A DNA stretch of 64,000 nucleotides from Solwaraspora sp. WMMD406 (GTDB taxonomy: Bacteria > Actinomycetota > Actinomycetes > Mycobacteriales > Micromonosporaceae): positions 4,216,001 to 4,280,000 of the forward strand of contig NZ_JARUBF010000001.1 in assembly GCF_029626025.1 (NCBI RefSeq). The letters are read 5' to 3'. The notes under the pieces are model-generated. The model was not told where the DNA came from and did no database searches. It saw only the letters and a list, made by a program, of their open reading frames with translations. Below, one piece after another: positions 1-64,000 of this stretch (position 1 is its first letter; every line of letters begins with the position of its first letter). The translations under genes were made by a program, and so were the position numbers.

Positions 1-1
1 G

Positions 2-607
2 ACCGTGCAGGCGCCGCTGGCGGACCGGACCGAGGTGGCGCTGGAGGTGCTCGACGGGGCGACTGACATCCGGGTCGTCGTCGAGGACGTGCAGGACGAC
101 CTGTTGCGGGCGCGAACGCCGCAGGGCGGCGCGGTCGCACCTCGGATCAGTGACGATGGCGACTTGGTCCAGGTCGGGCTCGACGACACCGGAAACGGTG
201 GTGCCGGTGTGGTGGAGATCGCGCTGCACCCCGACGTGCTGTGGTCGATCCGCGTCCTCGGTGGCGCGACGACACAGCAGGTGGACCTGTCGGGCGCGCG
301 TGTCTCCGCAGTGGAGCTGGCCGGTGGTGCGAGCACGATGGATCTGATGCTGCCGCAGCCGCAGGGCACGGTCACCGTGCGGATGACCGGCGGGGTGAGT
401 ACCTGGCGGATCGAACTGCCGGCGCGGGTGCCGGTCCAGGTACGGGTGGGTTCCGGCGCCGGCAGTGTCAGCGTGGACGGTGAGCGGCGTGACGGTATCG
501 GCGGTGGCGAGACGATCAGCTCACCTGACTGGGCCGAGGCCACCGACCGCTACGACGTCGACGCCGCAGCCGGCTTCTCCGATCTGACCGTGACCAGAGC
601 GGATTGA
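2..607 (+). CDS. DUF4097-like beta-repeat protein, 5'-truncated by the window
   Basis: The reading frame is open from the first bases, so the true start probably lies upstream of the window. About 200 residues are visible. They are rich in short beta strands with repeated glycine turns (for example VLGGATTQQVDLSG, VELAGGASTMDL, MTGGVSTWRIELP), the pattern of DUF4097/putative-adhesin beta-helix domains. No transmembrane segment is seen in the visible part; an N-terminal signal or membrane segment may lie upstream. It ends 80 bases before the convergent roadblock gene. Specific function unknown; the family assignment is by fold pattern only. Confidence 0.6.
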   Translation, partial: TVQAPLADRTEVALEVLDGATDIRVVVEDVQDDLLRARTPQGGAVAPRISDDGDLVQVGLDDTGNGGAGVVEIALHPDVLWSIRVLGGATTQQVDLSGARVSAVELAGGASTMDLMLPQPQGTVTVRMTGGVSTWRIELPARVPVQVRVGSGAGSVSVDGERRDGIGGGETISSPDWAEATDRYDVDAAAGFSDLTVTRAD

Positions 608-687
608 CGTGCCGGCGGATGCGGTTCCGCTGGCATCGCCACGGCGATCCGCACTACTTGTGGTAGCGGTCGGCGGGCAAGGCCACG

Positions 688-1143
688 TCACCCGCTGTGC
701 GCACCGCCCGCGACGGCCTGACGGTGTGCCGGCACCGGTGTCTCCTCCGGTGCCGGAAACGCCGGTAGGTGCCGGTCGGCCCGACCGGCGAAGAGCGCCA
801 CCTCGTACGCCACGGCGTCCATGTCGGAGCCGGCGGCGAAGACCGCCGCGATGATGGCCCCGCCGGGAGTGGCGGCGATGAACAGGAACACCTCGCCCAT
901 CTGCACGACGATCTGCCGTACCCGGCCGGTGTCGGCGTGCTGACCCACTGCCACGGCCAGGGCGCGTAGGCCGGCGACCACACCGGACAGTTGTTCGGCC
1001 AACTCGTGGTCGACCCCTTTGGAGCAGGCGAGTAGCAGGCCGTCGGGGGAGAGCGCGACGGCCTGTCGTGCCTCCGGGACCCGCTCGACCAGGTCGTCCA
1101 GCAGCCGGGAGACGTCACCAGTGGTGACCACGGGGTGAACCAT
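688..1143 (-). CDS. Roadblock/LC7 domain protein
   Basis: This is a 151-residue protein starting at an ATG (complement of 1141-1143). Residues about 5-115 match the roadblock/LC7 fold of actinobacterial small-GTPase regulators: an N-terminal helix (VSRLLDDLVERVPEAR), then AVALSPDGLLLACSKG, a central helix beginning HELAEQLSGVVAGL, and the strand VFLFIAATPGGAIIAAVF. In actinomycetes such proteins usually sit in conservons with a nitrate-sensor-like kinase, a DUF742 protein and a Ras-like GTPase. Those partners are absent here, so this copy is isolated. The C-terminal 35 residues are Pro/Ala rich and probably disordered. Confidence 0.8.
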   Translation of the reverse strand: MVHPVVTTGDVSRLLDDLVERVPEARQAVALSPDGLLLACSKGVDHELAEQLSGVVAGLRALAVAVGQHADTGRVRQIVVQMGEVFLFIAATPGGAIIAAVFAAGSDMDAVAYEVALFAGRADRHLPAFPAPEETPVPAHRQAVAGGAHSG

Positions 1144-1203
1144 GAAGGGGTCTCTCTTTCGGTCGGTGCCGTTCCGGGCAAACAGTACCCCCGACCGGTG
1201 CTT

Positions 1204-2106
1204 TCAGCGTGTTGCGGCGCGACTCACCGCAGTAGATTTCTGTTCCATCGTGGATCGGCGTGCGGCTCCACCCGCCAGTGGCACGACGAGCGGCGTACCG
1301 CTGGCCGGATCCTCGATCACCATGACCCGGAGTCCGAACACCTCCTCGACCAGTTCCGGCGTCAGGACCTGGCCGGGCGGGCCACTGGCCATCACCTGGC
1401 CGTCCTTCATCGCGATCAGGTGACGGGCGTACCGCGCGGCCAGATTGAGGTCGTGCAGCACCATGACGACGGTACGGCCGCGATCACGATGCAACCGGTC
1501 GACCAGGTCGAGTACGTCGATCTGGTGCGCCAGGTCGAGGTAGGTGGTGGGTTCGTCCAACAGCAGGATGTCGGTGCCCTGCGCCAGGGCCATCGAGATC
1601 CAGGCCCGCTGGCGCTGGCCGCCGGAGAGCGTGTCGACCGGATGGTCGGCGAACTCCGCCAGGCCGGTCCAGGCGAGCGCCTGGGCCACCACCGCCTCGT
1701 CGGCGCGCGACCATTGCCGTAGCCAGCCCTGGTGTGGCTGGCGTCCCCGCCCCACCAGGTCGGCGACGGTCAGCCCGTCGGGTGCGCTCGGTGCCTGCGG
1801 CAGGATGCCCAGTCGGCGGGCCACCTCACGGGTCGGCAACTGCTGGATCCGATGTCCGTCGAGCAGCACCTCGCCCCCGGCCGGGCGCAACAGTCGGCCC
1901 AGCGCTCGCAGCAGCGTCGACTTGCCGCACCCGTTCGGCCCGACGATGGCGGTGACCGACTCGTCGACGATGTCCAGGTCGAGGTGGGGCACGACGACCC
2001 GAGGGCCGTAGCCCAGGCGCAACGCGCGGGCGCGAAGCCGGGCGTCCGTGTCGCCCGCCGCCCGGCCGAGGGTCGCCGAAGGGCCTGGAGCGATGAGTCC
2101 GGTCAT
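1204..2106 (-). CDS. Siderophore-type ABC transporter ATP-binding protein
   Basis: This is a 300-residue FecE/FepC-type ATPase expected to energise uptake of ferric siderophores, or less likely cobalamin, at the inner face of the membrane. Visible motifs in order are Walker A VGPNGCGKST, a Q-loop (ILPQAPSAPDG), the signature LSGGQRQRAW, Walker B DILLLDEPTTYLD and the switch His (VLHDLNLAAR). The frame stays open upstream to 2559, but ATG 2106 is preceded by GGAGAGG and is the first start that fits the family length. An iron-box-like palindrome lies 30 bases upstream, which supports iron regulation. No permease or binding protein is encoded in the window, so partners must lie elsewhere. Confidence 0.88.
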   Translation of the reverse strand: MTGLIAPGPSATLGRAAGDTDARLRARALRLGYGPRVVVPHLDLDIVDESVTAIVGPNGCGKSTLLRALGRLLRPAGGEVLLDGHRIQQLPTREVARRLGILPQAPSAPDGLTVADLVGRGRQPHQGWLRQWSRADEAVVAQALAWTGLAEFADHPVDTLSGGQRQRAWISMALAQGTDILLLDEPTTYLDLAHQIDVLDLVDRLHRDRGRTVVMVLHDLNLAARYARHLIAMKDGQVMASGPPGQVLTPELVEEVFGLRVMVIEDPASGTPLVVPLAGGAARRSTMEQKSTAVSRAATR

Positions 2107-2135
2107 GGGTTCCTCTCCGTCCCCGACGTTGTGAT

Positions 2136-2154
2136 GAAGGCTAGCCTTACCAAA
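2136..2154. promoter_or_regulatory. IdeR/DmdR (DtxR-family) iron box candidate
   Basis: The 19 bases match the actinobacterial iron-box consensus TWAGGTWAGSCTWACCTWA at 16 of 19 positions by hand alignment. The core AAGGCTAGCCTT (2137-2148) is a perfect palindrome. The site lies 30-48 bases upstream of the ATG of the siderophore ATPase, where Fe-loaded repressor would block transcription. Confidence 0.65.
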
Positions 2155-2349
2155 CCGCTGGGTCCACCGCTGGTGCCCCCATGCGTCCTCGTTGTCGGTC
2201 GTCGCGGTCGGTGGCTTGTACGCTGAGTAGCGAAGCGGCCTCACTGGTCCAAGAAATCCCTGCTCGGAATCGAGCGTCGGCTCGGCCGAGAACCACGCTC
2301 CGTCATCGAAATGGGTCGCGGTCGGCCGCCCCGCGATCTGGTCGCACCC

Positions 2350-2379
2350 TTGACTACTCCTCATGGCGCTGAGTAGCGT
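2350..2379 (+). promoter_or_regulatory. Sigma-70-type promoter of the left catabolic operon
   Basis: A -35 hexamer TTGACT (2350-2355) and a -10 hexamer TAGCGT (2374-2379, TANNNT type) are separated by 18 bases. The pair points at the binding-protein gene that starts at 2435, which gives a leader of roughly 50 bases. Confidence 0.5.
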
Positions 2380-2434
2380 CCCATCATAAGAACCTAGAAT
2401 CACAATATGGGCCAGTGATGAACTGAGGTTAGCG

Positions 2435-3397
2435 ATGAGTTTGCGCGCGTTGCGGGTAGCTGGAGCTGCCCTGCTGGTCACCACCGTCGTGGCGGCCTGC
2501 TCCGACAACCAGGAACCAGGTACGGAATCCGCACCACCACCACCCGAAACGTCCGTCATCGACTTCGGGGTCGGAGTAGACCCCGCCTACTCGCCGATCT
2601 ACCTCGCCGACCAGCAGGACATGTTCAGCGAGGCCGGGCTCGACGTCACCGTCACCCAGTACCAGGAGGGCACCGGCGGCCTCGACGCGATCCTGGCCAG
2701 GGAGGGTCAGGTGACCGCCAGCACCGAGTCGAGCCTGCTCAACCGGGCCACCCGGGGCGACGTCAAGGGCGTCGCCGTCTTCTCCCAGTCTCCCGATTTC
2801 ATCAAGTTGGTCGTCCGGGACGAGGTCGCCGAGGTCGCCGACATCACCCGCTACGGCGTGGTGCCCGGCACGGTGAACGAGTACGCCACCAACAAGGTTC
2901 TCGACGCGAACGGAATCAGCCGTGACGCGGTCGAGTTCGTCAACGCCTCGCCGGCCGAGATGCCGGCCCTGCTGCAGCGCGGCGACGTCGACGGATACAT
3001 CATGTGGGAGCCGTGGCCGTCCCGGGGCGTCGCCGGCGGCGGCAAGATCCTGCTCACCAGCGGCGACGTCGGATACGTCTACAACCTGATCATCGGGGTC
3101 GACGGTGCCTGGTACGAGGCCAACCAGGAGGCCGTACAAACGCTGGTCGCCACCATCGGCGACGCGTGCGAGCAGATCACCGCCGACCCCTCGGTCGCCG
3201 GCACCGCGACGGAGACCGCCATCCAGGTCCCGGCCGCCGAAGCCGTCGAACTGCTGTCCGGCGTGCAGTGCCAGGTCCGGGACTTCACCGACGACGACCT
3301 GCAGCGCTATGCCGAGATCGCCCAGTTCCAGCAGGACTCCGGCATCGTGACCGAACCCGCCGACCCGACGTCGGTGATGATCCGGGGCGTGGCGTGA
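2435..3397 (+). CDS. ABC transporter substrate-binding lipoprotein (NMT1/SsuA-like)
   Basis: This 320-residue protein has a lipoprotein signal peptide with the acceptor Cys at residue 22 (VTTVVAAC). The mature part resembles NMT1/THI5 and SsuA/TauA binding proteins: IDFGVGVDPAYSPIYLAD near residue 40, then the two-lobe pattern with FIKLVVRDE and GDVDGYIMWEPWP. These families bind small organic anions, sulfonates, pyrimidine precursors or aromatic acids at the outer membrane face. A GAGG ribosome site precedes ATG 2435. It is the first gene of an eight-gene operon and feeds the ATPase and permease that follow. The ligand cannot be read from the sequence; context suggests an aromatic or heterocyclic substrate. 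Confidence 0.85.
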   Translation: MSLRALRVAGAALLVTTVVAACSDNQEPGTESAPPPPETSVIDFGVGVDPAYSPIYLADQQDMFSEAGLDVTVTQYQEGTGGLDAILAREGQVTASTESSLLNRATRGDVKGVAVFSQSPDFIKLVVRDEVAEVADITRYGVVPGTVNEYATNKVLDANGISRDAVEFVNASPAEMPALLQRGDVDGYIMWEPWPSRGVAGGGKILLTSGDVGYVYNLIIGVDGAWYEANQEAVQTLVATIGDACEQITADPSVAGTATETAIQVPAAEAVELLSGVQCQVRDFTDDDLQRYAEIAQFQQDSGIVTEPADPTSVMIRGVA

Positions 3398-4269
3398 CCC
3401 GGCCGGCCACGTCCCCGCCGGTGCGGGGGTCGGCGTCCGACCCCCGCACCGGCGGGGCGGCCGGCGGATCGCGGGTCCAGGTCGTCGACGTCGACATCCG
3501 CTTCGACGACTTCTGCGCCGTCGAGGGCGCCAGCCTGGATATCGCCGCCGGCGAGTTCGTCTGCCTGCTCGGGCCCAGCGGATGCGGCAAGTCGACCCTG
3601 CTCAACGCGATAGCCGGATTCGTTCGTCCGGCCGCCGGCCAGGTCACCTGCGCCGACGCGCCGGTGACCGGTCCCGACGTGGACCGCGGCGTGGTGTTCC
3701 AGAGCGCCGAAGCACTGTTTCCGTGGCTGACCGTGCGGCAGAACGTCGCCTTCGGCCCGAAGATGCGCGGCGTGTCCCGTACCCACCGGGCGCAGATCGC
3801 CGACCGTTACCTGACGATGGTCGGACTGAGCCACAGCGGTGACCGGTTTCCCGGGCAACTCTCCGGCGGCATGCGCCAGCGTGCCCAACTGGCCCGGGTC
3901 CTGGCCAACGAACCGTCCGTCGTGCTGATGGACGAGCCGTTCGGTGCCCTGGACGCCCAGACCCGGCTGGTGATGCAGACCGAGCTCGACCGGATCTGGC
4001 GGGCCACCCGGTCGACCATCCTGTTCGTCACCCACGACATCGGCGAGGCCATCCTGCTCGCCGACCGGATCGTGACGATGACCGCCGGACCCGCCGCCCG
4101 GATCAAGCAGGTATACCCGGTCGACCTGCCCCGTCCGCGCGACCTGACCGACCCGGCGGCCGCCGGGCTGTTCCGGCGGCTGCGGGCCGACATCGGCGCC
4201 GAGGTCGCGCGGACCCTGCGGGCACAGGGCCTCGACGACGGACACGGACTCAGCGGAGGCGGCGACTGA
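3394..4269 (+). CDS. ABC transporter ATP-binding protein (SsuB/TauB-like)
   Basis: GTG 3394 overlaps the stop of the binding-protein gene (GTGA) and gives a 291-residue ATPase. Motifs are Walker A GPSGCGKST at about residue 59, a Q-loop in VVFQSAEALFPWLTV, the signature LSGGMRQR, Walker B VVLMDEPFGALD and the switch His in VTHDIGEAILLAD, all typical of the nitrate/sulfonate/taurine importer family. The first 29 residues are Pro/Gly/Arg rich and are encoded by a perfect long hairpin (3413-3457). GTG 3421, inside the hairpin, is an alternative start. It works with the flanking binding protein and permease. Confidence 0.9.
   Translation: MTRPATSPPVRGSASDPRTGGAAGGSRVQVVDVDIRFDDFCAVEGASLDIAAGEFVCLLGPSGCGKSTLLNAIAGFVRPAAGQVTCADAPVTGPDVDRGVVFQSAEALFPWLTVRQNVAFGPKMRGVSRTHRAQIADRYLTMVGLSHSGDRFPGQLSGGMRQRAQLARVLANEPSVVLMDEPFGALDAQTRLVMQTELDRIWRATRSTILFVTHDIGEAILLADRIVTMTAGPAARIKQVYPVDLPRPRDLTDPAAAGLFRRLRADIGAEVARTLRAQGLDDGHGLSGGGD
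3413..3457. promoter_or_regulatory. Perfect 21-bp inverted repeat with 3-nt loop
   Basis: Bases 3413-3433 are the exact reverse complement of 3437-3457, leaving only CGT as the loop. The hairpin lies just after the stop codon of the binding-protein gene and within the first codons of the ATPase gene. By analogy with other importer operons it may act as a 3' stabiliser or attenuator that yields more binding protein than ATPase. No U-tract follows, so a classical terminator is unlikely. Confidence 0.7.
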
Positions 4270-4270
4270 C

Positions 4271-5098
4271 ATGGCCATCGACGTACGACGCCCACCGGCG
4301 GCCCGGTCGAACCCGGTCGTACGGCGACGCTGGTTCGGCGGCCGACAGCGACAGCTACGGGTCGCGCTGTCCGTGCTGTCGGTCCTGCTCGGGGTACTCG
4401 TCTGGGATCTGGTGAGCCGCAACTACACCGCGTTCTTCCTGCCCTCACCCCGGCTGACCCTGACCGGTGCGCTGGAACTGGCCGGCAACGGCACCCTGTG
4501 GGACTCGGTCCGCGCGTCGGGCCAACGAATCCTCAGCGGCTGGGGCCTCGGTGTGCTGATCGGTGTCCCGGTCGGCCTGCTGATGGGCTGCAGCCAGTGG
4601 CTGCGGCTGATGCTCGACCCGTACATCCAGTTCTTTCGGTTCGTCCCGCCGATCGCCTTCGTCACCCTGGCGATCATCTGGCTCGGACCGGGTGAGGCGT
4701 CGAAGGTCGCCCTGATCTTCTACACCACGGTCTTCATCGTCGCGTTGAACACCCTCGCCGGGGTGCTCGCCGTCGACGAACTGAAGCTGCGCGCCGCCCG
4801 GGCGCTCGGCGCCGGCCCGGCCCGAACCCTGGTGTCGGTGATCCTGCCGGCCACCGTCCCGTACGCGGTCACCGGCGCGCGGCTGGCGATGGGCAACTCG
4901 TTCCTGACGATCGTCTCGGCGGAGATCGTCGCGGCGCAGAGCGGCCTCGGGTCGCTGATCTGGACCGCCCGCAACTATGCCAAGACCGAGTGGGTCTTCG
5001 TCGGCATCATCGCTCTCGGCCTGCTCGGCTACCTCTTCGACTGGGTGCTGCGCGTCGTCGCCCGAGCGACGCTGCGCCGATACGGCGTCACCTTCTAG
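4271..5098 (+). CDS. ABC transporter permease (SsuC/TauC-like)
   Basis: This 275-residue integral membrane protein starts at ATG 4271, one base after the ATPase gene, behind GGAGGCGG. It has about six hydrophobic segments, beginning near residue 38 (LSVLSVLLGVLVWDLV). The EAA-type cytoplasmic loop that docks on the ATPase is visible as ARALGAGPARTLVSVILPA. Together with the two upstream genes it forms a complete importer of the nitrate/sulfonate/taurine class. Its last codons and stop are part of a 28-bp tandem duplication (5074-5130). Confidence 0.9.
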   Translation: MAIDVRRPPAARSNPVVRRRWFGGRQRQLRVALSVLSVLLGVLVWDLVSRNYTAFFLPSPRLTLTGALELAGNGTLWDSVRASGQRILSGWGLGVLIGVPVGLLMGCSQWLRLMLDPYIQFFRFVPPIAFVTLAIIWLGPGEASKVALIFYTTVFIVALNTLAGVLAVDELKLRAARALGAGPARTLVSVILPATVPYAVTGARLAMGNSFLTIVSAEIVAAQSGLGSLIWTARNYAKTEWVFVGIIALGLLGYLFDWVLRVVARATLRRYGVTF

Positions 5099-5130
5099 AC
5101 CCGCGCCGATACGCCGTCACCTGCTAGACC
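5074..5130. repeat. 28-bp tandem duplication spanning the permease stop codon
   Basis: Copy 1 (5074-5101) covers the last codons and TAG stop of the permease gene. Copy 2 (5103-5130) repeats it with two mismatches in 28, including a second CTAG. The period is 29 bases, so the second stop is out of frame with the first. Confidence 0.85.
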
Positions 5131-5214
5131 TTCCGGCCCGGACGTCACCGGCGGCGGGCCGGCGTTCACCGCCGGCCCGACCCGGCACCCCCTCATCATC
5201 GCGAAAGGCCCGAC

Positions 5215-7239
5215 ATGCTCTGCATCGGCGTCGACATCGGCGGCACCTTCACCGACGTCATCGTCCACCAGCCGCGGACCGCGCGGCTGGCCGAGGCGAA
5301 GACGCTTTCCACCCCGGCCGATCCGGCCGCGGCGATCCTGGACGGGCTGGCGAAGCTCGGGGTGTCGCTGGCGGGCGTCGACCGCTTCGTGCACGGCACC
5401 ACCCGGGTCACCAACGCCCTGCTGGAAGGGGCCGGCGAACCGGTCGCCGTGATCACCACCGAGGGGTTCCGCGACGTGTTGGAGATGGGTCTCGGGCACC
5501 GGCCCCGGCTGTACAGCGTCAAGGAAGCCGCCCGGCCCGCGCTCGCCCCACGCCGGATGCGGCACACCATCCGGGAACGCACCGCCGCCGACGGCACCAT
5601 CGCCGTACCCCTCGACGTCGACGACCTCGACCAGGTGATGATCGAGATCTCGGCGGGCCCGGCCCGCGCCGTCGCCGTCTGCTTCCTGCACTCCTACCGC
5701 AACCCGGACCACGAACGGGCCGCCGCCGAGTGGATCGGCAAACGGTATCCGGCGCTCACCTGCAGCGTCTCTTCCGACGTGGTACCGGAACACGGCGAGT
5801 ACGAACGATTCGCCACCACCGTACTCAACGCGAGCGTCCGTGGGCCGATCAGTGACTACCTGTCCGGACTCGGCGACACCCTCGCCGCCAACGGCTACCG
5901 CGAGTCGTTGGCGATCATGACCAGCAGCGGCGGGGTGGTCTCCACCGGGCAGGCCGGTCGGCTGCCGATCAACCTCGCCCTGTCCGGCCCGGCCGGCGGG
6001 GTGGCGGCCAGCGCCTACGTCGCCGGGCTCGCCGGCTTCGACAACGTGATCACCTGCGACATCGGTGGCACCAGTACGGACGTGTGCCTGATCAAGGACG
6101 GCATGCCGTTGATGACCAATCACGGCACCATCGCTGGTCACCCGAACCGCACCTTCCAGATCGAGATCAACACCATCGGTGCCGGTGGCGGGTCGATCGC
6201 CTGGCGTGACGTCGGCGGTGAGCTGCGGGTCGGCCCGCGCAGCGCCGGTTCGACCCCCGGTCCGGCCTGCTACGGCCGGGGCGGCCAGGAACCCACCACC
6301 ACCGACGCACACCTGCTGGTCGGACACCTCGATCCGGACGGCCCGCTCGGCGGCGAGGTGACCCCCCGACTCGCACCCGCCCGGGCGGCGGTGGCGGCGC
6401 TCGCCGCGCGGCTCGACGGGGACCTGGCCGACGTCGCGCTCGCCCACGGCATCCTGCGGTTGGCGACGGTCAAGATGACCAGCGCCATCAAGGAGATCTC
6501 GGTGGCCCGAGGCCACGATCCCCGCGACTTCGTCCTCATGCCCTTCGGCGGTGCCGGTCCGATGCACGCCACCGCGCTCGCCGACGAGCTGGGCATCGTC
6601 CGGATCCTCGTCCCACCGGTACCCGGCAACTTCTCGGCCCTCGGCTTCGTCACCGCCCAGGCCCGTCACGACTACGTCCGCACCGTGCTGGTCGACGCCG
6701 ACGCCGACGGCCTGCGCACCGTACGGACGCTCGTCGAGGACCTGCGCGACGTCGCGCGGGACCAGCTCACGTCCGACGACGGCGTCGAGCCCGACCAGGT
6801 CACTTTCCGGCTGACCGTCGGTATGCGCTTCCGAGGACAGAGCTTCGACCTTCCGGTACCCGTCGACGACCTGCCCGACGAACCCGCCGACCTGGTAGCC
6901 GCGTTCCACACCGCCTACGCGCAGCGGTACGCCTACCTGCGCACGGACCACCCGGTCGAGATCGTCAACTGCCGGCTGACGGCGTTCGGGCCACAACCCG
7001 AGGTGAGGTTCGCCGCCCCACCGGACGGCCCGGCGCCCGTCCCGACCACGACCAGGATCTACGGCGCGGCGGGCTGGACCGAGGCGACGGTGTGGCAACG
7101 CTCCACGTTGACAGCCGGCGTCGAGATCACCGGCCCGGCCGTGGTACGGGAAACCGGCAGCACCACGGTGATCGGCCCCGGCTGGCGCGGCCGGGTCGAC
7201 GGGCACGGCAACCTGCTGCTGGAGCGGAGCCGACGATGA
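5215..7239 (+). CDS. hyuA: Hydantoinase/oxoprolinase family protein, A subunit
   Basis: This 674-residue protein belongs to the HyuA family, which includes N-methylhydantoinase A, 5-oxoprolinase N-half, acetone/acetophenone carboxylase subunits and caprolactamase A. The ATP-binding actin-like start GVDIGGTFTDVI is at residues 4-15, with HGTTRVTNALLE near 65 and CDIGGTSTDVCLI near 285, the usual duplicated phosphate loops. Family members couple ATP to opening of lactam or cyclic imide rings, or to carboxylation, together with a HyuB subunit. The matching HyuB is not adjacent; it is encoded at 13513 in the other operon. AAAGG precedes ATG 5215. Which ring or bond is attacked cannot be read from the sequence. 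Confidence 0.88.
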   Translation: MLCIGVDIGGTFTDVIVHQPRTARLAEAKTLSTPADPAAAILDGLAKLGVSLAGVDRFVHGTTRVTNALLEGAGEPVAVITTEGFRDVLEMGLGHRPRLYSVKEAARPALAPRRMRHTIRERTAADGTIAVPLDVDDLDQVMIEISAGPARAVAVCFLHSYRNPDHERAAAEWIGKRYPALTCSVSSDVVPEHGEYERFATTVLNASVRGPISDYLSGLGDTLAANGYRESLAIMTSSGGVVSTGQAGRLPINLALSGPAGGVAASAYVAGLAGFDNVITCDIGGTSTDVCLIKDGMPLMTNHGTIAGHPNRTFQIEINTIGAGGGSIAWRDVGGELRVGPRSAGSTPGPACYGRGGQEPTTTDAHLLVGHLDPDGPLGGEVTPRLAPARAAVAALAARLDGDLADVALAHGILRLATVKMTSAIKEISVARGHDPRDFVLMPFGGAGPMHATALADELGIVRILVPPVPGNFSALGFVTAQARHDYVRTVLVDADADGLRTVRTLVEDLRDVARDQLTSDDGVEPDQVTFRLTVGMRFRGQSFDLPVPVDDLPDEPADLVAAFHTAYAQRYAYLRTDHPVEIVNCRLTAFGPQPEVRFAAPPDGPAPVPTTTRIYGAAGWTEATVWQRSTLTAGVEITGPAVVRETGSTTVIGPGWRGRVDGHGNLLLERSRR

Positions 7240-8792
7240 CGGCACCCGCCCCGGGCGCCTTCGACGCCGCCCTGCTCGACCAGGCGGCCCGGCAGCCCCA
7301 CCGGCCGTTGTTCACCTTCGCCGGGCACGACACCGTCGACCGCGCCGAGTACGCCGAACTCGCCGGGCGGGCCGCCGCCGTGCTGGCCGCCGTCGGCGTC
7401 GGCCGGGGAGACCGGATCGCGGTGTGGGCCGAGAACAGCCTGGCCTGGTTGCTGCTGCTGGCCGCCGCCGCGTGGCGGGGCGCCACCCTGATCACCCTGC
7501 ACCCCGGACTGACCGAGCCCGAGGTCACCGCCGCACTGCGCCGCAGCGGCGCGCGCCGGGTGTTCGCCGCCGACCGGATCCGCGACCGGGACGCATACCA
7601 GATCGCGGTACGGGCCGCCGCGGTGCCGGTGACCCGGCTGGCCGGCGATCTCGGGCGTGGCGCGCTCGCGGCCGAACCCGGCTGGTCGGATCCGCCTCCC
7701 GCCCCGGCGGCCCGCCCCGACGAACCGCTCAACGTCCAGTTCACCTCCGGCTCGACCGGCCTTCCGAAACTCGTCGTCCTCACCGGGCGCAACCTGACCG
7801 CGAACGCGGCCTGGACCGCGCAGGCCGCCGGCCTCGTCGCCGACGACCGGATCGCCGGCCCGCTGCCGTTCGCGCACGCGGCCGGTCTGAGCAGCGGCGC
7901 GGTCCTGGCCGTCGTCACCGGCGCCCAGCTGGTCTCGGCTCCCCGGTTCCAACCCGACGTGGTGTTCGACGGGATCCAGCGGCACCGCTGCACCGTCATC
8001 CAGTTCGTGCCGACCATGGCGACGATGCTGATCGACCGGCTTGCCGAGCGACCCGGTCGGTGGGACGTCAGCAGCCTGCGTCGGGGATTCCTCGGCGGTG
8101 CCACCTGCCCGCCGGCGCTGCGCGACCGGGTCAAGCGGGAACTCGGCCTGCGTCGGCTGGTGGTGGTCTACGGCCAGACCGAAGCCGGACCGACGATCAG
8201 CGTCGATCCCGACGACGACACCTGCCGACCCGCCGGAACCACCGTCGGGCGGGTGCTCCCACAGTTGCGGGCCCGAGTGGTCACGCCGGGCGGCGGTCTG
8301 CCAGTGCCCGCTGGAGCCGAGGGCGAACTGCAGGTACGCGGTGAATCGGTGACCGTCGGCTATCTCGACGACGAGGTCGCCACTCGGGAGGCGATCAACC
8401 CCGACGGCTGGTTGCGGACCGGCGATCTCGCCCGGTTGGCGACGGACGGCACCGTCACCCTGACCGGCCGGGTACGCGAGCTGATCATCCGGGGTGGCGA
8501 GAACGTCAGCCCGGCCGAGGTGGAGTCCGTACTGCTGGAGCAGGCCGGGGTCAGCCAGGCCTGCGTGGTGGGGGTGGCGTCGCCACGTTGGGGCGAGGAA
8601 GTCGGCGCGGCGCTGGTCGCGGCGGCCGGCGCGGAACTGTCCACCGACCAGCTGGCCGAAGCCGCCGCCGCCAGGCTGACCCGCTACAAGACCCCCACCC
8701 GGTGGCGGGTCGTCGACCGGCTGCCACTGCTGCCGTCCGGCAAAGTCGACCGGCTCGCCGTGGCGAGCCTGCTCGCCGGGGAGTCCGGATGA
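7236..8792 (+). CDS. AMP-forming acyl-CoA synthetase/ligase family protein
   Basis: ATG 7236 overlaps the hyuA stop (ATGA) and gives 518 residues. ANL-superfamily core motifs are present: FTSGSTGLPK (A3) at about 169-178, YGQTEAGP (A5), GWLRTGDLA (A7), GRVRELIIRGGENVSPAE (A8) and the catalytic Lys in LPSGKVDR near residue 501. Such enzymes activate a carboxylate as the acyl-AMP and usually pass it to CoA. Linker motifs favour an aliphatic or aryl acyl-CoA ligase over an adenylation domain, since no carrier protein is nearby. It probably activates an acid handled by the left operon. The substrate is unknown. Confidence 0.85.
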   Translation: MTAPAPGAFDAALLDQAARQPHRPLFTFAGHDTVDRAEYAELAGRAAAVLAAVGVGRGDRIAVWAENSLAWLLLLAAAAWRGATLITLHPGLTEPEVTAALRRSGARRVFAADRIRDRDAYQIAVRAAAVPVTRLAGDLGRGALAAEPGWSDPPPAPAARPDEPLNVQFTSGSTGLPKLVVLTGRNLTANAAWTAQAAGLVADDRIAGPLPFAHAAGLSSGAVLAVVTGAQLVSAPRFQPDVVFDGIQRHRCTVIQFVPTMATMLIDRLAERPGRWDVSSLRRGFLGGATCPPALRDRVKRELGLRRLVVVYGQTEAGPTISVDPDDDTCRPAGTTVGRVLPQLRARVVTPGGGLPVPAGAEGELQVRGESVTVGYLDDEVATREAINPDGWLRTGDLARLATDGTVTLTGRVRELIIRGGENVSPAEVESVLLEQAGVSQACVVGVASPRWGEEVGAALVAAAGAELSTDQLAEAAAARLTRYKTPTRWRVVDRLPLLPSGKVDRLAVASLLAGESG

Positions 8793-10150
8793 ATCCGCTG
8801 AACTCGTGCTTCCTCGATTCGCTCACCGTGACCAGCTTCTTCGGCAACGCCGAGATGCGGGCGGTCTTCAACGACCGGCAGCTGATGCAGTCCTGGCTCG
8901 ACGTCGAGGCGACGCTGGCCCAGGCCCAGGCGGAGCTGGGGATCATCCCGAGCGTCGCCGCCGAGACGATCACCGAAGCGGCCCGGGTCGAGCGTCTGGA
9001 TTTGGCGGCGGTGTCGGCCGACGCCGCCGACACCGTCCATCCCCTGGTGCCGTTGATCCGGGCGTTGACCAGGGCCGCCGGTACGGACGCCGGCCGGTAC
9101 GTCCACCTCGGCGCCACCACCCAGGACGTGATGGACACCGGGTTCGTCCTGCGTGCCCGCGCCGGGCTGGACATCGTCGGCGGACAACTCGACGAACTCG
9201 TCCGGGTGCTGCGCAGGCACGCCCTGCGGCACCGCGACACGGTGATGGCCGCCCGTACCCACGGCCAGCAGGCGCTGCCGACCACGTTCGGGCTGCGCGC
9301 CGCCGTGTGGCAGACCGAACTGCAGCGGCACCGGGAACGGCTCGCCCAGCTCAGACCACGACTGCTGGTGACAAGCATGGGCGGGGCCGCCGGCACCATG
9401 GCCGGCTACGGGCCCCGTGCCTTCGAGCTGGAACGGGCGGTCGCCGCGCGGCTGGGCCTCGGCGTGGCACCGACTCCCTGGCACGCGACCCCCGACCGCC
9501 TCGTCGAATGCCTGACCCTGCTCGGCCTGATCGCCGCCAGCGCGGAGAAGCTCGCCCGCGAGGTGTACTTCCTCGGCCGTACCGAGATCGGCGAGGCGCA
9601 CGAACCCCAGCGCGACAGCCAGGTCGGCAGCAGCACCATGCCGCACAAACGCAATCCGATCCGATGCGAGGCCGTCATCGCCGCGGCGAGCACCTTGCGG
9701 GCCCAGGTGCCGTTGGCGATCCAGACCATGGTCGCCCAGGACGACCGGGACATGGGGGTCGGGATGACCCTGTGGAAGCTGCTGCCGGAGTGCTTCATCC
9801 TGATCGGCGGTGCGCTGCAGCGGCTCACCGAGGTCTTCACCGGCCTGCGCGTCGACCCGGCCCGGATGCGCGCCAACCTCGCGGCGACCGGCGGCCTGGT
9901 GCTGTCCGAAGCCGTGATGCTGCGACTGGCCGGCCCGCTGGGTCGCGAGCCGGCCCACCACCTGGTGATGGGCATCGTGCGGGACAGCCTCGACACCGGC
10001 CGCTCCTTCGGCGACCTGCTGCGCGCCGACCGGCAGGTGACGGCGGTGCTGTCCCACGCCGAACTGGACAACCTGCTGGATCCGCTGAGCTACGTCGGCC
10101 ATGCCGCGGCGCTGGTGGACCGTGCCCTGCTGACCTCGGAGGCGACTTGA
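8789..10150 (+). CDS. Fumarase/adenylosuccinate lyase superfamily protein (PcaB-like)
   Basis: This 453-residue protein begins at ATG 8789, overlapping the ligase stop by four bases. It carries the superfamily signature GSSTMPHKRNP near residue 280, whose Ser loop supplies the catalytic base, plus the conserved HLGATTQDVMDTG and RTHGQQALPTTFG regions. The length and the motif wording fit adenylosuccinate lyase or 3-carboxy-cis,cis-muconate cycloisomerase (PcaB). A housekeeping purB is not expected in a catabolic operon, so a PcaB-like cycloisomerase, or an amine/ammonia lyase acting on an aminated or carboxylated intermediate, is more likely. The real reaction is not established. Confidence 0.82.
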   Translation: MNPLNSCFLDSLTVTSFFGNAEMRAVFNDRQLMQSWLDVEATLAQAQAELGIIPSVAAETITEAARVERLDLAAVSADAADTVHPLVPLIRALTRAAGTDAGRYVHLGATTQDVMDTGFVLRARAGLDIVGGQLDELVRVLRRHALRHRDTVMAARTHGQQALPTTFGLRAAVWQTELQRHRERLAQLRPRLLVTSMGGAAGTMAGYGPRAFELERAVAARLGLGVAPTPWHATPDRLVECLTLLGLIAASAEKLAREVYFLGRTEIGEAHEPQRDSQVGSSTMPHKRNPIRCEAVIAAASTLRAQVPLAIQTMVAQDDRDMGVGMTLWKLLPECFILIGGALQRLTEVFTGLRVDPARMRANLAATGGLVLSEAVMLRLAGPLGREPAHHLVMGIVRDSLDTGRSFGDLLRADRQVTAVLSHAELDNLLDPLSYVGHAAALVDRALLTSEAT

Positions 10151-10890
10151 CCCCCTCGGTGACCTTGCACCGCGACGGCCGACTGGCCACCGTCACCCTG
10201 CGTCGACCCGACCGGCGCAACAGCTTCGACCTGGCCATGCTCGCCCGCTTCGAGGAGGTGCTGCATCTGCTCGGCCAGGACACCGACACCGACGTGGTGG
10301 TCCTCACCGGCGCGGGCAGCGCGTTCTGCGCCGGGACCGACCTGGACGAACTGGCCACCCTGGACGTCGCCACCACGATGGCGGTGCAGCGTCGGACGGC
10401 CGACCTGGTGGAGCGGTGGTACCGGCTGGAGCAGACCACCGTGACCGTGTTCAACGGACCCGCGATCGGTTCCGGCGCGGTCCTCGGCCTCGCCAGTGAC
10501 CTGCGGGTCGCCGCCGACAGCTGCTTCTTCAGCTTTCCGGAGGTGACCTTCGGGATTCCGTTGACGTGGAGCGGGATGGCCATCCTGGCCGACCTGGTCG
10601 GCGCGGACCGGGCCAAACGGTGGCTGCTGCTCGGGGAGCGGATCGAACCGGCGCGGCTGCGCGCGCTCGAACTGGTGACCGACGTGGTCCCGGTCGACCA
10701 GCTCGACGCCGCCCGGGCCGCGTTGTCGGACCGGCTGCTGTCGGTGTCGCCGGTGGGCCGGTCGATGACCAAACGCGCGGCTCGGCTGGCCGGGCCCCGG
10801 TTCGAAGCGGCCGCCGCCGACTCCTACCTGGGAGCGCTCAGCGTCGCGCTGCGCCCACCCGGCGACTATCCGAAGGGGACAGCCCGGTGA
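10147..10890 (+). CDS. Enoyl-CoA hydratase/isomerase family protein
   Basis: The protein is a crotonase-fold enzyme of 247 residues if it starts at TTG 10147, which forms a TTGA overlap with the lyase stop and has GGAGG four bases upstream. GTG 10159 is an alternative. Oxyanion-hole segments are visible as AFCAGTDLDEL and NGPAIGSGAVLGLASDLR. It should act on an acyl-CoA thioester such as the one made by the ligase encoded at 7236, by hydration, isomerisation or C-C hydrolysis. The residues that separate these activities cannot be assigned by eye. It is the seventh gene of the left operon. Confidence 0.82.
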   Translation: MTPSVTLHRDGRLATVTLRRPDRRNSFDLAMLARFEEVLHLLGQDTDTDVVVLTGAGSAFCAGTDLDELATLDVATTMAVQRRTADLVERWYRLEQTTVTVFNGPAIGSGAVLGLASDLRVAADSCFFSFPEVTFGIPLTWSGMAILADLVGADRAKRWLLLGERIEPARLRALELVTDVVPVDQLDAARAALSDRLLSVSPVGRSMTKRAARLAGPRFEAAAADSYLGALSVALRPPGDYPKGTAR

Positions 10891-12545
10891 AGGTCTACCA
10901 GGCGATCGCCGATGCGCTGGTCGAGCAGGGTGTCGACACCGTGTTCGGGCTGCTCGGCGACGCCAACATGTTCCTGGTCGCCGACCTGGTGCGGCGACAC
11001 GGCGTACGGTTCGTCGCGGCCCGCGACGAGAACGCCGCCGTGATGATGGCCGACGGCTGGGCCCGGGCCACCGGCCGCTGCGCCGTCGCCACGGTCACCC
11101 AGGGGCCCGGACTGGCGGTGGCCGGCCCGGCGTTGACCATCGCCCGGCAGGCCGGGACACCGCTGGTCCTGCTCGCCGGGGACACCCCGACGGCCGACCC
11201 GCTGCATGTGCAGAACTTCGAGCAGCAGCCGTTCGCGCTCGCGACCGCCGGTACGTTCGTGCCGGTCCGCTCGCCGGCCACCGTCAGCCGCGACGTGACC
11301 ATCGCCTTTCGGGACGCGAACCGGCTGCCCGGCCCGGTGGTGCTCAACGCCGCGATGGACCTGCAGGACCTCGACGCCGGGCCGGCTGACGCCGGAGACG
11401 TCAGCCGGCCCGGCGTCGACCAGCTGGGTGCCGTCGTACCGCCCCGGCCGCCGGCTGCCGTCGCGCCCGATCCGGACGCGCTGGCGGCCTTGGCCGACCG
11501 GATCCGCGCCGCCCGCCGTCCGGTGCTGCTGGCCGGACGCGGTGCCGAGCACGCCGCCGCCGAGCTGGTCGAACTGGCTGACCGCGCCGGCGCCGTGCTG
11601 ACCACCAGCCTGATGGCGGCCGGCCTGTTCACGGGCCACCCGTACTACCTGGGGGTGGCCGGTGGCCTGGCTCGCCCGCTGACCCGGCGACTGCTCGGTC
11701 GGGCCGATCTGGTGCTGACCGTCGGCGCCGGCCTCAATCGGTGGACCACCGACCACGGACGGCTGTTTCCCCTGGCCGAGGTGTACAGCGTCGATCAGGA
11801 CGGCGCGGCGATCGGTGCCCGGTGGCCGGTGGCCGGTGGGGTGGTCGGCGACGCCCGGATCGCGGCGGCCGCGCTCACCTCGTTACTACCGGCCGAGCCG
11901 CCGGCCCGCGACGACTGGCGGTCACCGCGCCTGGCCACGGCGATCCGCGAGGCGGATCCGTTCGACCGACTACCACCGGCGCGGGCCGGTGCCGACGGCG
12001 TCGACCCCCGACGGCTGATGGCGATCTGCGCCCGCCGGCTGCCCCCGGCACGCACCACCGTGGTCGGCGTCGGCCACTTCGGGGGGTGGCCGAACCTCTA
12101 CCTGGATTCCCCGGCCGTGGACCGGGCGCTGATCGCCCCGTGGGAGTTCGGCAGCATCGGCGTCGGGCTGCCGTACGCGATCGGCGCGGCAGTCGGCCGT
12201 CCCGAACGACCGGTCGTCGCCTTCGAAGGTGACGGCAGCCTGCTGACCGCGCTCGGTGAGCTGGACACGCTGGCACGACTGGCGGTACCGGTCCTGGTGA
12301 TGATCCTGGACGATTCGGCGTACGGCGCGGAGGTGCGCAAACTACGTCCGCGCGGCGCGGACGTGCGACTGGCGCGGTTCCCGTCGCGGGATCTGGCCGC
12401 TGTGGCCACCGCGTTGGGGGTGCCGGCGCTGCGGGCCCGGGACGAGGCGGAGGTCGAGGCGGCACTCGACCAACTGCTGCCGGTGACCGGGCCGGCTCTG
12501 GTGCAGGTGAGGATCGATCCGGATGTCGTACAGACGCATTTCTGA
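10887..12545 (+). CDS. Thiamine-diphosphate-dependent enzyme (acetolactate-synthase-like)
   Basis: GTG 10887 overlaps the previous stop (GTGA), giving 552 residues. The N-terminal PYR domain has the catalytic Glu in ARDENAAVMMADGWAR (about residue 48). The C-terminal PP domain has the ThDP/Mg motif beginning GDGSLLTALGELD near residue 448, closing with DDSAYG where many relatives have NN. The family covers acetolactate synthase, benzoylformate decarboxylase, oxalyl-CoA decarboxylase and 2-hydroxyacyl-CoA lyases. Sitting last in the operon after a CoA ligase and a crotonase, it may decarboxylate or ligate a 2-keto acid or cleave a 2-hydroxyacyl-CoA. Substrate unknown. Confidence 0.85.
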   Translation: MKVYQAIADALVEQGVDTVFGLLGDANMFLVADLVRRHGVRFVAARDENAAVMMADGWARATGRCAVATVTQGPGLAVAGPALTIARQAGTPLVLLAGDTPTADPLHVQNFEQQPFALATAGTFVPVRSPATVSRDVTIAFRDANRLPGPVVLNAAMDLQDLDAGPADAGDVSRPGVDQLGAVVPPRPPAAVAPDPDALAALADRIRAARRPVLLAGRGAEHAAAELVELADRAGAVLTTSLMAAGLFTGHPYYLGVAGGLARPLTRRLLGRADLVLTVGAGLNRWTTDHGRLFPLAEVYSVDQDGAAIGARWPVAGGVVGDARIAAAALTSLLPAEPPARDDWRSPRLATAIREADPFDRLPPARAGADGVDPRRLMAICARRLPPARTTVVGVGHFGGWPNLYLDSPAVDRALIAPWEFGSIGVGLPYAIGAAVGRPERPVVAFEGDGSLLTALGELDTLARLAVPVLVMILDDSAYGAEVRKLRPRGADVRLARFPSRDLAAVATALGVPALRARDEAEVEAALDQLLPVTGPALVQVRIDPDVVQTHF

Positions 12546-12597
12546 GCGGGTGCCGCTGGTGCTCCCGGCGCGTGCCACCGGTGCGCACCGCGAACGG

Positions 12598-13404
12598 CTA
12601 GCTGCCCCAGATGTCGCCGACGCCGTAGCCGAGTTGCCGGGACAGTTCGTCAGCGGTGCGTACGGCGGCGGCGGCGAGTTCGGCCACCTGTGCGTCGTCG
12701 GTGAGCCGGAAGATCGGCCCGGACACGCTGATCGAGGCGGTGACCACACCGAGCCGGTCCCGCACCGGCGCGGCGACCACCCGCAGACCTTCCTCGCTCT
12801 CCTCGTCGTTGAGGGCCCAGCCGCGCCGACGGACCTCGGCCAGGTCGGCGAGGAAGGTGTCGATGTCGGTGATGGTGTGTGGGGTCAGCGGAGTCCAGCG
12901 CGCGTCGGCGAGCAGCTCGCGGACCTGCTCGTCGTCCAGGTCGATCAGCAGTGCCTTGCCGGCGGCGCTGCACCAGAGCGGGATCCGCCGGCCGAGCCGG
13001 GAGACGAGTTGCAGGCTGTGCGACCCGGTGATCAGGTCGATCGAGATGGCGTCGAGGCCGTCCCGGATCGCCAGGTTGACCGACTCGCCCTGCTCGTCGG
13101 CGAGTTGTCGCAGCAACGGTCGGGCGACGGCGTGCATGTCGAGCCCGGCCAGGAATCGGGCACCCAGGTCGAACACGGTGACGCCGAGCCGGTACGTGCC
13201 GGTCTCCTCGTTGCGCTGCAGGAATCCGGCGTCGGCCAGGGCGCGGAACAGTCGGCTGGCGGTCGACTTGTGCAGACCCAGCTCGCGACTGACGTCACTG
13301 ACCTTGCGTTCGGGGGCGTCGCGCCGGAAGGCGAGCAGCACGCTGAGAGCGCGGTCGAGCGCCTGGGTGCCCGACTCCCGGCCGGGCTCGGTGACAGATG
13401 CCAT
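12598..13404 (-). CDS. IclR-family transcriptional regulator
   Basis: This 268-residue regulator has an N-terminal winged helix (ALDRALSVLLAF, then SRELGLHKSTASRLFRALADAGFLQRN at about 40-65) and a C-terminal IclR effector domain (VNLAIRDGLDAISIDLITG, AAGKALLIDL). ATG 13404 is preceded by GAGGTGGG at good spacing; an upstream in-frame start at 13437 has no ribosome site and lies in the AT-rich promoter region. IclR proteins commonly control aromatic degradation (PcaR, PobR, CatR types). It lies between the two catabolic operons and diverges from the hyuB-amn-BMC operon, so it is the likely substrate-responsive switch for one or both. Confidence 0.9.
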   Translation of the reverse strand: MASVTEPGRESGTQALDRALSVLLAFRRDAPERKVSDVSRELGLHKSTASRLFRALADAGFLQRNEETGTYRLGVTVFDLGARFLAGLDMHAVARPLLRQLADEQGESVNLAIRDGLDAISIDLITGSHSLQLVSRLGRRIPLWCSAAGKALLIDLDDEQVRELLADARWTPLTPHTITDIDTFLADLAEVRRRGWALNDEESEEGLRVVAAPVRDRLGVVTASISVSGPIFRLTDDAQVAELAAAAVRTADELSRQLGYGVGDIWGS

Positions 13405-13512
13405 CTTGCTTCCCACCTCTACGGTTGCTAGGTTCATAATATAACACTAGACCCATATTCTGGTCCACAGCTGCCTGACGCCCGCCCCGGAACCCGTTGC
13501 GAGGTCTACCGC
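13405..13512. promoter_or_regulatory. Divergent promoter/operator region, iclR and hyuB-amn-BMC operon
   Basis: Bases 13424-13461 are an AT-rich island in otherwise GC-rich DNA, with candidate -10 boxes in both directions (TATTCT 13456-13461 rightward; TATTAT within 13433-13445 leftward). Two 8-mers in it, CTAGGTTC (13428-13435) and CCCATATT (13452-13459), recur as reverse complements in front of the left operon (2390-2397 and 2404-2411). They are candidates for shared IclR-type regulator contacts. Confidence 0.5.
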
Positions 13513-15540
13513 ATGACCCTGAACCCCATCGATCTGGAGATCGTCACCGAAGGATTGATCTCGATCGTCCGGGAGATGCGCCAGACGATCTTCCGGACCG
13601 CGCACTCCCCGGTCATCGCCGACGCGCAGGACTTCTCCTGCGCGCTGTTCAACGCCGACGCGGAGATGGTCGCCCAGGGACGGGACATGCCAGGACACGT
13701 CATCGCGATGCCCGCCTCCGTCGCGGAGATCTTCACCGACTACCGGGACGAGTTCCGCCCCGGCGATCTCTACGTCGTCAACGACCCCTACCGGGGCGGC
13801 AGCCACCTCAACGACGTGACCCTCATCAGCCCGGTCTTCGTCGACGACGAACTGTTCCTCTTCCCGTGCGTACGGATGCACTGGGCCGACATCGGCGGAA
13901 TGACCCCCGGCAGCGTCTCCGGCCAGGCGACCGAGATCCTGCAGGAAGGCCTGCGGATCCCACCGATCCGGCTCATCGACGCCGGGCGGGACAACGTCGC
14001 GGCCATGCGCGTCCTGTTCGCCAACGTCCGGATGGCCGACGAACGCCGCGGCGACCTCGAATCCAGCATCGCCGCCTGCCACACCGCACAGCGCCGACTG
14101 CACGAACTCGTCGACCGCCACGGCAAAGACCTCATCGACGCGTGCGTGGCCGCCAACATGGACCGCACCGAACGGCGGCTGCGCGACCGAATCCGCGACC
14201 TGCCGGACGGCACCTACCACTACGAGGACTACCTCGACCTCTACACCGACGGCGACTACGACCCCGCCATGGTGCGGTGCGCGCTGACCGTCGCCGACAC
14301 CCAGATCCTCGCCGACTTCCGTGGCTCCTCACCGCAGGTCGCCGCCGTGGTCAACTCGTCGCTGGCGATGACCACCGCCGGGGTGTTCATCGCCGTCAAA
14401 TCCGCGCTCGACCCCGGCGGACTGGTCAACCACGGCGCATTCCGGCCCCTGACCGTACACACCGACCCCGGCACCGTCGTGCACGTCACCTACCCCGCCC
14501 CGGCCAACGCCCACAGCGAAGTCCGCAAACGAGTCATCTCCGCGGTCATGGCGGCACTCAGCCAGGTGGCACCCACCCTGATCGCCGCCGACCAGTTCGG
14601 CACCACCTTCCAGAACCTGATCGGCGGCGTCGACGACCACACCGGACGTCCGTACCTCTACTACGACTACCCGGCCGGCGGCAACGGCGGCTTCCTGGAA
14701 GCCGACGGACCCAGCGCGATGAACCCGGTCGACCTCGGCGACATCTCCACCATCCAATCCGTCGAACGCCTGGAGACCGAGATCCCGATCCGAGTCGAGG
14801 CCTGCGAACTACGCCCCGGATCCTGCGGCGACGGCCAACGGCGCGGCGGCTTCGGCACCCGACGCGCCACCCGACTGCTCGCCAGCCACGGCGCCTACTC
14901 CGTCCAGACCGACCGCACCACCGTCGCGCCGTACGGGCTGTCACTCGGCGCTCCCGGCGCCCCGACCTCGACCTACCTCGACCGCGACGGGCAACGGATC
15001 GACTTCGACACCCCCGGCAAGGTCGCCGGATACCGGATGCGCGAAGGCGACATCCTGGTGATGGAATCCGCCGGCGGCGGCGGATGGCGCGACCCGCTGA
15101 CCCGCGACCCCGACCAGGTCGCCAACGACATCGGCGACGACTACCTCACCGCCGAACAGGCCCGCGACCGGTACGGCGTACTCGTCGACCCGACCGGCCA
15201 GGTCGACGAATCAGCGACCACAGCCACCCGGGAACGCCTTCGCGCGAACCGCCGCTGGCTGCGGGTCACGACCACCGACCTGCCCAGCCACACCGGCGTC
15301 CGGGGCCGCCAGCGGATCGTCTACAGCCACCCCGACGGACCGCCGGACGGCGCGCTGATCGAACTGCACGGCAACCACCCCGCCCCGTTACGCGCCTGGA
15401 TCCGCCACGACCCGTCCCTCGCCGCCGACCAGGTCGCGCTCGACCCCGACGGCCTGCGGATCCTCGGCACCGACCCGGGCGACCGATCCTTCGTCCGCGT
15501 CCTGGCCGACCCCCGAACACCGACCGGAGGCCCGCGATGA
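13513..15540 (+). CDS. hyuB: Hydantoinase B/oxoprolinase family protein
   Basis: This 675-residue protein begins at ATG 13513 behind GAGGT. It has the HyuB family start DLEIVTEGLISIVREM, the segment FSCALFNADAEMVAQG, VNDPYRGGSHLNDVTLI and a Gly-rich region (AGGNGGFLEADG). HyuB works with HyuA in ATP-dependent ring opening or carboxylation; the partner hyuA lies about 8 kb upstream in the left operon. As first gene of the amn-BMC operon it may generate the aminophenol from a cyclic precursor, for example by opening a fused lactam or carbamate ring. That role is inference. A third subunit, found in acetone/acetophenone carboxylases, is not present. Confidence 0.88.
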   Translation: MTLNPIDLEIVTEGLISIVREMRQTIFRTAHSPVIADAQDFSCALFNADAEMVAQGRDMPGHVIAMPASVAEIFTDYRDEFRPGDLYVVNDPYRGGSHLNDVTLISPVFVDDELFLFPCVRMHWADIGGMTPGSVSGQATEILQEGLRIPPIRLIDAGRDNVAAMRVLFANVRMADERRGDLESSIAACHTAQRRLHELVDRHGKDLIDACVAANMDRTERRLRDRIRDLPDGTYHYEDYLDLYTDGDYDPAMVRCALTVADTQILADFRGSSPQVAAVVNSSLAMTTAGVFIAVKSALDPGGLVNHGAFRPLTVHTDPGTVVHVTYPAPANAHSEVRKRVISAVMAALSQVAPTLIAADQFGTTFQNLIGGVDDHTGRPYLYYDYPAGGNGGFLEADGPSAMNPVDLGDISTIQSVERLETEIPIRVEACELRPGSCGDGQRRGGFGTRRATRLLASHGAYSVQTDRTTVAPYGLSLGAPGAPTSTYLDRDGQRIDFDTPGKVAGYRMREGDILVMESAGGGGWRDPLTRDPDQVANDIGDDYLTAEQARDRYGVLVDPTGQVDESATTATRERLRANRRWLRVTTTDLPSHTGVRGRQRIVYSHPDGPPDGALIELHGNHPAPLRAWIRHDPSLAADQVALDPDGLRILGTDPGDRSFVRVLADPRTPTGGPR

Positions 15541-16538
15541 GCAACGTGTTCCGGCTCCCCGCCGCGCCGAGCGCCACCCGACGAACGGCACGCGGCGGCC
15601 ATAGCGCGACCGGCACACCGAACCCCGCCGGTACGGCGACCTCGGCCCGGCGACCCGGCATCGTCGCCGGCTACCTCAGCCCACACCCACCACACCTGAT
15701 CTACGGCGAGAACCCACCCCAGAACGAACCCCGGTCCCAGGGCGGCTGGGAGGTGCTGCGCTGGGCGTACGACCGACTCCGCCGCCGGATCCGCGACGTG
15801 CACCGACCCGACGTGCTGATCGTGCACGCACCACACTGGATCACGATGGTCGGCCACCACGTCAACTGCGTGCCCAACCCGCGCGGAGTCTCCGTCGAAC
15901 CGATCTTCCCGCACCTGTTCCGCTACCACTACGACTTCCAGACCGACGTGCCGCTCGCCGAGGCGATCGCCGACGCCGCCGCCGACTTAGGCCTGGTCAC
16001 CAGCAAGATGCGTGACCCCGGGGTACGGGTCGACTACGCCACCATCGGCGCCCTGCACATGGTCAACCCGGCCTGGGACATCCCCGTGGTGTCCCTGTCG
16101 GCCAACAACAACCCCTACTTCTACTCCGACGCGTCCCTCGGAGAAATGGAGATCCTCGGCGAAGCCACCCGACGCGCGGTCGAACACACCGGACGCCGCG
16201 CCGTCCTGCTCGGCTCCAACTCCCTGTCCCACCTGCACTGGCACGAGGAACCCGAACTACCCGAGGACATGGAACGCGAACACCCGTACAACAACCACCA
16301 GTACCGGTGGGACATGAAACTGCTGGAAACCATCCGTCAGGGCCCGACCAGCCGCCTGCGCGAACTGATCCCCGAACACATCGAAGCCACCGCCTCGGAG
16401 ACCAAGGCCGGGAGCCTCACCTGGCTGCTGTCCGCGATGGGCTGGCCTGAGGTGCCCGGCGACGTTCTCGGCTACGGAACGATCATCGGCACCGGCAACG
16501 CGGTCGTCGAGTGGACCCCGGAGGGCGACCATGGCTGA
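15537..16538 (+). CDS. amnB: 2-Aminophenol 1,6-dioxygenase, catalytic beta subunit
   Basis: ATG 15537 overlaps hyuB (ATGA), giving 333 residues. From about residue 41 the sequence follows AmnB of 2-aminophenol degraders closely as remembered: LSPHPPHLIYGENPPQNEPR, HAPHWITMVGHH, HEEPELPEDMEREHP and GYGTIIGTGNAVVEW. The class III extradiol Fe(II) ligands are expected in the HPPH and HAPHW motifs plus the Glu segment HIEATASETKAG. The enzyme cleaves 2-aminophenol next to the amino group to give 2-aminomuconate 6-semialdehyde. About 40 extra N-terminal residues, rich in Ser/Thr/Gly/Pro/Arg after a short FRL segment, are absent from the family start I know; they may target the protein to the microcompartment. 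Confidence 0.92.
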   Translation: MSNVFRLPAAPSATRRTARGGHSATGTPNPAGTATSARRPGIVAGYLSPHPPHLIYGENPPQNEPRSQGGWEVLRWAYDRLRRRIRDVHRPDVLIVHAPHWITMVGHHVNCVPNPRGVSVEPIFPHLFRYHYDFQTDVPLAEAIADAAADLGLVTSKMRDPGVRVDYATIGALHMVNPAWDIPVVSLSANNNPYFYSDASLGEMEILGEATRRAVEHTGRRAVLLGSNSLSHLHWHEEPELPEDMEREHPYNNHQYRWDMKLLETIRQGPTSRLRELIPEHIEATASETKAGSLTWLLSAMGWPEVPGDVLGYGTIIGTGNAVVEWTPEGDHG

Positions 16539-17358
16539 CCACGGCATTCACGCCGGTGTGCTGCTCCCCGGCATGCCCCACCTGCTCGCCGAGAAGCCGG
16601 CGACCAGCTGGAACGAGCTGGCCACCGCCGCCCGCGACGTCGGCGAACGGCTCCGCCGACTCGCCCCCGACGTGGTGCTGCTGCTGTCCACCCAATGGTT
16701 CACCGTGCTCGGCCACCAGTTCCAGTGCGACCCCAACCCACGGGGCCGGCACACCGACGAGAACTGGTACGCCTACGACTACGGTCACCTCGACTACGAC
16801 CTGCGGTTCGACGTCGACTTCACCGAACGCTGGGCCGCCCAGGTCGACGCCTGCGGCATGCAGGCCCGACGGACCCGCTACGACGGGTTTCCCATCGACA
16901 CCGGCGCCATCGTCACGTCCGCCCTGCTCGATCCGGAACGCACGCTGCGCTGGGCGCAGGTCTCCTGCAACCTGTACGCCGACGCCGACACCCTGGCCCG
17001 GGTCGGTCGGGCCGGGGCCCAGGCCGCCCGGGACGCCGGCCGCACCGCCGCCGTGGTCGTCGTCTCCGGCCTTTCCTCCGGGCTGATCCAACAGTGGATC
17101 GAACCGGACCAGGACCATGTCGCCGACCCGGCGCACGACCGATGGAACAACCGGATGCTGCACCTGCTCACCGCCGGTCAGACCGAGGAGGCGCTGGCGA
17201 TCCGGGAGGACTTCGCCCGCCAGGCCCAGGCGGACAGCCAGTTCCGAGCCCTCGCCTTCCTCGCCGGTACCGGCGCGGCAGCCGGACCCGCCACCCTGCA
17301 CTCGTACGGACCGCTCTGGGGCACCGGCGCCGCCGTCGTCTCCTGGAACCTGCCGTGA
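16531..17358 (+). CDS. amnA: 2-Aminophenol 1,6-dioxygenase, alpha subunit
   Basis: This 275-residue partner of AmnB starts at ATG 16531, eight bases inside amnB. It shares the LigB-like fold, but the HPPH of AmnB reads GMPH here and the HAPHW reads LSTQW, so the metal site is lost, as in known alpha subunits. Family-specific segments are HTDENWYAYDYGHLDYDLRF, YDGFPIDTGAIVTSALL, GLSSGLIQQWIEPDQDH and SYGPLWGTGAAVVSWNL. It is needed for the heterotetrameric dioxygenase. The order B then A matches the amn operon of 2-aminophenol-degrading pseudomonads. The next recognised genes are the microcompartment shell genes. Confidence 0.92.
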   Translation: MADHGIHAGVLLPGMPHLLAEKPATSWNELATAARDVGERLRRLAPDVVLLLSTQWFTVLGHQFQCDPNPRGRHTDENWYAYDYGHLDYDLRFDVDFTERWAAQVDACGMQARRTRYDGFPIDTGAIVTSALLDPERTLRWAQVSCNLYADADTLARVGRAGAQAARDAGRTAAVVVVSGLSSGLIQQWIEPDQDHVADPAHDRWNNRMLHLLTAGQTEEALAIREDFARQAQADSQFRALAFLAGTGAAAGPATLHSYGPLWGTGAAVVSWNLP

Positions 17359-17453
17359 CCAAGAGCTTCACCGTGACCGCCGTTGCCGCGGTGACCATCG
17401 CGGCCGCCGTGACCGATTCGAACCGACAAACCAGGAGGAACCCTGATGCGTAA
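17355..17453 (+). CDS. Possible 32-residue coupled small ORF between amnA and BMC-H
   Basis: GTG 17355 forms a GTGA overlap with the amnA stop and opens a 32-codon frame that ends at TAA 17451-17453, eight bases inside the first shell gene. The peptide has a short hydrophobic middle (SFTVTAVAAVTIAAAVTD) and a basic tail (NRQTRRNPDA). It lacks its own ribosome site and would depend on re-initiation. It may be a coupling device that carries ribosomes to the AGGAGG site of the shell gene, or chance. I know of no family for it. Confidence 0.3.
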   Translation: MTKSFTVTAVAAVTIAAAVTDSNRQTRRNPDA

Positions 17454-17739
17454 CGTCGCTGCGGGATTCGTCGAAGCAGAAGGGTTCATCCCGATCTTCG
17501 ACGCCGTCGACGCAATGGTGAAAGCGACCGAGGTGGAAGTCACCGGAGTGGTCCGGCTGGGCGGCGGAATCGTCGCCGTGGCCGTACGCGGTGACCTCGC
17601 CACTGTCGAAGAAGCAGTCGACATCGGCGAGGAGACCGCCCGGGCCAAGACCGGTCGGCCGGTCCGCTCGATCGTGTTCGCCAGCCCCTGTGACGCGGTG
17701 ACAGCGTTGGCAGTGGACCCCCGAATCGTCGGCAACTGA
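17446..17739 (+). CDS. Bacterial microcompartment shell protein, BMC-H (1)
   Basis: This 97-residue protein is a single Pfam-BMC-type domain: AAGFVEAEGFIPIFDAVDAMVKATEVEVTG in place of the canonical start [26 protein letters not shown], then the pore-loop region VVRLGGGIVAVAVRGDLATVEEAVDIGEETA. Such proteins form the hexagonal tiles of the shell facets. The central pore motif would be LGGG, where PduA-like proteins have IGSG. It starts at ATG 17446 with AGGAGG seven bases upstream. Being followed by a second BMC-H and a BMC-P gene makes a shell assignment firm. No extra domain or signal is present. Confidence 0.93.
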   Translation: MRNVAAGFVEAEGFIPIFDAVDAMVKATEVEVTGVVRLGGGIVAVAVRGDLATVEEAVDIGEETARAKTGRPVRSIVFASPCDAVTALAVDPRIVGN

Positions 17740-17756
17740 GCCGGAAGGAGCGACAC

Positions 17757-18083
17757 ATGTCGTCGGACAAGGCCATCGGCATCGTGGAAACCCGCGGCGT
17801 CGTAGCACTTTCAGCAGGCATCGAAGCGATGATCAAGACTGCCGACGTGCAGTGCATCGCCGTCGAGCGAGTCACCAGTGGCTACCTGGCCGCCGCCGTC
17901 CAGGGCACTCTGGCAGCCGTACGCCAGGCGGTGTCCGCCGGCGAGGCAGCCATCCGCCAGCACGGTGATCTGCGCAGCTCACAGATCTACCCGAAGCCCC
18001 ACCCAGCCACCGCCGCGCTGCTGGAGGAGGACGAACCCACCCGGATCCGCACCGTCATGGCGTCACTACGGAGCGACGTCTGA
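17757..18083 (+). CDS. Bacterial microcompartment shell protein, BMC-H (2)
   Basis: This 108-residue protein is a second single BMC domain: AIGIVETRGVVALSAGIEAMIKTADVQCIAVERVTSGYLAAAVQGTLAAVRQAVSAGEAA, closing with IYPKPHPATAALL as in classical hexamer proteins. The pore segment VTSGY differs from the LGGG of the first paralogue, so the two hexamers should present different pores. A tail of about 20 residues (EEDEPTRIRTVMASLRSDV) follows the domain. GGAAGGAG precedes ATG 17757. The gene lies 17 bases after the first shell gene and overlaps the BMC-P gene by one base. Confidence 0.93.
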   Translation: MSSDKAIGIVETRGVVALSAGIEAMIKTADVQCIAVERVTSGYLAAAVQGTLAAVRQAVSAGEAAIRQHGDLRSSQIYPKPHPATAALLEEDEPTRIRTVMASLRSDV

Positions 18084-18343
18084 TGATTCTCGCGGAAGTG
18101 GTTGGCAAGATCTGGCCCGACCATATCGTCACCTCGTTGCAGGGCCGCCGACTGGTCCTCGTCAGAGAACATCCGGACGGCCCGGACCGCGTCGCCGTCG
18201 ATCTGATGAACGCCGGCACCGGCAGCACCGTGCTGGTGGCCACCGACGAGGCGGCTGCTGCTGCCACCGGCGAACCAACCGTCGACGCCGTCATCGTCGC
18301 GTTGGTGGCCGATCGGCCTGGGGACGCCCCCAGCACCGACTGA
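18083..18343 (+). CDS. Microcompartment vertex protein, BMC-P (EutN/CcmL family)
   Basis: This 86-residue protein matches the pentameric vertex family EutN/CcmL/PduN: MILAEVVGKIWPDHIVTSLQGRRLVLVRE, then VAVDLMNAGTGSTVLVATDEAA, and the final strand VDAVIVALV. Pentamers cap the twelve vertices of the shell and are needed for closure. The ATG shares one base with the preceding stop (TGATG). It is the only vertex gene here; with the two BMC-H genes it is the minimum gene set for a closed icosahedral shell. Confidence 0.92.
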   Translation: MILAEVVGKIWPDHIVTSLQGRRLVLVREHPDGPDRVAVDLMNAGTGSTVLVATDEAAAAATGEPTVDAVIVALVADRPGDAPSTD

Positions 18344-18394
18344 CCTGCACCCGCACCGGGCCATCGCCGGGCAATCGCCGAAATGAGGTACCAC

Positions 18395-19924
18395 GTGAGC
18401 ACCGATTCGCCGTCCAGCCCACTGTGGCATCCCGATCTGCTCGTCGGCCGGCCGGCGGCGGGCGGTCCCGGCCTGCTGCGCAGCTTCGTGGATGGTCGGT
18501 TCGTCGACGTCGGGAAGCGGTTTGCGAAGGTGTCGCCGGTGACGGGGGAGACGGTGTTCGAGGTCGGGGAGGCCGACTTGTCGATGGTGGACGCGGCGGT
18601 GGCGGCGGCGCGGTCGGCGGTGCGTGGTCCGTGGGGGGTGATGGGCGAGCGGGACCGCTCGGCGGTGCTGCGGGCGGTCGCTGACGAGTTGGACCGCCGC
18701 TTCGATGACCTGGTCGCCGCCGAGGTCGCCGACACCGGCAAACCGGTCAGCCAGGCCCGGGCCCTGGACATCCCGCGCGGGGCGGCGAATTTCCGGGCGT
18801 TCGCGGAGATCGCCGCGACCGCGCCGACGGAGTCGTTCACGACGGTCACCCCGACCGGTGGTCGGGCGCTGAACTACGTGGTCCGCAAACCTGTCGGCGT
18901 CGTGGCGGTCATCGTGCCGTGGAATCTGCCGTTGCTGCTGCTGACCTGGAAGGTGGCTCCCGCGCTGGCCTGCGGCAACGCTGTGGTGGTGAAGCCGAGT
19001 GAGGAGACTCCGGCGTCGGCGACGTTGCTGGCCGAGGTGATGGCGGCGGTGGGTGTGCCGGACGGGGTTTTCAATGTGGTGCACGGGTTCGGGCCGGGGG
19101 CGGCGGGGGAGTGGTTGACGCGGCATCCGGGGGTGGACGCGGTCACGTTCACGGGTGAGTCGGCGACGGGGTCGGCGATCATGCGGGCGGCGGCTGACGG
19201 GGTGAAGGCGGTGTCGTTCGAGTTGGGCGGGAAGAACGCCGGTCTGGTGTTCGCCGACGCGGATCTGGACGCGGCGGTCGCGGGTTCGGTGCGGTCGTCG
19301 TTCACCAACGGCGGTCAGGTGTGTCTGTGTACGGAGCGGTTGTATGTGCAGCGGCCGGTGTTCGACGAGTTCGTGGACCGGTTGGCGGCTGCCGCCCGCG
19401 ACGTTCGGTGGGGTTGGCCGGCTGACGAGTCGATTGCGACGATGCCGTTGATCTCGCGGGGGCATCGGGACAAGGTGCTCGGCTTCTACGACCTGGCCCG
19501 CGTCGAAGGCGCTGACGTACGAGCTGGTGGTGGTGTGCCGGTGTTCGGTGACGCCCGTGACGGTGGCGCGTACGTGGAGCCGACCGTGTTGACCGGGTTG
19601 GGGCAGTCTGCGCGGGTGGTGCGGGAGGAGGTGTTCGGCCCGGTCTGTCATGTCGCCCCGTTCGATTCGGAGGAGGAGGCGTTCGCGTTGGCCAACGACT
19701 CCGACTACGGGTTGGCGGCGACGGTGTGGACCCGGGATGTGGGGCGGGCGCACCGGGCCGGATCGCGTCTGGACGTCGGGATCGTGTGGGTGAACACCTG
19801 GTTCCTGCGGGACCTGCGCACCCCGTTCGGTGGGGTGAAGGCCTCCGGGGTGGGTCGGGAGGGTGGCGTGCACTCGCTGGGCTTCTACTCCGAACTGACC
19901 AACGTCTGTGTGGACATGTCATGA
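18395..19924 (+). CDS. amnC: 2-Aminomuconate semialdehyde dehydrogenase
   Basis: This 509-residue NAD(P)-dependent aldehyde dehydrogenase starts at GTG 18395, six bases after GAGG; an ATG at 18383 has no ribosome site. The catalytic Cys lies in NGGQVCLCTERLYV (about 308) and the general-base Glu in VSFELGGKNAG (about 275). It resembles 2-hydroxy/2-aminomuconic semialdehyde dehydrogenases (AmnC, DmpC, XylG) and should oxidise the AmnBA product to 2-aminomuconate. About 28 extra residues precede the usual LRSFVDGRF start (TDSPSSPLWHPDLLVGRP), a candidate cargo-targeting tail. From about 18480 codons switch to G-ending usage, unlike the C-ending genes upstream. Confidence 0.9.
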   Translation: MSTDSPSSPLWHPDLLVGRPAAGGPGLLRSFVDGRFVDVGKRFAKVSPVTGETVFEVGEADLSMVDAAVAAARSAVRGPWGVMGERDRSAVLRAVADELDRRFDDLVAAEVADTGKPVSQARALDIPRGAANFRAFAEIAATAPTESFTTVTPTGGRALNYVVRKPVGVVAVIVPWNLPLLLLTWKVAPALACGNAVVVKPSEETPASATLLAEVMAAVGVPDGVFNVVHGFGPGAAGEWLTRHPGVDAVTFTGESATGSAIMRAAADGVKAVSFELGGKNAGLVFADADLDAAVAGSVRSSFTNGGQVCLCTERLYVQRPVFDEFVDRLAAAARDVRWGWPADESIATMPLISRGHRDKVLGFYDLARVEGADVRAGGGVPVFGDARDGGAYVEPTVLTGLGQSARVVREEVFGPVCHVAPFDSEEEAFALANDSDYGLAATVWTRDVGRAHRAGSRLDVGIVWVNTWFLRDLRTPFGGVKASGVGREGGVHSLGFYSELTNVCVDMS

Positions 19925-20754
19925 CCGTTGATGTTGAGGCCGCTGTCGCGGCGTTGACCGGGGCGTACGACTCGGGGGTGCCGTGTGCGCCGCTGCGGGA
20001 CCGGCTGTTGCCGGCGGGTGATGTGGCGGCGGCGTACGCGGTGCAACGGGCGACGGTGGCCGGCTGGACAGGCGCGGGCCGCCGCCGGGTGGGGGCGAAG
20101 ATCGGCCTGACGGCGCCGGCGGTGCAGGCCGCGTTCGGCGTCTACCAGCCCGACTTCGGGGTGCTCTTCGCCGACATGGCGGTGGCGGATGGTGACGAGG
20201 TCGACCTGGCCGGGCTGATCCAGCCCAGGGTGGAGGCGGAGGTGGCGTTCGTGCTCGGCGCGGATCTGCCGGACGGCCCGGCGACCGTGGTCGACGTGCT
20301 GCGGGCCACCGATTTCCTGCTGCCGGCGGTCGAGATCGTCGACTCCCGGATCACCGGGTGGGACATCTCGATCGTGGACACCGTGGCGGACAACGCGTCG
20401 TCGGGGTTGTTCGTGCTCGGCGACCGGCCGGTGCCGCCGGCCTCGGTGGACCTGCGCGAGTGCGGCATGGTGCTCGAATCGGCGGGTGAACCGGTGTCGG
20501 TGGGTGCCGGTGCGGCCTGCCTCGGCCATCCGGTGCACGCCGTCGCCTGGCTGGCCTCGACCATGGCCGCCGCCGGGGATCCGCTGCGGGCCGGTGACCT
20601 GGTGCTGTCCGGTGCGCTCGGCCCGATGGTGCCGGTCACCCCGGGGGCGGCCTTTGAGGCGCGGATCGGCGGGCTCGGTTCGGTGCGGACCAGATTCAGT
20701 GCGAAGCCGGCCGACCGGTCGGCCGGTAGCGAGTCGCCAGGGGAGGGGTCGTAG
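19921..20754 (+). CDS. amnF: 2-Oxopent-4-enoate hydratase
   Basis: ATG 19921 overlaps the amnC stop (ATGA) and gives 277 residues of the MhpD/DmpE/DmpH hydratase-decarboxylase family. Metal-site segments are visible: [33 protein letters not shown] and [28 protein letters not shown]. It would add water to 2-oxopent-4-enoate, giving 4-hydroxy-2-oxovalerate for the aldolase encoded two genes later. Two homologous family members occur in this operon (this one and 22705). I call this the hydratase and the later one the decarboxylase from sequence flavour and family habit; the two could be swapped. The last 20 residues (Ser/Gly/Pro rich) extend past the fold. Confidence 0.8.
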
Positions 20755-21680
20755 TGGGTGTCGGGGTGGCGGTGGTCGGGTCGGGCAACATCGGCACCGA
20801 TCTGATGATCAAGGTGTTGCGGTTGTCGGAGTCGCTGGAGATGGTGGCGATGGTCGGTATCGACCCGGAATCCGACGGGCTGGCCCGCGCCCGCCGGCTC
20901 GGCGTGGCGACCACGAGTGAGGGGGTCGACGGCCTGGTGGCGTTGCCCGAGTTCGCCGACGTCGGGTTGGTGTTCGACGCCACGTCGGCGGGTGCGCACC
21001 GGCGCAACGACGAGGTCCTGCGAGCTTACGGCCGGTCGGTGGTGGATCTGACCCCGGCGGCGGTCGGCCCGTACGTGGTGCCGTCGGTGAATCTGGACGC
21101 GCACCTGGGCGAGCCGAACGTCAACATGGTCACCTGTGGTGGGCAGGCCACCGTTCCGGTCGTCGCCGCCGTCGCGGCGGTGGCGCCGGTGGCGTACGCG
21201 GAGATCGTCGCCTCGATCGCGTCGCGGTCGGCGGGTCCGGGCACCCGGGCGAACATCGACGAGTTCACCCAGACCACCGCCCGCGCCCTGGAGGTCGTCG
21301 GCGGTGCCGGTACGGGTAAGGCGATCATCGTGTTGAACCCGGCGGATCCGCCGCTGTTGATGCGTGACACCGTCTACTGCCTGGTCCCGGCCGGCGTCGA
21401 CACCGGCCGGGTGGCCGACTCCGTCGAGGCGATGGTCGGGTCGGTCGCCGGCTATGTGCCCGGCTACCGACTCAAACAGGCGGTGCAGTTCGACCCGGTC
21501 GACGCGTACGTTCCGGCGTTGGGCGGCCACTTCGTCGGCACCCAGGTGTCGGTGTTCCTGGAGGTCTCCGGTGCCGGGCACTACCTGCCCGCGTACGCCG
21601 GCAACCTCGACATCATGACCTCGGCCGCTTTGCGCACAGCGGAACGTCTGGTCGCTGTCCGAGCGGAGGCACGGTCATGA
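20754..21680 (+). CDS. amnH: Acetaldehyde dehydrogenase, CoA-acylating
   Basis: GTG 20754 shares one base with the previous TAG stop and follows GGGGAGGGG. The 308-residue product has the Rossmann start [16 protein letters not shown], the catalytic Cys in [10 protein letters not shown] (about 128) and the conserved [16 protein letters not shown] and [16 protein letters not shown] of the DmpF/BphJ/MhpF family. It converts acetaldehyde plus CoA and NAD+ to acetyl-CoA. In this family it forms a channelled complex with the aldolase encoded just downstream. Acetaldehyde is the volatile, toxic species that metabolosomes typically retain, so this enzyme is a likely core cargo. Confidence 0.93.
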
Positions 21681-22708
21681 CCCGGCTGTACGTCCAGGAC
21701 GTCACGTTGCGCGACGGCATGCACGCCATCAGGCACCGCTACACCGTCGGGCAGGTCCGGGCGATCGCGGCGGCGTTGGACGCGGCCGGGGTGGACGCGA
21801 TCGAGGTCGCCCACGGCGACGGCCTGGCCGGCTCCAGCGTCACCTACGGCCACGGCGCGGCGTCGGACGCCGACTGGATCCGTGCTGCCGCCGACGTGGT
21901 CGACCGGGCGACGTTGACCACGTTGCTGCTGCCCGGCATCGGCACCATCGACGACCTGAAAGCGGCCCGCGACCTCGGGGTGACCAGTGTGCGGATCGCC
22001 ACCCACTGCACCGAGGCCGACGTCGCCGCCCAACACATCGGCTGGGCCCGCGACCACGGTATGGACGTCGCCGGGTTCCTGATGATGGCGCACATGAACA
22101 CCCCGGAAGGGCTCGCCGGGCAGGCCAAACTGATGGAGTCGTACGGGGCGCACTGCGTCTACGTCACCGACTCCGGCGGCCGGCTGCTGATGACCGACGT
22201 CGCCCAGCGGGTCGACGCCTACCGGCAGGTCCTCGACCCGCACACGCAGATCGGTATCCACGCCCACCACAACCTGTCGCTGGGCGTGGCCAACAGCGTG
22301 ATCGCCGTCGAGCATGGCACCACCCGGGTCGACGCCTCCCTCGCCGGCATGGGCGCCGGGGCCGGCAACGCCCCCCTGGAAGTGTTCACCGCCGTCGCCG
22401 ACCTGCACGGCTGGGAACACGGCTGCGACACGTTCGCGCTGATGGACGCCGCCGAGGACCTGGTCCGGCCGTTGCAGGACCGGCCGGTCCGCGTCGACCG
22501 GGAAACCCTGTCGCTGGGCTACGCCGGCGTCTACTCCAGCTTCCTGCGCCACGCCGAACGCGCCGCCGACCGCTACAACCTGGACGTGCGGTCCATCCTG
22601 ATCGAACTCGGCCGCCGACGGATGGTCGGCGGCCAGGAAGACATGATCACCGACGTCGCCCTCGACCTCGCCGACACCCCCCGCACCGCCCACGGAGGTG
22701 TGCAGTGA
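21677..22708 (+). CDS. amnG: 4-Hydroxy-2-oxovalerate aldolase
   Basis: ATG 21677 overlaps the amnH stop by four bases. The 343-residue protein has the DRE-TIM start [15 protein letters not shown], the metal-binding [16 protein letters not shown] segment near residue 195, and the C-terminal DmpG-type communication domain that contacts the acylating dehydrogenase ([19 protein letters not shown]). It cleaves 4-hydroxy-2-oxovalerate into pyruvate and acetaldehyde. Pairing with AmnH is conserved in all meta-cleavage pathways. Codon usage shifts from G-ending to C-ending within this gene. Confidence 0.93.
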
Positions 22709-23490
22709 CCAGCACAGACGTCGACCTCGCCGGGTTGGCCGCCCGCCTCGACGACGCCGCCCGGACAGCAGCGCCGATTCCGCAGCTCGCCGACACCCAC
22801 CGGATCGACATCGACACCGCCTACGCGGTGCAGCAGGCGCTGATCGCCCGCCGCACCGGCCGGGGCGAACACGTCGTCGGCGTCAAGATGGGCCTGACCA
22901 GCCGGGCGAAAATGGTCCAGGTCGGCGTCGACTCCCCGATCCTCGGCCACCTCACCGACACCACCCAGGTCGCAGACGGCGCCGCCGTGGACATCACCGG
23001 ACTGATCCACCCCCGCGTCGAACCGGAGATCGCCTTCCTCCTCGACCGGCCACCCACACCCGGGATGCCGTTCACCGACGCCGTCCGCGCCGTCGCCCCC
23101 GCCCTGGAAGTCATCGACTCCCGCTACGCCGACTTCACCTTCTCCCTGCCCGACGTCATCGCCGACAACACCTCCGCCGCCCTGTACGTCGTCGGACAAT
23201 GGCAGCCCGTCCCCGACGAAGTGGACAACCTCGGCGTCCTCCTCGACATCGACGGACACACCGTGCAGACCGGATCCACCGCCGCGATCCTCGGCGACCC
23301 CCGCCGCGCCCTCACCGCCGGTGTCGCCCTCGCCGACCGACACGGCCCGGCCCTCCAACCAGGCTGGATCTTCCTCGCCGGCGCGGCCACCGCCGCCGTC
23401 CCCCTCCCACGCGGCGTCCACGTCCGGGCCACCGTCCACGGCCTCGGCACCGCCGCCTTCACCACCACCACCGCAGGAAACACGCGATGA
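22705..23490 (+). CDS. amnE: 4-Oxalocrotonate decarboxylase
   Basis: GTG 22705 overlaps the amnG stop (GTGA), giving a 261-residue second member of the hydratase/decarboxylase family. Family segments are [43 protein letters not shown] and [26 protein letters not shown]. The wording [15 protein letters not shown] is that of 4-oxalocrotonate decarboxylases (DmpH/XylI/AmnE). It removes CO2 from the keto acid made by AmnD, forming 2-oxopent-4-enoate for AmnF, with which it usually forms a complex. Strongly C-ending codons contrast with amnF. Confidence 0.85.
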
Positions 23491-23897
23491 CCGCGCACCT
23501 GGTCCCCGGCAAAGCCACCCCACGCGGCAGGTTCCCACACGTCAAAACAGCCGGCGGGTTCATCTTCGTCTCCGGCACCTCCAGCCGCCGCCCCGACAAC
23601 ACCATCGCCGGCGCCACCGTCGACGCCTACGGCACCACCCAACTCGACATCCGCGAACAGACCCGCGCCGTCATCGCCAACATCGCCGACCTGCTCGCCG
23701 CCGTCGGTGCCAGCCTCACCGACCTGGTCTCCGTCACCACCTACCTGGTCAACATGAACGACTTCGGCGGCTACAACCAGATCTGGGCCGAACACTTCGA
23801 CCACACCGGACCCACCCGCACCACCGTCGCCGTCCACCAACTACCCCACCCACACCTACTCATCGAGATCCAGGCCATCGCCGTGGCACCGAGCTGA
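23487..23897 (+). CDS. amnD: 2-Aminomuconate deaminase (RidA family)
   Basis: This 136-residue protein starts at ATG 23487 in an ATGA overlap. It belongs to the RidA/YjgF fold but carries the AmnD-specific wording: [59 protein letters not shown] and [20 protein letters not shown]. AmnD hydrolyses 2-aminomuconate to 4-oxalocrotonate and ammonia, the step that distinguishes aminophenol meta-cleavage from catechol meta-cleavage. Its presence makes a 2-aminophenol-type substrate far more likely than catechol. It is the last gene of the tightly coupled pathway operon. Confidence 0.92.
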
Positions 23898-24045
23898 CCA
23901 ATCCATCGGCGGGGCGGAGCCGGTGTGTCGGGCGGTAGGGCAGGATGGGCAGGGTTCGATTGCAGGGTCGCTGATCGGCATCTGCCGGCGGTCAGCGCCG
24001 AGCCTGACGAGACGTCCGTAGCCGCCATCTACCGGAGAGATCATC

Positions 24046-25206
24046 GTGACCGTCGACGTTCACCCGCAGAGTTCGCCACTGGACACCTTCGTCGTGCCAC
24101 CCGGCCTGGAGACGCCGAACCTGTTGCTCGACCTGGACATCCTGGAACGCAATCTCGACGAGATGGCCGGGTTGTGTCAGCGGCATCGGGTGTCGTTACG
24201 GCCGCATGCCAAGACCCACCGGGTGGCGCGGATCGCCCAGCTGCAGCTGGAGCACGGGGCGGATGGGATCTGCGTGGCCAAACTCGGCGAGGCGGAGGCA
24301 CTCGTCGCGGCGGGGGTGTCCCGGATGACAGTGGCCTATCCGCTGGTCGGCGCGGACAAGGCGCGGCGGGCGGTGGCCTTGGCGCAGCGCTGCGAGTTGA
24401 CCGTCGCGGCGGACAGCGTCATCGGGGCGCGTAGCCTCGGAGAGGCGTTCGCCGCCGAGGGGCGGCTGGTTGACCTGCTTCTCATCGTGGACAGCGGCCT
24501 TGGTCGGTGCGGAGTCGCTCCGTCGGACGCCGTCCGGGTCGCCTGGGACGTCGCCGAGCTGCCGGGAGTGCGGCTGACCGGGGTGATGACCCACGAAGGC
24601 TCGGTCTACGCGGCGGCTGACCAGTCGGACCTGGTCGCCCGGTCGAAGGCCGCTGCCGCGTCGATGGTGTCGGTCGCCGAGGCGATCCGTTCGGCTGGGT
24701 TGACCCTGTCGACAGTGTCCCTGGGGTCCTCGGCGTCGGCCCGGACCGTGGTGGCCGAGCCGGGCGTGACGGAGATCCGACCCGGCATCTACGCTTTCAA
24801 CGACTTGGGCCAGATCGCGTTGGGTAACGCCACCGCGGCGACGTGCGCGGTGCGGGTGTTGAGCACCGTGGTCAGTCGTCCGGAGCCGCATCGGGCCTGT
24901 ATCGACGCCGGGTCGAAGTCGTTGAGCCAGGATCGCCTGCCGGCGTCGGCGTACGTCGACGAGCTTTCCGGCTATGGCCACCTGGTCGGCCTGCCGGGGT
25001 GGCGGATCGAGCGGCTTTCCGAGGAGCATGGCTGGTTGCGGTGGGTCGGCGCGGGTGACCCGACGCCGTTGACGATCGGGCAGCGGGTCCAGGTGATCCC
25101 CAACCACGTCTGCACGGTGTTCTCCAGCCTCAACGAGGTCACGGCGCTTCGCGGTGGTGAGATCGAGGCGATCTGGTCGACGATCGGTCCGGGTGCTTCC
25201 CGCTGA
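24046..25206 (+). CDS. D-threonine aldolase/D-serine dehydratase-like PLP protein
   Basis: This 386-residue protein has the fold-type III PLP barrel of alanine-racemase N-terminal domains, with the PLP Lys expected in LRPHAKTHR near residue 50, and the D-threonine aldolase/DSD1-type C-terminal domain with a putative metal site in IPNHVCTVF. Family members cleave D-3-hydroxy amino acids or dehydrate D-serine. GTG 24046 follows GGAGAG, with 148 bases separating it from amnD, so it may be read through from the amn-BMC operon or have its own promoter. Its link to aminophenol catabolism is unclear. Confidence 0.82.
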   Translation: MTVDVHPQSSPLDTFVVPPGLETPNLLLDLDILERNLDEMAGLCQRHRVSLRPHAKTHRVARIAQLQLEHGADGICVAKLGEAEALVAAGVSRMTVAYPLVGADKARRAVALAQRCELTVAADSVIGARSLGEAFAAEGRLVDLLLIVDSGLGRCGVAPSDAVRVAWDVAELPGVRLTGVMTHEGSVYAAADQSDLVARSKAAAASMVSVAEAIRSAGLTLSTVSLGSSASARTVVAEPGVTEIRPGIYAFNDLGQIALGNATAATCAVRVLSTVVSRPEPHRACIDAGSKSLSQDRLPASAYVDELSGYGHLVGLPGWRIERLSEEHGWLRWVGAGDPTPLTIGQRVQVIPNHVCTVFSSLNEVTALRGGEIEAIWSTIGPGASR

Positions 25207-25466
25207 GTGCGCCGTGGTGACTCCGGTCACGGGCAGGCCCACCGACCGGAATTGAGTCGGTCCGGGTGGCGGGCGTGCACGCTTTTTCCGAGCCACGGCG
25301 GCGTAGGACATCGGTGCACATCGGCACCCGACGACCGGTTCGGCAGCGTCGTCGAGGCGACGATACGGTGTTCCGGGACGCGGGACCGGCATGCCCGCGA
25401 CGACGGGGCTGCCGCCGTTCGGTGCGGGTGAGCCGCCGGCACGGTCGACGCGGGAAAGGGTCGGGT

Positions 25467-26318
25467 ATGCGGCTGCACGTGGGCTGCGCGATGTGGACGC
25501 ACACGTCGTGGCAGGGTCGTCTGCTGACCCATCCGCTGCCCGGCCACGAGCGGCTGCGGCATTACGCCAGCTGGTGCGACGCGGTCGAGGCGAACACGAC
25601 CTTCTACGCCACCCCGACTCGGGAGACGGTGGCCTCCTGGGCGCGACAGACCCACCCCGACTTCCGGTTCGTGATCAAGCTGCCGAAGTCGATCACCCAT
25701 GACCGTCGCCTCACTGACGTCGACGAGGCGCTTGGTACCCTCCTGGACGCCGTCGAGCCGCTGGGGTCCCGCGCTCATGCCCTCTGGATCCAGCTGCCGG
25801 GTTCGTTCGGACCCGCCGACGTCGCCGTACTCGCTCGTTTCCTGCGTCGGCTTCCGGCCTCGCACCGGTACGCCGTCGAAGTCCGCCACCGGGCGTTCTT
25901 CGACGATCCGTCGGCGACGCGGCTGCTCGAAGGGGTACTCGCCAGGGTGGACGCCGAGTGGATCCCGTTCGACACCACCGGGTTCTTCGACAGCCCGCCC
26001 ACGAGTGACGCGGAACGCGACGCCTGGACCAAGAAGCCGCGCATGCCGCTGCGGTGCCACGCGCTGACCCGCCACCCGATCGTGCGGTACCTCGGCCGCG
26101 ACGACGCCGCCCGTACGGTCGACGGCTGGCGACGGTGGGTCGACGTCGTCGTCGGTTGGCTGCGGGAGGGGCGGTCGCCGACGGTGTTCGTCCACACCCC
26201 GGACAACGCCGACGCACCCACCCTGGCCCGGCGGTTCCACACCGACGTACGCCGAAGGATTCCCGAGCTGGCGGCCCTGCCCGACCCGATTCCGGTCGCC
26301 GCGCCGACGCTGTTCTGA
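25467..26318 (+). CDS. DUF72 family protein
   Basis: This 283-residue protein starts at ATG 25467 behind GGGAAAGGG; the open frame extends further upstream without a supported start. The DUF72 (YecE-like) TIM-barrel pattern is clear: HVGCAMWTHTSW, then YASWCDAVEANTTFYATPTRETVASWAR, FRFVIKLPKSITHDRRL and WIQLPGSFGPAD. Biochemical function of the family is not established. The stop codon region is tandemly duplicated just downstream (26308-26355). It stands alone between the catabolic island and the polysaccharide locus. Confidence 0.85.
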   Translation: MRLHVGCAMWTHTSWQGRLLTHPLPGHERLRHYASWCDAVEANTTFYATPTRETVASWARQTHPDFRFVIKLPKSITHDRRLTDVDEALGTLLDAVEPLGSRAHALWIQLPGSFGPADVAVLARFLRRLPASHRYAVEVRHRAFFDDPSATRLLEGVLARVDAEWIPFDTTGFFDSPPTSDAERDAWTKKPRMPLRCHALTRHPIVRYLGRDDAARTVDGWRRWVDVVVGWLREGRSPTVFVHTPDNADAPTLARRFHTDVRRRIPELAALPDPIPVAAPTLF

Positions 26319-26355
26319 TGGGTGCGGCGACGCGCGCTGTTCTGATGAGTGCGCC
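26308..26355. repeat. 21-bp tandem duplication spanning the DUF72 stop codon
   Basis: Copy 1 (26308-26328) includes the last codons and the TGA of the DUF72 gene. Copy 2 (26335-26355) repeats it with two mismatches in 21. The period is 27 bases, so the second TGA is in the same frame as the first. Confidence 0.8.
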
Positions 26356-26393
26356 GTGCGCTCGCTGCTCGCCGCGTCGCTCGCTTCCTCTGG

Positions 26394-28304
26394 CTACGTC
26401 GGGTCGCCGGATCCGTTGTTGGTGGAGATCGCCACGTTGGCGGGCCCCCGGGTGGACACCGCGCGCTGGGTACCCGCGCCGAACAGCGGGCGTTGCGGCT
26501 GACACAGCGCGGCGAGGTCGTCGGTCAGGTCGTCGGGTCGGCGGTACGGGTCGAGTAGGTGGACGTGTACGGGGTCCAGTGCCGGAACCGGAACCTGGGA
26601 GATGAGCGGATGGAGTGGGCGGGCGTCGCGTTCGCCGGTGCCGAGCAGATCCTCGTGCAGCTTCTCGCCGGGCCGCAGCCCGGTGTAAATGATTTTGACT
26701 GGATTGTCCGACTGTTCGGCGATGCTCCTGGCCACGTCGGCGATCCGTACCGGCTTGCCCATGTCGAGCACGAGCGCCTCGGCGTCGCGGCCGATCGCCG
26801 CCGCCTGGATGACCAACTGCACGGCTTCCTGGATGGTCATGAAGTATCGAGTGACCTCCGGGTCGGTGACGGTGATCGGCTTGCCGGCACCGGCCTGGGC
26901 GACGAAGGCGTGCAGGACCGATCCGCGACTGCCGAGCACGTTTCCGAATCGGACGCTGAGGAACGTACCCGGATTGGCGGTGGCGGCGAACGCGGTCAGC
27001 CGCTCGGTGATCCGTTTGGAGTAGCCGAGAACGCTGGTCGGGTCGGCGGCCTTGTCGGTCGAGATGTTGACGAACTTCTCCACCCCTGCGGCCGCTTCGA
27101 GCAGCGTCTGGGTGCCCCACACGTTGGTCTTCACCGCTTCGCCCGGATGACGCTCCAGCAGCGTCAGGTGTTTGAGCGCGGCGGCGTGGAACACCACCTC
27201 GGGTCGCCGGGTCCGCATGATCTCGCGGATCGCTTCGCTGTCGCGCAGGTCGGCCAGGATCAGATCCGGGCTGTCCAGCAGCGCTTGGCCGCGCAGCGAC
27301 AGCTGCACCGCGTGCAGGGCCGACTCGTCGCGGTCGAGCATCATCAGTTCGCCGGGCTGGAACCGCTGGATCTGCCGGCACAGCTCGGAGCCGATCGATC
27401 CGCCGGCACCGGTGACCAGCACCCGCTTGCCGGTCAGGTATCCGGCGATCGAGTCGAGGTCGGTTTCGATCTGGTGCCGGCCGAGCAGGTCGCGCAAGTC
27501 CGGGTCCCGCAGGTCGGTGACGGCGGGCTCGTTGTCCAGCAGTTCGCTCACCGACGGCACCACCTTGAACCGGGTGCCGGCCTGGTGTGCGAGCTGCCGG
27601 ACCTCGCGGATCAGTCCGGCGTCGGCGTTGGCCACGGCCGAGACGACGGTCGTGGCGCCGGTCCGGGCGACGACTGCGGGGATGTCGTGGCGTCCGCCGA
27701 GTACCGGTACGCCGTGGAGGCGCAGCTGACGTTTTGCCGGGTCGTCGTCGAGGAGCCCGACTGGCGCGTACCGGCCGTGCGGTTCGTCGAGCATGGCCCG
27801 CAGCAGGGACTGACCGGCCGCTCCGGCACCGAACAACAGGACCCGCTGGGTGTGGCGTCCGGTTGGCCGTCGCCGCCGTTCGTGGCGTAGCCGTCGCAGG
27901 TAGCGCACGCCGAGCATCTGGGTCAGGGCCAGGCATCCGCCGACCAGGGGGGCGCTCGCCGGCACGGGGCGTTGCGGGGCGGCGAGGTCGAGCAGCAGCA
28001 GGACGCCCATGACGGTCAGGACGCACCGGGACACCGCCCAGACCTCGTCGAAGCTGCCGAGCCGGTAGCGGTCCCGGTAGAGGTAGCTCAGGTGGGCGAC
28101 CACGGTGTGCAGCACGACCGCGGCGAGTACGGCCAGCACCAGTCCGTTGAGGTGGGCTCCGGCGAGCGCGAACTCGTACCGGGTCCAGATGGCGACGACC
28201 AGCCCGGTGCACCAGGCACCGAGATCGGCCAGCCACAGCGGTGCCACCAGTTGCTCGCGCGGGCGACGCGCGGTGCTGCCTGGCGGTCGAGTCGATAGCT
28301 CCAT
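26394..28304 (-). CDS. Membrane nucleotide-sugar 4,6-dehydratase (PglF/WbpM/CapD-like)
   Basis: This 636-residue protein has four N-terminal transmembrane helices (residues about 20-130), a first Rossmann-like domain (RVLLFGAGAAGQSLLRAM), and a C-terminal SDR dehydratase domain with VLVTGAGGSIGSELCRQI and STDKAADPTSVLGYSK. As in PglF/FlaA1 enzymes, the usual Tyr of YxxxK is replaced (Leu here) and the TDK motif is present. It would convert UDP-GlcNAc to the 4-keto-6-deoxy sugar at the membrane. ATG 28304 is the best start; the frame extends to a TTG at 28406. The aminotransferase (30707) and acetyltransferase (31858) complete a bacillosamine-type set. Confidence 0.88.
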   Translation of the reverse strand: MELSTRPPGSTARRPREQLVAPLWLADLGAWCTGLVVAIWTRYEFALAGAHLNGLVLAVLAAVVLHTVVAHLSYLYRDRYRLGSFDEVWAVSRCVLTVMGVLLLLDLAAPQRPVPASAPLVGGCLALTQMLGVRYLRRLRHERRRRPTGRHTQRVLLFGAGAAGQSLLRAMLDEPHGRYAPVGLLDDDPAKRQLRLHGVPVLGGRHDIPAVVARTGATTVVSAVANADAGLIREVRQLAHQAGTRFKVVPSVSELLDNEPAVTDLRDPDLRDLLGRHQIETDLDSIAGYLTGKRVLVTGAGGSIGSELCRQIQRFQPGELMMLDRDESALHAVQLSLRGQALLDSPDLILADLRDSEAIREIMRTRRPEVVFHAAALKHLTLLERHPGEAVKTNVWGTQTLLEAAAGVEKFVNISTDKAADPTSVLGYSKRITERLTAFAATANPGTFLSVRFGNVLGSRGSVLHAFVAQAGAGKPITVTDPEVTRYFMTIQEAVQLVIQAAAIGRDAEALVLDMGKPVRIADVARSIAEQSDNPVKIIYTGLRPGEKLHEDLLGTGERDARPLHPLISQVPVPALDPVHVHLLDPYRRPDDLTDDLAALCQPQRPLFGAGTQRAVSTRGPANVAISTNNGSGDPT

Positions 28305-28446
28305 TCCAGCCCCGTTCGGTCTTCCTGTGTTCGGCCCGGCCGGTGGTCCGCCCGGACCCTGCCTTGTCCACTGGCTACGGACACGGTCACCGGCCGCCAG
28401 CGCCAATGCTGCTATTTGACCAGAAAACGCACCTACCTAGTGCAGA

Positions 28447-28476
28447 TTGGTACAAGATAGGTCTGACCGTTACTTT
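28447..28476 (+). promoter_or_regulatory. Candidate promoter of the polysaccharide tyrosine-kinase gene
   Basis: TTGGTA (28447-28452) and TACTTT (28471-28476) are separated by 18 bases, in an AT-rich patch between divergent genes. The start codon at 28501 would leave a leader of under 20 bases. Confidence 0.35.
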
Positions 28477-28500
28477 ATGGGAGCTTTGGAGGCCGTACCG

Positions 28501-29976
28501 ATGGAACTGCGTGACTACTTCGACGCGGTGCGGAAACGGTGGCTGTGGGTCGTGGCGGCCGTGGTGGTCGCGGTCGGGTTGGCCGTCCTGGTCAACGCCC
28601 GAGCCATCCCCCAGTACGCGACCTCGGTCACCTTCTTCGTCTCGAGCCCCAGCGGCACGCAAGGAATGAACAACGCCTACCAGGGCAGCCTGTTCTCCCA
28701 GCAACGGGTGAAGTCCTACAGCGGGCTACTGACCAGCGACCGCTTGGCCGAGACGGTGGTCAGCCGGCACAGCCTCGGACTCACCGCCGGGCAGGTGCAG
28801 TCGCGGATCAGCGCCCGGCCGGTGCCGGACACCGTCCTACTGCAGGCGGTCGTCACCGACAGCTCGCCGACCCGGTCGGAGCAGATCGCCCGGGGCGTCG
28901 CCAAGGAGTTCGTCACACTGGTGCAGCACCTGGAGACCTCTCCGGGTGCCGAGGGCCCAGCGATCGAGGTCGAGGTCATCGCCGGTCCCCGGCTCGACCC
29001 GCGACCGGTCTCGCCGCAGCCGGTGCGCAACCTCGGTCTCGGCCTTTTCCTCGGTCTCCTGGCCGGCGTCGGCCTGGCTCTGCTACGTGGTCTGCTGGAC
29101 ACGACGGTCCGTACCGTGGAGCAGGTCCAGTCGGTGACCTCGGCGGCCGTACTGGGCTCGATCCCGCTCGACCCTGCGGCCCGCCACGATCCGTTGATCA
29201 TCGGTCGGCAGACCCACTCTCCCCGGGCGGAGGCCTTCCGCCAACTGCGCACCAACCTGCAGTTCGCCGACGTGGACAAGCCGGTCCGTAGCCTCGCGGT
29301 GACCAGCGCGATGCCGGACGAGGGCAAGACCACCACCGCCACCAACCTGGCGCTGGCCTTCGCCGAGGCCGGCAGCTCGGTCGTCCTCGTCGAGGCCGAC
29401 TTGCGCCGCCCACAGGCGACCGCCTACCTCGACATGGAAGGCGCGGTCGGCCTCACCAACGTGCTCGCCGGCCAGGCCGACCTTTCGGACGTGCTGCAGG
29501 CCTGGGGCGACACCGGGCTCACCCTGCTGCCCAGCGGCTTCATCCCGCCGAACCCGAGCGAACTGCTCGGCTCCCAGCAGATGGCCGACCTGCTGGCCAC
29601 CCTGCGGGAGCGGTTCGACGTGGTCATCGTGGACACCGCGCCGCTCGTACCGGTCACCGACGCGGCACCGGTCGCGGCCCAGGTCGACGGGACGATACTG
29701 GTCGGACGCTGCGCCAAGACCACCGAGGCGCATCTGCAGTCCGCTGTCGCCGCGTTGCAGGCCGTCGACGCCAGACTCCTCGGCTGTGTGCTGAACATGA
29801 CTCCGAGCCGCGGCGGCGTCTACAGCTACTACTACCACGAGCGTGGCCGCCGCCGCCGTACGTCGCGGCGGGCGGTGCCCACGCCGGCTCGGCAGCGGGA
29901 GGTGCCGGCGCTGGCCGCCACGAGCGGTGGTGGTGGCGGCGACCAGCCGGAGAACGTCGCGGTCACGACTTCGTGA
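28501..29976 (+). CDS. Polysaccharide co-polymerase/BY-kinase (Wzz plus CpsD-like)
   Basis: This 491-residue protein joins a Wzz chain-length domain to a bacterial tyrosine kinase. The first TM segment is WLWVVAAVVVAVGLAVLV near residue 15, the second LGLGLFLGLLAGVGLALL near 180. The kinase has Walker A DEGKTTTATNLA, Walker A' VLVEADLRRP and Walker B VVIVDTAPLVPVTD. A Tyr cluster (YSYYYHE) near the end is the expected autophosphorylation site. ATG 28501 follows GGAGG; the frame extends back to 28447. It should control chain length and export of the surface polysaccharide, with the overlapping phosphatase gene at 29963 as antagonist. Confidence 0.9.
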   Translation: MELRDYFDAVRKRWLWVVAAVVVAVGLAVLVNARAIPQYATSVTFFVSSPSGTQGMNNAYQGSLFSQQRVKSYSGLLTSDRLAETVVSRHSLGLTAGQVQSRISARPVPDTVLLQAVVTDSSPTRSEQIARGVAKEFVTLVQHLETSPGAEGPAIEVEVIAGPRLDPRPVSPQPVRNLGLGLFLGLLAGVGLALLRGLLDTTVRTVEQVQSVTSAAVLGSIPLDPAARHDPLIIGRQTHSPRAEAFRQLRTNLQFADVDKPVRSLAVTSAMPDEGKTTTATNLALAFAEAGSSVVLVEADLRRPQATAYLDMEGAVGLTNVLAGQADLSDVLQAWGDTGLTLLPSGFIPPNPSELLGSQQMADLLATLRERFDVVIVDTAPLVPVTDAAPVAAQVDGTILVGRCAKTTEAHLQSAVAALQAVDARLLGCVLNMTPSRGGVYSYYYHERGRRRRTSRRAVPTPARQREVPALAATSGGGGGDQPENVAVTTS

Positions 29977-30604
29977 TGATGTCCAGCAGGGTGTCCAGTG
30001 TCTGGCGGACCTGCCGGGCGCAGTCGCGGAAGGCGCCGATCGGCCGCAGTACCGGGTCGGCCAGGTCGTCCTGTTCGGCGGAGACCGGCTGCACCCTGCT
30101 GCGGGCCGCCGCGGCGGCGACCACCAGGGACCGGGCCCGCGCCAGCGGTTCAGCAGCTTGGTCCGGTCCGTCCGTCCTCGGGTCGGCTCGAGTGTCGGGG
30201 CCGATACCCACCGTCGTACGGGTGGCGGCCACGGCGGCGGCGAGCCGGCCGAACTGGCGGATGGTGAAGGTGTGCGACACCGAGCGCGGCGCCAACGTCA
30301 CGCAGTGCGCCCGATGGCGTCGACTGGCCGTGAGTACCAGGTCGGCGGTGGTGACCATGGCGGGGTCCACCAGTCGGCTGAGGAAACCGTCGGGGTCGGC
30401 GTGGTTCTCGCCCAGCACACGTGCGGTGTACGGATGCATCGCCTGGTCCGGTACCGCGTGTGTGCCCGCGCTGTGCACCTCGAACGCGTCGGCCAGCGGC
30501 CCGAGCCGCTCCCACAACGCTCGCCGGGCCAGCCGTTCCGCCATCGGCGACCGGCAGACGTTGGCGTGGCACACGAACAGGACGGTGAATCGATCCGTGA
30601 TCAT
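29963..30604 (-). CDS. Low-molecular-weight protein tyrosine phosphatase
   Basis: This 213-residue protein has the active-site loop VCHANVCRSPMAERL (CX5R) at residues 11-18 and the usual LMW-PTP layout (VHSAGTHAVPDQAMHP, DLVLTASRRHRAH). A catalytic DP-type Asp may be in DDLADPV near the end, after an insertion of about 40 residues rich in Thr/Asp/Ala/Arg. The gene converges on the BY-kinase and overlaps it by 14 bases. Kinase-phosphatase pairs control polysaccharide export, so this is the likely partner. The overlap allows mutual antisense effects on the 3' ends. Confidence 0.88.
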   Translation of the reverse strand: MITDRFTVLFVCHANVCRSPMAERLARRALWERLGPLADAFEVHSAGTHAVPDQAMHPYTARVLGENHADPDGFLSRLVDPAMVTTADLVLTASRRHRAHCVTLAPRSVSHTFTIRQFGRLAAAVAATRTTVGIGPDTRADPRTDGPDQAAEPLARARSLVVAAAAARSRVQPVSAEQDDLADPVLRPIGAFRDCARQVRQTLDTLLDIITKS

Positions 30605-30706
30605 CGACGTTGCCAGCCATTCTGCTACGGACCCCGCCCGGGGTGCCGGGCGGTTCGGACCGGCCCAGAGTAGCGTCCGTTTGACGGCTTTAGTCGGAGC
30701 CGCGCG

Positions 30707-31861
30707 ATGACCGAACAGATCTACCTCTCGTCACCTGATGTCGGGGCGCTCGAAGAGGAGTACCTGGTCACCGCCATCCGGTCGGGGTGGGTGGCACCGT
30801 CGGGACCCGACGTCGACGCGTTCGAACGCGAACTCGCCGCCCGGACCGGGGTCGACCACGCGGTCGCGCTGAACTCCGCCACCGCCGGACTGCACCTGGC
30901 GTTGTTGGCGCTCGGCGTCGGCCCGGGCCAGTCGGTGGTCGTGCCCACGTTGACCTTCGTCGCCACCGCGAACGCGGTCGCCTACACCGGGGCGGAGCCG
31001 GTCTTCGTCGACTGCGACGAGCGGACCGGCAACATCGACGTCGACCTGCTGGCCGCGCTGTTGGCCCGGACCGACCGGCGGTGGCCGCCGGTGCGGGCGG
31101 TGATCCCGGTCGACATGTTCGGCCGCTGCGCCGACTACCACACCCTGCTGCCCGTGTGCGCCGCGTACGGGATCCCGGTGGTCGAGGACGCCGCCGAAGC
31201 GTTGGGGGCCTCGCTGGCCGGTCGACCCGCCGGGTCGTTCGGCCACGTCGGGGTGTTCTCCTTCAACGGCAACAAGATCATGACCACCTCCGGTGGCGGG
31301 ATGGTGGTCACCGACGACGAGAATCTGGCCAGCCGCTGCCGACACCTCGCCGCCCAGGCCCGGCAGCCGGTGGCGCACTACGAGCACGCCGAGGTCGGAT
31401 ACAACTACCGGCTCAGCAACCTGCTCGCCGCCCTCGGCCGGGCCCAGCTGCGGCGCCTCGATTCGATGGTGGCGCGGCGCCGGGAGCTACGGGCCCGCTA
31501 CGCCAAGGCGTTCGCCGGGGTTCCCGGGGTACGGCTGCTCGGTGACGACGGTGACGCCGCCGACCTCGGCGGCAACTGCTGGCTCACCGTCATCGTGGTG
31601 GATCCGGCGCGCAGTGGCTGGACCGCGGCGGCCCTCGGCGACTACCTCACCCGCCGACACATCGAGACCCGACCGGTCTGGAAGCCGATGCACCGTCAGC
31701 CGGTATTCGCCACCGCGCACCGGATGCTCACCGGCGCCGCCGACCGGCTGTTCGCCAACGGACTGGCACTGCCCAGCGGATCGGCGCTGGGTGACGAGCA
31801 GATGTCGCGGGTGCTGGCCGCGATCCACCGGTTCGTCGACGGCGATCGGGCCCTGCGGTGA
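30707..31861 (+). CDS. DegT/DnrJ/EryC1/StrS aminotransferase (PglE-like)
   Basis: This 384-residue PLP enzyme has the sugar aminotransferase pattern: YLSSPDVGALEEEYL start, HAVALNSATAGLHLAL, the PLP Asp/Glu region VVEDAAEALGAS and the Schiff-base Lys in FSFNGNKIMTTSGGGM (about 190). The wording is that of PglE/WecE-type enzymes, which put an amino group on the 4-keto sugar from the PglF-like dehydratase. ATG 30707 lies behind GGAG. The acetyltransferase that follows is coupled by a GTGA overlap. Confidence 0.9.
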   Translation: MTEQIYLSSPDVGALEEEYLVTAIRSGWVAPSGPDVDAFERELAARTGVDHAVALNSATAGLHLALLALGVGPGQSVVVPTLTFVATANAVAYTGAEPVFVDCDERTGNIDVDLLAALLARTDRRWPPVRAVIPVDMFGRCADYHTLLPVCAAYGIPVVEDAAEALGASLAGRPAGSFGHVGVFSFNGNKIMTTSGGGMVVTDDENLASRCRHLAAQARQPVAHYEHAEVGYNYRLSNLLAALGRAQLRRLDSMVARRRELRARYAKAFAGVPGVRLLGDDGDAADLGGNCWLTVIVVDPARSGWTAAALGDYLTRRHIETRPVWKPMHRQPVFATAHRMLTGAADRLFANGLALPSGSALGDEQMSRVLAAIHRFVDGDRALR

Positions 31862-32508
31862 CACCCCGGGACATCGTGATCATCGGCTGCGGCGGACACG
31901 GCCGGGAGGTGCTCGGCATCGTCACCGCGATCAACCACGCGGCGGCGGTCCCACCCTGGCGGGTGGTCGGCTTCCTCGACGACGACCCGAGTCCGAGCCA
32001 CAAGGAGCGCGTCGATCGACTCGGCGTACCACTGCTCGGCGCGGTGAGCTGGCTGACCACGGCGGTCGACCCGCCGGACTACGTGATCGGCATCGGTGTA
32101 CCGGCCTACCGGCGAGCGGTCGCCGAACGCCTCGACACCGCTGGTACCCCCGCCCCCGTGACCCTGATCCACCCCGCCGCGAGTGTCGGAGCGGACAGCG
32201 CGATCGGGGCCGGATCGGTGCTGTTCGCCGGTGCCCGGGTGACCACCAACGTGACCATCGGACGGCACGTGCATCTCAACCAGAACTGCACCGTCGGGCA
32301 TGACACCGAGATCGGGGACTACTCGTCGGTCAATCCCCTGGCAGCGGTCTCCGGCGGCGTCCACCTGGGTGCCGCGGTCCTGGTGGGAACGACCGCCGCG
32401 GTCCTGCAGGGACTGCGGATCGGGGCGGGTGCCACGGTCGGCGCCGGTGCCTGCGTCGTCCGCGACGTCGCGCCCGGCGTGGTGGTCAAAGGAGTGCCGG
32501 CGCGATGA
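31858..32508 (+). CDS. Sugar O/N-acetyltransferase (PglD/NeuD-like)
   Basis: GTG 31858 overlaps the aminotransferase stop. The 216-residue protein has the PglD-type N-terminal domain (IVIIGCGGHGREVLGIV, WRVVGFLDDDP) and a left-handed beta-helix with hexapeptide repeats (GADSAIGAGSVLFAGARVTTNVTIG, VHLNQNCTVGHDTEIGDYSSV). It would acetylate the C4 amine of the sugar from acetyl-CoA, completing a UDP-2,4-diacetamido-2,4,6-trideoxyhexose (bacillosamine-like) precursor. The catalytic His is expected in CTVGHDTEIG. Confidence 0.9.
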   Translation: MTPRDIVIIGCGGHGREVLGIVTAINHAAAVPPWRVVGFLDDDPSPSHKERVDRLGVPLLGAVSWLTTAVDPPDYVIGIGVPAYRRAVAERLDTAGTPAPVTLIHPAASVGADSAIGAGSVLFAGARVTTNVTIGRHVHLNQNCTVGHDTEIGDYSSVNPLAAVSGGVHLGAAVLVGTTAAVLQGLRIGAGATVGAGACVVRDVAPGVVVKGVPAR

Positions 32509-32545
32509 GACCGGAATGGCCATCCAGCGACAGAAGGGGACGCTT

Positions 32546-33742
32546 GTGCGGATCGTGGTGATGCTGAAGACGCCCGAGGGCGGCCGGTGGATCGTGCCGC
32601 AGGTCAAGGAGATGCGCCGACGAGGCGACGAGGTGAGCGTCGTGCTGCCGGCCGGCGAAGGCCGGCTACGGGAGGAGCTGCGCCGCGCGGGGGTGCCGAT
32701 GGTGGACTCGCCGTTCCGCTTCCGATTCCGCCTCGCGCCGTCGACGATCGTCGAACTCTGGCGACTGCGCCGGCTGCTGCGTCGCCTGCGACCGGACGTG
32801 GTGCAGTACCACCACTACCACGCCGCGCTGGCTGCTCGGATCTGTGCTCTGGGCTCCGGCGCCGCACAGGTGTTCATGGTGCCCGGACCGCTGTTTCTCG
32901 AGTCGTCGTTGATCCGTCGGGCCGAGCGGTTCCTGGCCAGGTTGGACGATGTGGTGATCGCCGGCAGCGCGCACACCGCCGACCTGTATCGCGCGCTCGG
33001 GATGCCGGACCACCGGGTGAGGACCGTGCCGTACGGCGTGGACACCAGCGTCTTCGTCCCGGCTGATCAGGGTGCCCGCCGTGCGGCCCGGCGGCAGCTC
33101 GGGCTGACCGAGGACACCTTCGTCGTGATCATGGTGGCCTACGTGTACGCACCCAAGTCCCTGGTCCATCGAGGTCTCGGCATCAAGGGCCACGACGTGC
33201 TCCTCGAGGCGTGGCGGACCTTCCACGGCGAACACCCCCGATCCCGACTGTTGCTGGTCGGCGGGGGCTGGGACGCGGCGGGGGAGCGGCATCGGCAGGA
33301 CCTGATCGGCCGGTTCCACGTCGCCGCCGACGACAGCGTCGACTGGTTCTCCGGCGTGATCGACGTCAGACGCTACTACGCGGCGGCCGACGTCAGCGTC
33401 AGTCCGTCGCTGTCGGAGAACCACGGCGCCGCGCTGGAAGCCGGTGCCTGCGGCATCCCGTCGATTGTCTCCGACGCCGGCGGACTGCCGGAGACCGTCG
33501 ACGCGAGCTGCGGCTGGGTGATCCGGGCAGGTCAGGCAGACGAGCTGGTAGCGGCGCTGCGGTCGGCCGAGGCCGAGTTTCGTCGCGGGGCGCTGTCGCG
33601 ACGGGGCCCGCTGGTCCGGGAACGCACCGAGCGGCTCTTCGACAACCGCGAGTGCGCCCGCGCGGTGGCCGACATCGTCACCACGGCCGGCGGTCGTACT
33701 CCCACGCAGCGCCGGCGGCTGGCCGACGCGCGGTCGAGTTGA
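32546..33742 (+). CDS. GT4-family glycosyltransferase
   Basis: GTG 32546, with AAGGGGA upstream, gives 398 residues; ATG 32516 is an alternative start. The protein is GT-B fold: VVMLKTPEGGRWIVPQVKEMRRRGDEVSVVLPAG near the start, then YGVDTSVFVPA, MVAYVYAPKSL and the donor-site ENHGAALEAGACGIPSIVSDAGGLPE (the E-x7-E motif of GT4). It should add a sugar to a lipid-linked polysaccharide intermediate at the cytoplasmic face. Acceptor and donor cannot be read. It follows the acetyltransferase by 37 bases in the same direction. Confidence 0.88.
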   Translation: MRIVVMLKTPEGGRWIVPQVKEMRRRGDEVSVVLPAGEGRLREELRRAGVPMVDSPFRFRFRLAPSTIVELWRLRRLLRRLRPDVVQYHHYHAALAARICALGSGAAQVFMVPGPLFLESSLIRRAERFLARLDDVVIAGSAHTADLYRALGMPDHRVRTVPYGVDTSVFVPADQGARRAARRQLGLTEDTFVVIMVAYVYAPKSLVHRGLGIKGHDVLLEAWRTFHGEHPRSRLLLVGGGWDAAGERHRQDLIGRFHVAADDSVDWFSGVIDVRRYYAAADVSVSPSLSENHGAALEAGACGIPSIVSDAGGLPETVDASCGWVIRAGQADELVAALRSAEAEFRRGALSRRGPLVRERTERLFDNRECARAVADIVTTAGGRTPTQRRRLADARSS

Positions 33743-33848
33743 ACCTCCGCCCCGGTCGGCCAGATCCCCCGAGATCTGACTCGTCCCTCTGATAGCGTCA
33801 TTTCGCTTATAACCGTCTTTACTATCTCCAATAGGAGCGAGGAGTGCC

Positions 33849-35099
33849 GTGGAGAGGCTGCCAGGATCCGCGACCGGTGTGGTCGCGGTCACCACGGAAA
33901 ACCGACTTCAGCGGACTCCGGACGGCGCGGTGTGGACGGTGGCCGGCCCGGCCCACTCGTTCTGGACCCGCTATCTGTCCGCCTTCGAACGGGTCCGGCT
34001 GCTCGCCCGAGTGGCGGACGTGTCCACCCCGCCCGCCGGGGCGTCCCGAGTGGACGGCCTGGGCGTACAGGTGTGGCCGCTGCCCTCCGACGTCGGTCCG
34101 ACCCGCTACCTGCCGCGACGCCGAGCCCTGCGCCGAGCGGTGCGCGACGCCGTCGACGACGTCGAAGCGGTCGTCCTGCGGGTCCCGTCGCCGATCGCCG
34201 CCGTGACGATCGCGATCCTGCGTCGCCAGCAACGCGGATACGCGGTCGAGGTGATCGGGGATCCGTACGACATCGCGGCACCCGGGACGGCCGACCATCC
34301 GCTGCGACCCCTGTCGCGCCGCCGGGCGGTCCGCAAGCTGCGCGAACAGTGCCACTACGCCACCGGCGCCGCCTACGTCACCGAGACCCACCTGCAGAAC
34401 AGGTACCCGCCCGGCCCGCACACGGTGACTGTCTGGTATCCCAGCGTCGACCTGCGGCCGGACGCCTTCGCCACGCGACCGCGACCGGCTCCGACACCGG
34501 GCGATCCGGTCACCCTGATCTGCGTCGCCGCGCTGGACGAGCCGGACATGGGCCTCGACGTCGCGCTGGTGGCCGTACGGCGGCTGGTCGACACCGGCAC
34601 CGACGTCCGTCTGGTACACGTGGGTGACGGCCGGTTCCGGCCCCGGCTGGAGCGCATGACCCTGCAACAGGGTCTCAGCGACCGGGTCACCTTCACGGGC
34701 AACCTTCCCGCGACCGAGGTCCGGGCCGAACTCGACGCCGCCGACCTGTTCGTCCTGCCCTCCCGTACCGATGATCTGTCCCGCGCGCTGATCGAGGCGA
34801 TGGCCCGCGGCCTCCCCGCGATCGCGACACCCGTGAGCGGAATGCCCGAACTGTTGAGCCCGGACTGTCTGGTGCCGCCGGGTGACCCGGTGGCGCTGGC
34901 CGACGCGATCCGGCGGCTGCTGGACGAACCCGCGCTGCTGGCCACCGCCGCCGAACGCAACCTGGCCCGCTCGCGTGACTACCGGGCCGAGATCCTGGCC
35001 CCCCGCCGCGCGGCCTTCTACCGGACCGTCCGGCTCGCCTGCCGGCCAGCGGCGGTCGAACCGGCGTCGCCGGTACGGGAACACGCCTCCGCGAACTGA
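33849..35099 (+). CDS. GT4-family glycosyltransferase
   Basis: This 416-residue GT-B enzyme starts at GTG 33849 behind GAGGAG. The C-terminal donor domain has LICVAALDEPDMGLDVALVAV, HVGDGRFRPRLERM and the E-x7-E segment (LPSRTDDLSRALIEAMARGLPAIATPVSGMPE). The N-terminal half is divergent, which is usual for acceptor specificity. It is separated by 106 AT-richer bases from the upstream transferase and may start a second transcription unit with the epimerase. Sugar specificity unknown. Confidence 0.86.
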   Translation: MERLPGSATGVVAVTTENRLQRTPDGAVWTVAGPAHSFWTRYLSAFERVRLLARVADVSTPPAGASRVDGLGVQVWPLPSDVGPTRYLPRRRALRRAVRDAVDDVEAVVLRVPSPIAAVTIAILRRQQRGYAVEVIGDPYDIAAPGTADHPLRPLSRRRAVRKLREQCHYATGAAYVTETHLQNRYPPGPHTVTVWYPSVDLRPDAFATRPRPAPTPGDPVTLICVAALDEPDMGLDVALVAVRRLVDTGTDVRLVHVGDGRFRPRLERMTLQQGLSDRVTFTGNLPATEVRAELDAADLFVLPSRTDDLSRALIEAMARGLPAIATPVSGMPELLSPDCLVPPGDPVALADAIRRLLDEPALLATAAERNLARSRDYRAEILAPRRAAFYRTVRLACRPAAVEPASPVREHASAN

Positions 35100-35131
35100 C
35101 GCGACCTGAACACCACAGGAAAGGACCGACG

Positions 35132-35197
35132 ATGAACCGCTCCAGTGCCACCGACGGTGGCCCGCCGGCAGACGCCCGGTCGGTGACCCGATCGTGA
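35132..35197 (+). CDS. Possible 21-residue leader ORF coupled to the epimerase
   Basis: ATG 35132 has a good ribosome site (AGGAAAGGA) and opens a 21-codon frame (MNRSSATDGGPPADARSVTRS) that ends in a GTGA overlap with the epimerase start at 35194. It is in another frame from both neighbours. It may be a translational coupling leader. No family recognised. Confidence 0.35.
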   Translation: MNRSSATDGGPPADARSVTRS

Positions 35198-36243
35198 GCG
35201 TCCGGCTGCTGATCACCGGCGGCGCCGGATTCATCGGTGCCAACCTGGCCCGGTCGGCGCTGTCCGCGCCCGGCATCGCGCACGTCCGCGTCCTCGACGA
35301 CCTGTCGACCGGAACCCGCGAGGCGCTACGGGGAGTCGACGTGGAGTTCGTACTCGGCTCGCTCCTCGACGACACGGCGCTACGGCGGGCCGTACGGGAC
35401 CGTGACGCCGTCATCCACCTGGGCGCGCTGCCCAGCGTGCCCAGGTCGGTACGGGATCCGGTGGCCTCGCACCACGCCAACGCGACCGGAACCCTGCTGC
35501 TGCTGCAGGCCGCCCGCCGAGCCGACGTGGGGCATGTCGTCGTCGCCTCGTCGTCCTCGGTGTACGGCGCGAATCCGGCGTTGCCCAAGGACGAACTCGA
35601 CTGGACCCGCCCGCTGAGTCCGTACGCGGTGAGCAAGCTGGCCACCGAGGCGTACGCGTTGGCGTTCGCCAGCACGTACCAGCTCGCCACGCTGGCGTTC
35701 CGGTTCTTCAACGTGTACGGGCCAGGACAGCGGCACGACCACGCCTACGCCGCGGTGATTCCCCGGTTCGTGTACGCCGCGCTGCGCGGTGAGCCGGTGG
35801 TCTATCAGGGCGACGGACGGCAGTCCCGGGACTTCACCTATGTGGACACGGTCTGCTCGGTGCTCCTGGACGCGGTGCGCCGTCGGGTCACCCACGCCCA
35901 TCCGGTGAACCTGGCACTCGGCAGTCGGGTCGATCTGGTGACCGTCGTCGGCGAACTGGAGCGGATCCTCGATCGGCCGATCACCGTACGGCACGAGACA
36001 CCACGGCCGGGCGACGTACGGCACTCGGAAGCCTCCGGTGTGCTGCTACGGCAGCTGTTCCCCGAGGTACGGGCCGTGCCGATCGCCGACGGGCTGGTGG
36101 CCACGGTGGACTGGTTCCAGACCTTCGTCACCGGTCCGGCGGGATCCGCCGTGGCCGTCGACCGGGTCCCGGCCGCACCGGTCGAGGTCGTCGACCAGGT
36201 CGGTACGGTGCGGCGGACCGTGGCCCGTACCCGGTCCTGTTGA
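35194..36243 (+). CDS. NAD-dependent nucleotide-sugar epimerase/dehydratase
   Basis: This 349-residue extended SDR has the Rossmann start LLITGGAGFIGANLARSAL, the catalytic Ser region VVASSSSVYGA and YxxxK in SPYAVSKLATEAY. NVYGPGQRHDHAYAAVIPRF is the substrate-binding segment of UDP-glucose/UDP-glucuronate 4-epimerase types. Next to a UDP-sugar dehydrogenase gene it probably supplies UDP-galacturonate or a related sugar. The start GTG 35194 lacks its own clear ribosome site and depends on the short upstream frame. The last 30 residues are a loose extension. Confidence 0.86.
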   Translation: MSVRLLITGGAGFIGANLARSALSAPGIAHVRVLDDLSTGTREALRGVDVEFVLGSLLDDTALRRAVRDRDAVIHLGALPSVPRSVRDPVASHHANATGTLLLLQAARRADVGHVVVASSSSVYGANPALPKDELDWTRPLSPYAVSKLATEAYALAFASTYQLATLAFRFFNVYGPGQRHDHAYAAVIPRFVYAALRGEPVVYQGDGRQSRDFTYVDTVCSVLLDAVRRRVTHAHPVNLALGSRVDLVTVVGELERILDRPITVRHETPRPGDVRHSEASGVLLRQLFPEVRAVPIADGLVATVDWFQTFVTGPAGSAVAVDRVPAAPVEVVDQVGTVRRTVARTRSC

Positions 36244-36265
36244 CCTGGGGTATCGGCCGTCGCGG

Positions 36266-37525
36266 TCAGAGCATCTCCACGGTGGCGGCGGTGACCCGCC
36301 GGCGGGTGTCGAGTACCAGCGGCGCGGTGGCGAGCAGGTCGTAGTCGAGGTCGTCGTGGTCGGTGAGGACGACCACGGCGTCGGCCGCCCGCACCTGTCG
36401 GTCGGTGAGCGGGACCGGCACCACGAAGGGCGGCATCTGTTCCGGGCGCAGGTGCGGATCGACCGCGTGCACGGTGGCTCCGCCCAGGTGCAGCAGTTCG
36501 GCGACCCGCACCGCCGGCGACTCCCGGCAGTCGCCGCTGTTCTTCTTGTAGGCGAGCCCGATCAGCAGGACGGTGGCGCCGTTGATCGCCCGGCTGCGCT
36601 TGTTCATCGCGCTGGTCAGCCGTTCCACCACGTACGCCGGCATGTAGTTGTTGACGTCGTTGGCCAGCTCCACGAACCGGAAGTTGCGGCCGAGCGCGCG
36701 CTTGACCTCCCACGACAGATAGGACGGATCGACCGGTAGACAGTGGCCGCCGACACCCGGGCCGGGACTGAACCGCATGAAGCCGAACGGCTTGGTGGCG
36801 GCGGCGTCGATCGCTTCCCAGATGTCGATGCCGAGCATGTGCGCGTACATCGCCAGCTCGTTGACCAGCGCGATGTTGACGTGTCGGAAGGTGTTCTCCA
36901 GCAGTTTGGTGGTCTCCGCCTCGCGGGTGCCGCCGACGGGCACGGTCCGCTCGATCAGTCCGTCGTAGAAGTCCTTGACGGCGCGCAGCGAGTCGGGGTC
37001 GATCCCGGAGACGACCTTCGGCGTGTTGACGAAGGTCCACTCACGGTTGCCCGGATCGATGCGCTCCGGGCTGTAGCCCAGGTGGAAGTCGATGCCGGCC
37101 TGCAGCCCACTGCCCTTCTCCAGCAACGGCCGCAGCAGCTCGTCGGTGGTGCCAGGGTAGGTGGTGGACTCCAGCACGACGGTCGCTCCGGGAGTCAGCA
37201 GCGGAGCCAACCGGCGCGCGGCGTCCTCGATGAACCGCAGGTCCGGGGCACCGTCGTGTAACGGGGTGGGAACGGTGATCACGGCGGTGCGGAAGCCGGT
37301 GGCGTCGTCGTAGTCAGTGGAGGGCCGGTACCGGCCGCTGGCCAGCGCCGATCGGAGGACGGTGTCCGGCACGTCCTCGACGTAGGAGGTGCCGGCCCGT
37401 AGCATGGCGATCCGTCGCGCGTCGGTGTCCAGCCCGACGACATGGTGGCCGACCTCGACCGCGCGCATCGCCACGGGTAGGCCGACGTAGCCCTGACCGA
37501 CGATCACAACCGGTGCGTCCGACAT
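36266..37525 (-). CDS. UDP-glucose/GDP-mannose dehydrogenase family protein
   Basis: This 419-residue enzyme starts at ATG 37525 (GGAG upstream): VVIVGQGYVGLPVAMRAVEVGHHVVGLD. Motifs include TVVLESTTYPGTTDELL, LGYSPERIDPGN, the KLLENTFRHVNIALVNELAMYAH region and the catalytic Cys in GVGGHCLPVDPSYL, followed by IGLAYKKNSGDCRESPAV. The wording is closest to UDP-N-acetyl-sugar dehydrogenases (WecC/TviB/WbpA type), which oxidise C6 to the uronic acid. It converges with the epimerase gene. Upstream of it is TGACCAGAAA (37546-37555), also found before the dehydratase/kinase pair at about 28417. Confidence 0.88.
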   Translation of the reverse strand: MSDAPVVIVGQGYVGLPVAMRAVEVGHHVVGLDTDARRIAMLRAGTSYVEDVPDTVLRSALASGRYRPSTDYDDATGFRTAVITVPTPLHDGAPDLRFIEDAARRLAPLLTPGATVVLESTTYPGTTDELLRPLLEKGSGLQAGIDFHLGYSPERIDPGNREWTFVNTPKVVSGIDPDSLRAVKDFYDGLIERTVPVGGTREAETTKLLENTFRHVNIALVNELAMYAHMLGIDIWEAIDAAATKPFGFMRFSPGPGVGGHCLPVDPSYLSWEVKRALGRNFRFVELANDVNNYMPAYVVERLTSAMNKRSRAINGATVLLIGLAYKKNSGDCRESPAVRVAELLHLGGATVHAVDPHLRPEQMPPFVVPVPLTDRQVRAADAVVVLTDHDDLDYDLLATAPLVLDTRRRVTAATVEML

Positions 37526-37671
37526 AGCCTCACTCCACGCTTCTGACCAGAAATCTAGGTGTAAGTAATCTAAGGTCGGCTTGATACGTTTCGTGGTGCT
37601 TATTGGGATATCTGCCGACCTGGCGCTGAAATCGCTCGCACCCAGGCCGGTCCGCCAATCACAATCGCCCC

Positions 37672-38700
37672 ATGCCCTCGACCTCGCCCTACACCGAGCC
37701 GCCGCCGCTGCCGGCGGGACACACCCGGTCACGTCCCGTCCGGGCCGACGTTTCGGAGATCTTCGCGCTGATGTCGGCCTGCAACACCGCGGTCATCGGC
37801 CACCCCGACTACACCGAGGACGAAGTCGCCGACGAGCTCGCCGAACCGGACTTCGATCCCGCCCGGGACGGCTGGCTGGTCCGCGACCCGGGCGGACATC
37901 TCGTCGGCTGGGGGTGGGCCTGCCGCAAGGGCACCAGCGAGACGGTCGACGTCGACGTCTATCACCTGCCCACGGAACCCGCCGTCGGTGCCTGGCTCTG
38001 GCACTTCGTGCAACGTCGCGCCGTCGAGTTGGCGGCCGGACTGGGACACCCCCGAGCCGTGGTGGACGCCGCGTGTTACAGCGAGGACACCGACCGGGCG
38101 GGTCGGCTCTCCGGCTTCGGTTTCGCGGTCGCCACCGTGTTCTACCGCCTGTTCATCGCCCACGATCCGCACCGGCCCCGCCCGATGCCGGCCCCGCCAC
38201 CGAACATCGACCTGCGGTCCACCAGCAACGGCCCTGAGGTCCGTCGCGACGCGTGGGCGGTGCACCAGACGGCCTTCGCCGACCATTTCGGATTCGTCGC
38301 CAAGTCCTACTCCGACTGGCTGCGCCACCTGGAGGCGCACAGTACGCACGACTGGTCACTCGGCGAGGTCGCGTACGTCGACGACCGTCCGGCGGGTCTG
38401 GTGTTACGGTCGAACGCGTTCCTGCCCGACGAGGCGTCCGGTTACGTGGCCCTGCTCGCCGTGCACCCCGACAAGCAGGGCCGCGGCCTCGGCCGGCTGC
38501 TGCTGCGTCGGGCCTTGGCCGCCGACGCGGCGGACCTGCGCAGAGGAACGTTCCTGCACGTCGACACGGATCCGTCCCGCCCCGCGCTCAATCTCTATCT
38601 AGGCGAAGGGATGCGGCCGGTCCAGATCATCGATGCGTGGCGGCGGATCGTCCCGACAGCTCGTCCAGCGCCGCCACGGTACGATCCAGCGCCTCGGTGA
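37672..38700 (+). CDS. Tandem GNAT acetyltransferase
   Basis: This 342-residue protein has two GNAT domains. The first (about 20-165) is degenerate in its acetyl-CoA loop; the second (about 185-325) has YVALLAVHPDKQGRGLGRLLLRRAL, a full pyrophosphate-binding loop. The layout resembles mycothiol synthase MshD and aminoglycoside-type double GNATs, but I cannot name a substrate. The start ATG 37672 has only a weak ribosome site. Its last 74 bases overlap the convergent membrane protein gene. Confidence 0.8.
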   Translation: MPSTSPYTEPPPLPAGHTRSRPVRADVSEIFALMSACNTAVIGHPDYTEDEVADELAEPDFDPARDGWLVRDPGGHLVGWGWACRKGTSETVDVDVYHLPTEPAVGAWLWHFVQRRAVELAAGLGHPRAVVDAACYSEDTDRAGRLSGFGFAVATVFYRLFIAHDPHRPRPMPAPPPNIDLRSTSNGPEVRRDAWAVHQTAFADHFGFVAKSYSDWLRHLEAHSTHDWSLGEVAYVDDRPAGLVLRSNAFLPDEASGYVALLAVHPDKQGRGLGRLLLRRALAADAADLRRGTFLHVDTDPSRPALNLYLGEGMRPVQIIDAWRRIVPTARPAPPRYDPAPR

Positions 38701-40420
38701 GGAGCCACTCGTCCATCTGCGTCAGCGTCACGGTCATGGTGACCAGCACCAGCGTCGTGCCGGCCCGGACCAGCACCAGTGCCGTCGTGGCGGTGACCCG
38801 GCCGGCGCCGCTGCCCAGGGTCTGGGTCAGGTCCACCCGCCACGACCGGTCACCCAGCGGCGGCGCGGGGCGGACCAGCGCTTGGACCCGAAGGCCCGAC
38901 GAGGCGTCGAAGTGGTCGCGGCAGACCGAGGTGGCGCGTTCGGCGGCGACGACCACGTGATCGACCGGGTGGTGGTAGGACACCACGTCGATCTGCATGA
39001 TCACCCGATGCAGGCTGTCGGTTCCCGGTGCCGGTAGGCTGGCGTACCGGGCCACGCCATGGCCGGCCCGGTGCGGCCGGACGCCGCGTAGGTAGCCGTC
39101 GAGCATCCGGGGATGGCATATGGTCCGCCGGCCGGTCCCGGACCCGATGACGGGCAGCGGATCGGCCCGCCAGCGTGCGCCGAGCAGCACCTCCACGGCG
39201 CGGGCGGCCCGGTTTGCCGCTGCCGTGCCGAGCGGCGCGGCCGGCCGGGACACGGGGCCGGGACCGGCGGCGGGTTTCGTCGGACTCGGCCCGACGGTGG
39301 GTACGCCCGCCGGCGGGCCACCGGTGGCCGCTGTCAACGGGATCGAGGTACGGGTCGAGACGGTGGGAACGACCGGAAAGGCCGTCAGCCCGGTGGCCAG
39401 GCCGACCACCGCCCCGAGGACGAGGGCGCCTCGACGCGGTCGCGGCCCGGACCGGTCGGGCCGACGCCTGCCGGCCACGGCCAACAGCGTGCCGGCCAAC
39501 ACCACGCCGGCCAGCAGTGCGGTCGGTACGACCAACGATGCTCCGTCCGACGCCGGTGCCAGATGCCAGCCGGTTACCAGCGCGGTGACCGCCACGGCGC
39601 CGACGGCCGTACCGCTGACCATCCCGGCGACCCAGCCGGCCGGCCGCGTCCGCCCGCGCGCCTGAGCGAGCCACCGTGCCCCGCAGACGATGCCGGTGAC
39701 GAGGACCCCCTGCAGCGCGATCCGGGCTCCGGTGTCCCAGGACCCCGCGAACGCGGGGACGGCCGACGCCGTCGTGCCGATCAGCCCCACCGTGGCCGGC
39801 CAGACCAGCCACGGTAGCCCGCGTAGGGTGCCGGACCAGGCCAGTGCCCCACGGTCGATCCGGTCGAGCTCGCCCCGTACCGCCGGATCGAACTCGCTCG
39901 GTCGCAACGGCGGATCGACGACCGATCTCGGCAGCACGATGGTCGCCGGCCAACCGGGCAGGGACGTACTGGCGACCCGACGTCCGCCGATGCGCAGCGT
40001 GGGCTGCGGGGGACCGGTCAGCCGATGCTGGCGGCAGAGTTCGACGAACCGGGCCTGGACGGCGGGGTGCGGGCGCTGGCTGCCGGCCAGTCGGGCTCGG
40101 TCCCACAACGGCACCAGCAGGACCAGGCCGACACCGGTGCCGAGCGCGAACGCGGCTCCGACCAGCATCAGCAGCCCAACCGGCTGGGTCGCGGGCCGCA
40201 GACAATCGGCGGCCGAGTCGGTGGCGGGGCAGAGCGCCACCGCGTTCGCGTACGCCAGACCGGTCGGCCGGTACGACACGGCCGACAACCAGCCCGCGGT
40301 GGCACCGAACGCGACCAGCGTGGATCCGACGACCAGCGGAGTCCAGACCCGGCCGGGTCCGATCGCCGGCACCGGGCCGTGGTCGATCGTGCCACGGTGG
40401 CCGAGCCGGGAAGTCGGCAT
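38627..40420 (-). CDS. Multi-pass membrane protein of unknown function
   Basis: This 597-residue protein has about seven to eight hydrophobic segments (for example VWTPLVVGSTLVAFGATAGWL, PVGLLMLVGAAFALGTGVGLVLLVP, LVVPTALLAGVVLAGTLLAV) in its first 370 residues, then a Pro/Thr/Gly-rich linker and a soluble C-terminal domain of about 200 residues. The middle cytoplasmic part (QARFVELCRQHRLTG, FDPAVRGELDRIDRGAL) recalls the layout of M48-type membrane peptidases, but no HExxH is seen. It starts at ATG 40420 with GGAGG. A palindromic AT-rich site (40447-40464) lies 27 bases upstream. Confidence 0.65.
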   Translation of the reverse strand: MPTSRLGHRGTIDHGPVPAIGPGRVWTPLVVGSTLVAFGATAGWLSAVSYRPTGLAYANAVALCPATDSAADCLRPATQPVGLLMLVGAAFALGTGVGLVLLVPLWDRARLAGSQRPHPAVQARFVELCRQHRLTGPPQPTLRIGGRRVASTSLPGWPATIVLPRSVVDPPLRPSEFDPAVRGELDRIDRGALAWSGTLRGLPWLVWPATVGLIGTTASAVPAFAGSWDTGARIALQGVLVTGIVCGARWLAQARGRTRPAGWVAGMVSGTAVGAVAVTALVTGWHLAPASDGASLVVPTALLAGVVLAGTLLAVAGRRRPDRSGPRPRRGALVLGAVVGLATGLTAFPVVPTVSTRTSIPLTAATGGPPAGVPTVGPSPTKPAAGPGPVSRPAAPLGTAAANRAARAVEVLLGARWRADPLPVIGSGTGRRTICHPRMLDGYLRGVRPHRAGHGVARYASLPAPGTDSLHRVIMQIDVVSYHHPVDHVVVAAERATSVCRDHFDASSGLRVQALVRPAPPLGDRSWRVDLTQTLGSGAGRVTATTALVLVRAGTTLVLVTMTVTLTQMDEWLLTEALDRTVAALDELSGRSAATHR

Positions 40421-40446
40421 GCCTCCCCCTCCAGTCGATTGCCTAT

Positions 40447-40464
40447 AGTAATGATTTGATTACT
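40447..40464. promoter_or_regulatory. AT-rich palindrome, possible operator
   Basis: AGTAATGATTTGATTACT is an imperfect palindrome (arms AGTAAT/ATTACT) between the divergent genes at 40420 and 40606. It could be an operator for a small winged-helix repressor; no matching regulator is encoded nearby. Confidence 0.3.
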
Positions 40465-40605
40465 CCGCGCTAGCTATGATGCGGCATGCCGGCCGATCGG
40501 TCCACCCCCGCCCGGTCGTCCTGACCCATATCCCTGCCCGGTCGTGACCCGGCCGGGCGACCTACCTGCGGTAGCCTCGGCGACACGGGAAGGATGCGGC
40601 GGCGG

Positions 40606-41058
40606 ATGAACGTTCGGGTTGGCAACCAACAGCGCGACCAGGTCGTCGCGCTGCTCAACGAGGCGCTCGGCGAGGGCTACCTGGACCTGGCCGAGTACGA
40701 ACGCCGGCTGACGACCGTGGTGTCGGCCCGCACCGCCGGCGAGTTGGTCGACCAGTTGTCGGACCTGCCACCCCGATTCCACTGGGATGCCAGCGGCCCG
40801 GTCCCCGCCATCTCGCCCACGACGGATCCGGCCGTCGCCACCCGTACCACCGTGGCGTTGGTTTTGGCCATCGTGGCGTTGCCGATCGCCGCCTGCTACG
40901 GACTGGGAGCTCTGGGCAGCGTCGTCGCCATCGGGCTGAGTCGGTCCGGTCGGGCGTCGGCCGACCAACGCGGCAAGGCGATGATGGCGACCCTACTGGG
41001 CCTGTGCGGTGTCGTCTTGTCGGTCGTGGCGCTGATTCTCCTGATCGTGGTCGGTTGA
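40606..41058 (+). CDS. DUF1707 domain membrane protein
   Basis: The first 50 residues carry the DUF1707 pattern (NQQRDQVVALLNEALGEGYLDLAEYERRL, then TAGELVDQLSDLP), common in actinobacterial small membrane proteins. Two hydrophobic segments follow (TVALVLAIVALPIAACYGLGALGSVVAIGLS and MATLLGLCGVVLSVVALILLIVV) in a DUF4190-like arrangement. ATG 40606 gives 150 residues; ATG 40594 is also possible but touches the GGGAAGG site. Function of the family is unknown. Confidence 0.8.
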   Translation: MNVRVGNQQRDQVVALLNEALGEGYLDLAEYERRLTTVVSARTAGELVDQLSDLPPRFHWDASGPVPAISPTTDPAVATRTTVALVLAIVALPIAACYGLGALGSVVAIGLSRSGRASADQRGKAMMATLLGLCGVVLSVVALILLIVVG

Positions 41059-41173
41059 CAATCGCTCACCGCCGATCGATCAGCGTGTTCGTCGGGCCGT
41101 GGACATCCCAGGAAGATGCCATGTCGCTGGCGCCCTGGGGAATCGCCCGGCGAATGGTGTCACCGTGTCGGGC

Positions 41174-41530
41174 ATGCGCCTGCCCCGAATCGTCGCCGCG
41201 GCACTTGTCCCGGCCTTGTTGCTACCGTTGTCCGCCTGCACCACGACCAGCGCCAAGTGTCGCAACGACACGTGTACGGTGGCCGTCAAGACCAACGGTT
41301 CGGCGAGCACCGAGATCCTCGACCAGCAGGTCACCTTCCGGGATCTCGTCGCCGGATCGGTGACCGTCGTCCACGCCGACGACACTCGGACGATCGACCT
41401 CGGCCAGACAGCGGTGGTCGGGCCGATGACGGTCACCGTCACCGCCGCCGAGCCTGGTCGAGCGGAGTTGACCATCAGCGCCGAGCGGCGCGGTGACGGA
41501 AGCGGTCGATCTCGTTCGGCCCGCGACTGA
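41174..41530 (+). CDS. Small secreted lipoprotein, unknown function
   Basis: This 118-residue protein has a lipoprotein signal (RLPRIVAAALVPALLLPLSAC, acceptor Cys at 22). The mature part is about 95 residues with two further Cys (KCRNDTC) that could form a disulfide and a beta-rich pattern (TVAVKTNGSASTEIL, GQTAVVGPMTVTVTAAEPG). The start could also be GTG 41165. It converges with the next gene, with stops two bases apart. No family recognised. Confidence 0.65.
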   Translation: MRLPRIVAAALVPALLLPLSACTTTSAKCRNDTCTVAVKTNGSASTEILDQQVTFRDLVAGSVTVVHADDTRTIDLGQTAVVGPMTVTVTAAEPGRAELTISAERRGDGSGRSRSARD

Positions 41531-41532
41531 CG

Positions 41533-42249
41533 TCAACTCCGCACCCAGAGCCGGACGCCCCGGTGGTCCAGCACGCTCATCACCGCCTCGTGCAACACCA
41601 GGCCGGCGGCTCGGGCCAGCAGAAGATCGAACCGACTGATGCTGCCGTCGGGCAGCCGGAGGTGGATGGTGCCGGTCCGCCGGTCCACCGCGCAGACGAC
41701 ACCGATCTCGGTCGGTACGCCGTTCGCGCCGCGGGTGACGACTCGGAACTCGGTGAGGTGGGTCGCCGGGCCGGGCCGCGCAGCGGCGATCTCGGCCCCG
41801 CTGGGCGGTGCGCCGCCTGGTCGGCCGCCCGGCCGGGCTGGTGATCGGTCCCTCGCTGGTCCCGGCGGCGAGGTGGTGCGATCTCGGGACGGCGGGGGAG
41901 CGCCTTCTCCGGCCGACGTGCTGCTTTCGCCGGCCGGTCGACCGGGTGCCGTCGGCCGTCGGCCGTGGTCGCTGTTGGCGGGGCGTGCCGGCCGACCGGC
42001 CGGCCAGGGTTCGGCCGGCGGAACCGGTCCGCTCCGTGGCACGAGCTCCGGTCGGCCGAGTACCAGCGTGTCCACTCCGGTGCCCACGGAACCGGTCACC
42101 CGATAACGGACGGTGACCGCTGTGGGGGAGAGGCCCAGCACCTCGCCGGGTCGCCAGGCGCCTGACCGGTGCACCCACACCGGGTCTCCCGGGTGGTAGA
42201 GCGGCGCGGGTCCAGCCCTGCCGTCAGGTGAGCGCGGGCTGGCGCCCAT
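41533..42249 (-). CDS. Hypothetical protein with N-terminal SH3/Tudor-like segment
   Basis: This 238-residue protein begins with a short beta-barrel-like segment (YHPGDPVWVHRSGAWRPGEVLGLSPTAVTVRYRV) typical of Tudor/SH3-type folds. A Pro/Ser/Arg-rich linker of about 90 residues follows, then a C-terminal beta-rich part (FRVVTRGANGVPTEIGVVCAVDRRTGTIHLRLPDGSISRF). I do not recognise the family. The C-ending codons and the separate folded ends support it as real. Confidence 0.55.
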   Translation of the reverse strand: MGASPRSPDGRAGPAPLYHPGDPVWVHRSGAWRPGEVLGLSPTAVTVRYRVTGSVGTGVDTLVLGRPELVPRSGPVPPAEPWPAGRPARPANSDHGRRPTAPGRPAGESSTSAGEGAPPPSRDRTTSPPGPARDRSPARPGGRPGGAPPSGAEIAAARPGPATHLTEFRVVTRGANGVPTEIGVVCAVDRRTGTIHLRLPDGSISRFDLLLARAAGLVLHEAVMSVLDHRGVRLWVRS

Positions 42250-42931
42250 CGCCGCTCACCCGTCGGACGTACCGCATTGTGTGAGATCTGCCTCTGGTCG
42301 CTGGGACAGGTCCTGATACCGCCTCGCCGACGATACTTCTCCGTGGCCGGGGACGGCAGAGGTAAATGCCAGGTGCTGATTCGGATATTGCGGACCTGAG
42401 CCCGGTTCGATCCGCCCATGCACTGACGTACGTCAATATTATTGTCACCCTGTCACGGGGTGCGTGCCACGGCTGGGGCAGGTTCGGGGCGGGCCGCCCG
42501 GCCTGCCGCGAGATCTCGCTTGTGGCCTATCCGACCCTCGGTGTGGTGACTGGGCGTACAGGCCGATTCCCAAGAAATCGGCAAGCGACTTTGCCGTCAC
42601 GAGGTGTGCGTCGCTTCTGACGTGCGCCGTCTCTGAAGTCGCGTTTCGGCGGTCGGTCCGATGGAGGCATTTCCCGCATCGACCTCGCGGGATTATGGTG
42701 ACTGTTGGTGATCGCATGGTCGACCCGACGTGGGTCTGCGGGTGCGGTGTCGGGTGCTGATGTGTCCCGAGATCGGGCCGGTGGTTCCAGGGGAGAGGAG
42801 CGACCCTGGAACCACCGGCCCGATCGGGTTCTGACGCGGCGGCGGGGACCGGCGGCGCGGACGGTGTCGCCACCGTCGCCAATCCGACGGTCGAGGTGGT
42901 GTCCCGCGAGCCCGGGTGGCGTGGGCTACCA
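42250..42931. other. Gene-poor region left of the Tn3-like element
   Basis: I see no supportable gene in these 680 bases. Base composition dips near 42430-42450 (AT-rich). The only clear structure is the perfect hairpin at 42771-42825. The last five bases (42927-42931) are the left copy of the target-site duplication of the mobile element. Confidence 0.6.
42771..42825. terminator. Perfect 22-bp stem hairpin, likely terminator
   Basis: Bases 42771-42792 pair perfectly with 42804-42825 around an 11-base loop. Before the mobile element inserted, this hairpin would have lain about 100 bases downstream of the minus-strand DUF6131 gene, so it was probably its terminator. No U-tract is seen, as is common in actinomycetes. 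Confidence 0.6.
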
Positions 42932-43043
42932 GGCCCCGCGCTTGGGTAGCTGACCCAGCCCGCCAATATTTTGATCTTGGCGTGGGGATGGTGATCGATC
43001 TTCCGTGATGTACGGGGTGTCGCTGCTTCGTTACGGTGACTGC

Positions 43044-43210
43044 ATGAGCGACTCGGCTGACCAGAAGCAGCGACGTAAGGCTGCACTGGAGGCGGGCCGG
43101 ATCCGACAGCTGCTCCGGCGGCACGGTGGCGCGAGTACGACGCCTCCCGCGAGGACGACCATTACGAAGGCGGATTCGAGATCGAGGTCGCGAGAGGCGG
43201 CCGGCCTCGA
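43044..43210 (+). pseudogene. Broken small basic-protein fragment inside the element
   Basis: A frame starting MSDSADQKQRRKAALEAGR runs about 28 codons, then plausible coding sense jumps to another frame near 43127 (WREYDASREDDHYEGGFEIE). This suggests a one-base frameshift in a former passenger gene. No family recognised. Confidence 0.35.
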
Positions 43211-43410
43211 ACCGCGCCGCGTCGTCACCTGTCAGACCCAGCTGGCGAACCAGGTAGTCCACCGCCGCCGGCGGGACCTCCCCGACATGCCGGGGGAACC
43301 GGCCCTCGATCTCGAAGAACTTCAACATACGCGCAGCTCAGCCGGCCCCGGCCGTGCAGCTGCGACAACACCTCCTGATCCGCGTCGACCAACGTCCACG
43401 ACGCGATCAT
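43170..43410 (-). pseudogene. Tn3-family transposase N-terminal fragment, frameshifted
   Basis: Two minus-strand frames together read ASWTLVDADQEVLSQLHGRGRL (from 43410) and then MLKFFEIEGRFPRHVGEVPP (from 43328), continuing AAVDYLVRQLGLTGDDA. This is the DUF4158 N-terminal region of Tn3-family transposases (LKFFEIEGRFPRH is highly characteristic). A frameshift lies between 43333 and 43328, and the remaining roughly 900 residues, including the DDE domain, are missing. Confidence 0.75.
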
Positions 43411-43630
43411 CTACGACGAGACCATGGAACGCGTGTCCGTCGACGAACGCGCCGCCACCCGCGCCGTCACCATCGCCGAGTACCGCGAATGGCCCGACCG
43501 CCTCGACTGGGACGAAGGCCCCGACGTCCTGCGCTACCCCGACCTCCACGACCCACCCGGTGACGAGACCGACGACGAAGACGACGACCTCGAACCCCTC
43601 CAACTCCACGACCACGACACTGCGGGCTGA
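43379..43630 (+). pseudogene. Acidic C-terminal gene fragment inside the element
   Basis: The frame reads VHDAIIYDETMERVSVDERAATRAV and ends in an acidic tail (DETDDEDDDLEPLQ) before a stop at 43628-43630. It lacks a proper start (ATG 43424 is internal to the apparent domain), so it seems the 3' end of a truncated passenger gene. No family recognised. Confidence 0.35.
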
Positions 43631-43751
43631 CCCTCACGCCCTCCCGACAACCGGCCCGGGTAGCAAGGTCCTTGCCCCCGGGCCGGTCCACATCCAACCC
43701 ACAACAAGATCAACTATTTGGCGGGCTGGGTCAGCTACCCAAGCGCGGGGC

Positions 43752-43907
43752 CTACCAGTAGTGCTTTCGTCCGCCCACCGGCCGGCCGACCGCGCCGAGG
43801 ATGAACAGGACCGCGCCGACCAGCAGCAGGATTACTCCCAGGGTGTAGAGGATGGAGATGTTCAGTACCAGTCCGAGGACGAGCAGGATCAAGCCGAGTA
43901 GCAACAT
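43752..43907 (-). CDS. Small two-helix membrane protein (DUF6131-like)
   Basis: This 51-residue protein is almost wholly hydrophobic: MLLLGLILLVLGLVLNISI, then LYTLGVILLLVGAVLFILGAVG and a basic tail (RPVGGRKHYW), the layout of the actinobacterial DUF6131 family. ATG 43907 is preceded by GGAG. The TAG stop (43752-43754) is completed by the last base of the adjoining mobile element, so the protein survives the insertion unchanged. Its function is unknown. Confidence 0.8.
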   Translation of the reverse strand: MLLLGLILLVLGLVLNISILYTLGVILLLVGAVLFILGAVGRPVGGRKHYW

Positions 43908-44283
43908 GGTGGCGCTCCTAACCGCAGGTTGTTCGAGGTGGTCCACTCGTACCCGGGAGCGCGTCCGGTCAATCCCCGAGTATCGACAAGCGTGGCGTGC
44001 TGAGGGCCCGGTCAGGACACCTCGGTAGCCCTTCCGATGGTCGTACCAGTTCGCCGGACCCTTCCGACCAGACACCTAGCGTCCTAGGATGCTCTAGACG
44101 ACGTGCGCCGCCACCTACCGGAGATCCATTTCGTACCAAGCGATTCGACAGTCCCTAAAGGACCTAGTGAGAAGCGCTGACCGTACGGACGGCCCGGGTG
44201 CGCGAGGCGTCAGGTCAGGAGTCGCAGCTCAACCAACCAGATGGACGCCGGAAACTCGCAAACGGCGAGCCGGGCGCGAAACC
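43908..44283. other. Intergenic region, no supportable gene
   Basis: These 376 bases hold the upstream region of the DUF6131 gene and the 3' flank of the TetR gene. I see no coding pattern, repeat or strong hairpin. Confidence 0.6.
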
Positions 44284-44871
44284 CTAGCGACGAGGAGTGA
44301 TCCCGTCCAGGAAGACGGTCGTGCAGTCGTTGACGAGACGGTGGAGGGGGTATTTGGTGCTGGGCTTGAACCATCGGACGGTGAGCCATACCGCGTCTCG
44401 GGTGAGCCGGTAGAAGGTTTTCGGATCCACGTCGGTGCGGAACGATCCGTCCAGCCGGCCGGTATCGATGACACCGAGCCAGATCTGCTCGATGTCGCGA
44501 CCCGCTGTCCGGAGGTATCCGAAACGGTGCAAGCTGCGCAGATAGTTGGCGTCGTTCTGGTAGATCTCGCACGCGTACGGGTGGGCCGCCGCGCTTTCCA
44601 AGGTGGCCCGGATCAGGTTGCGCAGCTGCGTCGCGGGCCCGTCGGCTCCCTCCAGAGCCGCGTGGTATCGGTCGCGCAGATCGTTGAGATAGCCGGCGAG
44701 AATCTCATCGACCATCGCCTCCTTGGACTCGAAATGGTGGTAAAGGCTGCCGGACAGGATCCCGACCTCGTCGGCGATCTCTCGTACCGTGGTTCCGGCG
44801 ACGCCCTTGCTGGCGAAGAGCGCACCGGCCCGGTGGAGTATGTGGTCCCGGCGGCTGCGGGAAGTCCCCAT
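44284..44871 (-). CDS. TetR-family regulator (KstR2-like)
   Basis: This 195-residue repressor has the TetR helix-turn-helix at the start (RDHILHRAGALFASKGVAGTTVREIADEVGILSGSLYHHFESKEAMVDEIL) and a ligand domain with ACEIYQNDANYLRS and RDAVWLTVRWFKP. The wording resembles KstR2 and related acyl-CoA-sensing repressors of steroid or fatty acid catabolism. ATG 44871 lies behind AGGGAG; in-frame ATGs 9 and 12 bases further up are alternatives. No catabolic operon is adjacent, so its targets are not evident. Confidence 0.86.
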   Translation of the reverse strand: MGTSRSRRDHILHRAGALFASKGVAGTTVREIADEVGILSGSLYHHFESKEAMVDEILAGYLNDLRDRYHAALEGADGPATQLRNLIRATLESAAAHPYACEIYQNDANYLRSLHRFGYLRTAGRDIEQIWLGVIDTGRLDGSFRTDVDPKTFYRLTRDAVWLTVRWFKPSTKYPLHRLVNDCTTVFLDGITPRR

Positions 44872-45134
44872 CGTCTCCCTCATCATGTATTGATAGAACG
44901 AGCATTTGCTTGGCACCTTCCGTGTCGAACCACCACTGAGCTGGCCTTGGCCGGAGTCGGCAATCAACCATCGTGGCTATCTGACCTATGTGAGCGGTGA
45001 CTGGTTCGGCGTCCCCGCCGATCGCGGGCGGAAGGTACGCCGCCAGTGTAGGACCTGCTTGGACAGCCCGCCGGTGGTGTATTCGCCCTGTCGTCCAGTG
45101 TGGCTGGTAGCGGTGCGACGGACTGTCCGGCCGA

Positions 45135-45410
45135 TCAGTCGACGTAGTCGTCGTCCGATCCGTCGACACCAGCGGCTCCGCCACGATCCGCGCACCCGGC
45201 GGGTGAATCCGTCGTGGACCGGCCGTCGGAGCGGGCCCCCCGCCCCCCGCCACGGCTGCGGATGGCGATACCTGAGTAGTGCAGCCGGCGGTGCACGTAG
45301 CTGTACGAGACGCCCAGATCAGCGGCGATTCGTCGGATCGGCTGGCCGGACAGGTACCGGGCGACGATCTCCGCGTTCGTCGGACGTTGGTCGGGATGGT
45401 CGGCGCGCAT
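45135..45410 (-). CDS. Small helix-turn-helix protein
   Basis: This 91-residue protein has one helix-turn-helix (NAEIVARYLSGQPIRRIAADLGVSYSYVHRRLHYSGIAIRSRG) like small actinobacterial DNA-binding proteins related to resolvase HTH_7 domains. A disordered acidic/Gly-rich tail follows. ATG 45410 has GGAG six bases upstream. It may be a small regulator; no target is apparent. Confidence 0.75.
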   Translation of the reverse strand: MRADHPDQRPTNAEIVARYLSGQPIRRIAADLGVSYSYVHRRLHYSGIAIRSRGGGRGARSDGRSTTDSPAGCADRGGAAGVDGSDDDYVD

Positions 45411-45540
45411 GGCGAGCTCCGATGCCTAGACGGACTACCGGAGCCGGGCGGGGTGCCGGACCGGCACCCGGTACGTCGCGCGGCCGATGCCGCTGGTTGA
45501 CACGACGTGGTGTCGGATCAACGGCAGGAGCCGGATCGAC

Positions 45541-45582
45541 GACGACTGCCCCGAGGATCGCTCGATCTTCGGGGCAGTCGTC
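45541..45582 (-). terminator. Hairpin terminator of the beta-propeller gene
   Basis: Arms 45541-45560 and 45563-45582 match over 20 bases with one mismatch and a 2-base loop. The hairpin sits 17 bases downstream of the stop of the minus-strand gene at 45600, a typical terminator position. Confidence 0.7.
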
Positions 45583-45599
45583 CGGCCACGTCCGTGGCG

Positions 45600-46892
45600 T
45601 CAGCCCACGCTCACCCGCGTCGTGGTGCCACTGGTCAGGTCGTGTACGAACACGTCCCGGGCCGAGTTGGTGTCGCCGGGCACCAGATCGGTGGCGTCGG
45701 AGGCGAACGTCACGTAATGTCCGTTGGCGCTGAGGACCGCCCACCGAGAAGACCCGGTGCCGGGACCGCCCAGGGTCGAGCGGCTCACCAGGTACGTCCG
45801 GGCGGCCTCCCGGTCCCGCACGTACACCTGTGTCGGGCCGGCGACGGACCCGACGGTCAGGTTGGTCGAACTCGATTCGAAGGCCACGTAGCGACCGGTG
45901 GCGCTGAGGTTTCCGCCGCTGGCACCGAGGTCGGCCTCGCCACCGCCGTCGGCCAGACTCACCCGCGAGGTCCGGCCGTTGTGCGTGTTGTGTACGAACA
46001 CGTCGGTGGCGCCGTTGGTGTCGTCGGGAGCCAGATTCGTCGCGGCCGAGTCCATCAGCACGAACTGCCCGTTGCGGCTGATCGACCGAAGGTGCGTCGA
46101 CGCGTCGGCCGGCATGCCGGTGGTGGCGGTGCTGACAGCGGTCACCGCCGCGCTGGGAACATGGTGCCGGTAGCTAACCCAGCCGGACTGTGCCGAGCGC
46201 AGGTCGTAGCCGAGATGGTCACCGTCGGCGCTGGTGACCGGGCTCCACCCCGGTGCCAGGGAGTCGGCCGGTATCGGCCCGATCAGGCTGGTGCTGCCGA
46301 CCGACCGGTCCCGCAGGTAGAGGTGACGTGTCCCGGTCGGGGTGCCACCGGACACCAGGTTCGTCGCGCTGGATTGGAAGATCACGTACCGCCCGTCGGC
46401 GCTGACTCCCGCCGGCACCGACCAGTCGTTGGCAGCGGTGCCGTCGCTGGCGACGCTGACCAGTTCGGTGTGCCCTTGACGGAGATCGCGGAGGAAGGCG
46501 TCGGTGACGCCGTTGAGGTCGTTGCCGACCAGTCCGTCCGCGTTGCTGCCGAAGACGGCGTATCGGCCGTACAGGCTCAGCTGTGCCGGGCCGGTCACCG
46601 GGGCCGTCGGTACGTCTCCGGCGGTGGTGACGTCGACGAGTTCGGTCGTGGCCTGTTCCACGTCGCGCAGGTAGAGGTGCCACGCGCCGCGACCACCATC
46701 GACCAGGTTGGTGGCCGTCGAGGTGAACAGGGCGTAGCGTCCGTCCGCGCTGATCCCGACCGGGGTCGAGTAGCTGTCCGCCTGGACCTCGCCCGGGAAG
46801 GTCGCCCCGTGGGCTGGTGTCGCACCGGGGGCGAGCAGGAGAATCCCGGGTAGAAGTCCCGCGGTCAGCCGTCGCAGGGCCGACGAGGCCAT
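45600..46892 (-). CDS. Secreted TolB/WD40-like seven-bladed propeller protein
   Basis: This 430-residue protein starts at ATG 46892 (GGAGG upstream) with a Sec signal (LRRLTAGLLPGILLLAPGATPAHGA). The rest consists of about seven repeats of the form GISADGRYALFTSTATNLV, each followed by a segment such as HLYLRDVEQATTELVDV, the PD40/TolB propeller pattern with the DGRY-F-S core. It is likely an extracellular binding or scaffold protein. No catalytic motif is visible. Confidence 0.8.
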   Translation of the reverse strand: MASSALRRLTAGLLPGILLLAPGATPAHGATFPGEVQADSYSTPVGISADGRYALFTSTATNLVDGGRGAWHLYLRDVEQATTELVDVTTAGDVPTAPVTGPAQLSLYGRYAVFGSNADGLVGNDLNGVTDAFLRDLRQGHTELVSVASDGTAANDWSVPAGVSADGRYVIFQSSATNLVSGGTPTGTRHLYLRDRSVGSTSLIGPIPADSLAPGWSPVTSADGDHLGYDLRSAQSGWVSYRHHVPSAAVTAVSTATTGMPADASTHLRSISRNGQFVLMDSAATNLAPDDTNGATDVFVHNTHNGRTSRVSLADGGGEADLGASGGNLSATGRYVAFESSSTNLTVGSVAGPTQVYVRDREAARTYLVSRSTLGGPGTGSSRWAVLSANGHYVTFASDATDLVPGDTNSARDVFVHDLTSGTTTRVSVG

Positions 46893-47029
46893 ACATCCTC
46901 CAGATGGGATCGAGGAGAGGGTACGGCCCGGGTGGGGCCGCTCGCGGGACACTACCGTACGTCACTTCCGGCTCTCTGTCCGTTTGGTGACATGGCGTCG
47001 GGTGACCGGACCGGTCGCACCGCCTACGT

Positions 47030-48670
47030 TCAACCCAGGTAGGACTGTGACGGTGCGTACTCGCGCCGCAGCGCCGCCGTACCGGCTTCGACGGACCACC
47101 CGGCGACCCAGCTGCTGCCGCTGGCGGGGTCCGTCCGGTCGGCCAGGTGGTACCAGTCCATCCGGCACCGCTGCGTGGTGACGGTGACCACGCCGTATCC
47201 ATGTCCGTCCAGCTCGGTCCACCGTACGTGCGGGTTGGTGGCGCGCAGCAGTCCGGCGGCGAGGGCGCTGAGAGCGTTGCCGGCGGGCAGGCCGAGGAAG
47301 TCGTCGACGTTGTCGCTCGTCACCGACGGCACGACGAACTCCACGGCGGCGGGTCGGTTCGGCCCGGTCGACCTGGTGGTGATCTCGTTCGCCCACGAGG
47401 TGTGGATGTCGCCGGTGAGGAAGACGACATCGGTGGTGCCGGCCCGCTGGAGCTCGTCGACCAGCGCGTTGCGGTCGGCGTTGTAGCCATCCCACTGGTC
47501 GACGTTGAGGATCAACCCGTTCTCCGGGATCCCCAGTAGCCGTCCGAGCGGGCCGAGCAACCAGGCCGGTAGCGAACCGACGTCCAGCCGGGCGATCATC
47601 ACCGGGTTGCCGACCAGCTTCCACCGGGCGTCGGAGTCGACCAGCCCGGTACGCAGCCACCGCATCTGGTCTGCGCCGGTGATGGTCCGGGTCGGGTCGT
47701 CGACGGCGACGCCGGAGGCCTGCTCGGACCGGTGGGTCCGCAGATCCAGCAGGGACAGCTCGGCGAGCCGACCGAAGCGCAGCCGCCGGTAGATGTGGCC
47801 GTCCGATCCGACGCGGACGGGCATCCACTCGAAGTAGGCCTGCCGGGCGGCGGCCAGCCGCCGCCCCCAGTCACCTTCGACGCCGGGCGTGTGGTTCTCG
47901 GCGCCGCCGGACCACTGGTCGTTGGCGACCTCGTGGTCGTCCCAGGTGATCGCCCACGGAACGGCCGCGTGCAGGGCCTGCAGGTCCGGGTCGCTTTTGT
48001 ACAGTGCGTGCCGGACGCGGTAGTCGGCGAGGCTGAGGGTCTCGTGTGCCGGCCGCACCGGCCGGACCACCCGGTCGCCGGCGGCGAACTCGCCTGTACC
48101 GTATTCGTACAGGTAGTCACCGAGGTGGACGACGAGGTCGAGGTCCGTACGCCGGGCCAGGTGGCGGTAGGCGGCGAAGTGCCCGGCCTCCCAGTTGGCG
48201 CAGGACACGACACCGACGCGCAGCTCGTCGACATCCGCGGTGGCGGCCGGGGCGGTAGTCGTACGGCCGACCGGCGACCACTGGCCCTGGTAGCCGAAGC
48301 GATACCAGTAGGTGGTGCCGGGAGCCAGGCCGACGCAGTCGACCTTCACGGTGTGGTCGCGCGATGCTCCGGTGGCGATGGTGCCAGCGGCGGCCAGGAC
48401 GGTGAAGTCGGGGTCGGTGGCCACCTGCCAGGTGAGAGTCACGTCAGGTCCGTCGCCCGATCCGGGGGTGGCGTCGTCGGTGGGGGTGACCCTGGTCCAC
48501 AGCAGGACGCCGTCGGGTGTCGGGTCGCCGGAGGCGACGCCGTGGCGGAACGCTGCGTCCGCCGCGTGGGCGGGATCGGCCGAGTGGAGCACCGCGCCGG
48601 CCAGGACAGCGGTGCCGGCCGAGGTTCCGGCGATCCGCAACAAGGTACGCCGGTCGATGGAGGTCGTCAT
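47030..48670 (-). CDS. phoD: Alkaline phosphatase D
   Basis: This 546-residue protein has a Tat signal (IDRRTLLRIAGTSAGTAVLAG) and the PhoD N-terminal domain (FRHGVASGDPTPDGVLLWTRVTP), then the metallophosphatase core: HLGDYLYEYG, AITWDDHEVANDQW and VFLTGDIHTSWANEI. PhoD is a Ca/Fe-dependent secreted phosphodiesterase/phosphomonoesterase used under phosphate limitation. ATG 48670 places the twin Arg at residues 7-8; the frame extends to 48769 without a better start. It follows a CopC-like gene by 11 bases, so it may be the last gene of a three-gene operon. Confidence 0.92.
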   Translation of the reverse strand: MTTSIDRRTLLRIAGTSAGTAVLAGAVLHSADPAHAADAAFRHGVASGDPTPDGVLLWTRVTPTDDATPGSGDGPDVTLTWQVATDPDFTVLAAAGTIATGASRDHTVKVDCVGLAPGTTYWYRFGYQGQWSPVGRTTTAPAATADVDELRVGVVSCANWEAGHFAAYRHLARRTDLDLVVHLGDYLYEYGTGEFAAGDRVVRPVRPAHETLSLADYRVRHALYKSDPDLQALHAAVPWAITWDDHEVANDQWSGGAENHTPGVEGDWGRRLAAARQAYFEWMPVRVGSDGHIYRRLRFGRLAELSLLDLRTHRSEQASGVAVDDPTRTITGADQMRWLRTGLVDSDARWKLVGNPVMIARLDVGSLPAWLLGPLGRLLGIPENGLILNVDQWDGYNADRNALVDELQRAGTTDVVFLTGDIHTSWANEITTRSTGPNRPAAVEFVVPSVTSDNVDDFLGLPAGNALSALAAGLLRATNPHVRWTELDGHGYGVVTVTTQRCRMDWYHLADRTDPASGSSWVAGWSVEAGTAALRREYAPSQSYLG

Positions 48671-48681
48671 GACCTTTGTGT

Positions 48682-49335
48682 CTAGTCGGTCCGGTGCGGA
48701 TCCTGATCCTGTCGTCCGAGGATTTCGTCGAGTCTTCGTCTCTCGTTCCGGCGGCGCTCGGTCTGCCACGGTGTGACGTAGCGGGCGACGCCGGGGCGTT
48801 CCGGTCGGCGCAGCATCAGTAGGGCGCAGATGCCGGCGACGAGGAGAGCGTTCGCCGCCAGCAGGATGCCGCTGAGCGGATCGATGTTGTGTACGTGGCC
48901 GGCTTCGGCCAGCAGCGCGTCGACGTCGGGTTGCGCACTGGCCGGGGGGCGACCGGTGCCGACGCTGAACCGGAGGACGCCCCGTGCCTCGCCGCCGTCG
49001 GTGAATTCGACGTGGTAGGCCACGGTGAGGTCGCCGGTGACGTCACCCAGCCGTACGGGTTGGCGCAGCTGGTGGTCGGGGCCGGGGCGCAGCGGTCCGG
49101 CGTTGTGTACGGTGCCCGCGTCGTCGGCGACCGCCACGTGTGAGTCGGCCAGCCGCACTTCAGCGGAGAAGGCGAGTTCGACGGCTTCCGGGGCGTGCGG
49201 CAGGCTGGCCTGATCAGGTGGATTGGCGGTGGTGATGCTGGCCGGCTGGGTACCGCTGGTCCCGCCGGCGCAGGCGGCGGGGACGAGCAGCGTGAGGCCG
49301 GCCAGCACCATGCCCAGCGGGCGGCCGAGCGGCAT
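48682..49335 (-). CDS. CopC-domain lipoprotein with C-terminal membrane anchor
   Basis: This 217-residue protein has a lipobox (LLVPAAC, Cys 22) and a CopC/YobA-like beta domain (HAPEAVELAFSAEVRLADSHVAVADDAG, DLTVAYHVEFTDGGEARGVLRFSVG), then a TM segment (ILLAANALLVAGICALLML) and a charged cytoplasmic tail. CopC domains bind copper outside the membrane; the usual first His after the signal is not evident, so metal binding is uncertain. It starts one base after the His-rich membrane protein gene and probably works with it. Confidence 0.72.
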   Translation of the reverse strand: MPLGRPLGMVLAGLTLLVPAACAGGTSGTQPASITTANPPDQASLPHAPEAVELAFSAEVRLADSHVAVADDAGTVHNAGPLRPGPDHQLRQPVRLGDVTGDLTVAYHVEFTDGGEARGVLRFSVGTGRPPASAQPDVDALLAEAGHVHNIDPLSGILLAANALLVAGICALLMLRRPERPGVARYVTPWQTERRRNERRRLDEILGRQDQDPHRTD

Positions 49336-49336
49336 G

Positions 49337-49933
49337 TCAGGCCGTGGCCGTGGCCGAGGGGGAGGACGTCGGCAGGTTCCTGGCCGGCTTGTGGACGCAG
49401 CTGCACGACGAGGCGTCGAGCTCGGCCTGGTTGGGGCGCAGGTGCAGGTACATCGCGACGAGCATCGGAAGGAACACGACCGAGTTGTAGAACAGGTGGA
49501 GCTCGACGCGGGCGATCACCAGTTGGACGATGCTGGTCGGCACGGCCGCGCCGAACAGGTTGGCGCCGACCTGGACCTGGATGAGCAGCAGCAGGTGCTC
49601 GATGTGGTGCCAGAACTGAATCACCAGGGCGATCGTCCACCACGTCTTGGCTCTGCCGACGAAGCCGGGTCGGAGCAGGAACAGGCCGATGAGCATGATG
49701 ATCGCGTACGCGTAGTGCAGCCATTCCTCGGTGACCAGCCAGGGAAAGTAGTGGCCGAGTACGCCTCGCGACTGTGGGCGGGGCATGCCGAGTACCCAGA
49801 TCTGGTAGGCCTGCACGAGGTGCTCGGCCCAGTGGGCGATGACGATCAAGAGGTAGATGTTGAGGGCACTGCGGTGGTGCCGTCCGTTGAGCTGGGCGAG
49901 GAATCCGGCACGGGCGGGACGGGCGGTGGCCAT
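49337..49933 (-). CDS. His-rich integral membrane protein
   Basis: This 198-residue protein has about four TM helices with paired His/Glu residues: IAHWAEHLVQAYQIW, TEEWLHYAYAIIML, IQFWHHIEHLLLLIQ and RVELHLFYNSVVFLP. The HxxxH and HHxxH spacings recall membrane metal sites (di-iron or copper/heme). ATG 49933 has GAGG seven bases up. It is the first gene of an operon with the CopC-like protein and PhoD. Family not recognised; a role in copper or oxidase biology is inference. Confidence 0.65.
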   Translation of the reverse strand: MATARPARAGFLAQLNGRHHRSALNIYLLIVIAHWAEHLVQAYQIWVLGMPRPQSRGVLGHYFPWLVTEEWLHYAYAIIMLIGLFLLRPGFVGRAKTWWTIALVIQFWHHIEHLLLLIQVQVGANLFGAAVPTSIVQLVIARVELHLFYNSVVFLPMLVAMYLHLRPNQAELDASSCSCVHKPARNLPTSSPSATATA

Positions 49934-50187
49934 AGGGGACCTCTTCCTCGGGGCAGGGTGGTCCGTCACCCAGGAGTATATGAGCGTGGCGTGCGCGGGC
50001 GGTTCTTCAAATATGCGGGCCTAGGGCTTTTCGAACGTACGGGCCGGCGCGCTGCCGGGTGTGGTCGAGGCATGCCGTCGGCCGGCTGTCCAGCTGTTGT
50101 CGGCAAGCCGATAGCGCGACGTCGGGTGCGGCGCGGAGTCGGCTGTGGCGTTATGGTCGTGCGGGCGTCTACACAGGAGTGGGCAGG

Positions 50188-51507
50188 ATGCGGCGAGGAT
50201 GGCGGGTGCGAGGCTTCGGGCGTGACCGTGACCGTGACCGCGCCACGTCGGCCGTCTGGGCGGTACGGTGCGCCGTGTTCGCGGCGGGACTGGGCGGCAC
50301 CTACCTCGCGTTGATGGTGGCTGCTGGCCCGGTGGCCGCCGATCGGTCCGGTCCGGTCGTCCCGGACGCGCTCGCCGGCGCCGAGGTGCCCACCGTCGTC
50401 GGCGCGGTCGCCCCGTCGGTCCTCGCTGCGATCGATCGGCCGGATCGGCTGGAACAGCCGATCGGGTCGTCGTCGCCGGTGGTCGGACTGTTGACGTCGG
50501 GTGAGCGGCCGGCGACGGACGGGGCTCGCGGGGTCGATGGCGTCCGTCGCCCGGACCGGGGTGCTCCTCGTCGGGGTGCCCGTCCGGCCGATCCTGCCGC
50601 GCCGTCGACGGTGGCCGGTTCCGGCCGGGGCGCCGTCGACGGCGGCCGGGCCGGGCGCGGTGATCGGCTCGACCGGCGTGCCGGCGGCGAGAACGGTGGT
50701 CCGGCTGCCGGCGAGACTGGCGGTCCGGCCGGCGGCGACCCGGTCGTCGGCCGCGCGGACCGGGAACCGCCCGCTGTCGATACCGGGCGTCCGGCTACAC
50801 CGGATTCGCCAGTGCTGTCCGGTGTGGCCGCCGTGCCCGGCCGGCCAGGCGCGCCGGCCGGTGCTGATCGTGTGCGGGACCACCTCGACGTCACACCGGG
50901 CGGCGAGATCCTCCGGATCGTGGCGCTGGTCGATCACCTTCGCCGTGTCGGTGGTGCCGTGTGGGACACCGCCGCCACGGCCGTGGCGATCGTCGGTGCG
51001 ACGGTGCGGGACCGGATCGGCTGGTCGCCCTCGCCACGGCCGTCGGCTCCTGGCCCGCCGGACACGCCGTGGCCCGCCCGGTCCGGTGTCGCCGGCCCGG
51101 TCCAGATGCTTCCGGCCGTACCCCCTGTCGGGCCGTCGGCCGGTGTTCGTTCGTCTCCCGTCGCGTCCGCTTCGCTCGCCGGCGCCGAGCCGGCCGGACG
51201 AACCGAGGGTACGGCCGGGCTCTTCGCTTCTGCGCTGGTCGCCGCGTCGGCGGGCACCATCGGAGCCGCGACGACCAACGTCGGTGTCGGTTCCCTTCCC
51301 CTCCGGCGTCCGGCTCCGTCCGAGCCGGGCACCGGATCCCAACCCGCCGGTCCCGCGACGGCCGGCTCCTCCTCGACTGTCGATCCGCCGACCGCTGTGG
51401 GCGGCGTCCGGGGCGTCCGGCCGCCGGCCGGCCGGCCCTTGGTCGTGTCCGCGACGGATCACCACGGCGACGGCCGATCTTCCGCTCCCGCCGAGTCACC
51501 TGGCTGA
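50188..51507 (+). CDS. Putative secreted low-complexity protein
   Basis: ATG 50188 has AGGAG upstream and gives 439 residues. After an Arg/Asp-rich start (RRGWRVRGFGRDRDRDR) there is a signal-like helix (VWAVRCAVFAAGLGGTYLALMVAAGPVAA). The rest is Pro/Gly/Ala/Arg rich and repetitive, probably disordered. No domain is recognised. It lies directly upstream of two RamR-like regulators and may belong to the lanthipeptide region. Long opposite-strand frames exist, but this frame has the signal and ribosome site. Confidence 0.5.
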   Translation: MRRGWRVRGFGRDRDRDRATSAVWAVRCAVFAAGLGGTYLALMVAAGPVAADRSGPVVPDALAGAEVPTVVGAVAPSVLAAIDRPDRLEQPIGSSSPVVGLLTSGERPATDGARGVDGVRRPDRGAPRRGARPADPAAPSTVAGSGRGAVDGGRAGRGDRLDRRAGGENGGPAAGETGGPAGGDPVVGRADREPPAVDTGRPATPDSPVLSGVAAVPGRPGAPAGADRVRDHLDVTPGGEILRIVALVDHLRRVGGAVWDTAATAVAIVGATVRDRIGWSPSPRPSAPGPPDTPWPARSGVAGPVQMLPAVPPVGPSAGVRSSPVASASLAGAEPAGRTEGTAGLFASALVAASAGTIGAATTNVGVGSLPLRRPAPSEPGTGSQPAGPATAGSSSTVDPPTAVGGVRGVRPPAGRPLVVSATDHHGDGRSSAPAESPG

Positions 51508-51682
51508 CCGCTGGTCCGCGGCGGCCACGCCGACCAGCGTCCCTTGCTGGTCGGTCCGACCCTGGGCCGGTGGTACCGGGCCGGGTAGCCCGCCGTTGTG
51601 CTGTCCAGGCGCCGGTCGTCGGCGGGGTGGCCGCCGGTCGATCGGCGTATTCGCCAGATGGGATCCACAGCGGAGACATACG

Positions 51683-52288
51683 TTGATCGAGATCATGATC
51701 GTGGAAGCGGTCGGCTTGTTACGCGGCGCGCTGGACGCCGTATTGTCCAGTCAGGATGACCTGCGAGTGGTTGCTGGCGTCGCGGACGTCGGCCGGCTCG
51801 CGCAGGAGGTTCGTCGGGTTCGCCCGGACGTGGTGGTGATCGGCACCAAGCGGTTCGGGCCGGAGTTGGCCGGGGTCGCGGCCGAGGTGAGCGCGACGTC
51901 GCCGACGAGCCGTCTGTTGGTGTTGTGCGCCGAGCGCAGCCCGGAATCGTTGGCGGCGGCGCTGCGGGCCGGGGTGCGCGGGTTCGTCGACGCGGACATC
52001 GCGCCGGCCGACCTGATGGACCTGGTCCGCCGGGTCAGCGCCGGTGAACGCGTCGTGGACGGCGCGATGGCGGTCGCGGCGCTACGACCCTCCGCCAACC
52101 CGTTGACCAGCCGGGAACGGCAGGTGCTGTGGGCGGTGGCGGACGGTCTCCCGTTGCGGGAGATCGGCCGTGATCAGCATCTCGCGTACGGCACGGTGCG
52201 AAACCACCTGTCCCGGATTCTGCGGAAGACCGGTGCCCGCAACCGGCTGGAGGCCGTTCGTCGGGCGCAGGAGGAAGGGTGGATCTGA
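51683..52288 (+). CDS. LuxR-type orphan response regulator, degenerate receiver
   Basis: TTG 51683, with GGAGA six bases upstream, gives 201 residues, exactly the length of the next regulator. The receiver-like domain lacks the acidic pair (IMIVEAVGLLRG) and the phospho-acceptor Asp (RPDVVVIGTKRFG, Gly in place of Asp), so phosphorylation is impossible by the usual route. The C-terminal HTH is intact: NPLTSRERQVLWAVADGLPLREIGRDQHLAYGTVRNHLSRIL. The size and the location by a SapB-like cluster suggest a RamR/AmfR relative. Confidence 0.85.
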   Translation: MIEIMIVEAVGLLRGALDAVLSSQDDLRVVAGVADVGRLAQEVRRVRPDVVVIGTKRFGPELAGVAAEVSATSPTSRLLVLCAERSPESLAAALRAGVRGFVDADIAPADLMDLVRRVSAGERVVDGAMAVAALRPSANPLTSRERQVLWAVADGLPLREIGRDQHLAYGTVRNHLSRILRKTGARNRLEAVRRAQEEGWI

Positions 52289-52442
52289 CCTGATCGACCG
52301 GCGGACCGGACATCGATCGATTGCGATCATCGTTTGGTGTGCGGTCCGCCGGCCTCGGCCATCGAGCGCACCGTACGGTGGTGTGTTTGAATCGTTACTG
52401 TTGGTGGTCCATCGTGTTTCGTGGGTGTCGAGAGGGGCATGG

Positions 52443-53048
52443 ATGATCCGGGTGCTGCTTGCGCTGGACGGGGCACTGATGCGCGGCTCGCTGGCGTTCG
52501 TACTGTCCGCTGAGCCGGACATCGAGGTGGTCGCCGAGGTGCGAACCGCGGATCGGATCGGCCCGGCCGTCTACGCGGTGCGGCCCGATGTCGCTGTCGT
52601 CGACCTCGCGGTGTACGGAGCGGATGGTCCACCGCAGTGCGCCGGGCCCTGTGAACTGCCCGCCCCGGTGCTGGTCCTCGCCGCCGCGCGACGGGTCGCG
52701 CAGTTACGCAGAGCGCTGGTCCAGCAGACCAGCACCGTCGGGTTCCTCAGCGACGACGTGGCACCGGAGCGGGTCGTCGACGGCATCCGGCGGCTGGCCC
52801 GCGACGAGCCGGTCGCCGACGCGGATCTGGTGGTCGAGGCACTCACCACTCGGATTCCGTTCACCGCCCGCGAGCTGCAGGTGCTGGAGATCGCGGCCGA
52901 GGGTCATCCGGTCGTGGAGATCGCAGCCCGGCTAGCGTTGTCGCCGGGGACGGTCCGTAACCACTTGTCGCGGGTGACCACCAAGGCCGGCGCGCGGACC
53001 CGGATCGAAGCGGTTCGGATCGCCCGGGACGCCGGCTGGATCAGCTGA
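52443..53048 (+). CDS. LuxR-type response regulator (RamR/AmfR-like)
   Basis: This 201-residue regulator starts at ATG 52443 (GAGAGGGG upstream). The receiver reads IRVLLALDGALMRGSLAFVL, with one acidic residue of the usual pair missing, but keeps an Asp at the phospho-acceptor place (RPDVAVVDLAVYG). The HTH is IPFTARELQVLEIAAEGHPVVEIAARLALSPGTVRNHLSRVTTKAG. RamR of Streptomyces is a 202-residue orphan regulator that activates the SapB genes. The stop overlaps the convergent ABC transporter gene by eight bases. Confidence 0.86.
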   Translation: MIRVLLALDGALMRGSLAFVLSAEPDIEVVAEVRTADRIGPAVYAVRPDVAVVDLAVYGADGPPQCAGPCELPAPVLVLAAARRVAQLRRALVQQTSTVGFLSDDVAPERVVDGIRRLARDEPVADADLVVEALTTRIPFTARELQVLEIAAEGHPVVEIAARLALSPGTVRNHLSRVTTKAGARTRIEAVRIARDAGWIS

Positions 53049-54915
53049 CGGTCCGGCTCCGGTCGGCCGGGTCAGTTGACTGTCCGGGTCCGGTCGGCCG
53101 GGACCAGTGCCCGACAAGGGACCGGTAGGTGTCGGACATCTCCAGCTGTTCCTCGTGTCGTCCGAGGACAGCCGGGCCACCGTCGATGAGGAGCACCCGG
53201 TCGGCCCGCAGCGCGGAACTGATCCGGTGCGCGATCACGATCAGCGTCCCGGGTCGGGCCATGAACGCCTGTTCCACCCGGGCTTCGACGACTGGGTCCA
53301 GGTGGCTGGTCGCCTCGTCGAGGATGACCAGCGGCGCGGGGGACAGGTAGGCCCGGGCCGTCGCCAGCAGCTGTCGTTCGCCGGCGGACAGCGCGGCCGG
53401 TCGGACGACGGCGGCCGGCCCGCCGATCCGGTCGATCAGGCCACTTAGTCCGAACACGTCGACGACCCGCCGCAGGTCGTCATCGGTGGCGTCGGGGCGC
53501 AGATGGCGCAGGTTGTCGGCGAGCGTGGCGGTGAAGACGTAGGCCTCCTGCGGCACGACGACCCGCAGGGCAGCGAGCGCCGTCGGGTCGAGCCCGGTGA
53601 CCGGCTGCCCGGCCAGCCGTACCTCGCCCTGTGCGGCGGGCCGCAGCCCGGCCACGACGGCGGCGAACGTCGACTTGCCCGCACCGCTCGGACCGACGAC
53701 CCCGAGATGTTCACCTGCCGACAGCCGCAGCGTCAGGTTCTCCAGAACCGGTCGCGCGGCCGGTCCGTACCGGAACGTCACATCGCGCAACTGCACCGCC
53801 GCCGGCGGCGACGTACCGGTGCCGTCGGCGCGGACGGCGGCCCCGGTACCCACCGGCCTTGACGGCCCGACCACGCCGGTCGACCCGGTCAGCCCGGGCG
53901 GCCTTGACGGCGCCGCCCGCCCGCCCGGCCGCCCGCCCGGCGTCGTGCCGGCGTCGTGCCGGCCGGACTCACCGAGAAGCCGGTCGAGGGTGACCACGTA
54001 GCGCAGCCCACCACCGGCGACCGTCTGGACCAGGCTCTGCAGCGCTGGCTGCAACGCGGTGGTGACGTAGACCAAGGCTCCGAGGACCGCGCCCGCCGTC
54101 AGCCCGCGCCGGACCAGCCACGGCGCGGCGAGCAGGACCGCCACCAGCGGCAACCAGCCACCGATGGCCAGGATCAGGCCGCGGGTCGCCGCGATCCGGG
54201 CCAGCCGGCGTTCGGCGACCAGCTGACTGTCGACCCGGCGGCCGACTTCTCCGGTGGCCCACTGGTACGCCCCGCAGGCGGTGATGTCGCGGTGCCCGGT
54301 GATCACGTCACTCGCCCGACTGCCGAGCAGCTCACCGGCGTGAACGTAGTCACGGTGGCGCGCCACCATGGTCGGCAGCGCCGCGAGGAACGCCGCCAGG
54401 GCGGCGATCAGGGGAACGGTGACCAGGGCGGCGATCGGGGGAGCGAGCGTCACCAACCCGACCAGAGCCGCGGTCGCGGTCACCAGGAATCCACGAACCA
54501 CCATGAGCAGGCCGGCGAAGGTGTCCCGAACGATCTCCACCTGGTGGGTCAGCCGGGGAACGACCGTGGCCGGCACCGGATCCAGGTCGGCGACCGCGCG
54601 GGTGAGCGTGCTGGTCACCACCAGTCTGGTCAGCTGGTCACGGACCGGTTCGACGATCCGGGCCAGGCAGCGGTACGTGTGGTCGGTGCCCACCGCGCCG
54701 ATCAGGACCACGACGGCGATGCCGCTCAGCCAGAGCATTCCGGTCCCCGGCCGGCCGGCCAGGAAACCGTCGTCGACCGCACGGGCGGTCGCGGCGCCGC
54801 CGACCAGGGCAGGTAGCGCCTCCACAAGCGACCACGCGCCGAGGCGACCCAGCTCCGCCGGGTGACGGGTGAGGGCCTGTCGGGTGAACCGGGCCACCGG
54901 TGACCGGATCGTCAT
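53041..54915 (-). CDS. ramB: ABC exporter, fused permease-ATPase (RamB-like)
   Basis: ATG 54915 overlaps the stop of the first exporter gene (ATGA), giving 624 residues. Six TM helices span about residues 20-300. An unusual linker of about 70 residues rich in Gly/Pro/Arg precedes the nucleotide-binding domain, which has Walker A VGPSGAGKSTFA, signature LSAGERQLLA and Walker B LVILDEATSHLD. It likely forms a heterodimer with the upstream exporter to secrete the lanthipeptide. A 25-bp near-tandem repeat lies in its last codons (53051-53107). Confidence 0.88.
   Translation of the reverse strand: MTIRSPVARFTRQALTRHPAELGRLGAWSLVEALPALVGGAATARAVDDGFLAGRPGTGMLWLSGIAVVVLIGAVGTDHTYRCLARIVEPVRDQLTRLVVTSTLTRAVADLDPVPATVVPRLTHQVEIVRDTFAGLLMVVRGFLVTATAALVGLVTLAPPIAALVTVPLIAALAAFLAALPTMVARHRDYVHAGELLGSRASDVITGHRDITACGAYQWATGEVGRRVDSQLVAERRLARIAATRGLILAIGGWLPLVAVLLAAPWLVRRGLTAGAVLGALVYVTTALQPALQSLVQTVAGGGLRYVVTLDRLLGESGRHDAGTTPGGRPGGRAAPSRPPGLTGSTGVVGPSRPVGTGAAVRADGTGTSPPAAVQLRDVTFRYGPAARPVLENLTLRLSAGEHLGVVGPSGAGKSTFAAVVAGLRPAAQGEVRLAGQPVTGLDPTALAALRVVVPQEAYVFTATLADNLRHLRPDATDDDLRRVVDVFGLSGLIDRIGGPAAVVRPAALSAGERQLLATARAYLSPAPLVILDEATSHLDPVVEARVEQAFMARPGTLIVIAHRISSALRADRVLLIDGGPAVLGRHEEQLEMSDTYRSLVGHWSRPTGPGQSTDPADRSRTVS
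53051..53107. repeat. 25-bp near-tandem repeat at the exporter 3' end
   Basis: Bases 53051-53075 and 53082-53107 are near-copies (GTCCGG-TCCGGTCGGCCGGG core), period 31. They encode the last residues of the exporter and sit just inside its stop. Confidence 0.6.
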
Positions 54916-56642
54916 CGATGCTCTCCGAGGTCCGCGAGCGGTGGAGTCGTTCGGGCCGGGGCAGTCGTCGCGAACACCGCCCGGTAGTCGTCCAGGTACC
55001 ACAGGTCGCGGTGGTGGCCGACCGCTCGGATCCGTCCGGCGTCGAGCCAGACCACGAGGTCGGCGGCGGCGGCGACCGCGACCCGGTGGGTGACCACGAG
55101 CCGGGTGCGGCCGTCGGCCGCACCGGCGACCGCCGCGGAGATCCGGTGCTCGGTCAACGTGTCGAGGCTCGACGTCGCGTCGTCGAGGACCAGCAGCCGG
55201 TCCGCCCGCAGCGCCCGCGCCAGCCCGAGCCGTTGCGCTTCGCCGCCGGACATCGGTGCCTGGGCGAGCGGCGTACGGTAGCCGTCCGGTAGGCGCGCCA
55301 CGAAGTCGTCGATCGCGGCGGCCCGGGCCAGCCGCCGCGCCTCGGCGACCGGAAACGGGTCGCGGCCGAGCCCGATCACCTCGCCGATCGTGTCGCCGGT
55401 CAGGATCGGACGTTCGAACCCGATTCCGATCGCCCGGCGTACCGTGTCGCGGTCCAACTCGGTCAGGGGTGTCCCGTCCAGCCGTACCTGACCGTGGTCC
55501 GGGTCCCGCAGCCGTCCGGCGAGCGCCGCCAACGTGGACTTGCCGGCACCGGAGGCTCCGACGACGGCCACCGTCCGTCCGCCGTCGACGCGCAGGTTCA
55601 CCCGGTCGAGGATCGTGCGGCCGTCGGGTGCGGTCACACACACCTCGTCGAACACGAGTTCACCCGGCCCGGCGGGCAGGTGGGCGGTGCCGTGGCGCAT
55701 CGCCGGCTCGGCGAGGATCTCGGCCGCGCGCCGGGCTCCGGACCGGGCCCGGACCAGCTGGTTGAGGCTGGACACCACGGCGCCCAGCCCGGCGCCGAGC
55801 GCGGCGTACTGCATCGCGGCGAACAGCTGTCCCGGGGTGAGCCGGCCGGCCGCGACCCCGAACCCGGCCACCGCGACCACGGCCAGCTGCAGCACCGGCG
55901 CCAGCGCGGCGGTACGCCCCGACGCGCGGGCCAGCACGAGCCACGTCCGCCGGCCATGGCCGTGCAGTACCGGCAATGGTGCCAACACCCGGTCCGCCTC
56001 GGCGGCGGTCGTCCCGGCGGCGGCGATGGTCCGCGCTCCGCTCAACGCCTCCACCAGGTGGCCGGCGATCAGGCCCTGGGTGCGCAGGTATCCGTCCATG
56101 GCGGAGCCGGCGTCGGTGACGAACGACCGCAACAGCAGCGTGAGCAGGGTCAGACCGGCGACGAACGTGACACCGAGCCACAGGTCCAGCAGAGCGAGAG
56201 CGACGACGCTGCCGAGCATCGGTACGACCGCGGTCACGCCGAGGACCAGGGCGGTGCCGGCGTGGCCGGCGTCGGCGGCCTGTCCGACGAGCCGGGTCAC
56301 CAGGTCACCGGCCGGATGCCGGGCGGCGGTGCCGGGGGCGAGCCCGACGATGTGTCGGATCAGCCGGCCCCGCAGCCGTGCGGTGGCGCGGGCGACGCCG
56401 TAGCCGCCGGCCAGGCCGCCCACCGTGTCGGTGCAGACGATCACACCGACGAGTGCGGCCGCTGCGGCCAGCCAACCGGCTCCGGCCCCGGTGATCGCGG
56501 CGTCGAGTGCCCGGCCGAGTGCCGCCGGCAGCAGCACCTCGGCCGTGCCTCCGAGCAGGGCGGTCAGGCCGAGAAGGACGGTCCAACCGCCGCTGTCGCG
56601 GATCGGTCGGATCCGCCGGCGGTCGAGTTCGGTCGCATCCAT
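54912..56642 (-). CDS. ramA: ABC exporter, fused permease-ATPase (RamA-like)
   Basis: This 576-residue half-transporter has an N-terminal membrane domain (GWTVLLGLTALLGGTAEVLLPAALGRAL and further helices to about residue 290) and an ATPase domain with Walker A VGASGAGKSTLAALAG, signature MSGGEAQRLGLARAL and Walker B LLVLDDATSSLD. The Asp after DD in place of the catalytic Glu (LLVLDD) marks a degenerate site, as in heterodimeric exporters. ATG 56642 has GGAGGG four bases upstream. It follows the precursor gene after a strong hairpin. Confidence 0.88.
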   Translation of the reverse strand: MDATELDRRRIRPIRDSGGWTVLLGLTALLGGTAEVLLPAALGRALDAAITGAGAGWLAAAAALVGVIVCTDTVGGLAGGYGVARATARLRGRLIRHIVGLAPGTAARHPAGDLVTRLVGQAADAGHAGTALVLGVTAVVPMLGSVVALALLDLWLGVTFVAGLTLLTLLLRSFVTDAGSAMDGYLRTQGLIAGHLVEALSGARTIAAAGTTAAEADRVLAPLPVLHGHGRRTWLVLARASGRTAALAPVLQLAVVAVAGFGVAAGRLTPGQLFAAMQYAALGAGLGAVVSSLNQLVRARSGARRAAEILAEPAMRHGTAHLPAGPGELVFDEVCVTAPDGRTILDRVNLRVDGGRTVAVVGASGAGKSTLAALAGRLRDPDHGQVRLDGTPLTELDRDTVRRAIGIGFERPILTGDTIGEVIGLGRDPFPVAEARRLARAAAIDDFVARLPDGYRTPLAQAPMSGGEAQRLGLARALRADRLLVLDDATSSLDTLTEHRISAAVAGAADGRTRLVVTHRVAVAAAADLVVWLDAGRIRAVGHHRDLWYLDDYRAVFATTAPARTTPPLADLGEHR

Positions 56643-56724
56643 CACGCCCTCCGGAGCCCGTCTCGGGTGCCCCGGCGGGCGGGTGGGCTCGGCGGCCCTG
56701 ACGCCGTGGCCCGGAGCACAAGGT

Positions 56725-56766
56725 GCGCGCCCTGGGCGGGTGTCGTGCGACCCGCCCAGGGCGCGC
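56725..56766 (-). terminator. 17-bp perfect hairpin after the lanthipeptide precursor gene
   Basis: Bases 56725-56741 pair exactly with 56750-56766 around an 8-base loop. The hairpin starts eight bases past the precursor stop and before the exporter genes. Partial termination or 3' stabilisation here would give more precursor than exporter mRNA. Confidence 0.7.
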
Positions 56767-56774
56767 GGCCAGAC

Positions 56775-56900
56775 CTAGTTGCAGGTCGTCACGGACAGCG
56801 AGCTGTCGCCGCAGAGCAGCAGGCTCGCCCGGCTACCGCCGGTGCCGCCGGTACGCTCGGCCGCCGGCAGCTCCATGCCCTGAAGATCCAGGAGCGCCAT
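56775..56900 (-). CDS. ramS: SapB/AmfS-type class III lanthipeptide precursor
   Basis: This 41-residue peptide starts at ATG 56900 behind GGAAGGAGG. The leader MALLDLQGMELPAAERTGG has the LLDLQ-type motif recognised by LanKC enzymes. The core, residues 23-41 SRASLLLCGDSSLSVTTCN, has two Ser-x-x-Ser-x3-Cys-like ring units and matches the SapB core as remembered at all but about two of 21 positions. LanKC should dehydrate the Ser residues and form two rings to give a surfactant morphogen for aerial growth. It overlaps the 3' end of the synthetase frame by 68 bases. Confidence 0.93.
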   Translation of the reverse strand: MALLDLQGMELPAAERTGGTGGSRASLLLCGDSSLSVTTCN

Positions 56901-59646
56901 GTTCTTCACCTCCTTCCGATGCTGGTCGGGGTGTTGCCCCCGCGAGCGCGGGGAGTACGTGGGCGCCGGTGATCGGCGCGAGGAACGGCAGGCCGACCGG
57001 TTGGTCGTCGCGCAACGCGGTGGCGGCGGCCAGCAGTACCCCCGCTGTCCCGGTCGCCAGATCCATCGACAGGCGGAGCAGTTGTTCGCCGGGGAAGGCG
57101 AGGGCACCCTGGTAGGGCATCGCGTGCCAGGCCAGCCGGCGGAGTTGGGCCGCACACTCGGCGCGGTCGTCGTCGGCCGACCGCTGACCGTCGGTGTCGC
57201 GTGTGCGGGCGGCCAGGTAGGCGATGATTCCGGCGCGACCGGCGAACAGGCCGGACTGGGCGTAGAACGGTGACCGGGCGGCCCGCCTGATCGCCGTGGC
57301 GGCGTCGGCGAGGTCAGCGGTGGCGCGGTGCCGGAGGTACTGGTCGACGACGATGCCGATGCCGACGCTGCCGTGCGCCAGGTACGGCATGGTGCGCCAA
57401 CCCTCGTTGACCTCCAGCGCGCCGTCGTCGCGGACCACGCACCGGCGCAGGTCCCAGCGCAGCGCGGCTTCGGCGCGGTCCAGCAGGCCGGTGTCGCCGG
57501 TCAGTTCGTAGGCGCGCAGGAACATCAGGGCCGGGCCGCTGCGGCCCCGGGTCAGTCCGGCGTACGGGTGCCGGCCGCCGCTGACCGCGCCGTCGCCGTC
57601 CGGCGGGGCCGTCCGGTCGTCGGCGTCGAGTCGGTCGGCGACCAGCCGCACCGCCTGCCAGGCCGCGTCGCCCAGCGCGGTGTCGCCGGTACGGGCCGCG
57701 AAGTGCAGCAGGTTCAGCGCGATTCCGGACAGCCCGCCGAACAGGTCCGGTCCGAGCTGCTGCCAGGGCTCGTCGAGACAGACTCCGAGCAGGTCGCGTG
57801 CGGGAGCGTGGTGGCCGAGCCGGTCCAGCGCGAAGGCGACGCCGTGCAGCCCGTCGTAGAAGCCGTACCGGCTGCCCGACGGCGGGTTCGACGCCCGCCG
57901 GATGAGCCAGTCCTGCTGGTCCGGGTCCGGGTCGCCGCCGGATTCGGCCAGCGCCCACAGCACTCCGGCGGCACCGTTGGCGAGGTTCAGACCGCCGGAG
58001 CGGAACTGGGCGATGTCGCCGGGGTGGAGCCGGTCGTCGCGGTGGGGTGTGGCGCTGGCGGCGATCGCGTCGGTCATCTGTCGCCGCAGCACCGCCCAGT
58101 CGGTCGGGTCGAGTGCCGCTGTCGGCGGTGTGCTCGCGACTGGCGGTGTGCTCGCGGTCGGCGCGCCGGTCGGGTGGAGTGCCGGTCGGGCGGCGGTCGT
58201 CGCGGGGTGCGCCGGTCCGGTGCCGGTCGGCGGGACCGGGGTCGCGGTGATCTCCGCGACGGCGTCGTCGAGGAAGGCCGATGGGACCGGGAAGTGGGCG
58301 CGGATGACGTCGGCGAGGTCGGTGGCCTTGGCCGGCACCAGCCGCACCAGCTGGGTCAGTGGTAGGAACAGCGCCAGCTTCAGGCAAGCCAGCGCGTACC
58401 GGTCGACGGCCGGGCCGATCCGGTCGCGCGGGGCGGCGAACCCCTGGTTGCGCAGCGCGGGTCGGGTGGTGGCGTCGAGGGGTTGGGCGACTTCGAAGTC
58501 GACCAGCGCGACGGTGTCGTCGTCGCGCACCATCACGTTGAACAGGTGCAGGTCGCCGTAGACGACTCCCCGGGCGTGGATGTCGTCGATCGCTCGCCGT
58601 ACCTGGTCGTACACGCGCAGCGCCCAGGCGGTGTAGGTGGCGAAGCGTTCCGCCGGAGCGTCGGCGTCGATCAGCGGGTAGCGGCGGACGAGGATCCGGT
58701 TCAGCGGTTGGCCGTCGATGAACTCCAGGGCGACGAAGCGATGCTCGCCGAGGGCGAATTCGTCGAGGACCTCGGGTACGTGGGGGATCCCGGCGAGTTG
58801 TCGTAATGTCTGCGCCTCGTGGCGCAGCCGGGCCACGGCGTCGGCGCCGGTGCCGTCCAGCCCGGCGTGGGGACGGGCCTCCTTGAGTACGACCTGACGG
58901 TCGGTGCGGGTGTCCCGGGCGGCGTAGATGCCGCCTCCGTTAGAAAAGTGGATCACCCGGTCGACCCGGTACGGCAGGTCGGTCGTGCTGGTGGCGTTGC
59001 GGGCCGCCAGGTGCGGGGTGAGGAAGTCCGGCAGGGTAACCCAGTCCGGCAACCGGAACACCGGATCCCGACGGTCCGGGACGAGGGTGCCGTCGGGGGC
59101 GGCGATGGCCGCGACGACCTGACCGTCGTCGGACAGGCAGTACCGGGCGGCGAATCCACCGTACCGTACGTGCACCGGGCCGGCGCCGTAGCGCAGGTCG
59201 CTCAGGATGTGTGGACCCGGTTCGCCGTCGAGGGCGTCGGCGAGTTCCTTGCAGGCGAGTTCGAATTCCGCGTCGTCGTGCGGGTATATGGTGACGAACT
59301 TACCGCTCGATCCGCGCGGGGCATATTTCGCGTTGCGCATCAGGAGCATTCGCGGACCACGGAGGCATTTGAACGGCAGCCCTCGGTCCAGGCAGTATTC
59401 ACGAACCGTCCGCAGGACGTCCTCGGCGTTGTCCAGTGTCGCTGAAATATGGATCTTCCAGCCCTGGTCAGGGAGTTTGTCGCCGGTCGGGCCGAAGATC
59501 AGCCAGTCGTCCTTCGGTTCTCGTCGCCACTGTTCCGGCAGTTCGTAGCCGGCGGAAACGAATTCGGCGGCGGGTGCCGACGCTGTGGCGAGCGAGTCGT
59601 AGAAAAGTGGGTCGACTGCGCAGTACGCGTCGTATCCCTCGTCCAT
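56833..59646 (-). CDS. ramC: Class III lanthionine synthetase (LanKC, RamC/AmfT-like)
   Basis: This 937-residue enzyme starts at ATG 59646 (GGAGG upstream; GTG 59655 alternative). The N-terminal lyase-like region (to about 200) is followed by a Ser/Thr-kinase-like domain (IHFSNGGGIYAARD, VVLKEARPHAG, VYGDLHLFNVMVRDDDTVALVDFE; DFE in place of DFG) and a LanC-like cyclase domain from about 540 (LHGVAFALDRLGHHAP, NEGWRTMPYLAHGSVGIGI) without an evident zinc triad, as is usual for RamC/LabKC. It phosphorylates and eliminates Ser residues of the RamS-like precursor and closes the rings. The last 23 or so residues are read through the precursor start region. Confidence 0.92.
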   Translation of the reverse strand: MDEGYDAYCAVDPLFYDSLATASAPAAEFVSAGYELPEQWRREPKDDWLIFGPTGDKLPDQGWKIHISATLDNAEDVLRTVREYCLDRGLPFKCLRGPRMLLMRNAKYAPRGSSGKFVTIYPHDDAEFELACKELADALDGEPGPHILSDLRYGAGPVHVRYGGFAARYCLSDDGQVVAAIAAPDGTLVPDRRDPVFRLPDWVTLPDFLTPHLAARNATSTTDLPYRVDRVIHFSNGGGIYAARDTRTDRQVVLKEARPHAGLDGTGADAVARLRHEAQTLRQLAGIPHVPEVLDEFALGEHRFVALEFIDGQPLNRILVRRYPLIDADAPAERFATYTAWALRVYDQVRRAIDDIHARGVVYGDLHLFNVMVRDDDTVALVDFEVAQPLDATTRPALRNQGFAAPRDRIGPAVDRYALACLKLALFLPLTQLVRLVPAKATDLADVIRAHFPVPSAFLDDAVAEITATPVPPTGTGPAHPATTAARPALHPTGAPTASTPPVASTPPTAALDPTDWAVLRRQMTDAIAASATPHRDDRLHPGDIAQFRSGGLNLANGAAGVLWALAESGGDPDPDQQDWLIRRASNPPSGSRYGFYDGLHGVAFALDRLGHHAPARDLLGVCLDEPWQQLGPDLFGGLSGIALNLLHFAARTGDTALGDAAWQAVRLVADRLDADDRTAPPDGDGAVSGGRHPYAGLTRGRSGPALMFLRAYELTGDTGLLDRAEAALRWDLRRCVVRDDGALEVNEGWRTMPYLAHGSVGIGIVVDQYLRHRATADLADAATAIRRAARSPFYAQSGLFAGRAGIIAYLAARTRDTDGQRSADDDRAECAAQLRRLAWHAMPYQGALAFPGEQLLRLSMDLATGTAGVLLAAATALRDDQPVGLPFLAPITGAHVLPALAGATPRPASEGGEEHGAPGSSGHGAAGGRAYRRHRR

Positions 59647-59989
59647 GTCTCGCACCTCCGCAGCTGGTCACCGGGGCACCCCGTAACAACTTGCTGCCTC
59701 GATTCTGTGCGAGGTCGAAGAGGTGTTCCAGTGCTTCTGGTAATTGGCGTCGGTGATTGCTGCACGAGGCGGTGTGACAATCCTCAGGGACACCCCGTGT
59801 GACCAGCGGTGCCGGTCGAGGGCCGGTCGAGGGCAGGTGTGGGCGCGCACCGGGCGACCCGCGCACCGACGGGTTGCGTCGCGGTGCGCGGGTCGCCCGG
59901 TGCGCGATCGTCCGGTCCTGGGCTGTCGAGCCGACCGCAGATGCGGTGCGGTTCCGCTGGTTCAGGCTGCCTGGTTCACGGCCGCTGGT
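59647..59989. other. Intergenic region upstream of the lanthipeptide operon
   Basis: These 343 bases carry the probable promoter region of the synthetase gene, a 25-bp stem hairpin (59844-59906) and the downstream copy of a 22-bp duplication. No gene is supported. Confidence 0.6.
59844..59906. terminator. 25-bp perfect stem hairpin
   Basis: Bases 59844-59868 pair perfectly with 59882-59906 around a 13-base loop. It lies 84 bases beyond the anti-sigma gene stop and 198 bases before the lanKC start, so it probably terminates the anti-sigma transcript and insulates the lanthipeptide operon. Confidence 0.6.
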
Positions 59990-60003
59990 TCAGGCTGCCT
60001 GGT
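59954..60003. repeat. 22-bp exact duplication spanning the anti-sigma stop codon
   Basis: CCGCTGGTTCAGGCTGCCTG plus GT occurs at 59982-60003, covering the last codons and TGA of the minus-strand anti-sigma gene, and again without mismatch at 59954-59975 just beyond the stop. The period is 28 bases. Confidence 0.85.
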
Positions 60004-60763
60004 CGTCGCGCGACCGCGCCGAGATCCCACCGCCGGTGATGAGCCGTAGCCGCTGCGTCGGCGCCGGTGCCGGTGCCGGCCGGGGCTCCTCGTCGAAGTC
60101 GACCCGCCATCGGGACCGACGCTGGCGACCGGTACCCGGGGGGGAGTCCAGGTCGGTGACCCGCCGGCTCAACCCGATCAGCAGCAGGTAGCCGAGCACG
60201 ACGAAGCCGTGGCTCAACAACCGGCCGTTGTCCACCCGTCCGACGAGCAGGTCGTTGACCGACAACAGGGCCAGCGCAGCCACGAACGCGGTCAACGTCG
60301 GCAGGATGCCCGACGGGCGGGTCCTTCGCAGGGCGATCCAGACGAATCCGGCGCCGAGCGCCACGTTCCAGGCGGCCGACTCGTGCCACAGATGGTTCGG
60401 CGCGCTCCCACCGACCGGGTCGGCCACGTGCAGGTGGCCGTCGGCCACCCCGCCGATCTGCGCCGCGCCGAGCAGGAACTGGGCCACTCCGAGCAGACCG
60501 AGAGTCCAGCGCAGGATCATGGTGACCCGGGCGGCGGTCAACCGGCGCCGGGTGGGCAGCGCGTCCAGCACCGCCGGATCCACCCGTACGGCCGGCACCG
60601 GGCCGCCGGCGTTGACGAGCGCGGTGAGCTGTCCGGCGGCGGCGTACCAGCTCCGACACCCGGCACAGCCGGACAGGTGCTCCTCGGCCGCTACCCGTTG
60701 CGCCGCCGTTGCCTCGCCGTCGAGCTCAGCCGACAGCAGTTCGCGAAAGTCTGCGCACCCCAC
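59990..60763 (-). CDS. Anti-sigma factor (zf-HC2 type)
   Basis: This 257-residue membrane protein starts at GTG 60763. The zinc anti-sigma motif is at the N-terminus: Cys 3, then EEHLSGCAGCRSWY (HxxxCxxC). Four to six hydrophobic segments follow (VTMILRWTLGLLGVAQFLLGAA, ILPTLTAFVAALALLSV, FVVLGYLLLIGL) and a basic/Pro-rich tail. It is divergent from the ECF sigma gene 84 bases away, and should hold that sigma factor at the membrane until a signal arrives. The signal is unknown. Confidence 0.88.
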   Translation of the reverse strand: MGCADFRELLSAELDGEATAAQRVAAEEHLSGCAGCRSWYAAAGQLTALVNAGGPVPAVRVDPAVLDALPTRRRLTAARVTMILRWTLGLLGVAQFLLGAAQIGGVADGHLHVADPVGGSAPNHLWHESAAWNVALGAGFVWIALRRTRPSGILPTLTAFVAALALLSVNDLLVGRVDNGRLLSHGFVVLGYLLLIGLSRRVTDLDSPPGTGRQRRSRWRVDFDEEPRPAPAPAPTQRLRLITGGGISARSRDDQAA

Positions 60764-60847
60764 ATGTCAATAGTCGGTCGTGCCGTCCGGACGGTTCCCG
60801 GCGGGGCGAGGTTCCCGTGATCGGGCCTGGGCGGATACGCTTGCCTC

Positions 60848-61453
60848 ATGCCGCACGCCGGACCAGACGAGCGGGGACCACGCGACGCCGACATCACCCG
60901 TTGGGCGCTCGCCGCCCGTGACGGCGACCGGGACTCCGCCACCGCGTTCATCGCGGGCACCCAGCATCACGTGCAGCGGTTTCTGACCCACGTGGTCGGC
61001 GCGGCCGAGGCCGAGGACCTCACCCAGGAAACCTACCTGCGGGCCATGCGGGCGCTGCCGCGTTTCGCCGCCCGGTCCACCGCCCGTACCTGGCTGCTGG
61101 CGATCGCCCGACGGGTTGCCGTGGACCACATCCGGGCGGCGGTCGTCCGTCCCCGGGTCGCCGACCTGGACGACTGGCAGGCGGTGGCGGAGACGGTCAC
61201 CGCCACCAGCGCCCCCCGCTTCGACGGCGCCGTGGTGTTGCGTCAGCTGCTCCGGGATCTGCCCGCCGACCGTCGGGAGGCGTTCGTCGCCACCCAGGTG
61301 CTCGGGTTGAGCTACGCCGAGGCGGCCGAGGTCTGCGACTGCCCGATCGGCACGATCCGCTCACGGGTCGCGCGTGCCCGGGAGGACCTCGTCGCGGCGA
61401 TGGCCGCCGACGGCGACCGGTCCACCGGCCGCCACCTGCGGGCCATCGGCTGA
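60848..61453 (+). CDS. ECF RNA polymerase sigma factor
   Basis: This 201-residue protein has sigma region 2 (FIAGTQHHVQRFLTHVVGAAEAEDLTQETYLRAMRALPRFAARSTARTWLLAIARRVAVDHIR) and region 4 (RQLLRDLPADRREAFVATQVLGLSYAEAAEVCDCPIGTIRSRVARARE). It resembles the SigC group of mycobacteria. ATG 60848 gives full length; the ribosome site is weak. The partner anti-sigma gene is divergent, so the 84-base gap probably holds promoters, possibly autoregulated. Confidence 0.9.
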   Translation: MPHAGPDERGPRDADITRWALAARDGDRDSATAFIAGTQHHVQRFLTHVVGAAEAEDLTQETYLRAMRALPRFAARSTARTWLLAIARRVAVDHIRAAVVRPRVADLDDWQAVAETVTATSAPRFDGAVVLRQLLRDLPADRREAFVATQVLGLSYAEAAEVCDCPIGTIRSRVARAREDLVAAMAADGDRSTGRHLRAIG

Positions 61454-61526
61454 CCGACCGGACCTGCCTCGGCCTGACCGGCCCTGGTTCCCGCTCCGCC
61501 TCGCCGACGGCCCCGCCCCGACGCCG

Positions 61527-61763
61527 TCAGTGACCTCGGGCGATCCATTCGGACAGCTGCGGGCCTCCGCCCCGATCGTGGTGCTGCCGCCGTGCCCGGG
61601 TGTGCACCACCGTGCCGGACGGCAGGGCGAGCAGCCGGGTCTCGATCGAGGTGATGATGGTGCCGAAGTCACTGTAGGAACGGCCGGTGGCGCCGGGTCC
61701 CCCGGCGAACAGGGTGTCGCCGGTGAACACCACCGCCAGGCCGGCGGCGTACAGGCAGTACGC
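61527..61763 (-). pseudogene. Metallo-beta-lactamase-fold hydrolase remnant
   Basis: The minus strand reads YAAGLAVVFTGDTLFAGGPG, then GRSYSDFGTIITSIETRLLA and SGTVVHT, the C-terminal third of a glyoxalase-II-like hydrolase. After VVHT the sense jumps to the next frame (GHGGSTTIGAEA) and back (PQLSEWIARGH), so two compensating single-base indels scramble the segment that carries the last metal-binding His. A stop precedes the fragment at about 61764 and the N-terminal two thirds are missing. It is a decayed gene. Confidence 0.75.
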
Positions 61764-61840
61764 CTAGCCTGGTGTCGGCACCCCACGGCCGTGGGCGCCG
61801 ACCCGACGTCGTGATCGTGGACCGCAGGAGGTATCGCATC

Positions 61841-62629
61841 ATGCAGACCGTCACGGTACGTACCGGTGAGCATCCCGGCGTACGGCTGCTGACCCTCGAC
61901 GATCCCGAACGTCGCAACGCCATCGGCACCGTCATGAAGCGGGAGCTCGCCGAGGCGGTGGCGGGGGTGGCCGCCGACCGGGACGCCCGGGTGCTGGTCG
62001 TCACGGGGGCGGGCAGTGCCTTCTGCGCCGGTGCCCACCTGGACGAGATCTTCGGCGGACCGGAACGCGACGTCAACGAGACCCGCCGTGAGCTGGAGGA
62101 TATCTACCGCAGCTTCCTGTCGGTACGCCAGCTGGATCTGCTGACCATCGCCGCGGTGCACGGGCCCGCCGTGGGCGCCGGGCTCAACCTGGCCTTCTGC
62201 TGCGATCTGCGGATCGCTGGTCCGCAGGCTCGGTTCGGTGCCACGTTCACCCGGATGGGTCTGCACCCGGGCGGGGGCTGCACCTACTTCCTCGTCGACG
62301 CGCTCGGTGCGCAGCGCGCGACGCAGATCCTGCTCGACGGCGCCATGCTCGACGCCACGCAGGCCCGTGACCTGGGCCTGGTGCTCTCCATCGCCGAGGA
62401 TCCCCTCGCGGCGGCGGTGAGCGCGGCGAACCGTTACGCCGACCTCGATCCGCATCTGGTGCGGCACATCACGCAGAGCGTCCGGGTCGCGGCGTCCGCC
62501 GGACTCGACGCCTCGCTGCAGTACGAGGCGTGGGCCCAGGCCGCGTCCGCCAGCGACCCGGCGGTACGGGCCGCGCTGCTGGCCGGCCGCCGCCGTGCTA
62601 CCACCGCCGAGCCGGCGACGTCGAGCTGA
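61841..62629 (+). CDS. Enoyl-CoA hydratase/isomerase family protein
   Basis: This 262-residue crotonase-fold protein starts at ATG 61841 behind AGGAGG; the frame opens earlier at 61772 without a ribosome site. Oxyanion-hole segments are GSAFCAGAHLDEI and HGPAVGAGLNLAFCCDLRIA, and the family Gly-rich helix TFTRMGLHPGGGCTYFLV is intact. It is typical of the many paralogous EchA proteins of actinomycetes. No pathway partner is adjacent; it replaced or was inserted next to the metallo-hydrolase remnant. Confidence 0.85.
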   Translation: MQTVTVRTGEHPGVRLLTLDDPERRNAIGTVMKRELAEAVAGVAADRDARVLVVTGAGSAFCAGAHLDEIFGGPERDVNETRRELEDIYRSFLSVRQLDLLTIAAVHGPAVGAGLNLAFCCDLRIAGPQARFGATFTRMGLHPGGGCTYFLVDALGAQRATQILLDGAMLDATQARDLGLVLSIAEDPLAAAVSAANRYADLDPHLVRHITQSVRVAASAGLDASLQYEAWAQAASASDPAVRAALLAGRRRATTAEPATSS

Positions 62630-62636
62630 GCCGGCG

Positions 62637-63827
62637 TCACACCACTCCGATCGGGCCTTCCTGGGGGCCGGATTCCTGCGCCGGCTGCACCGCCAGGGAC
62701 GGGAAATCGGCCAGGTCGCCGTCGGGTTCGGCGTCCCACTCCGGGAACACCAGGTCACTCTGCAGGTAGAGGCAGAGCAGCTGGGCCAGGTGGCGCAGCC
62801 CGTCGAGGTGAGTGCGTTCGTGACCGTGGGTGGCGTCCACACCGAAGCCGAGCAGCGCCACCCGGGCGTGCGCGCCGGCCTCCACGGCGGCGGCCACATC
62901 GGAACGGTAGTAGTCGAACACGTCCCGGACGAGGTCGATGTCGTGTTCGGCGGCCAGCCCGGCCAGCTTGCGGGTCAGGTGGTAGTCGAACGGTCCGACC
63001 CCGTCACCCATGGCCACCGTGGCGGCGTTCTCCCGCGACTGCTGACCCGGGGCGACGACGGCCGCGTCCACCGACACGATCTCGGCGACGTCGGGATCGA
63101 GGCCGTGGCTGGCACCGTGCCCGACCTCCTCGGTGCAGGTGATCAGCAGATGCGCGGTGACCGGCGGTTGCAGGCCCGCGTCGACCATGGCCTTGACCGC
63201 GGTCAACACGGCAGCCACCCCCGCCTTGTCGTCGAGGTGGCGGGACTTGACGAAGCCGCTGGCGGTGATGGTCGGGGCGGGCAGGATCGCCGCGAAGTCA
63301 CCGACGTCGACGCCGAGGGCGCGCAGCCCGGCGACGTCGGTGACCGGTTCGTCGACCCGCACCTCGACCTGCTCCCAGCCGACGCCCTGCAGGTCGACGT
63401 CGTCGTTGTAGCGGTGCCCGCTGGCCTTGAGCGGCAGCACCTGACCGGTGATCACCCGGTCCAGCTCGTCGGTGAAGATCCGCACGTGGGCGCCTTCGGC
63501 GAACCGGGCGCTGTGCGTACCGATGGGCTTGAGCTCCAGCCGCCCGTTCTCCTTGAGCCGCTTGACCATCCCCCCGATCGTGTCGGTGTGCACCACGATG
63601 GCCCGGTCGGCACCGGTGGTACGGGGACCGGACAGCGACGCGTTGAGGGCGCCCCGCCGGGTCACCGTGAACGGGATGCCAAGAGCGGACAGCCGTTCAC
63701 CCACGTACTGCTGGACGTGGTCGGTACGGCCGGACGGGCTGGGGATGTCCAGCAGCTCCAGCATCACCTGCCGCAGGTAGTCCAGGTCCAGTTTCAGCGG
63801 GGCGGGGGTCTTCGGATCGGCCGGCAT
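62637..63827 (-). CDS. M42-family peptidase of the NAGGN osmolyte system
   Basis: This 396-residue protein is an M42/M20-like metallopeptidase: IVVHTDTIGGMV, SGFVKSRHLDDKAGVAAVL, ITCTEEVGHGASHGL and IVSVDAAVVAPG provide the expected His/Asp/Glu metal ligands and the catalytic Glu pair. It is encoded just after the synthetase gene of N-acetylglutaminylglutamine amide (NAGGN) synthesis, as in the three-gene NAGGN osmoprotectant operon, where it is thought to process or turn over the dipeptide. ATG 63827 has a weak ribosome site; translation may be coupled to the upstream gene, 22 bases away. Confidence 0.86.
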   Translation of the reverse strand: MPADPKTPAPLKLDLDYLRQVMLELLDIPSPSGRTDHVQQYVGERLSALGIPFTVTRRGALNASLSGPRTTGADRAIVVHTDTIGGMVKRLKENGRLELKPIGTHSARFAEGAHVRIFTDELDRVITGQVLPLKASGHRYNDDVDLQGVGWEQVEVRVDEPVTDVAGLRALGVDVGDFAAILPAPTITASGFVKSRHLDDKAGVAAVLTAVKAMVDAGLQPPVTAHLLITCTEEVGHGASHGLDPDVAEIVSVDAAVVAPGQQSRENAATVAMGDGVGPFDYHLTRKLAGLAAEHDIDLVRDVFDYYRSDVAAAVEAGAHARVALLGFGVDATHGHERTHLDGLRHLAQLLCLYLQSDLVFPEWDAEPDGDLADFPSLAVQPAQESGPQEGPIGVV

Positions 63828-63849
63828 GCGAAGACCGTACCGTCGCCGT

Positions 63850-64000
63850 TCACGAGCCCGCGTTCGCCCCGCCGGCACCGGCCGGACTCCACCGCCGCTG
63901 CGGCGCGCTGGTACCCGGGAACAGCAGGTCGATGAAGCGTTCCGCGGTCGGTTGCGGTTCGTGGTTGGCCAGCCCGGGTCGTTCGTTGGCCTCGATGAAC
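63850..64000 (-). CDS. ngg: N-acetylglutaminylglutamine synthetase, C-terminal end
   Basis: Only the last 49 residues lie in the window. They begin FIEANERPGLANHEPQPTAE and continue RFIDLLFPGTSAPQ, which matches the end of the GNAT/ATP-grasp NAGGN synthetase as I remember it. The start is beyond the right edge. Together with the M42 peptidase gene it marks the end of an osmolyte operon transcribed leftward; the amidotransferase gene (asnO) is predicted further right. Confidence 0.75.
   Translation of the reverse strand, partial: FIEANERPGLANHEPQPTAERFIDLLFPGTSAPQRRWSPAGAGGANAGS

Follow-up and report, generated by a model that had tools for sequence, protein, structure and literature searches.

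Bacterial microcompartments (BMCs) of the ARO type are already published, complete single-operon forms included. Doron et al. (2023; PMC10470539) described the type together with a dioxygenase structure and enzyme assays, documented complete single-operon loci in Micromonospora and Verrucosispora, and demonstrated the AmnAB and AmnC reactions for Micromonospora rosaria. How cargo enters the shell and what the true substrate is are questions posed in the published work. The window analyzed here, a 64,000-nucleotide stretch of the Solwaraspora sp. WMMD406 genome, contains, judging by its genes, a complete ARO-type locus. It forms one tight operon (positions 13513 to 23897) that encodes HyuB, AmnB, AmnA, two BMC-H proteins, one BMC-P protein, and AmnC, F, H, G, E, and D, with adjacent genes overlapping by 1 to 8 bp or separated by at most 87 bp (Table 1). 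Gene order from HyuA to AmnD is the same as in the ARO locus of M. rosaria DSM 803 (L070; PMC10470539).

Table 1. Features of the ARO locus and its surroundings, with positions in the window and supporting matches
Feature	Position	Strand	Evidence
NMT1/SsuA-type substrate-binding lipoprotein, ABC importer	2435..3397	+	PF13379 64 bits; SsuA family below cut-off
ABC importer ATPase, nitrate/taurine type	3394..4269	+	Profile match; conserved in relatives
ABC importer permease	4271..5098	+	PF00528 98.8 bits; conserved in relatives
HyuA, ATP-dependent hydantoinase/lactamase-type subunit A	5215..7239	+	PF01968 288 bits; 7hk5 450 bits
AMP-forming acyl-CoA ligase	7236..8792	+	PF00501
Adenylosuccinate lyase/carboxymuconate cycloisomerase superfamily lyase	8789..10150	+	PF00206
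Crotonase (enoyl-CoA hydratase) family protein	10147..10890	+	PF00378
Thiamine-diphosphate (TPP) enzyme, acetolactate synthase/2-oxo acid decarboxylase superfamily	10887..12545	+	PF02776, PF00205, PF02775; GTG start is our choice
IclR-family regulator, divergent from operon	12598..13437	-	PF01614 165.5 bits
HyuB, hydantoinase/lactamase-type subunit B, first gene of operon	13513..15540	+	PF02538 534 bits
AmnB, 2-aminophenol 1,6-dioxygenase beta subunit	15537..16538	+	PF02900; 7txy_B E 8.8e-185; 80% identity to M. rosaria
Putative AmnB N-terminal tag (core SNVFR) plus variable linker, ~40 residues in total	15537..15656	+	Comparison of AmnB N-termini
AmnA, dioxygenase alpha subunit	16531..17358	+	PF02900 39.4 bits; 82% identity to M. 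rosaria
BMC-H shell protein, H_lipstickred type	17446..17739	+	PF00936 61.5 bits; 89% identity to M. rosaria
BMC-H shell protein, H_cerulean type, PKPH motif	17757..18083	+	PF00936 67.7 bits; 81% identity to M. rosaria
BMC-P shell vertex protein	18083..18343	+	PF03319 57.4 bits; 73% identity to M. rosaria
AmnC, 2-aminomuconate/2-hydroxymuconate semialdehyde dehydrogenase	18383..19924	+	TIGR03216 806.6 bits, cut-off 693; 84% identity to M. rosaria
AmnF, 2-keto-4-pentenoate hydratase	19921..20754	+	NF008461 304 bits, below cut-off
AmnH, acetylating acetaldehyde dehydrogenase	20754..21680	+	TIGR03215 449.8 bits, passes cut-off
AmnG, 4-hydroxy-2-oxovalerate aldolase	21677..22708	+	TIGR03217 564.4 bits, passes cut-off
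AmnE, 4-oxalocrotonate decarboxylase	22705..23490	+	TIGR03218 (dmpH model) ranks first, 207 bits, below cut-off; only 59% identity to M. rosaria
AmnD, RidA-type 2-aminomuconate deaminase	23487..23897	+	Rid family TIGR00004 70.7 bits, E 1.2e-19, below cut-off; 80% identity to M. rosaria
PLP protein, D-serine dehydratase/3-hydroxyaspartate aldolase (BhcC) family	24046..25206	+	Below cut-off; operon membership uncertain

The features that mark the ARO class are a shell of two BMC-H and one BMC-P proteins, an H_lipstickred protein more than 55% identical to that of M. rosaria, an H_cerulean protein with a P(R/K)PH motif, an AmnAB-type dioxygenase whose beta subunit has a 30- to 35-residue N-terminal extension, an AmnC/DmpC-type semialdehyde dehydrogenase, and an adjoining IclR-type regulator. 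All are present. PF00936 matches two genes in the whole genome, both at this locus, and PF03319 matches one gene in a search of the locus; the three scores exceed the cut-offs (24.5 bits for PF00936 and 25 bits for PF03319), in the kind of profile search that the first-pass annotation had proposed as a check. The same annotation had placed the shell genes between amnBA and amnC, F, H, G, E, and D in one tight operon, and each gene was found where it had been put. It also described an ARO class as predicted in genome surveys; the assignment to that type stands, and the status of a mere prediction does not, given the published structure and assays. HyuB opens the range covered by that annotation but went unnamed there.

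Because a RidA-type deaminase gene, the mark of the 2-aminophenol subtype, is present, the locus belongs to that subtype. The scores of AmnC, AmnH, and AmnG exceed the curated NCBIfam cut-offs; AmnE, AmnF, and AmnD, all below cut-offs, were named by profile rank, gene order, and synteny with M. rosaria, and the complete 2-aminophenol meta-cleavage pathway first read from the sequence was thereby recovered, deaminase included. The closest solved relative of AmnB is a 2-aminophenol 1,6-dioxygenase beta subunit (7txy_B). One difference from the M. rosaria locus is a BhcC-like PLP gene after AmnD, present in all four Solwaraspora genomes examined and not found in the three other genomes of the family examined. 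A link to glyoxylate through this gene and a BhcR-like regulator was considered and dropped, since both matches fall below cut-offs and the only genomes with the BhcC-like gene were of this genus. Consensus scans of positions 12500 to 25300 returned two terminator-like sites, both on the minus strand (3.1 from shuffles), and two promoter-like sites (0.4 from shuffles), one at 18102 (+) within the operon and one (-) directly upstream of the IclR gene; neither set is evidence of function.

Gene content, gene order, tag conservation, and co-occurrence are read directly from the sequence, whereas we infer shell formation, tag function, and the location of each enzyme. We consider the following mechanism likely. 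The ABC importer would take up an aromatic amide or lactam, which HyuAB, the CoA ligase, the lyase, the crotonase, and the TPP enzyme would convert to 2-aminophenol in the cytosol. This compound would pass into a simple shell of two BMC-H and one BMC-P proteins, where AmnAB would open the ring and AmnC would at once oxidize the unstable semialdehyde, ahead of its cyclization to picolinate. The remaining steps to pyruvate and acetyl-CoA would fall to AmnD, E, F, G, and H, probably in the cytosol. A short N-terminal tag, built on the core x-[VI]-F-[RHQ] and joined by a flexible linker, would draw AmnB into the shell, and in relatives an R-V-[FW]-like core at the protein end would mark further lumen enzymes, namely, HAD phosphatase-like proteins and MBL and M24 hydrolases. 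2-Aminophenol itself, which the first-pass annotation took as the starting compound, is doubtful as a food, as M. rosaria failed to grow on this compound (PMC10470539).

By sequence score, HyuAB are closer to hydantoinases and lactamases than to the carboxylases of their superfamily. HyuA scores 450 bits against the N-methylhydantoinase 7hk5, 333 bits against 6yra, and at most 254 bits against carboxylases; HyuB scores 231, 227, and 103 bits against 7hk5, 6yra, and acetophenone carboxylase, respectively. The best NCBIfam models for both are caprolactamase models, below their own cut-offs, and we infer the chemistry of HyuAB in the pathway from these likenesses. Their neighbors in the window are the importer, CoA ligase, lyase, crotonase, and TPP enzyme, and the substrate-binding lipoprotein of the importer occupies the same place in all six further genomes of the family that were fetched. 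Many other ARO loci instead have a phenol-kinase-like pair, a ~363-residue PPDK_N protein and a ~607-residue protein with a PEP-utilizer domain (AlphaFold model pLDDT of 61, too poor to use), followed by a HAD phosphatase-like protein with a tag-like end. HAD orthologues (at least 220 bits) occur in 12 of 15 ARO genomes, exactly those with the kinase-like pair in the locus. The pair and the HAD may already be drawn in Supplementary Fig. S2 of Doron et al.

Another proposal names a benzoxazolinone or an N-acyl-2-aminophenol, derived from the breakdown of plant benzoxazinoids, as the natural precursor; HyuAB would open it in the window, and unrelated hydrolases would do so in other ARO loci. HyuAB genes occur in Micromonosporaceae loci and in L086, L088, and L091, and the subunits of L086 and L088 (one each scanned) are caprolactamase-like. 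An AHL-lactonase-like MBL gene adjoins amnB in L080 and lies two genes before amnB in L077, where an amidohydrolase gene separates the two, and the lactonase-family enzyme BxdA, a likeness by family only, converts MBOA. The proposal leaves unexplained both the CoA ligase, lyase, crotonase, and TPP enzyme of the window and the kinase-like pair of other ARO loci, and we hold it only as a tentative alternative. Some ARO loci have BD-FAE-type hydrolase genes close by; a reading of these as arylformamidases was dropped, as the families they matched are lipase/esterase models. Doron et al. suggested that HyuAB is an aromatic decarboxylase/carboxylase yielding 2-aminophenol, with 20 to 30% similarity to acetophenone carboxylase (PMC10470539); the superfamily is shared, but the scores above make this unlikely.

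The extension of AmnB opens with the tag [SAGT]-x-[VI]-F-[RHQ], followed by a variable linker. The tag is present in all 27 complete AmnB N-termini from 29 shell loci (26 by regular expression and L075 by eye), with L079 and L083 left out because contig ends cut their N-termini. It is absent from 46 of 47 scorable AmnB proteins from 50 loci whose fetched flanks hold no shell genes; the lone match, in L122, lies far upstream of the likely start. Column-shuffled profiles score similarly by chance, the core being just 3 to 5 residues, so profile score alone was dropped as proof, and the argument relies on where the motif sits (the protein end), on co-occurrence, and on controls. A terminus scan that required a Shine-Dalgarno-like site missed AmnB of the window, and the window termini were then read directly: no pathway protein other than AmnB carries the tag, not even AmnC, which is clearly needed beside AmnAB. 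No helix is predicted for the AmnB extension of ARO loci (Doron et al., PMC10470539), and our AlphaFold model of AmnB (pLDDT of 45) is too poor to use. The AmnB tag is probably a non-helical encapsulation tag that sends the enzyme into the shell.

A similar motif, [RKN]-V-[FW], ends the HAD hydrolase in 14 of 15 ARO loci (the exception being L083), after linkers of varying length, and none of 40 HAD relatives from elsewhere has it. V-W endings, and V-F endings with no R/H/Q behind them, were admitted to the motif once the initial rows had been inspected; in its first form it matched 5 of 12. Among other ARO-locus proteins, it ends 0 of 29 AmnA, 0 of 16 AmnC, 0 of 12 AmnF, 0 of 18 AmnH, 0 of 17 AmnG, 0 of 12 AmnE, 0 of 11 AmnD, 0 of 15 of each kinase-like subunit, 0 of 11 HyuA, and 1 of 11 HyuB. 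That one, R-V-F-S on HyuB of L091, and V-F-H-V at the C-terminus of L091 AmnB are single sightings and were not used. A terminal extension with a linker on shell-associated homologues only, as in encapsulation peptides, is thus seen for AmnB and the HAD, with L083 (HAD) and L091 as exceptions.

Tag-like starts were also found on one MBL and one M24 protein, each in a single ARO locus (one genome apiece). Scanning 15 ARO genomes for the start pattern gave 30 matches, against 14 in a reversed control; 13 are AmnB, and the MBL and M24 genes are 2 of the other 17, both within ARO loci. The remaining 15 comprise 12 open frames of at most 144 residues, L175 (judged by eye to begin like a signal peptide), L195 (nested in a longer frame), and L196, whose match begins a frame of 264 residues, possibly a genuine gene. 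The other match in the window genome (L169) opens a 14-residue frame.

On balance, we favor a new class of non-helical encapsulation tag (terminal x-[VI]-[F/W] with a flexible linker, at either end) on no fewer than four unrelated enzymes, the AmnB, HAD, MBL, and M24 proteins, with hydrolases in the lumen unmasking 2-aminophenol or catechol and a system that reaches beyond Actinobacteria. If the tag does mark these hydrolases as extra lumen enzymes, 2-aminophenol (or catechol) would therefore be unmasked inside the shell in many lineages, and Pseudonocardiales-type loci would keep the kinase outside the shell and the tagged phosphatase inside.

The motif could instead dock the enzymes onto one another, as a metabolon tag that binds, for example, AmnA or AmnC and carries no shell signal. 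It does sit on enzymes of one gene neighborhood, and AmnB of L091 is tagged in a metagenome-assembled genome with no PF00936 match. However, the L091 contig ends inside amnA, where the shell genes would come next, and AmnB of shell-less loci is almost always untagged despite its AmnA partner; we regard docking as improbable. The first-pass annotation had the whole pathway in the shell, with acetaldehyde from AmnG/AmnH, which would suit the sharing of one operon by all the genes in this lineage. Enzymes of the AmnG/AmnH type hand acetaldehyde on within their own complex, which counts against this arrangement. We think it quite improbable, with AmnB the sole tagged pathway enzyme in the window and with the late genes of other ARO loci on the opposite strand, several kilobases away, or outside the stretch fetched, and, for many ARO species, not part of the main locus at all (Doron et al., PMC10470539). 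That AmnB alone has a targeting extension, the HAD, MBL, and M24 ends being chance, would fit the short core with its overlapping shuffled-profile scores, the available portion of Doron et al. (PMC10470539), in which the AmnB extension is the only one discussed, and the nonindependence of the HAD rows (8 of 15 loci are from one genus, Actinomycetospora), but is very unlikely beside the HAD counts and a genome scan that placed both tagged hydrolase starts inside ARO loci.

For a locus type that is known, a motif recurring on unrelated proteins would offer a direct test of enzyme entry and let cargo be cataloged from sequence, and a compact tag, if real, would help to load engineered shells with enzymes. 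The upper-pathway genes flanking each locus narrow the substrate question to a few candidate chemistries. Like canonical BMC encapsulation peptides, the proposed ARO tag is a short terminal sequence with a linker on nonhomologous cargo; unlike them, as far as the accessible part of PMC12339742 describes them as short helical domains, its core is 3 to 5 residues with V-F. The shell-less amn pathway of nitrobenzene degraders (the 50 AmnB loci above) has AmnA in nearly all loci and other amn genes in many but lacks ARO shell genes nearby and, with the one exception, the tag. The kinase-like pair and HAD resemble, by domains and size, the phenol-kinase pathways of phenylphosphate synthase, CreHI, and HpeHI with the phosphatase HpeD (HpeI, 40.6 kDa; HpeH, 71.2 kDa; from the accessible part of PMC9618137) but differ from them in adjoining BMC shell genes and in the tag-like end of the HAD.

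The operon in the window proved real and complete. The first-pass annotation had claimed a whole amn pathway and three shell genes in a single tight operon, and this was borne out by 12 plus-strand genes in order, whose neighbors overlap by 1 to 8 bp or are separated by gaps of ≤87 bp. An HMM check of the shell genes, which had also been proposed, returned shell domains at 57 to 68 bits against cut-offs of ∼25 bits, and no further PF00936 match was found outside the operon in the whole genome (7.16 Mb, 3 contigs). AmnC, AmnG, and AmnH passed curated cut-offs; AmnE, AmnF, and AmnD were named from the best model, gene order, and synteny. We conclude that the locus is an ARO microcompartment, a type marked by an AmnAB-type dioxygenase and an AmnC/DmpC-type semialdehyde dehydrogenase.

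Coordinates of features in the window and in two other ARO loci
Stretch	Coordinates	Strand	Feature	Remark
Window	13513-23897	+	HyuB-AmnB-AmnA-BMC-H-BMC-H-BMC-P-AmnC-AmnF-AmnH-AmnG-AmnE-AmnD	ARO operon
Window	24046-25206		BhcC-like PLP enzyme, after AmnD	Below cut-off; among genomes examined, in the window's genus only
Window	26394-36243		Candidate polysaccharide biosynthesis ORFs: sugar epimerase/dehydratase, chain-length regulator, low-molecular-weight phosphatase, aminotransferase	Translations judged by eye
Window			IclR gene	Best match BhcR-like, below cut-off
L086 (Streptomyces sp. SID8352)	14207-18554		FMO/Baeyer-Villiger-like monooxygenase, alpha/beta hydrolase, tagged MBL protein	After AmnC
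L080	4578-8124		Glutamine-synthetase-like and glutamine-amidotransferase genes	Near the ARO locus; presumably resemble aniline activation systems

A search with an AmnB alignment found 518 relatives in species genomes. Among the best 80 of these 518 loci (handles with L), ARO shell genes appear in the fetched stretch of 29 (L063 to L090 and L093) and are missing from that of 50; the last one, L091, stops inside amnA. The 29 shell loci include Micromonospora, Verrucosispora, Actinomycetospora, Pseudonocardia, Kibdelosporangium, Amycolatopsis, Streptomyces, Nocardioides, and metagenome-assembled genomes (MAGs). The first BMC-H was matched in 15 of 300 sampled genomes of the window's family, Micromonosporaceae (E ≤0.001), and shares at least 89% identity in 10 of those 15, the window's own counted. 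Separately, six AmnBA relatives in alphaproteobacterial MAGs (L111, L114, L119, L120, L122, and L123; one titled Spongia) occur with ABC transporter ATPase genes in a non-shell neighborhood, five of them with a second AmnA-like gene ∼6 kb away.

The 30- to 35-residue N-terminal extension of ARO AmnB has been considered a possible encapsulation determinant (PMC10470539). Its conserved part is the start alone, M-[SAGT]-x-[VI]-F-[RHQ], which leads into a variable linker rich in P, A, T, and R. With start codons as we read them, this proposed tag is present in the window, in L091, and in every complete N-terminus, 27 in all, among the 29 shell loci (26 by regular expression and L075 by eye; L079 and L083, cut by contig ends, were left out). 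Among the 50 loci lacking nearby shell genes, 46 of 47 scorable AmnB proteins do not have it, and the one regular-expression match, in L122, falls well ahead of the likely start. Beyond the published extension, no prior description of the tag was found in the openly searchable literature, judged partly by title.

We also ran a profile of the AmnB tag against the remaining called ORFs in these loci (510 called, AmnB included). Its ten best scores include six terminal matches, four at the C-terminus of HAD proteins and two at an N-terminus, one on an MBL-fold protein (L086) and the other on an M24 protein (L088). Column-shuffled profiles score similarly to the real one, and the matches are therefore a lead only. 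HAD ends in [RKN]-V-[FW] plus 2 to 11 residues, after linkers of varying length, in 14 of the 15 ARO loci with a HAD gene, the exception being L083; the rule was first V-F plus R, H, or Q (5 of 12) and was widened after the rows were seen, and Actinomycetospora accounts for eight of the 15 loci, each with V-W. The widened motif occurred in 0 of 40 HAD relatives (ten weaker relatives from ARO genomes, the rest a class sample with several partial). In the same loci, the C-terminal motif is absent from AmnA, AmnC to AmnH, HyuA, and the kinase-like proteins (11 to 29 of each scored), and 1 of 11 HyuB proteins (L091) has it; among the window's pathway enzymes, a terminal V-F is on AmnB only. Searched over 15 ARO genomes, the start pattern ATGDSNMRNGTNTTYCRN gave 30 matches versus 14 for a reversed control. 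Thirteen are AmnB; a GTG start and an isoleucine made the pattern miss two AmnB proteins. The other 17 include the MBL and M24 genes, each within ∼8 kb of amnB; 12 begin frames of ≤144 residues, and L195 lies inside a longer frame. Two matches away from ARO loci, L175 and L196, could be genuine genes.

In 14 ARO loci, AmnB, AmnA, and the shell genes are followed by a PPDK_N protein, a PEP-utiliser protein, and HAD, in that order, and L071 holds the same genes rearranged. The PEP-utiliser gene of L084 reaches the contig end, and L074 and L077 stop too early. All three genes are missing from the fetched stretches of the eight loci L063 to L070 and of L086 to L088. HAD orthologues (at least 220 bits) occur in 12 of 15 searched non-Micromonosporaceae ARO genomes, exactly those with the kinase-like pair in the locus. 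This pair resembles the phenol kinases HpeHI and CreHI and phenylphosphate synthase in size and domains; HpeHI acts together with the phosphatase HpeD (PMC9618137). With a kinase outside the shell and the tagged phosphatase within it, a masked aromatic would be brought into the shell.

The upstream flank, past the divergent IclR gene, holds an NMT1-type ABC importer, HyuA, an acyl-CoA ligase, an adenylosuccinate/carboxymuconate-superfamily lyase, a crotonase, and a TPP enzyme. The order HyuA-ligase-lyase-crotonase-TPP-IclR-HyuB-AmnB holds in 8/8 loci L063 to L070, and the HyuA-to-AmnB order with the ABC genes in 6/6 further fetched Micromonosporaceae genomes, whose species may overlap with those eight. 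In the portions available of Doron et al. (PMC10470539), HyuB, with its partner HyuA, is the sole upper-pathway candidate within the ARO locus, and HyuAB is proposed as a decarboxylase. HyuA scored 450 bits to N-methylhydantoinase and 333 bits to 6yra versus ≤254 bits for acetone/acetophenone carboxylases, and HyuB 231 and 227 bits, respectively, versus 103 bits for the carboxylase. On these scores, a ring-opening hydrolase would be a better guess than a decarboxylase. HyuAB also occurs, at low identity (28 to 40%), in the ARO loci of Streptomyces (L086) and Nocardioides (L088).

Other hydrolase-like genes lie near amnB elsewhere. An AHL-lactonase-like MBL gene adjoins it in L080, and a relative lies two genes before it in L077, with an amidohydrolase gene between. 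BxdA, of the lactonase family, converts the benzoxazinoid product MBOA (PMC11297187). A common thread may be that amides, lactams, or cyclic carbamates yield 2-aminophenol; the monooxygenase, hydrolase, and MBL set of L086 could lead from an aryl ketone to an aminophenol.

L091, from a MAG titled Betaproteobacteria, encodes HyuA, ligase, lyase, crotonase, IclR, HyuB, AmnB, and AmnA in the window's order at 42 to 64% identity, the TPP gene being missing from the series. Its HyuB has the C-terminal end RVFS, and its AmnB ends in VFHV. Tetranucleotide correlations of its contig are 0.90 to 0.96 with nine further contigs from this MAG, 0.82 to 0.86 with three proteobacterial amn stretches, and 0.54 to 0.80 with seven actinobacterial ARO stretches. 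PF00936 had no match in the MAG (4.6 Mb), and the contig breaks where shell genes would come next. Together these results suggest that ARO may extend beyond Actinobacteria.

In a full-text search for microcompartment and aminophenol, judged by title, only PMC8217296 and PMC10470539 concern ARO. The window's locus was rightly called a complete example of the type, but the class is no longer merely predicted, since it received its name in the 2021 BMC catalogue (PMC8217296) and characterized in 2023 through a dioxygenase structure and coupled AmnAB and AmnC reactions (PMC10470539). The 2023 study reports complete single-operon loci from Micromonospora and Verrucosispora, no growth of M. rosaria on 2-aminophenol, and a precursor described as unknown (PMC10470539). 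The finding is correct, and loci of this kind were known before. What appears to be new is the recurrent tag, the kinase/HAD module, the putative hydrolase role of HyuAB, and a possible proteobacterial member. The M. rosaria DSM 803 ARO locus, recovered here as L070, matches the window gene for gene.
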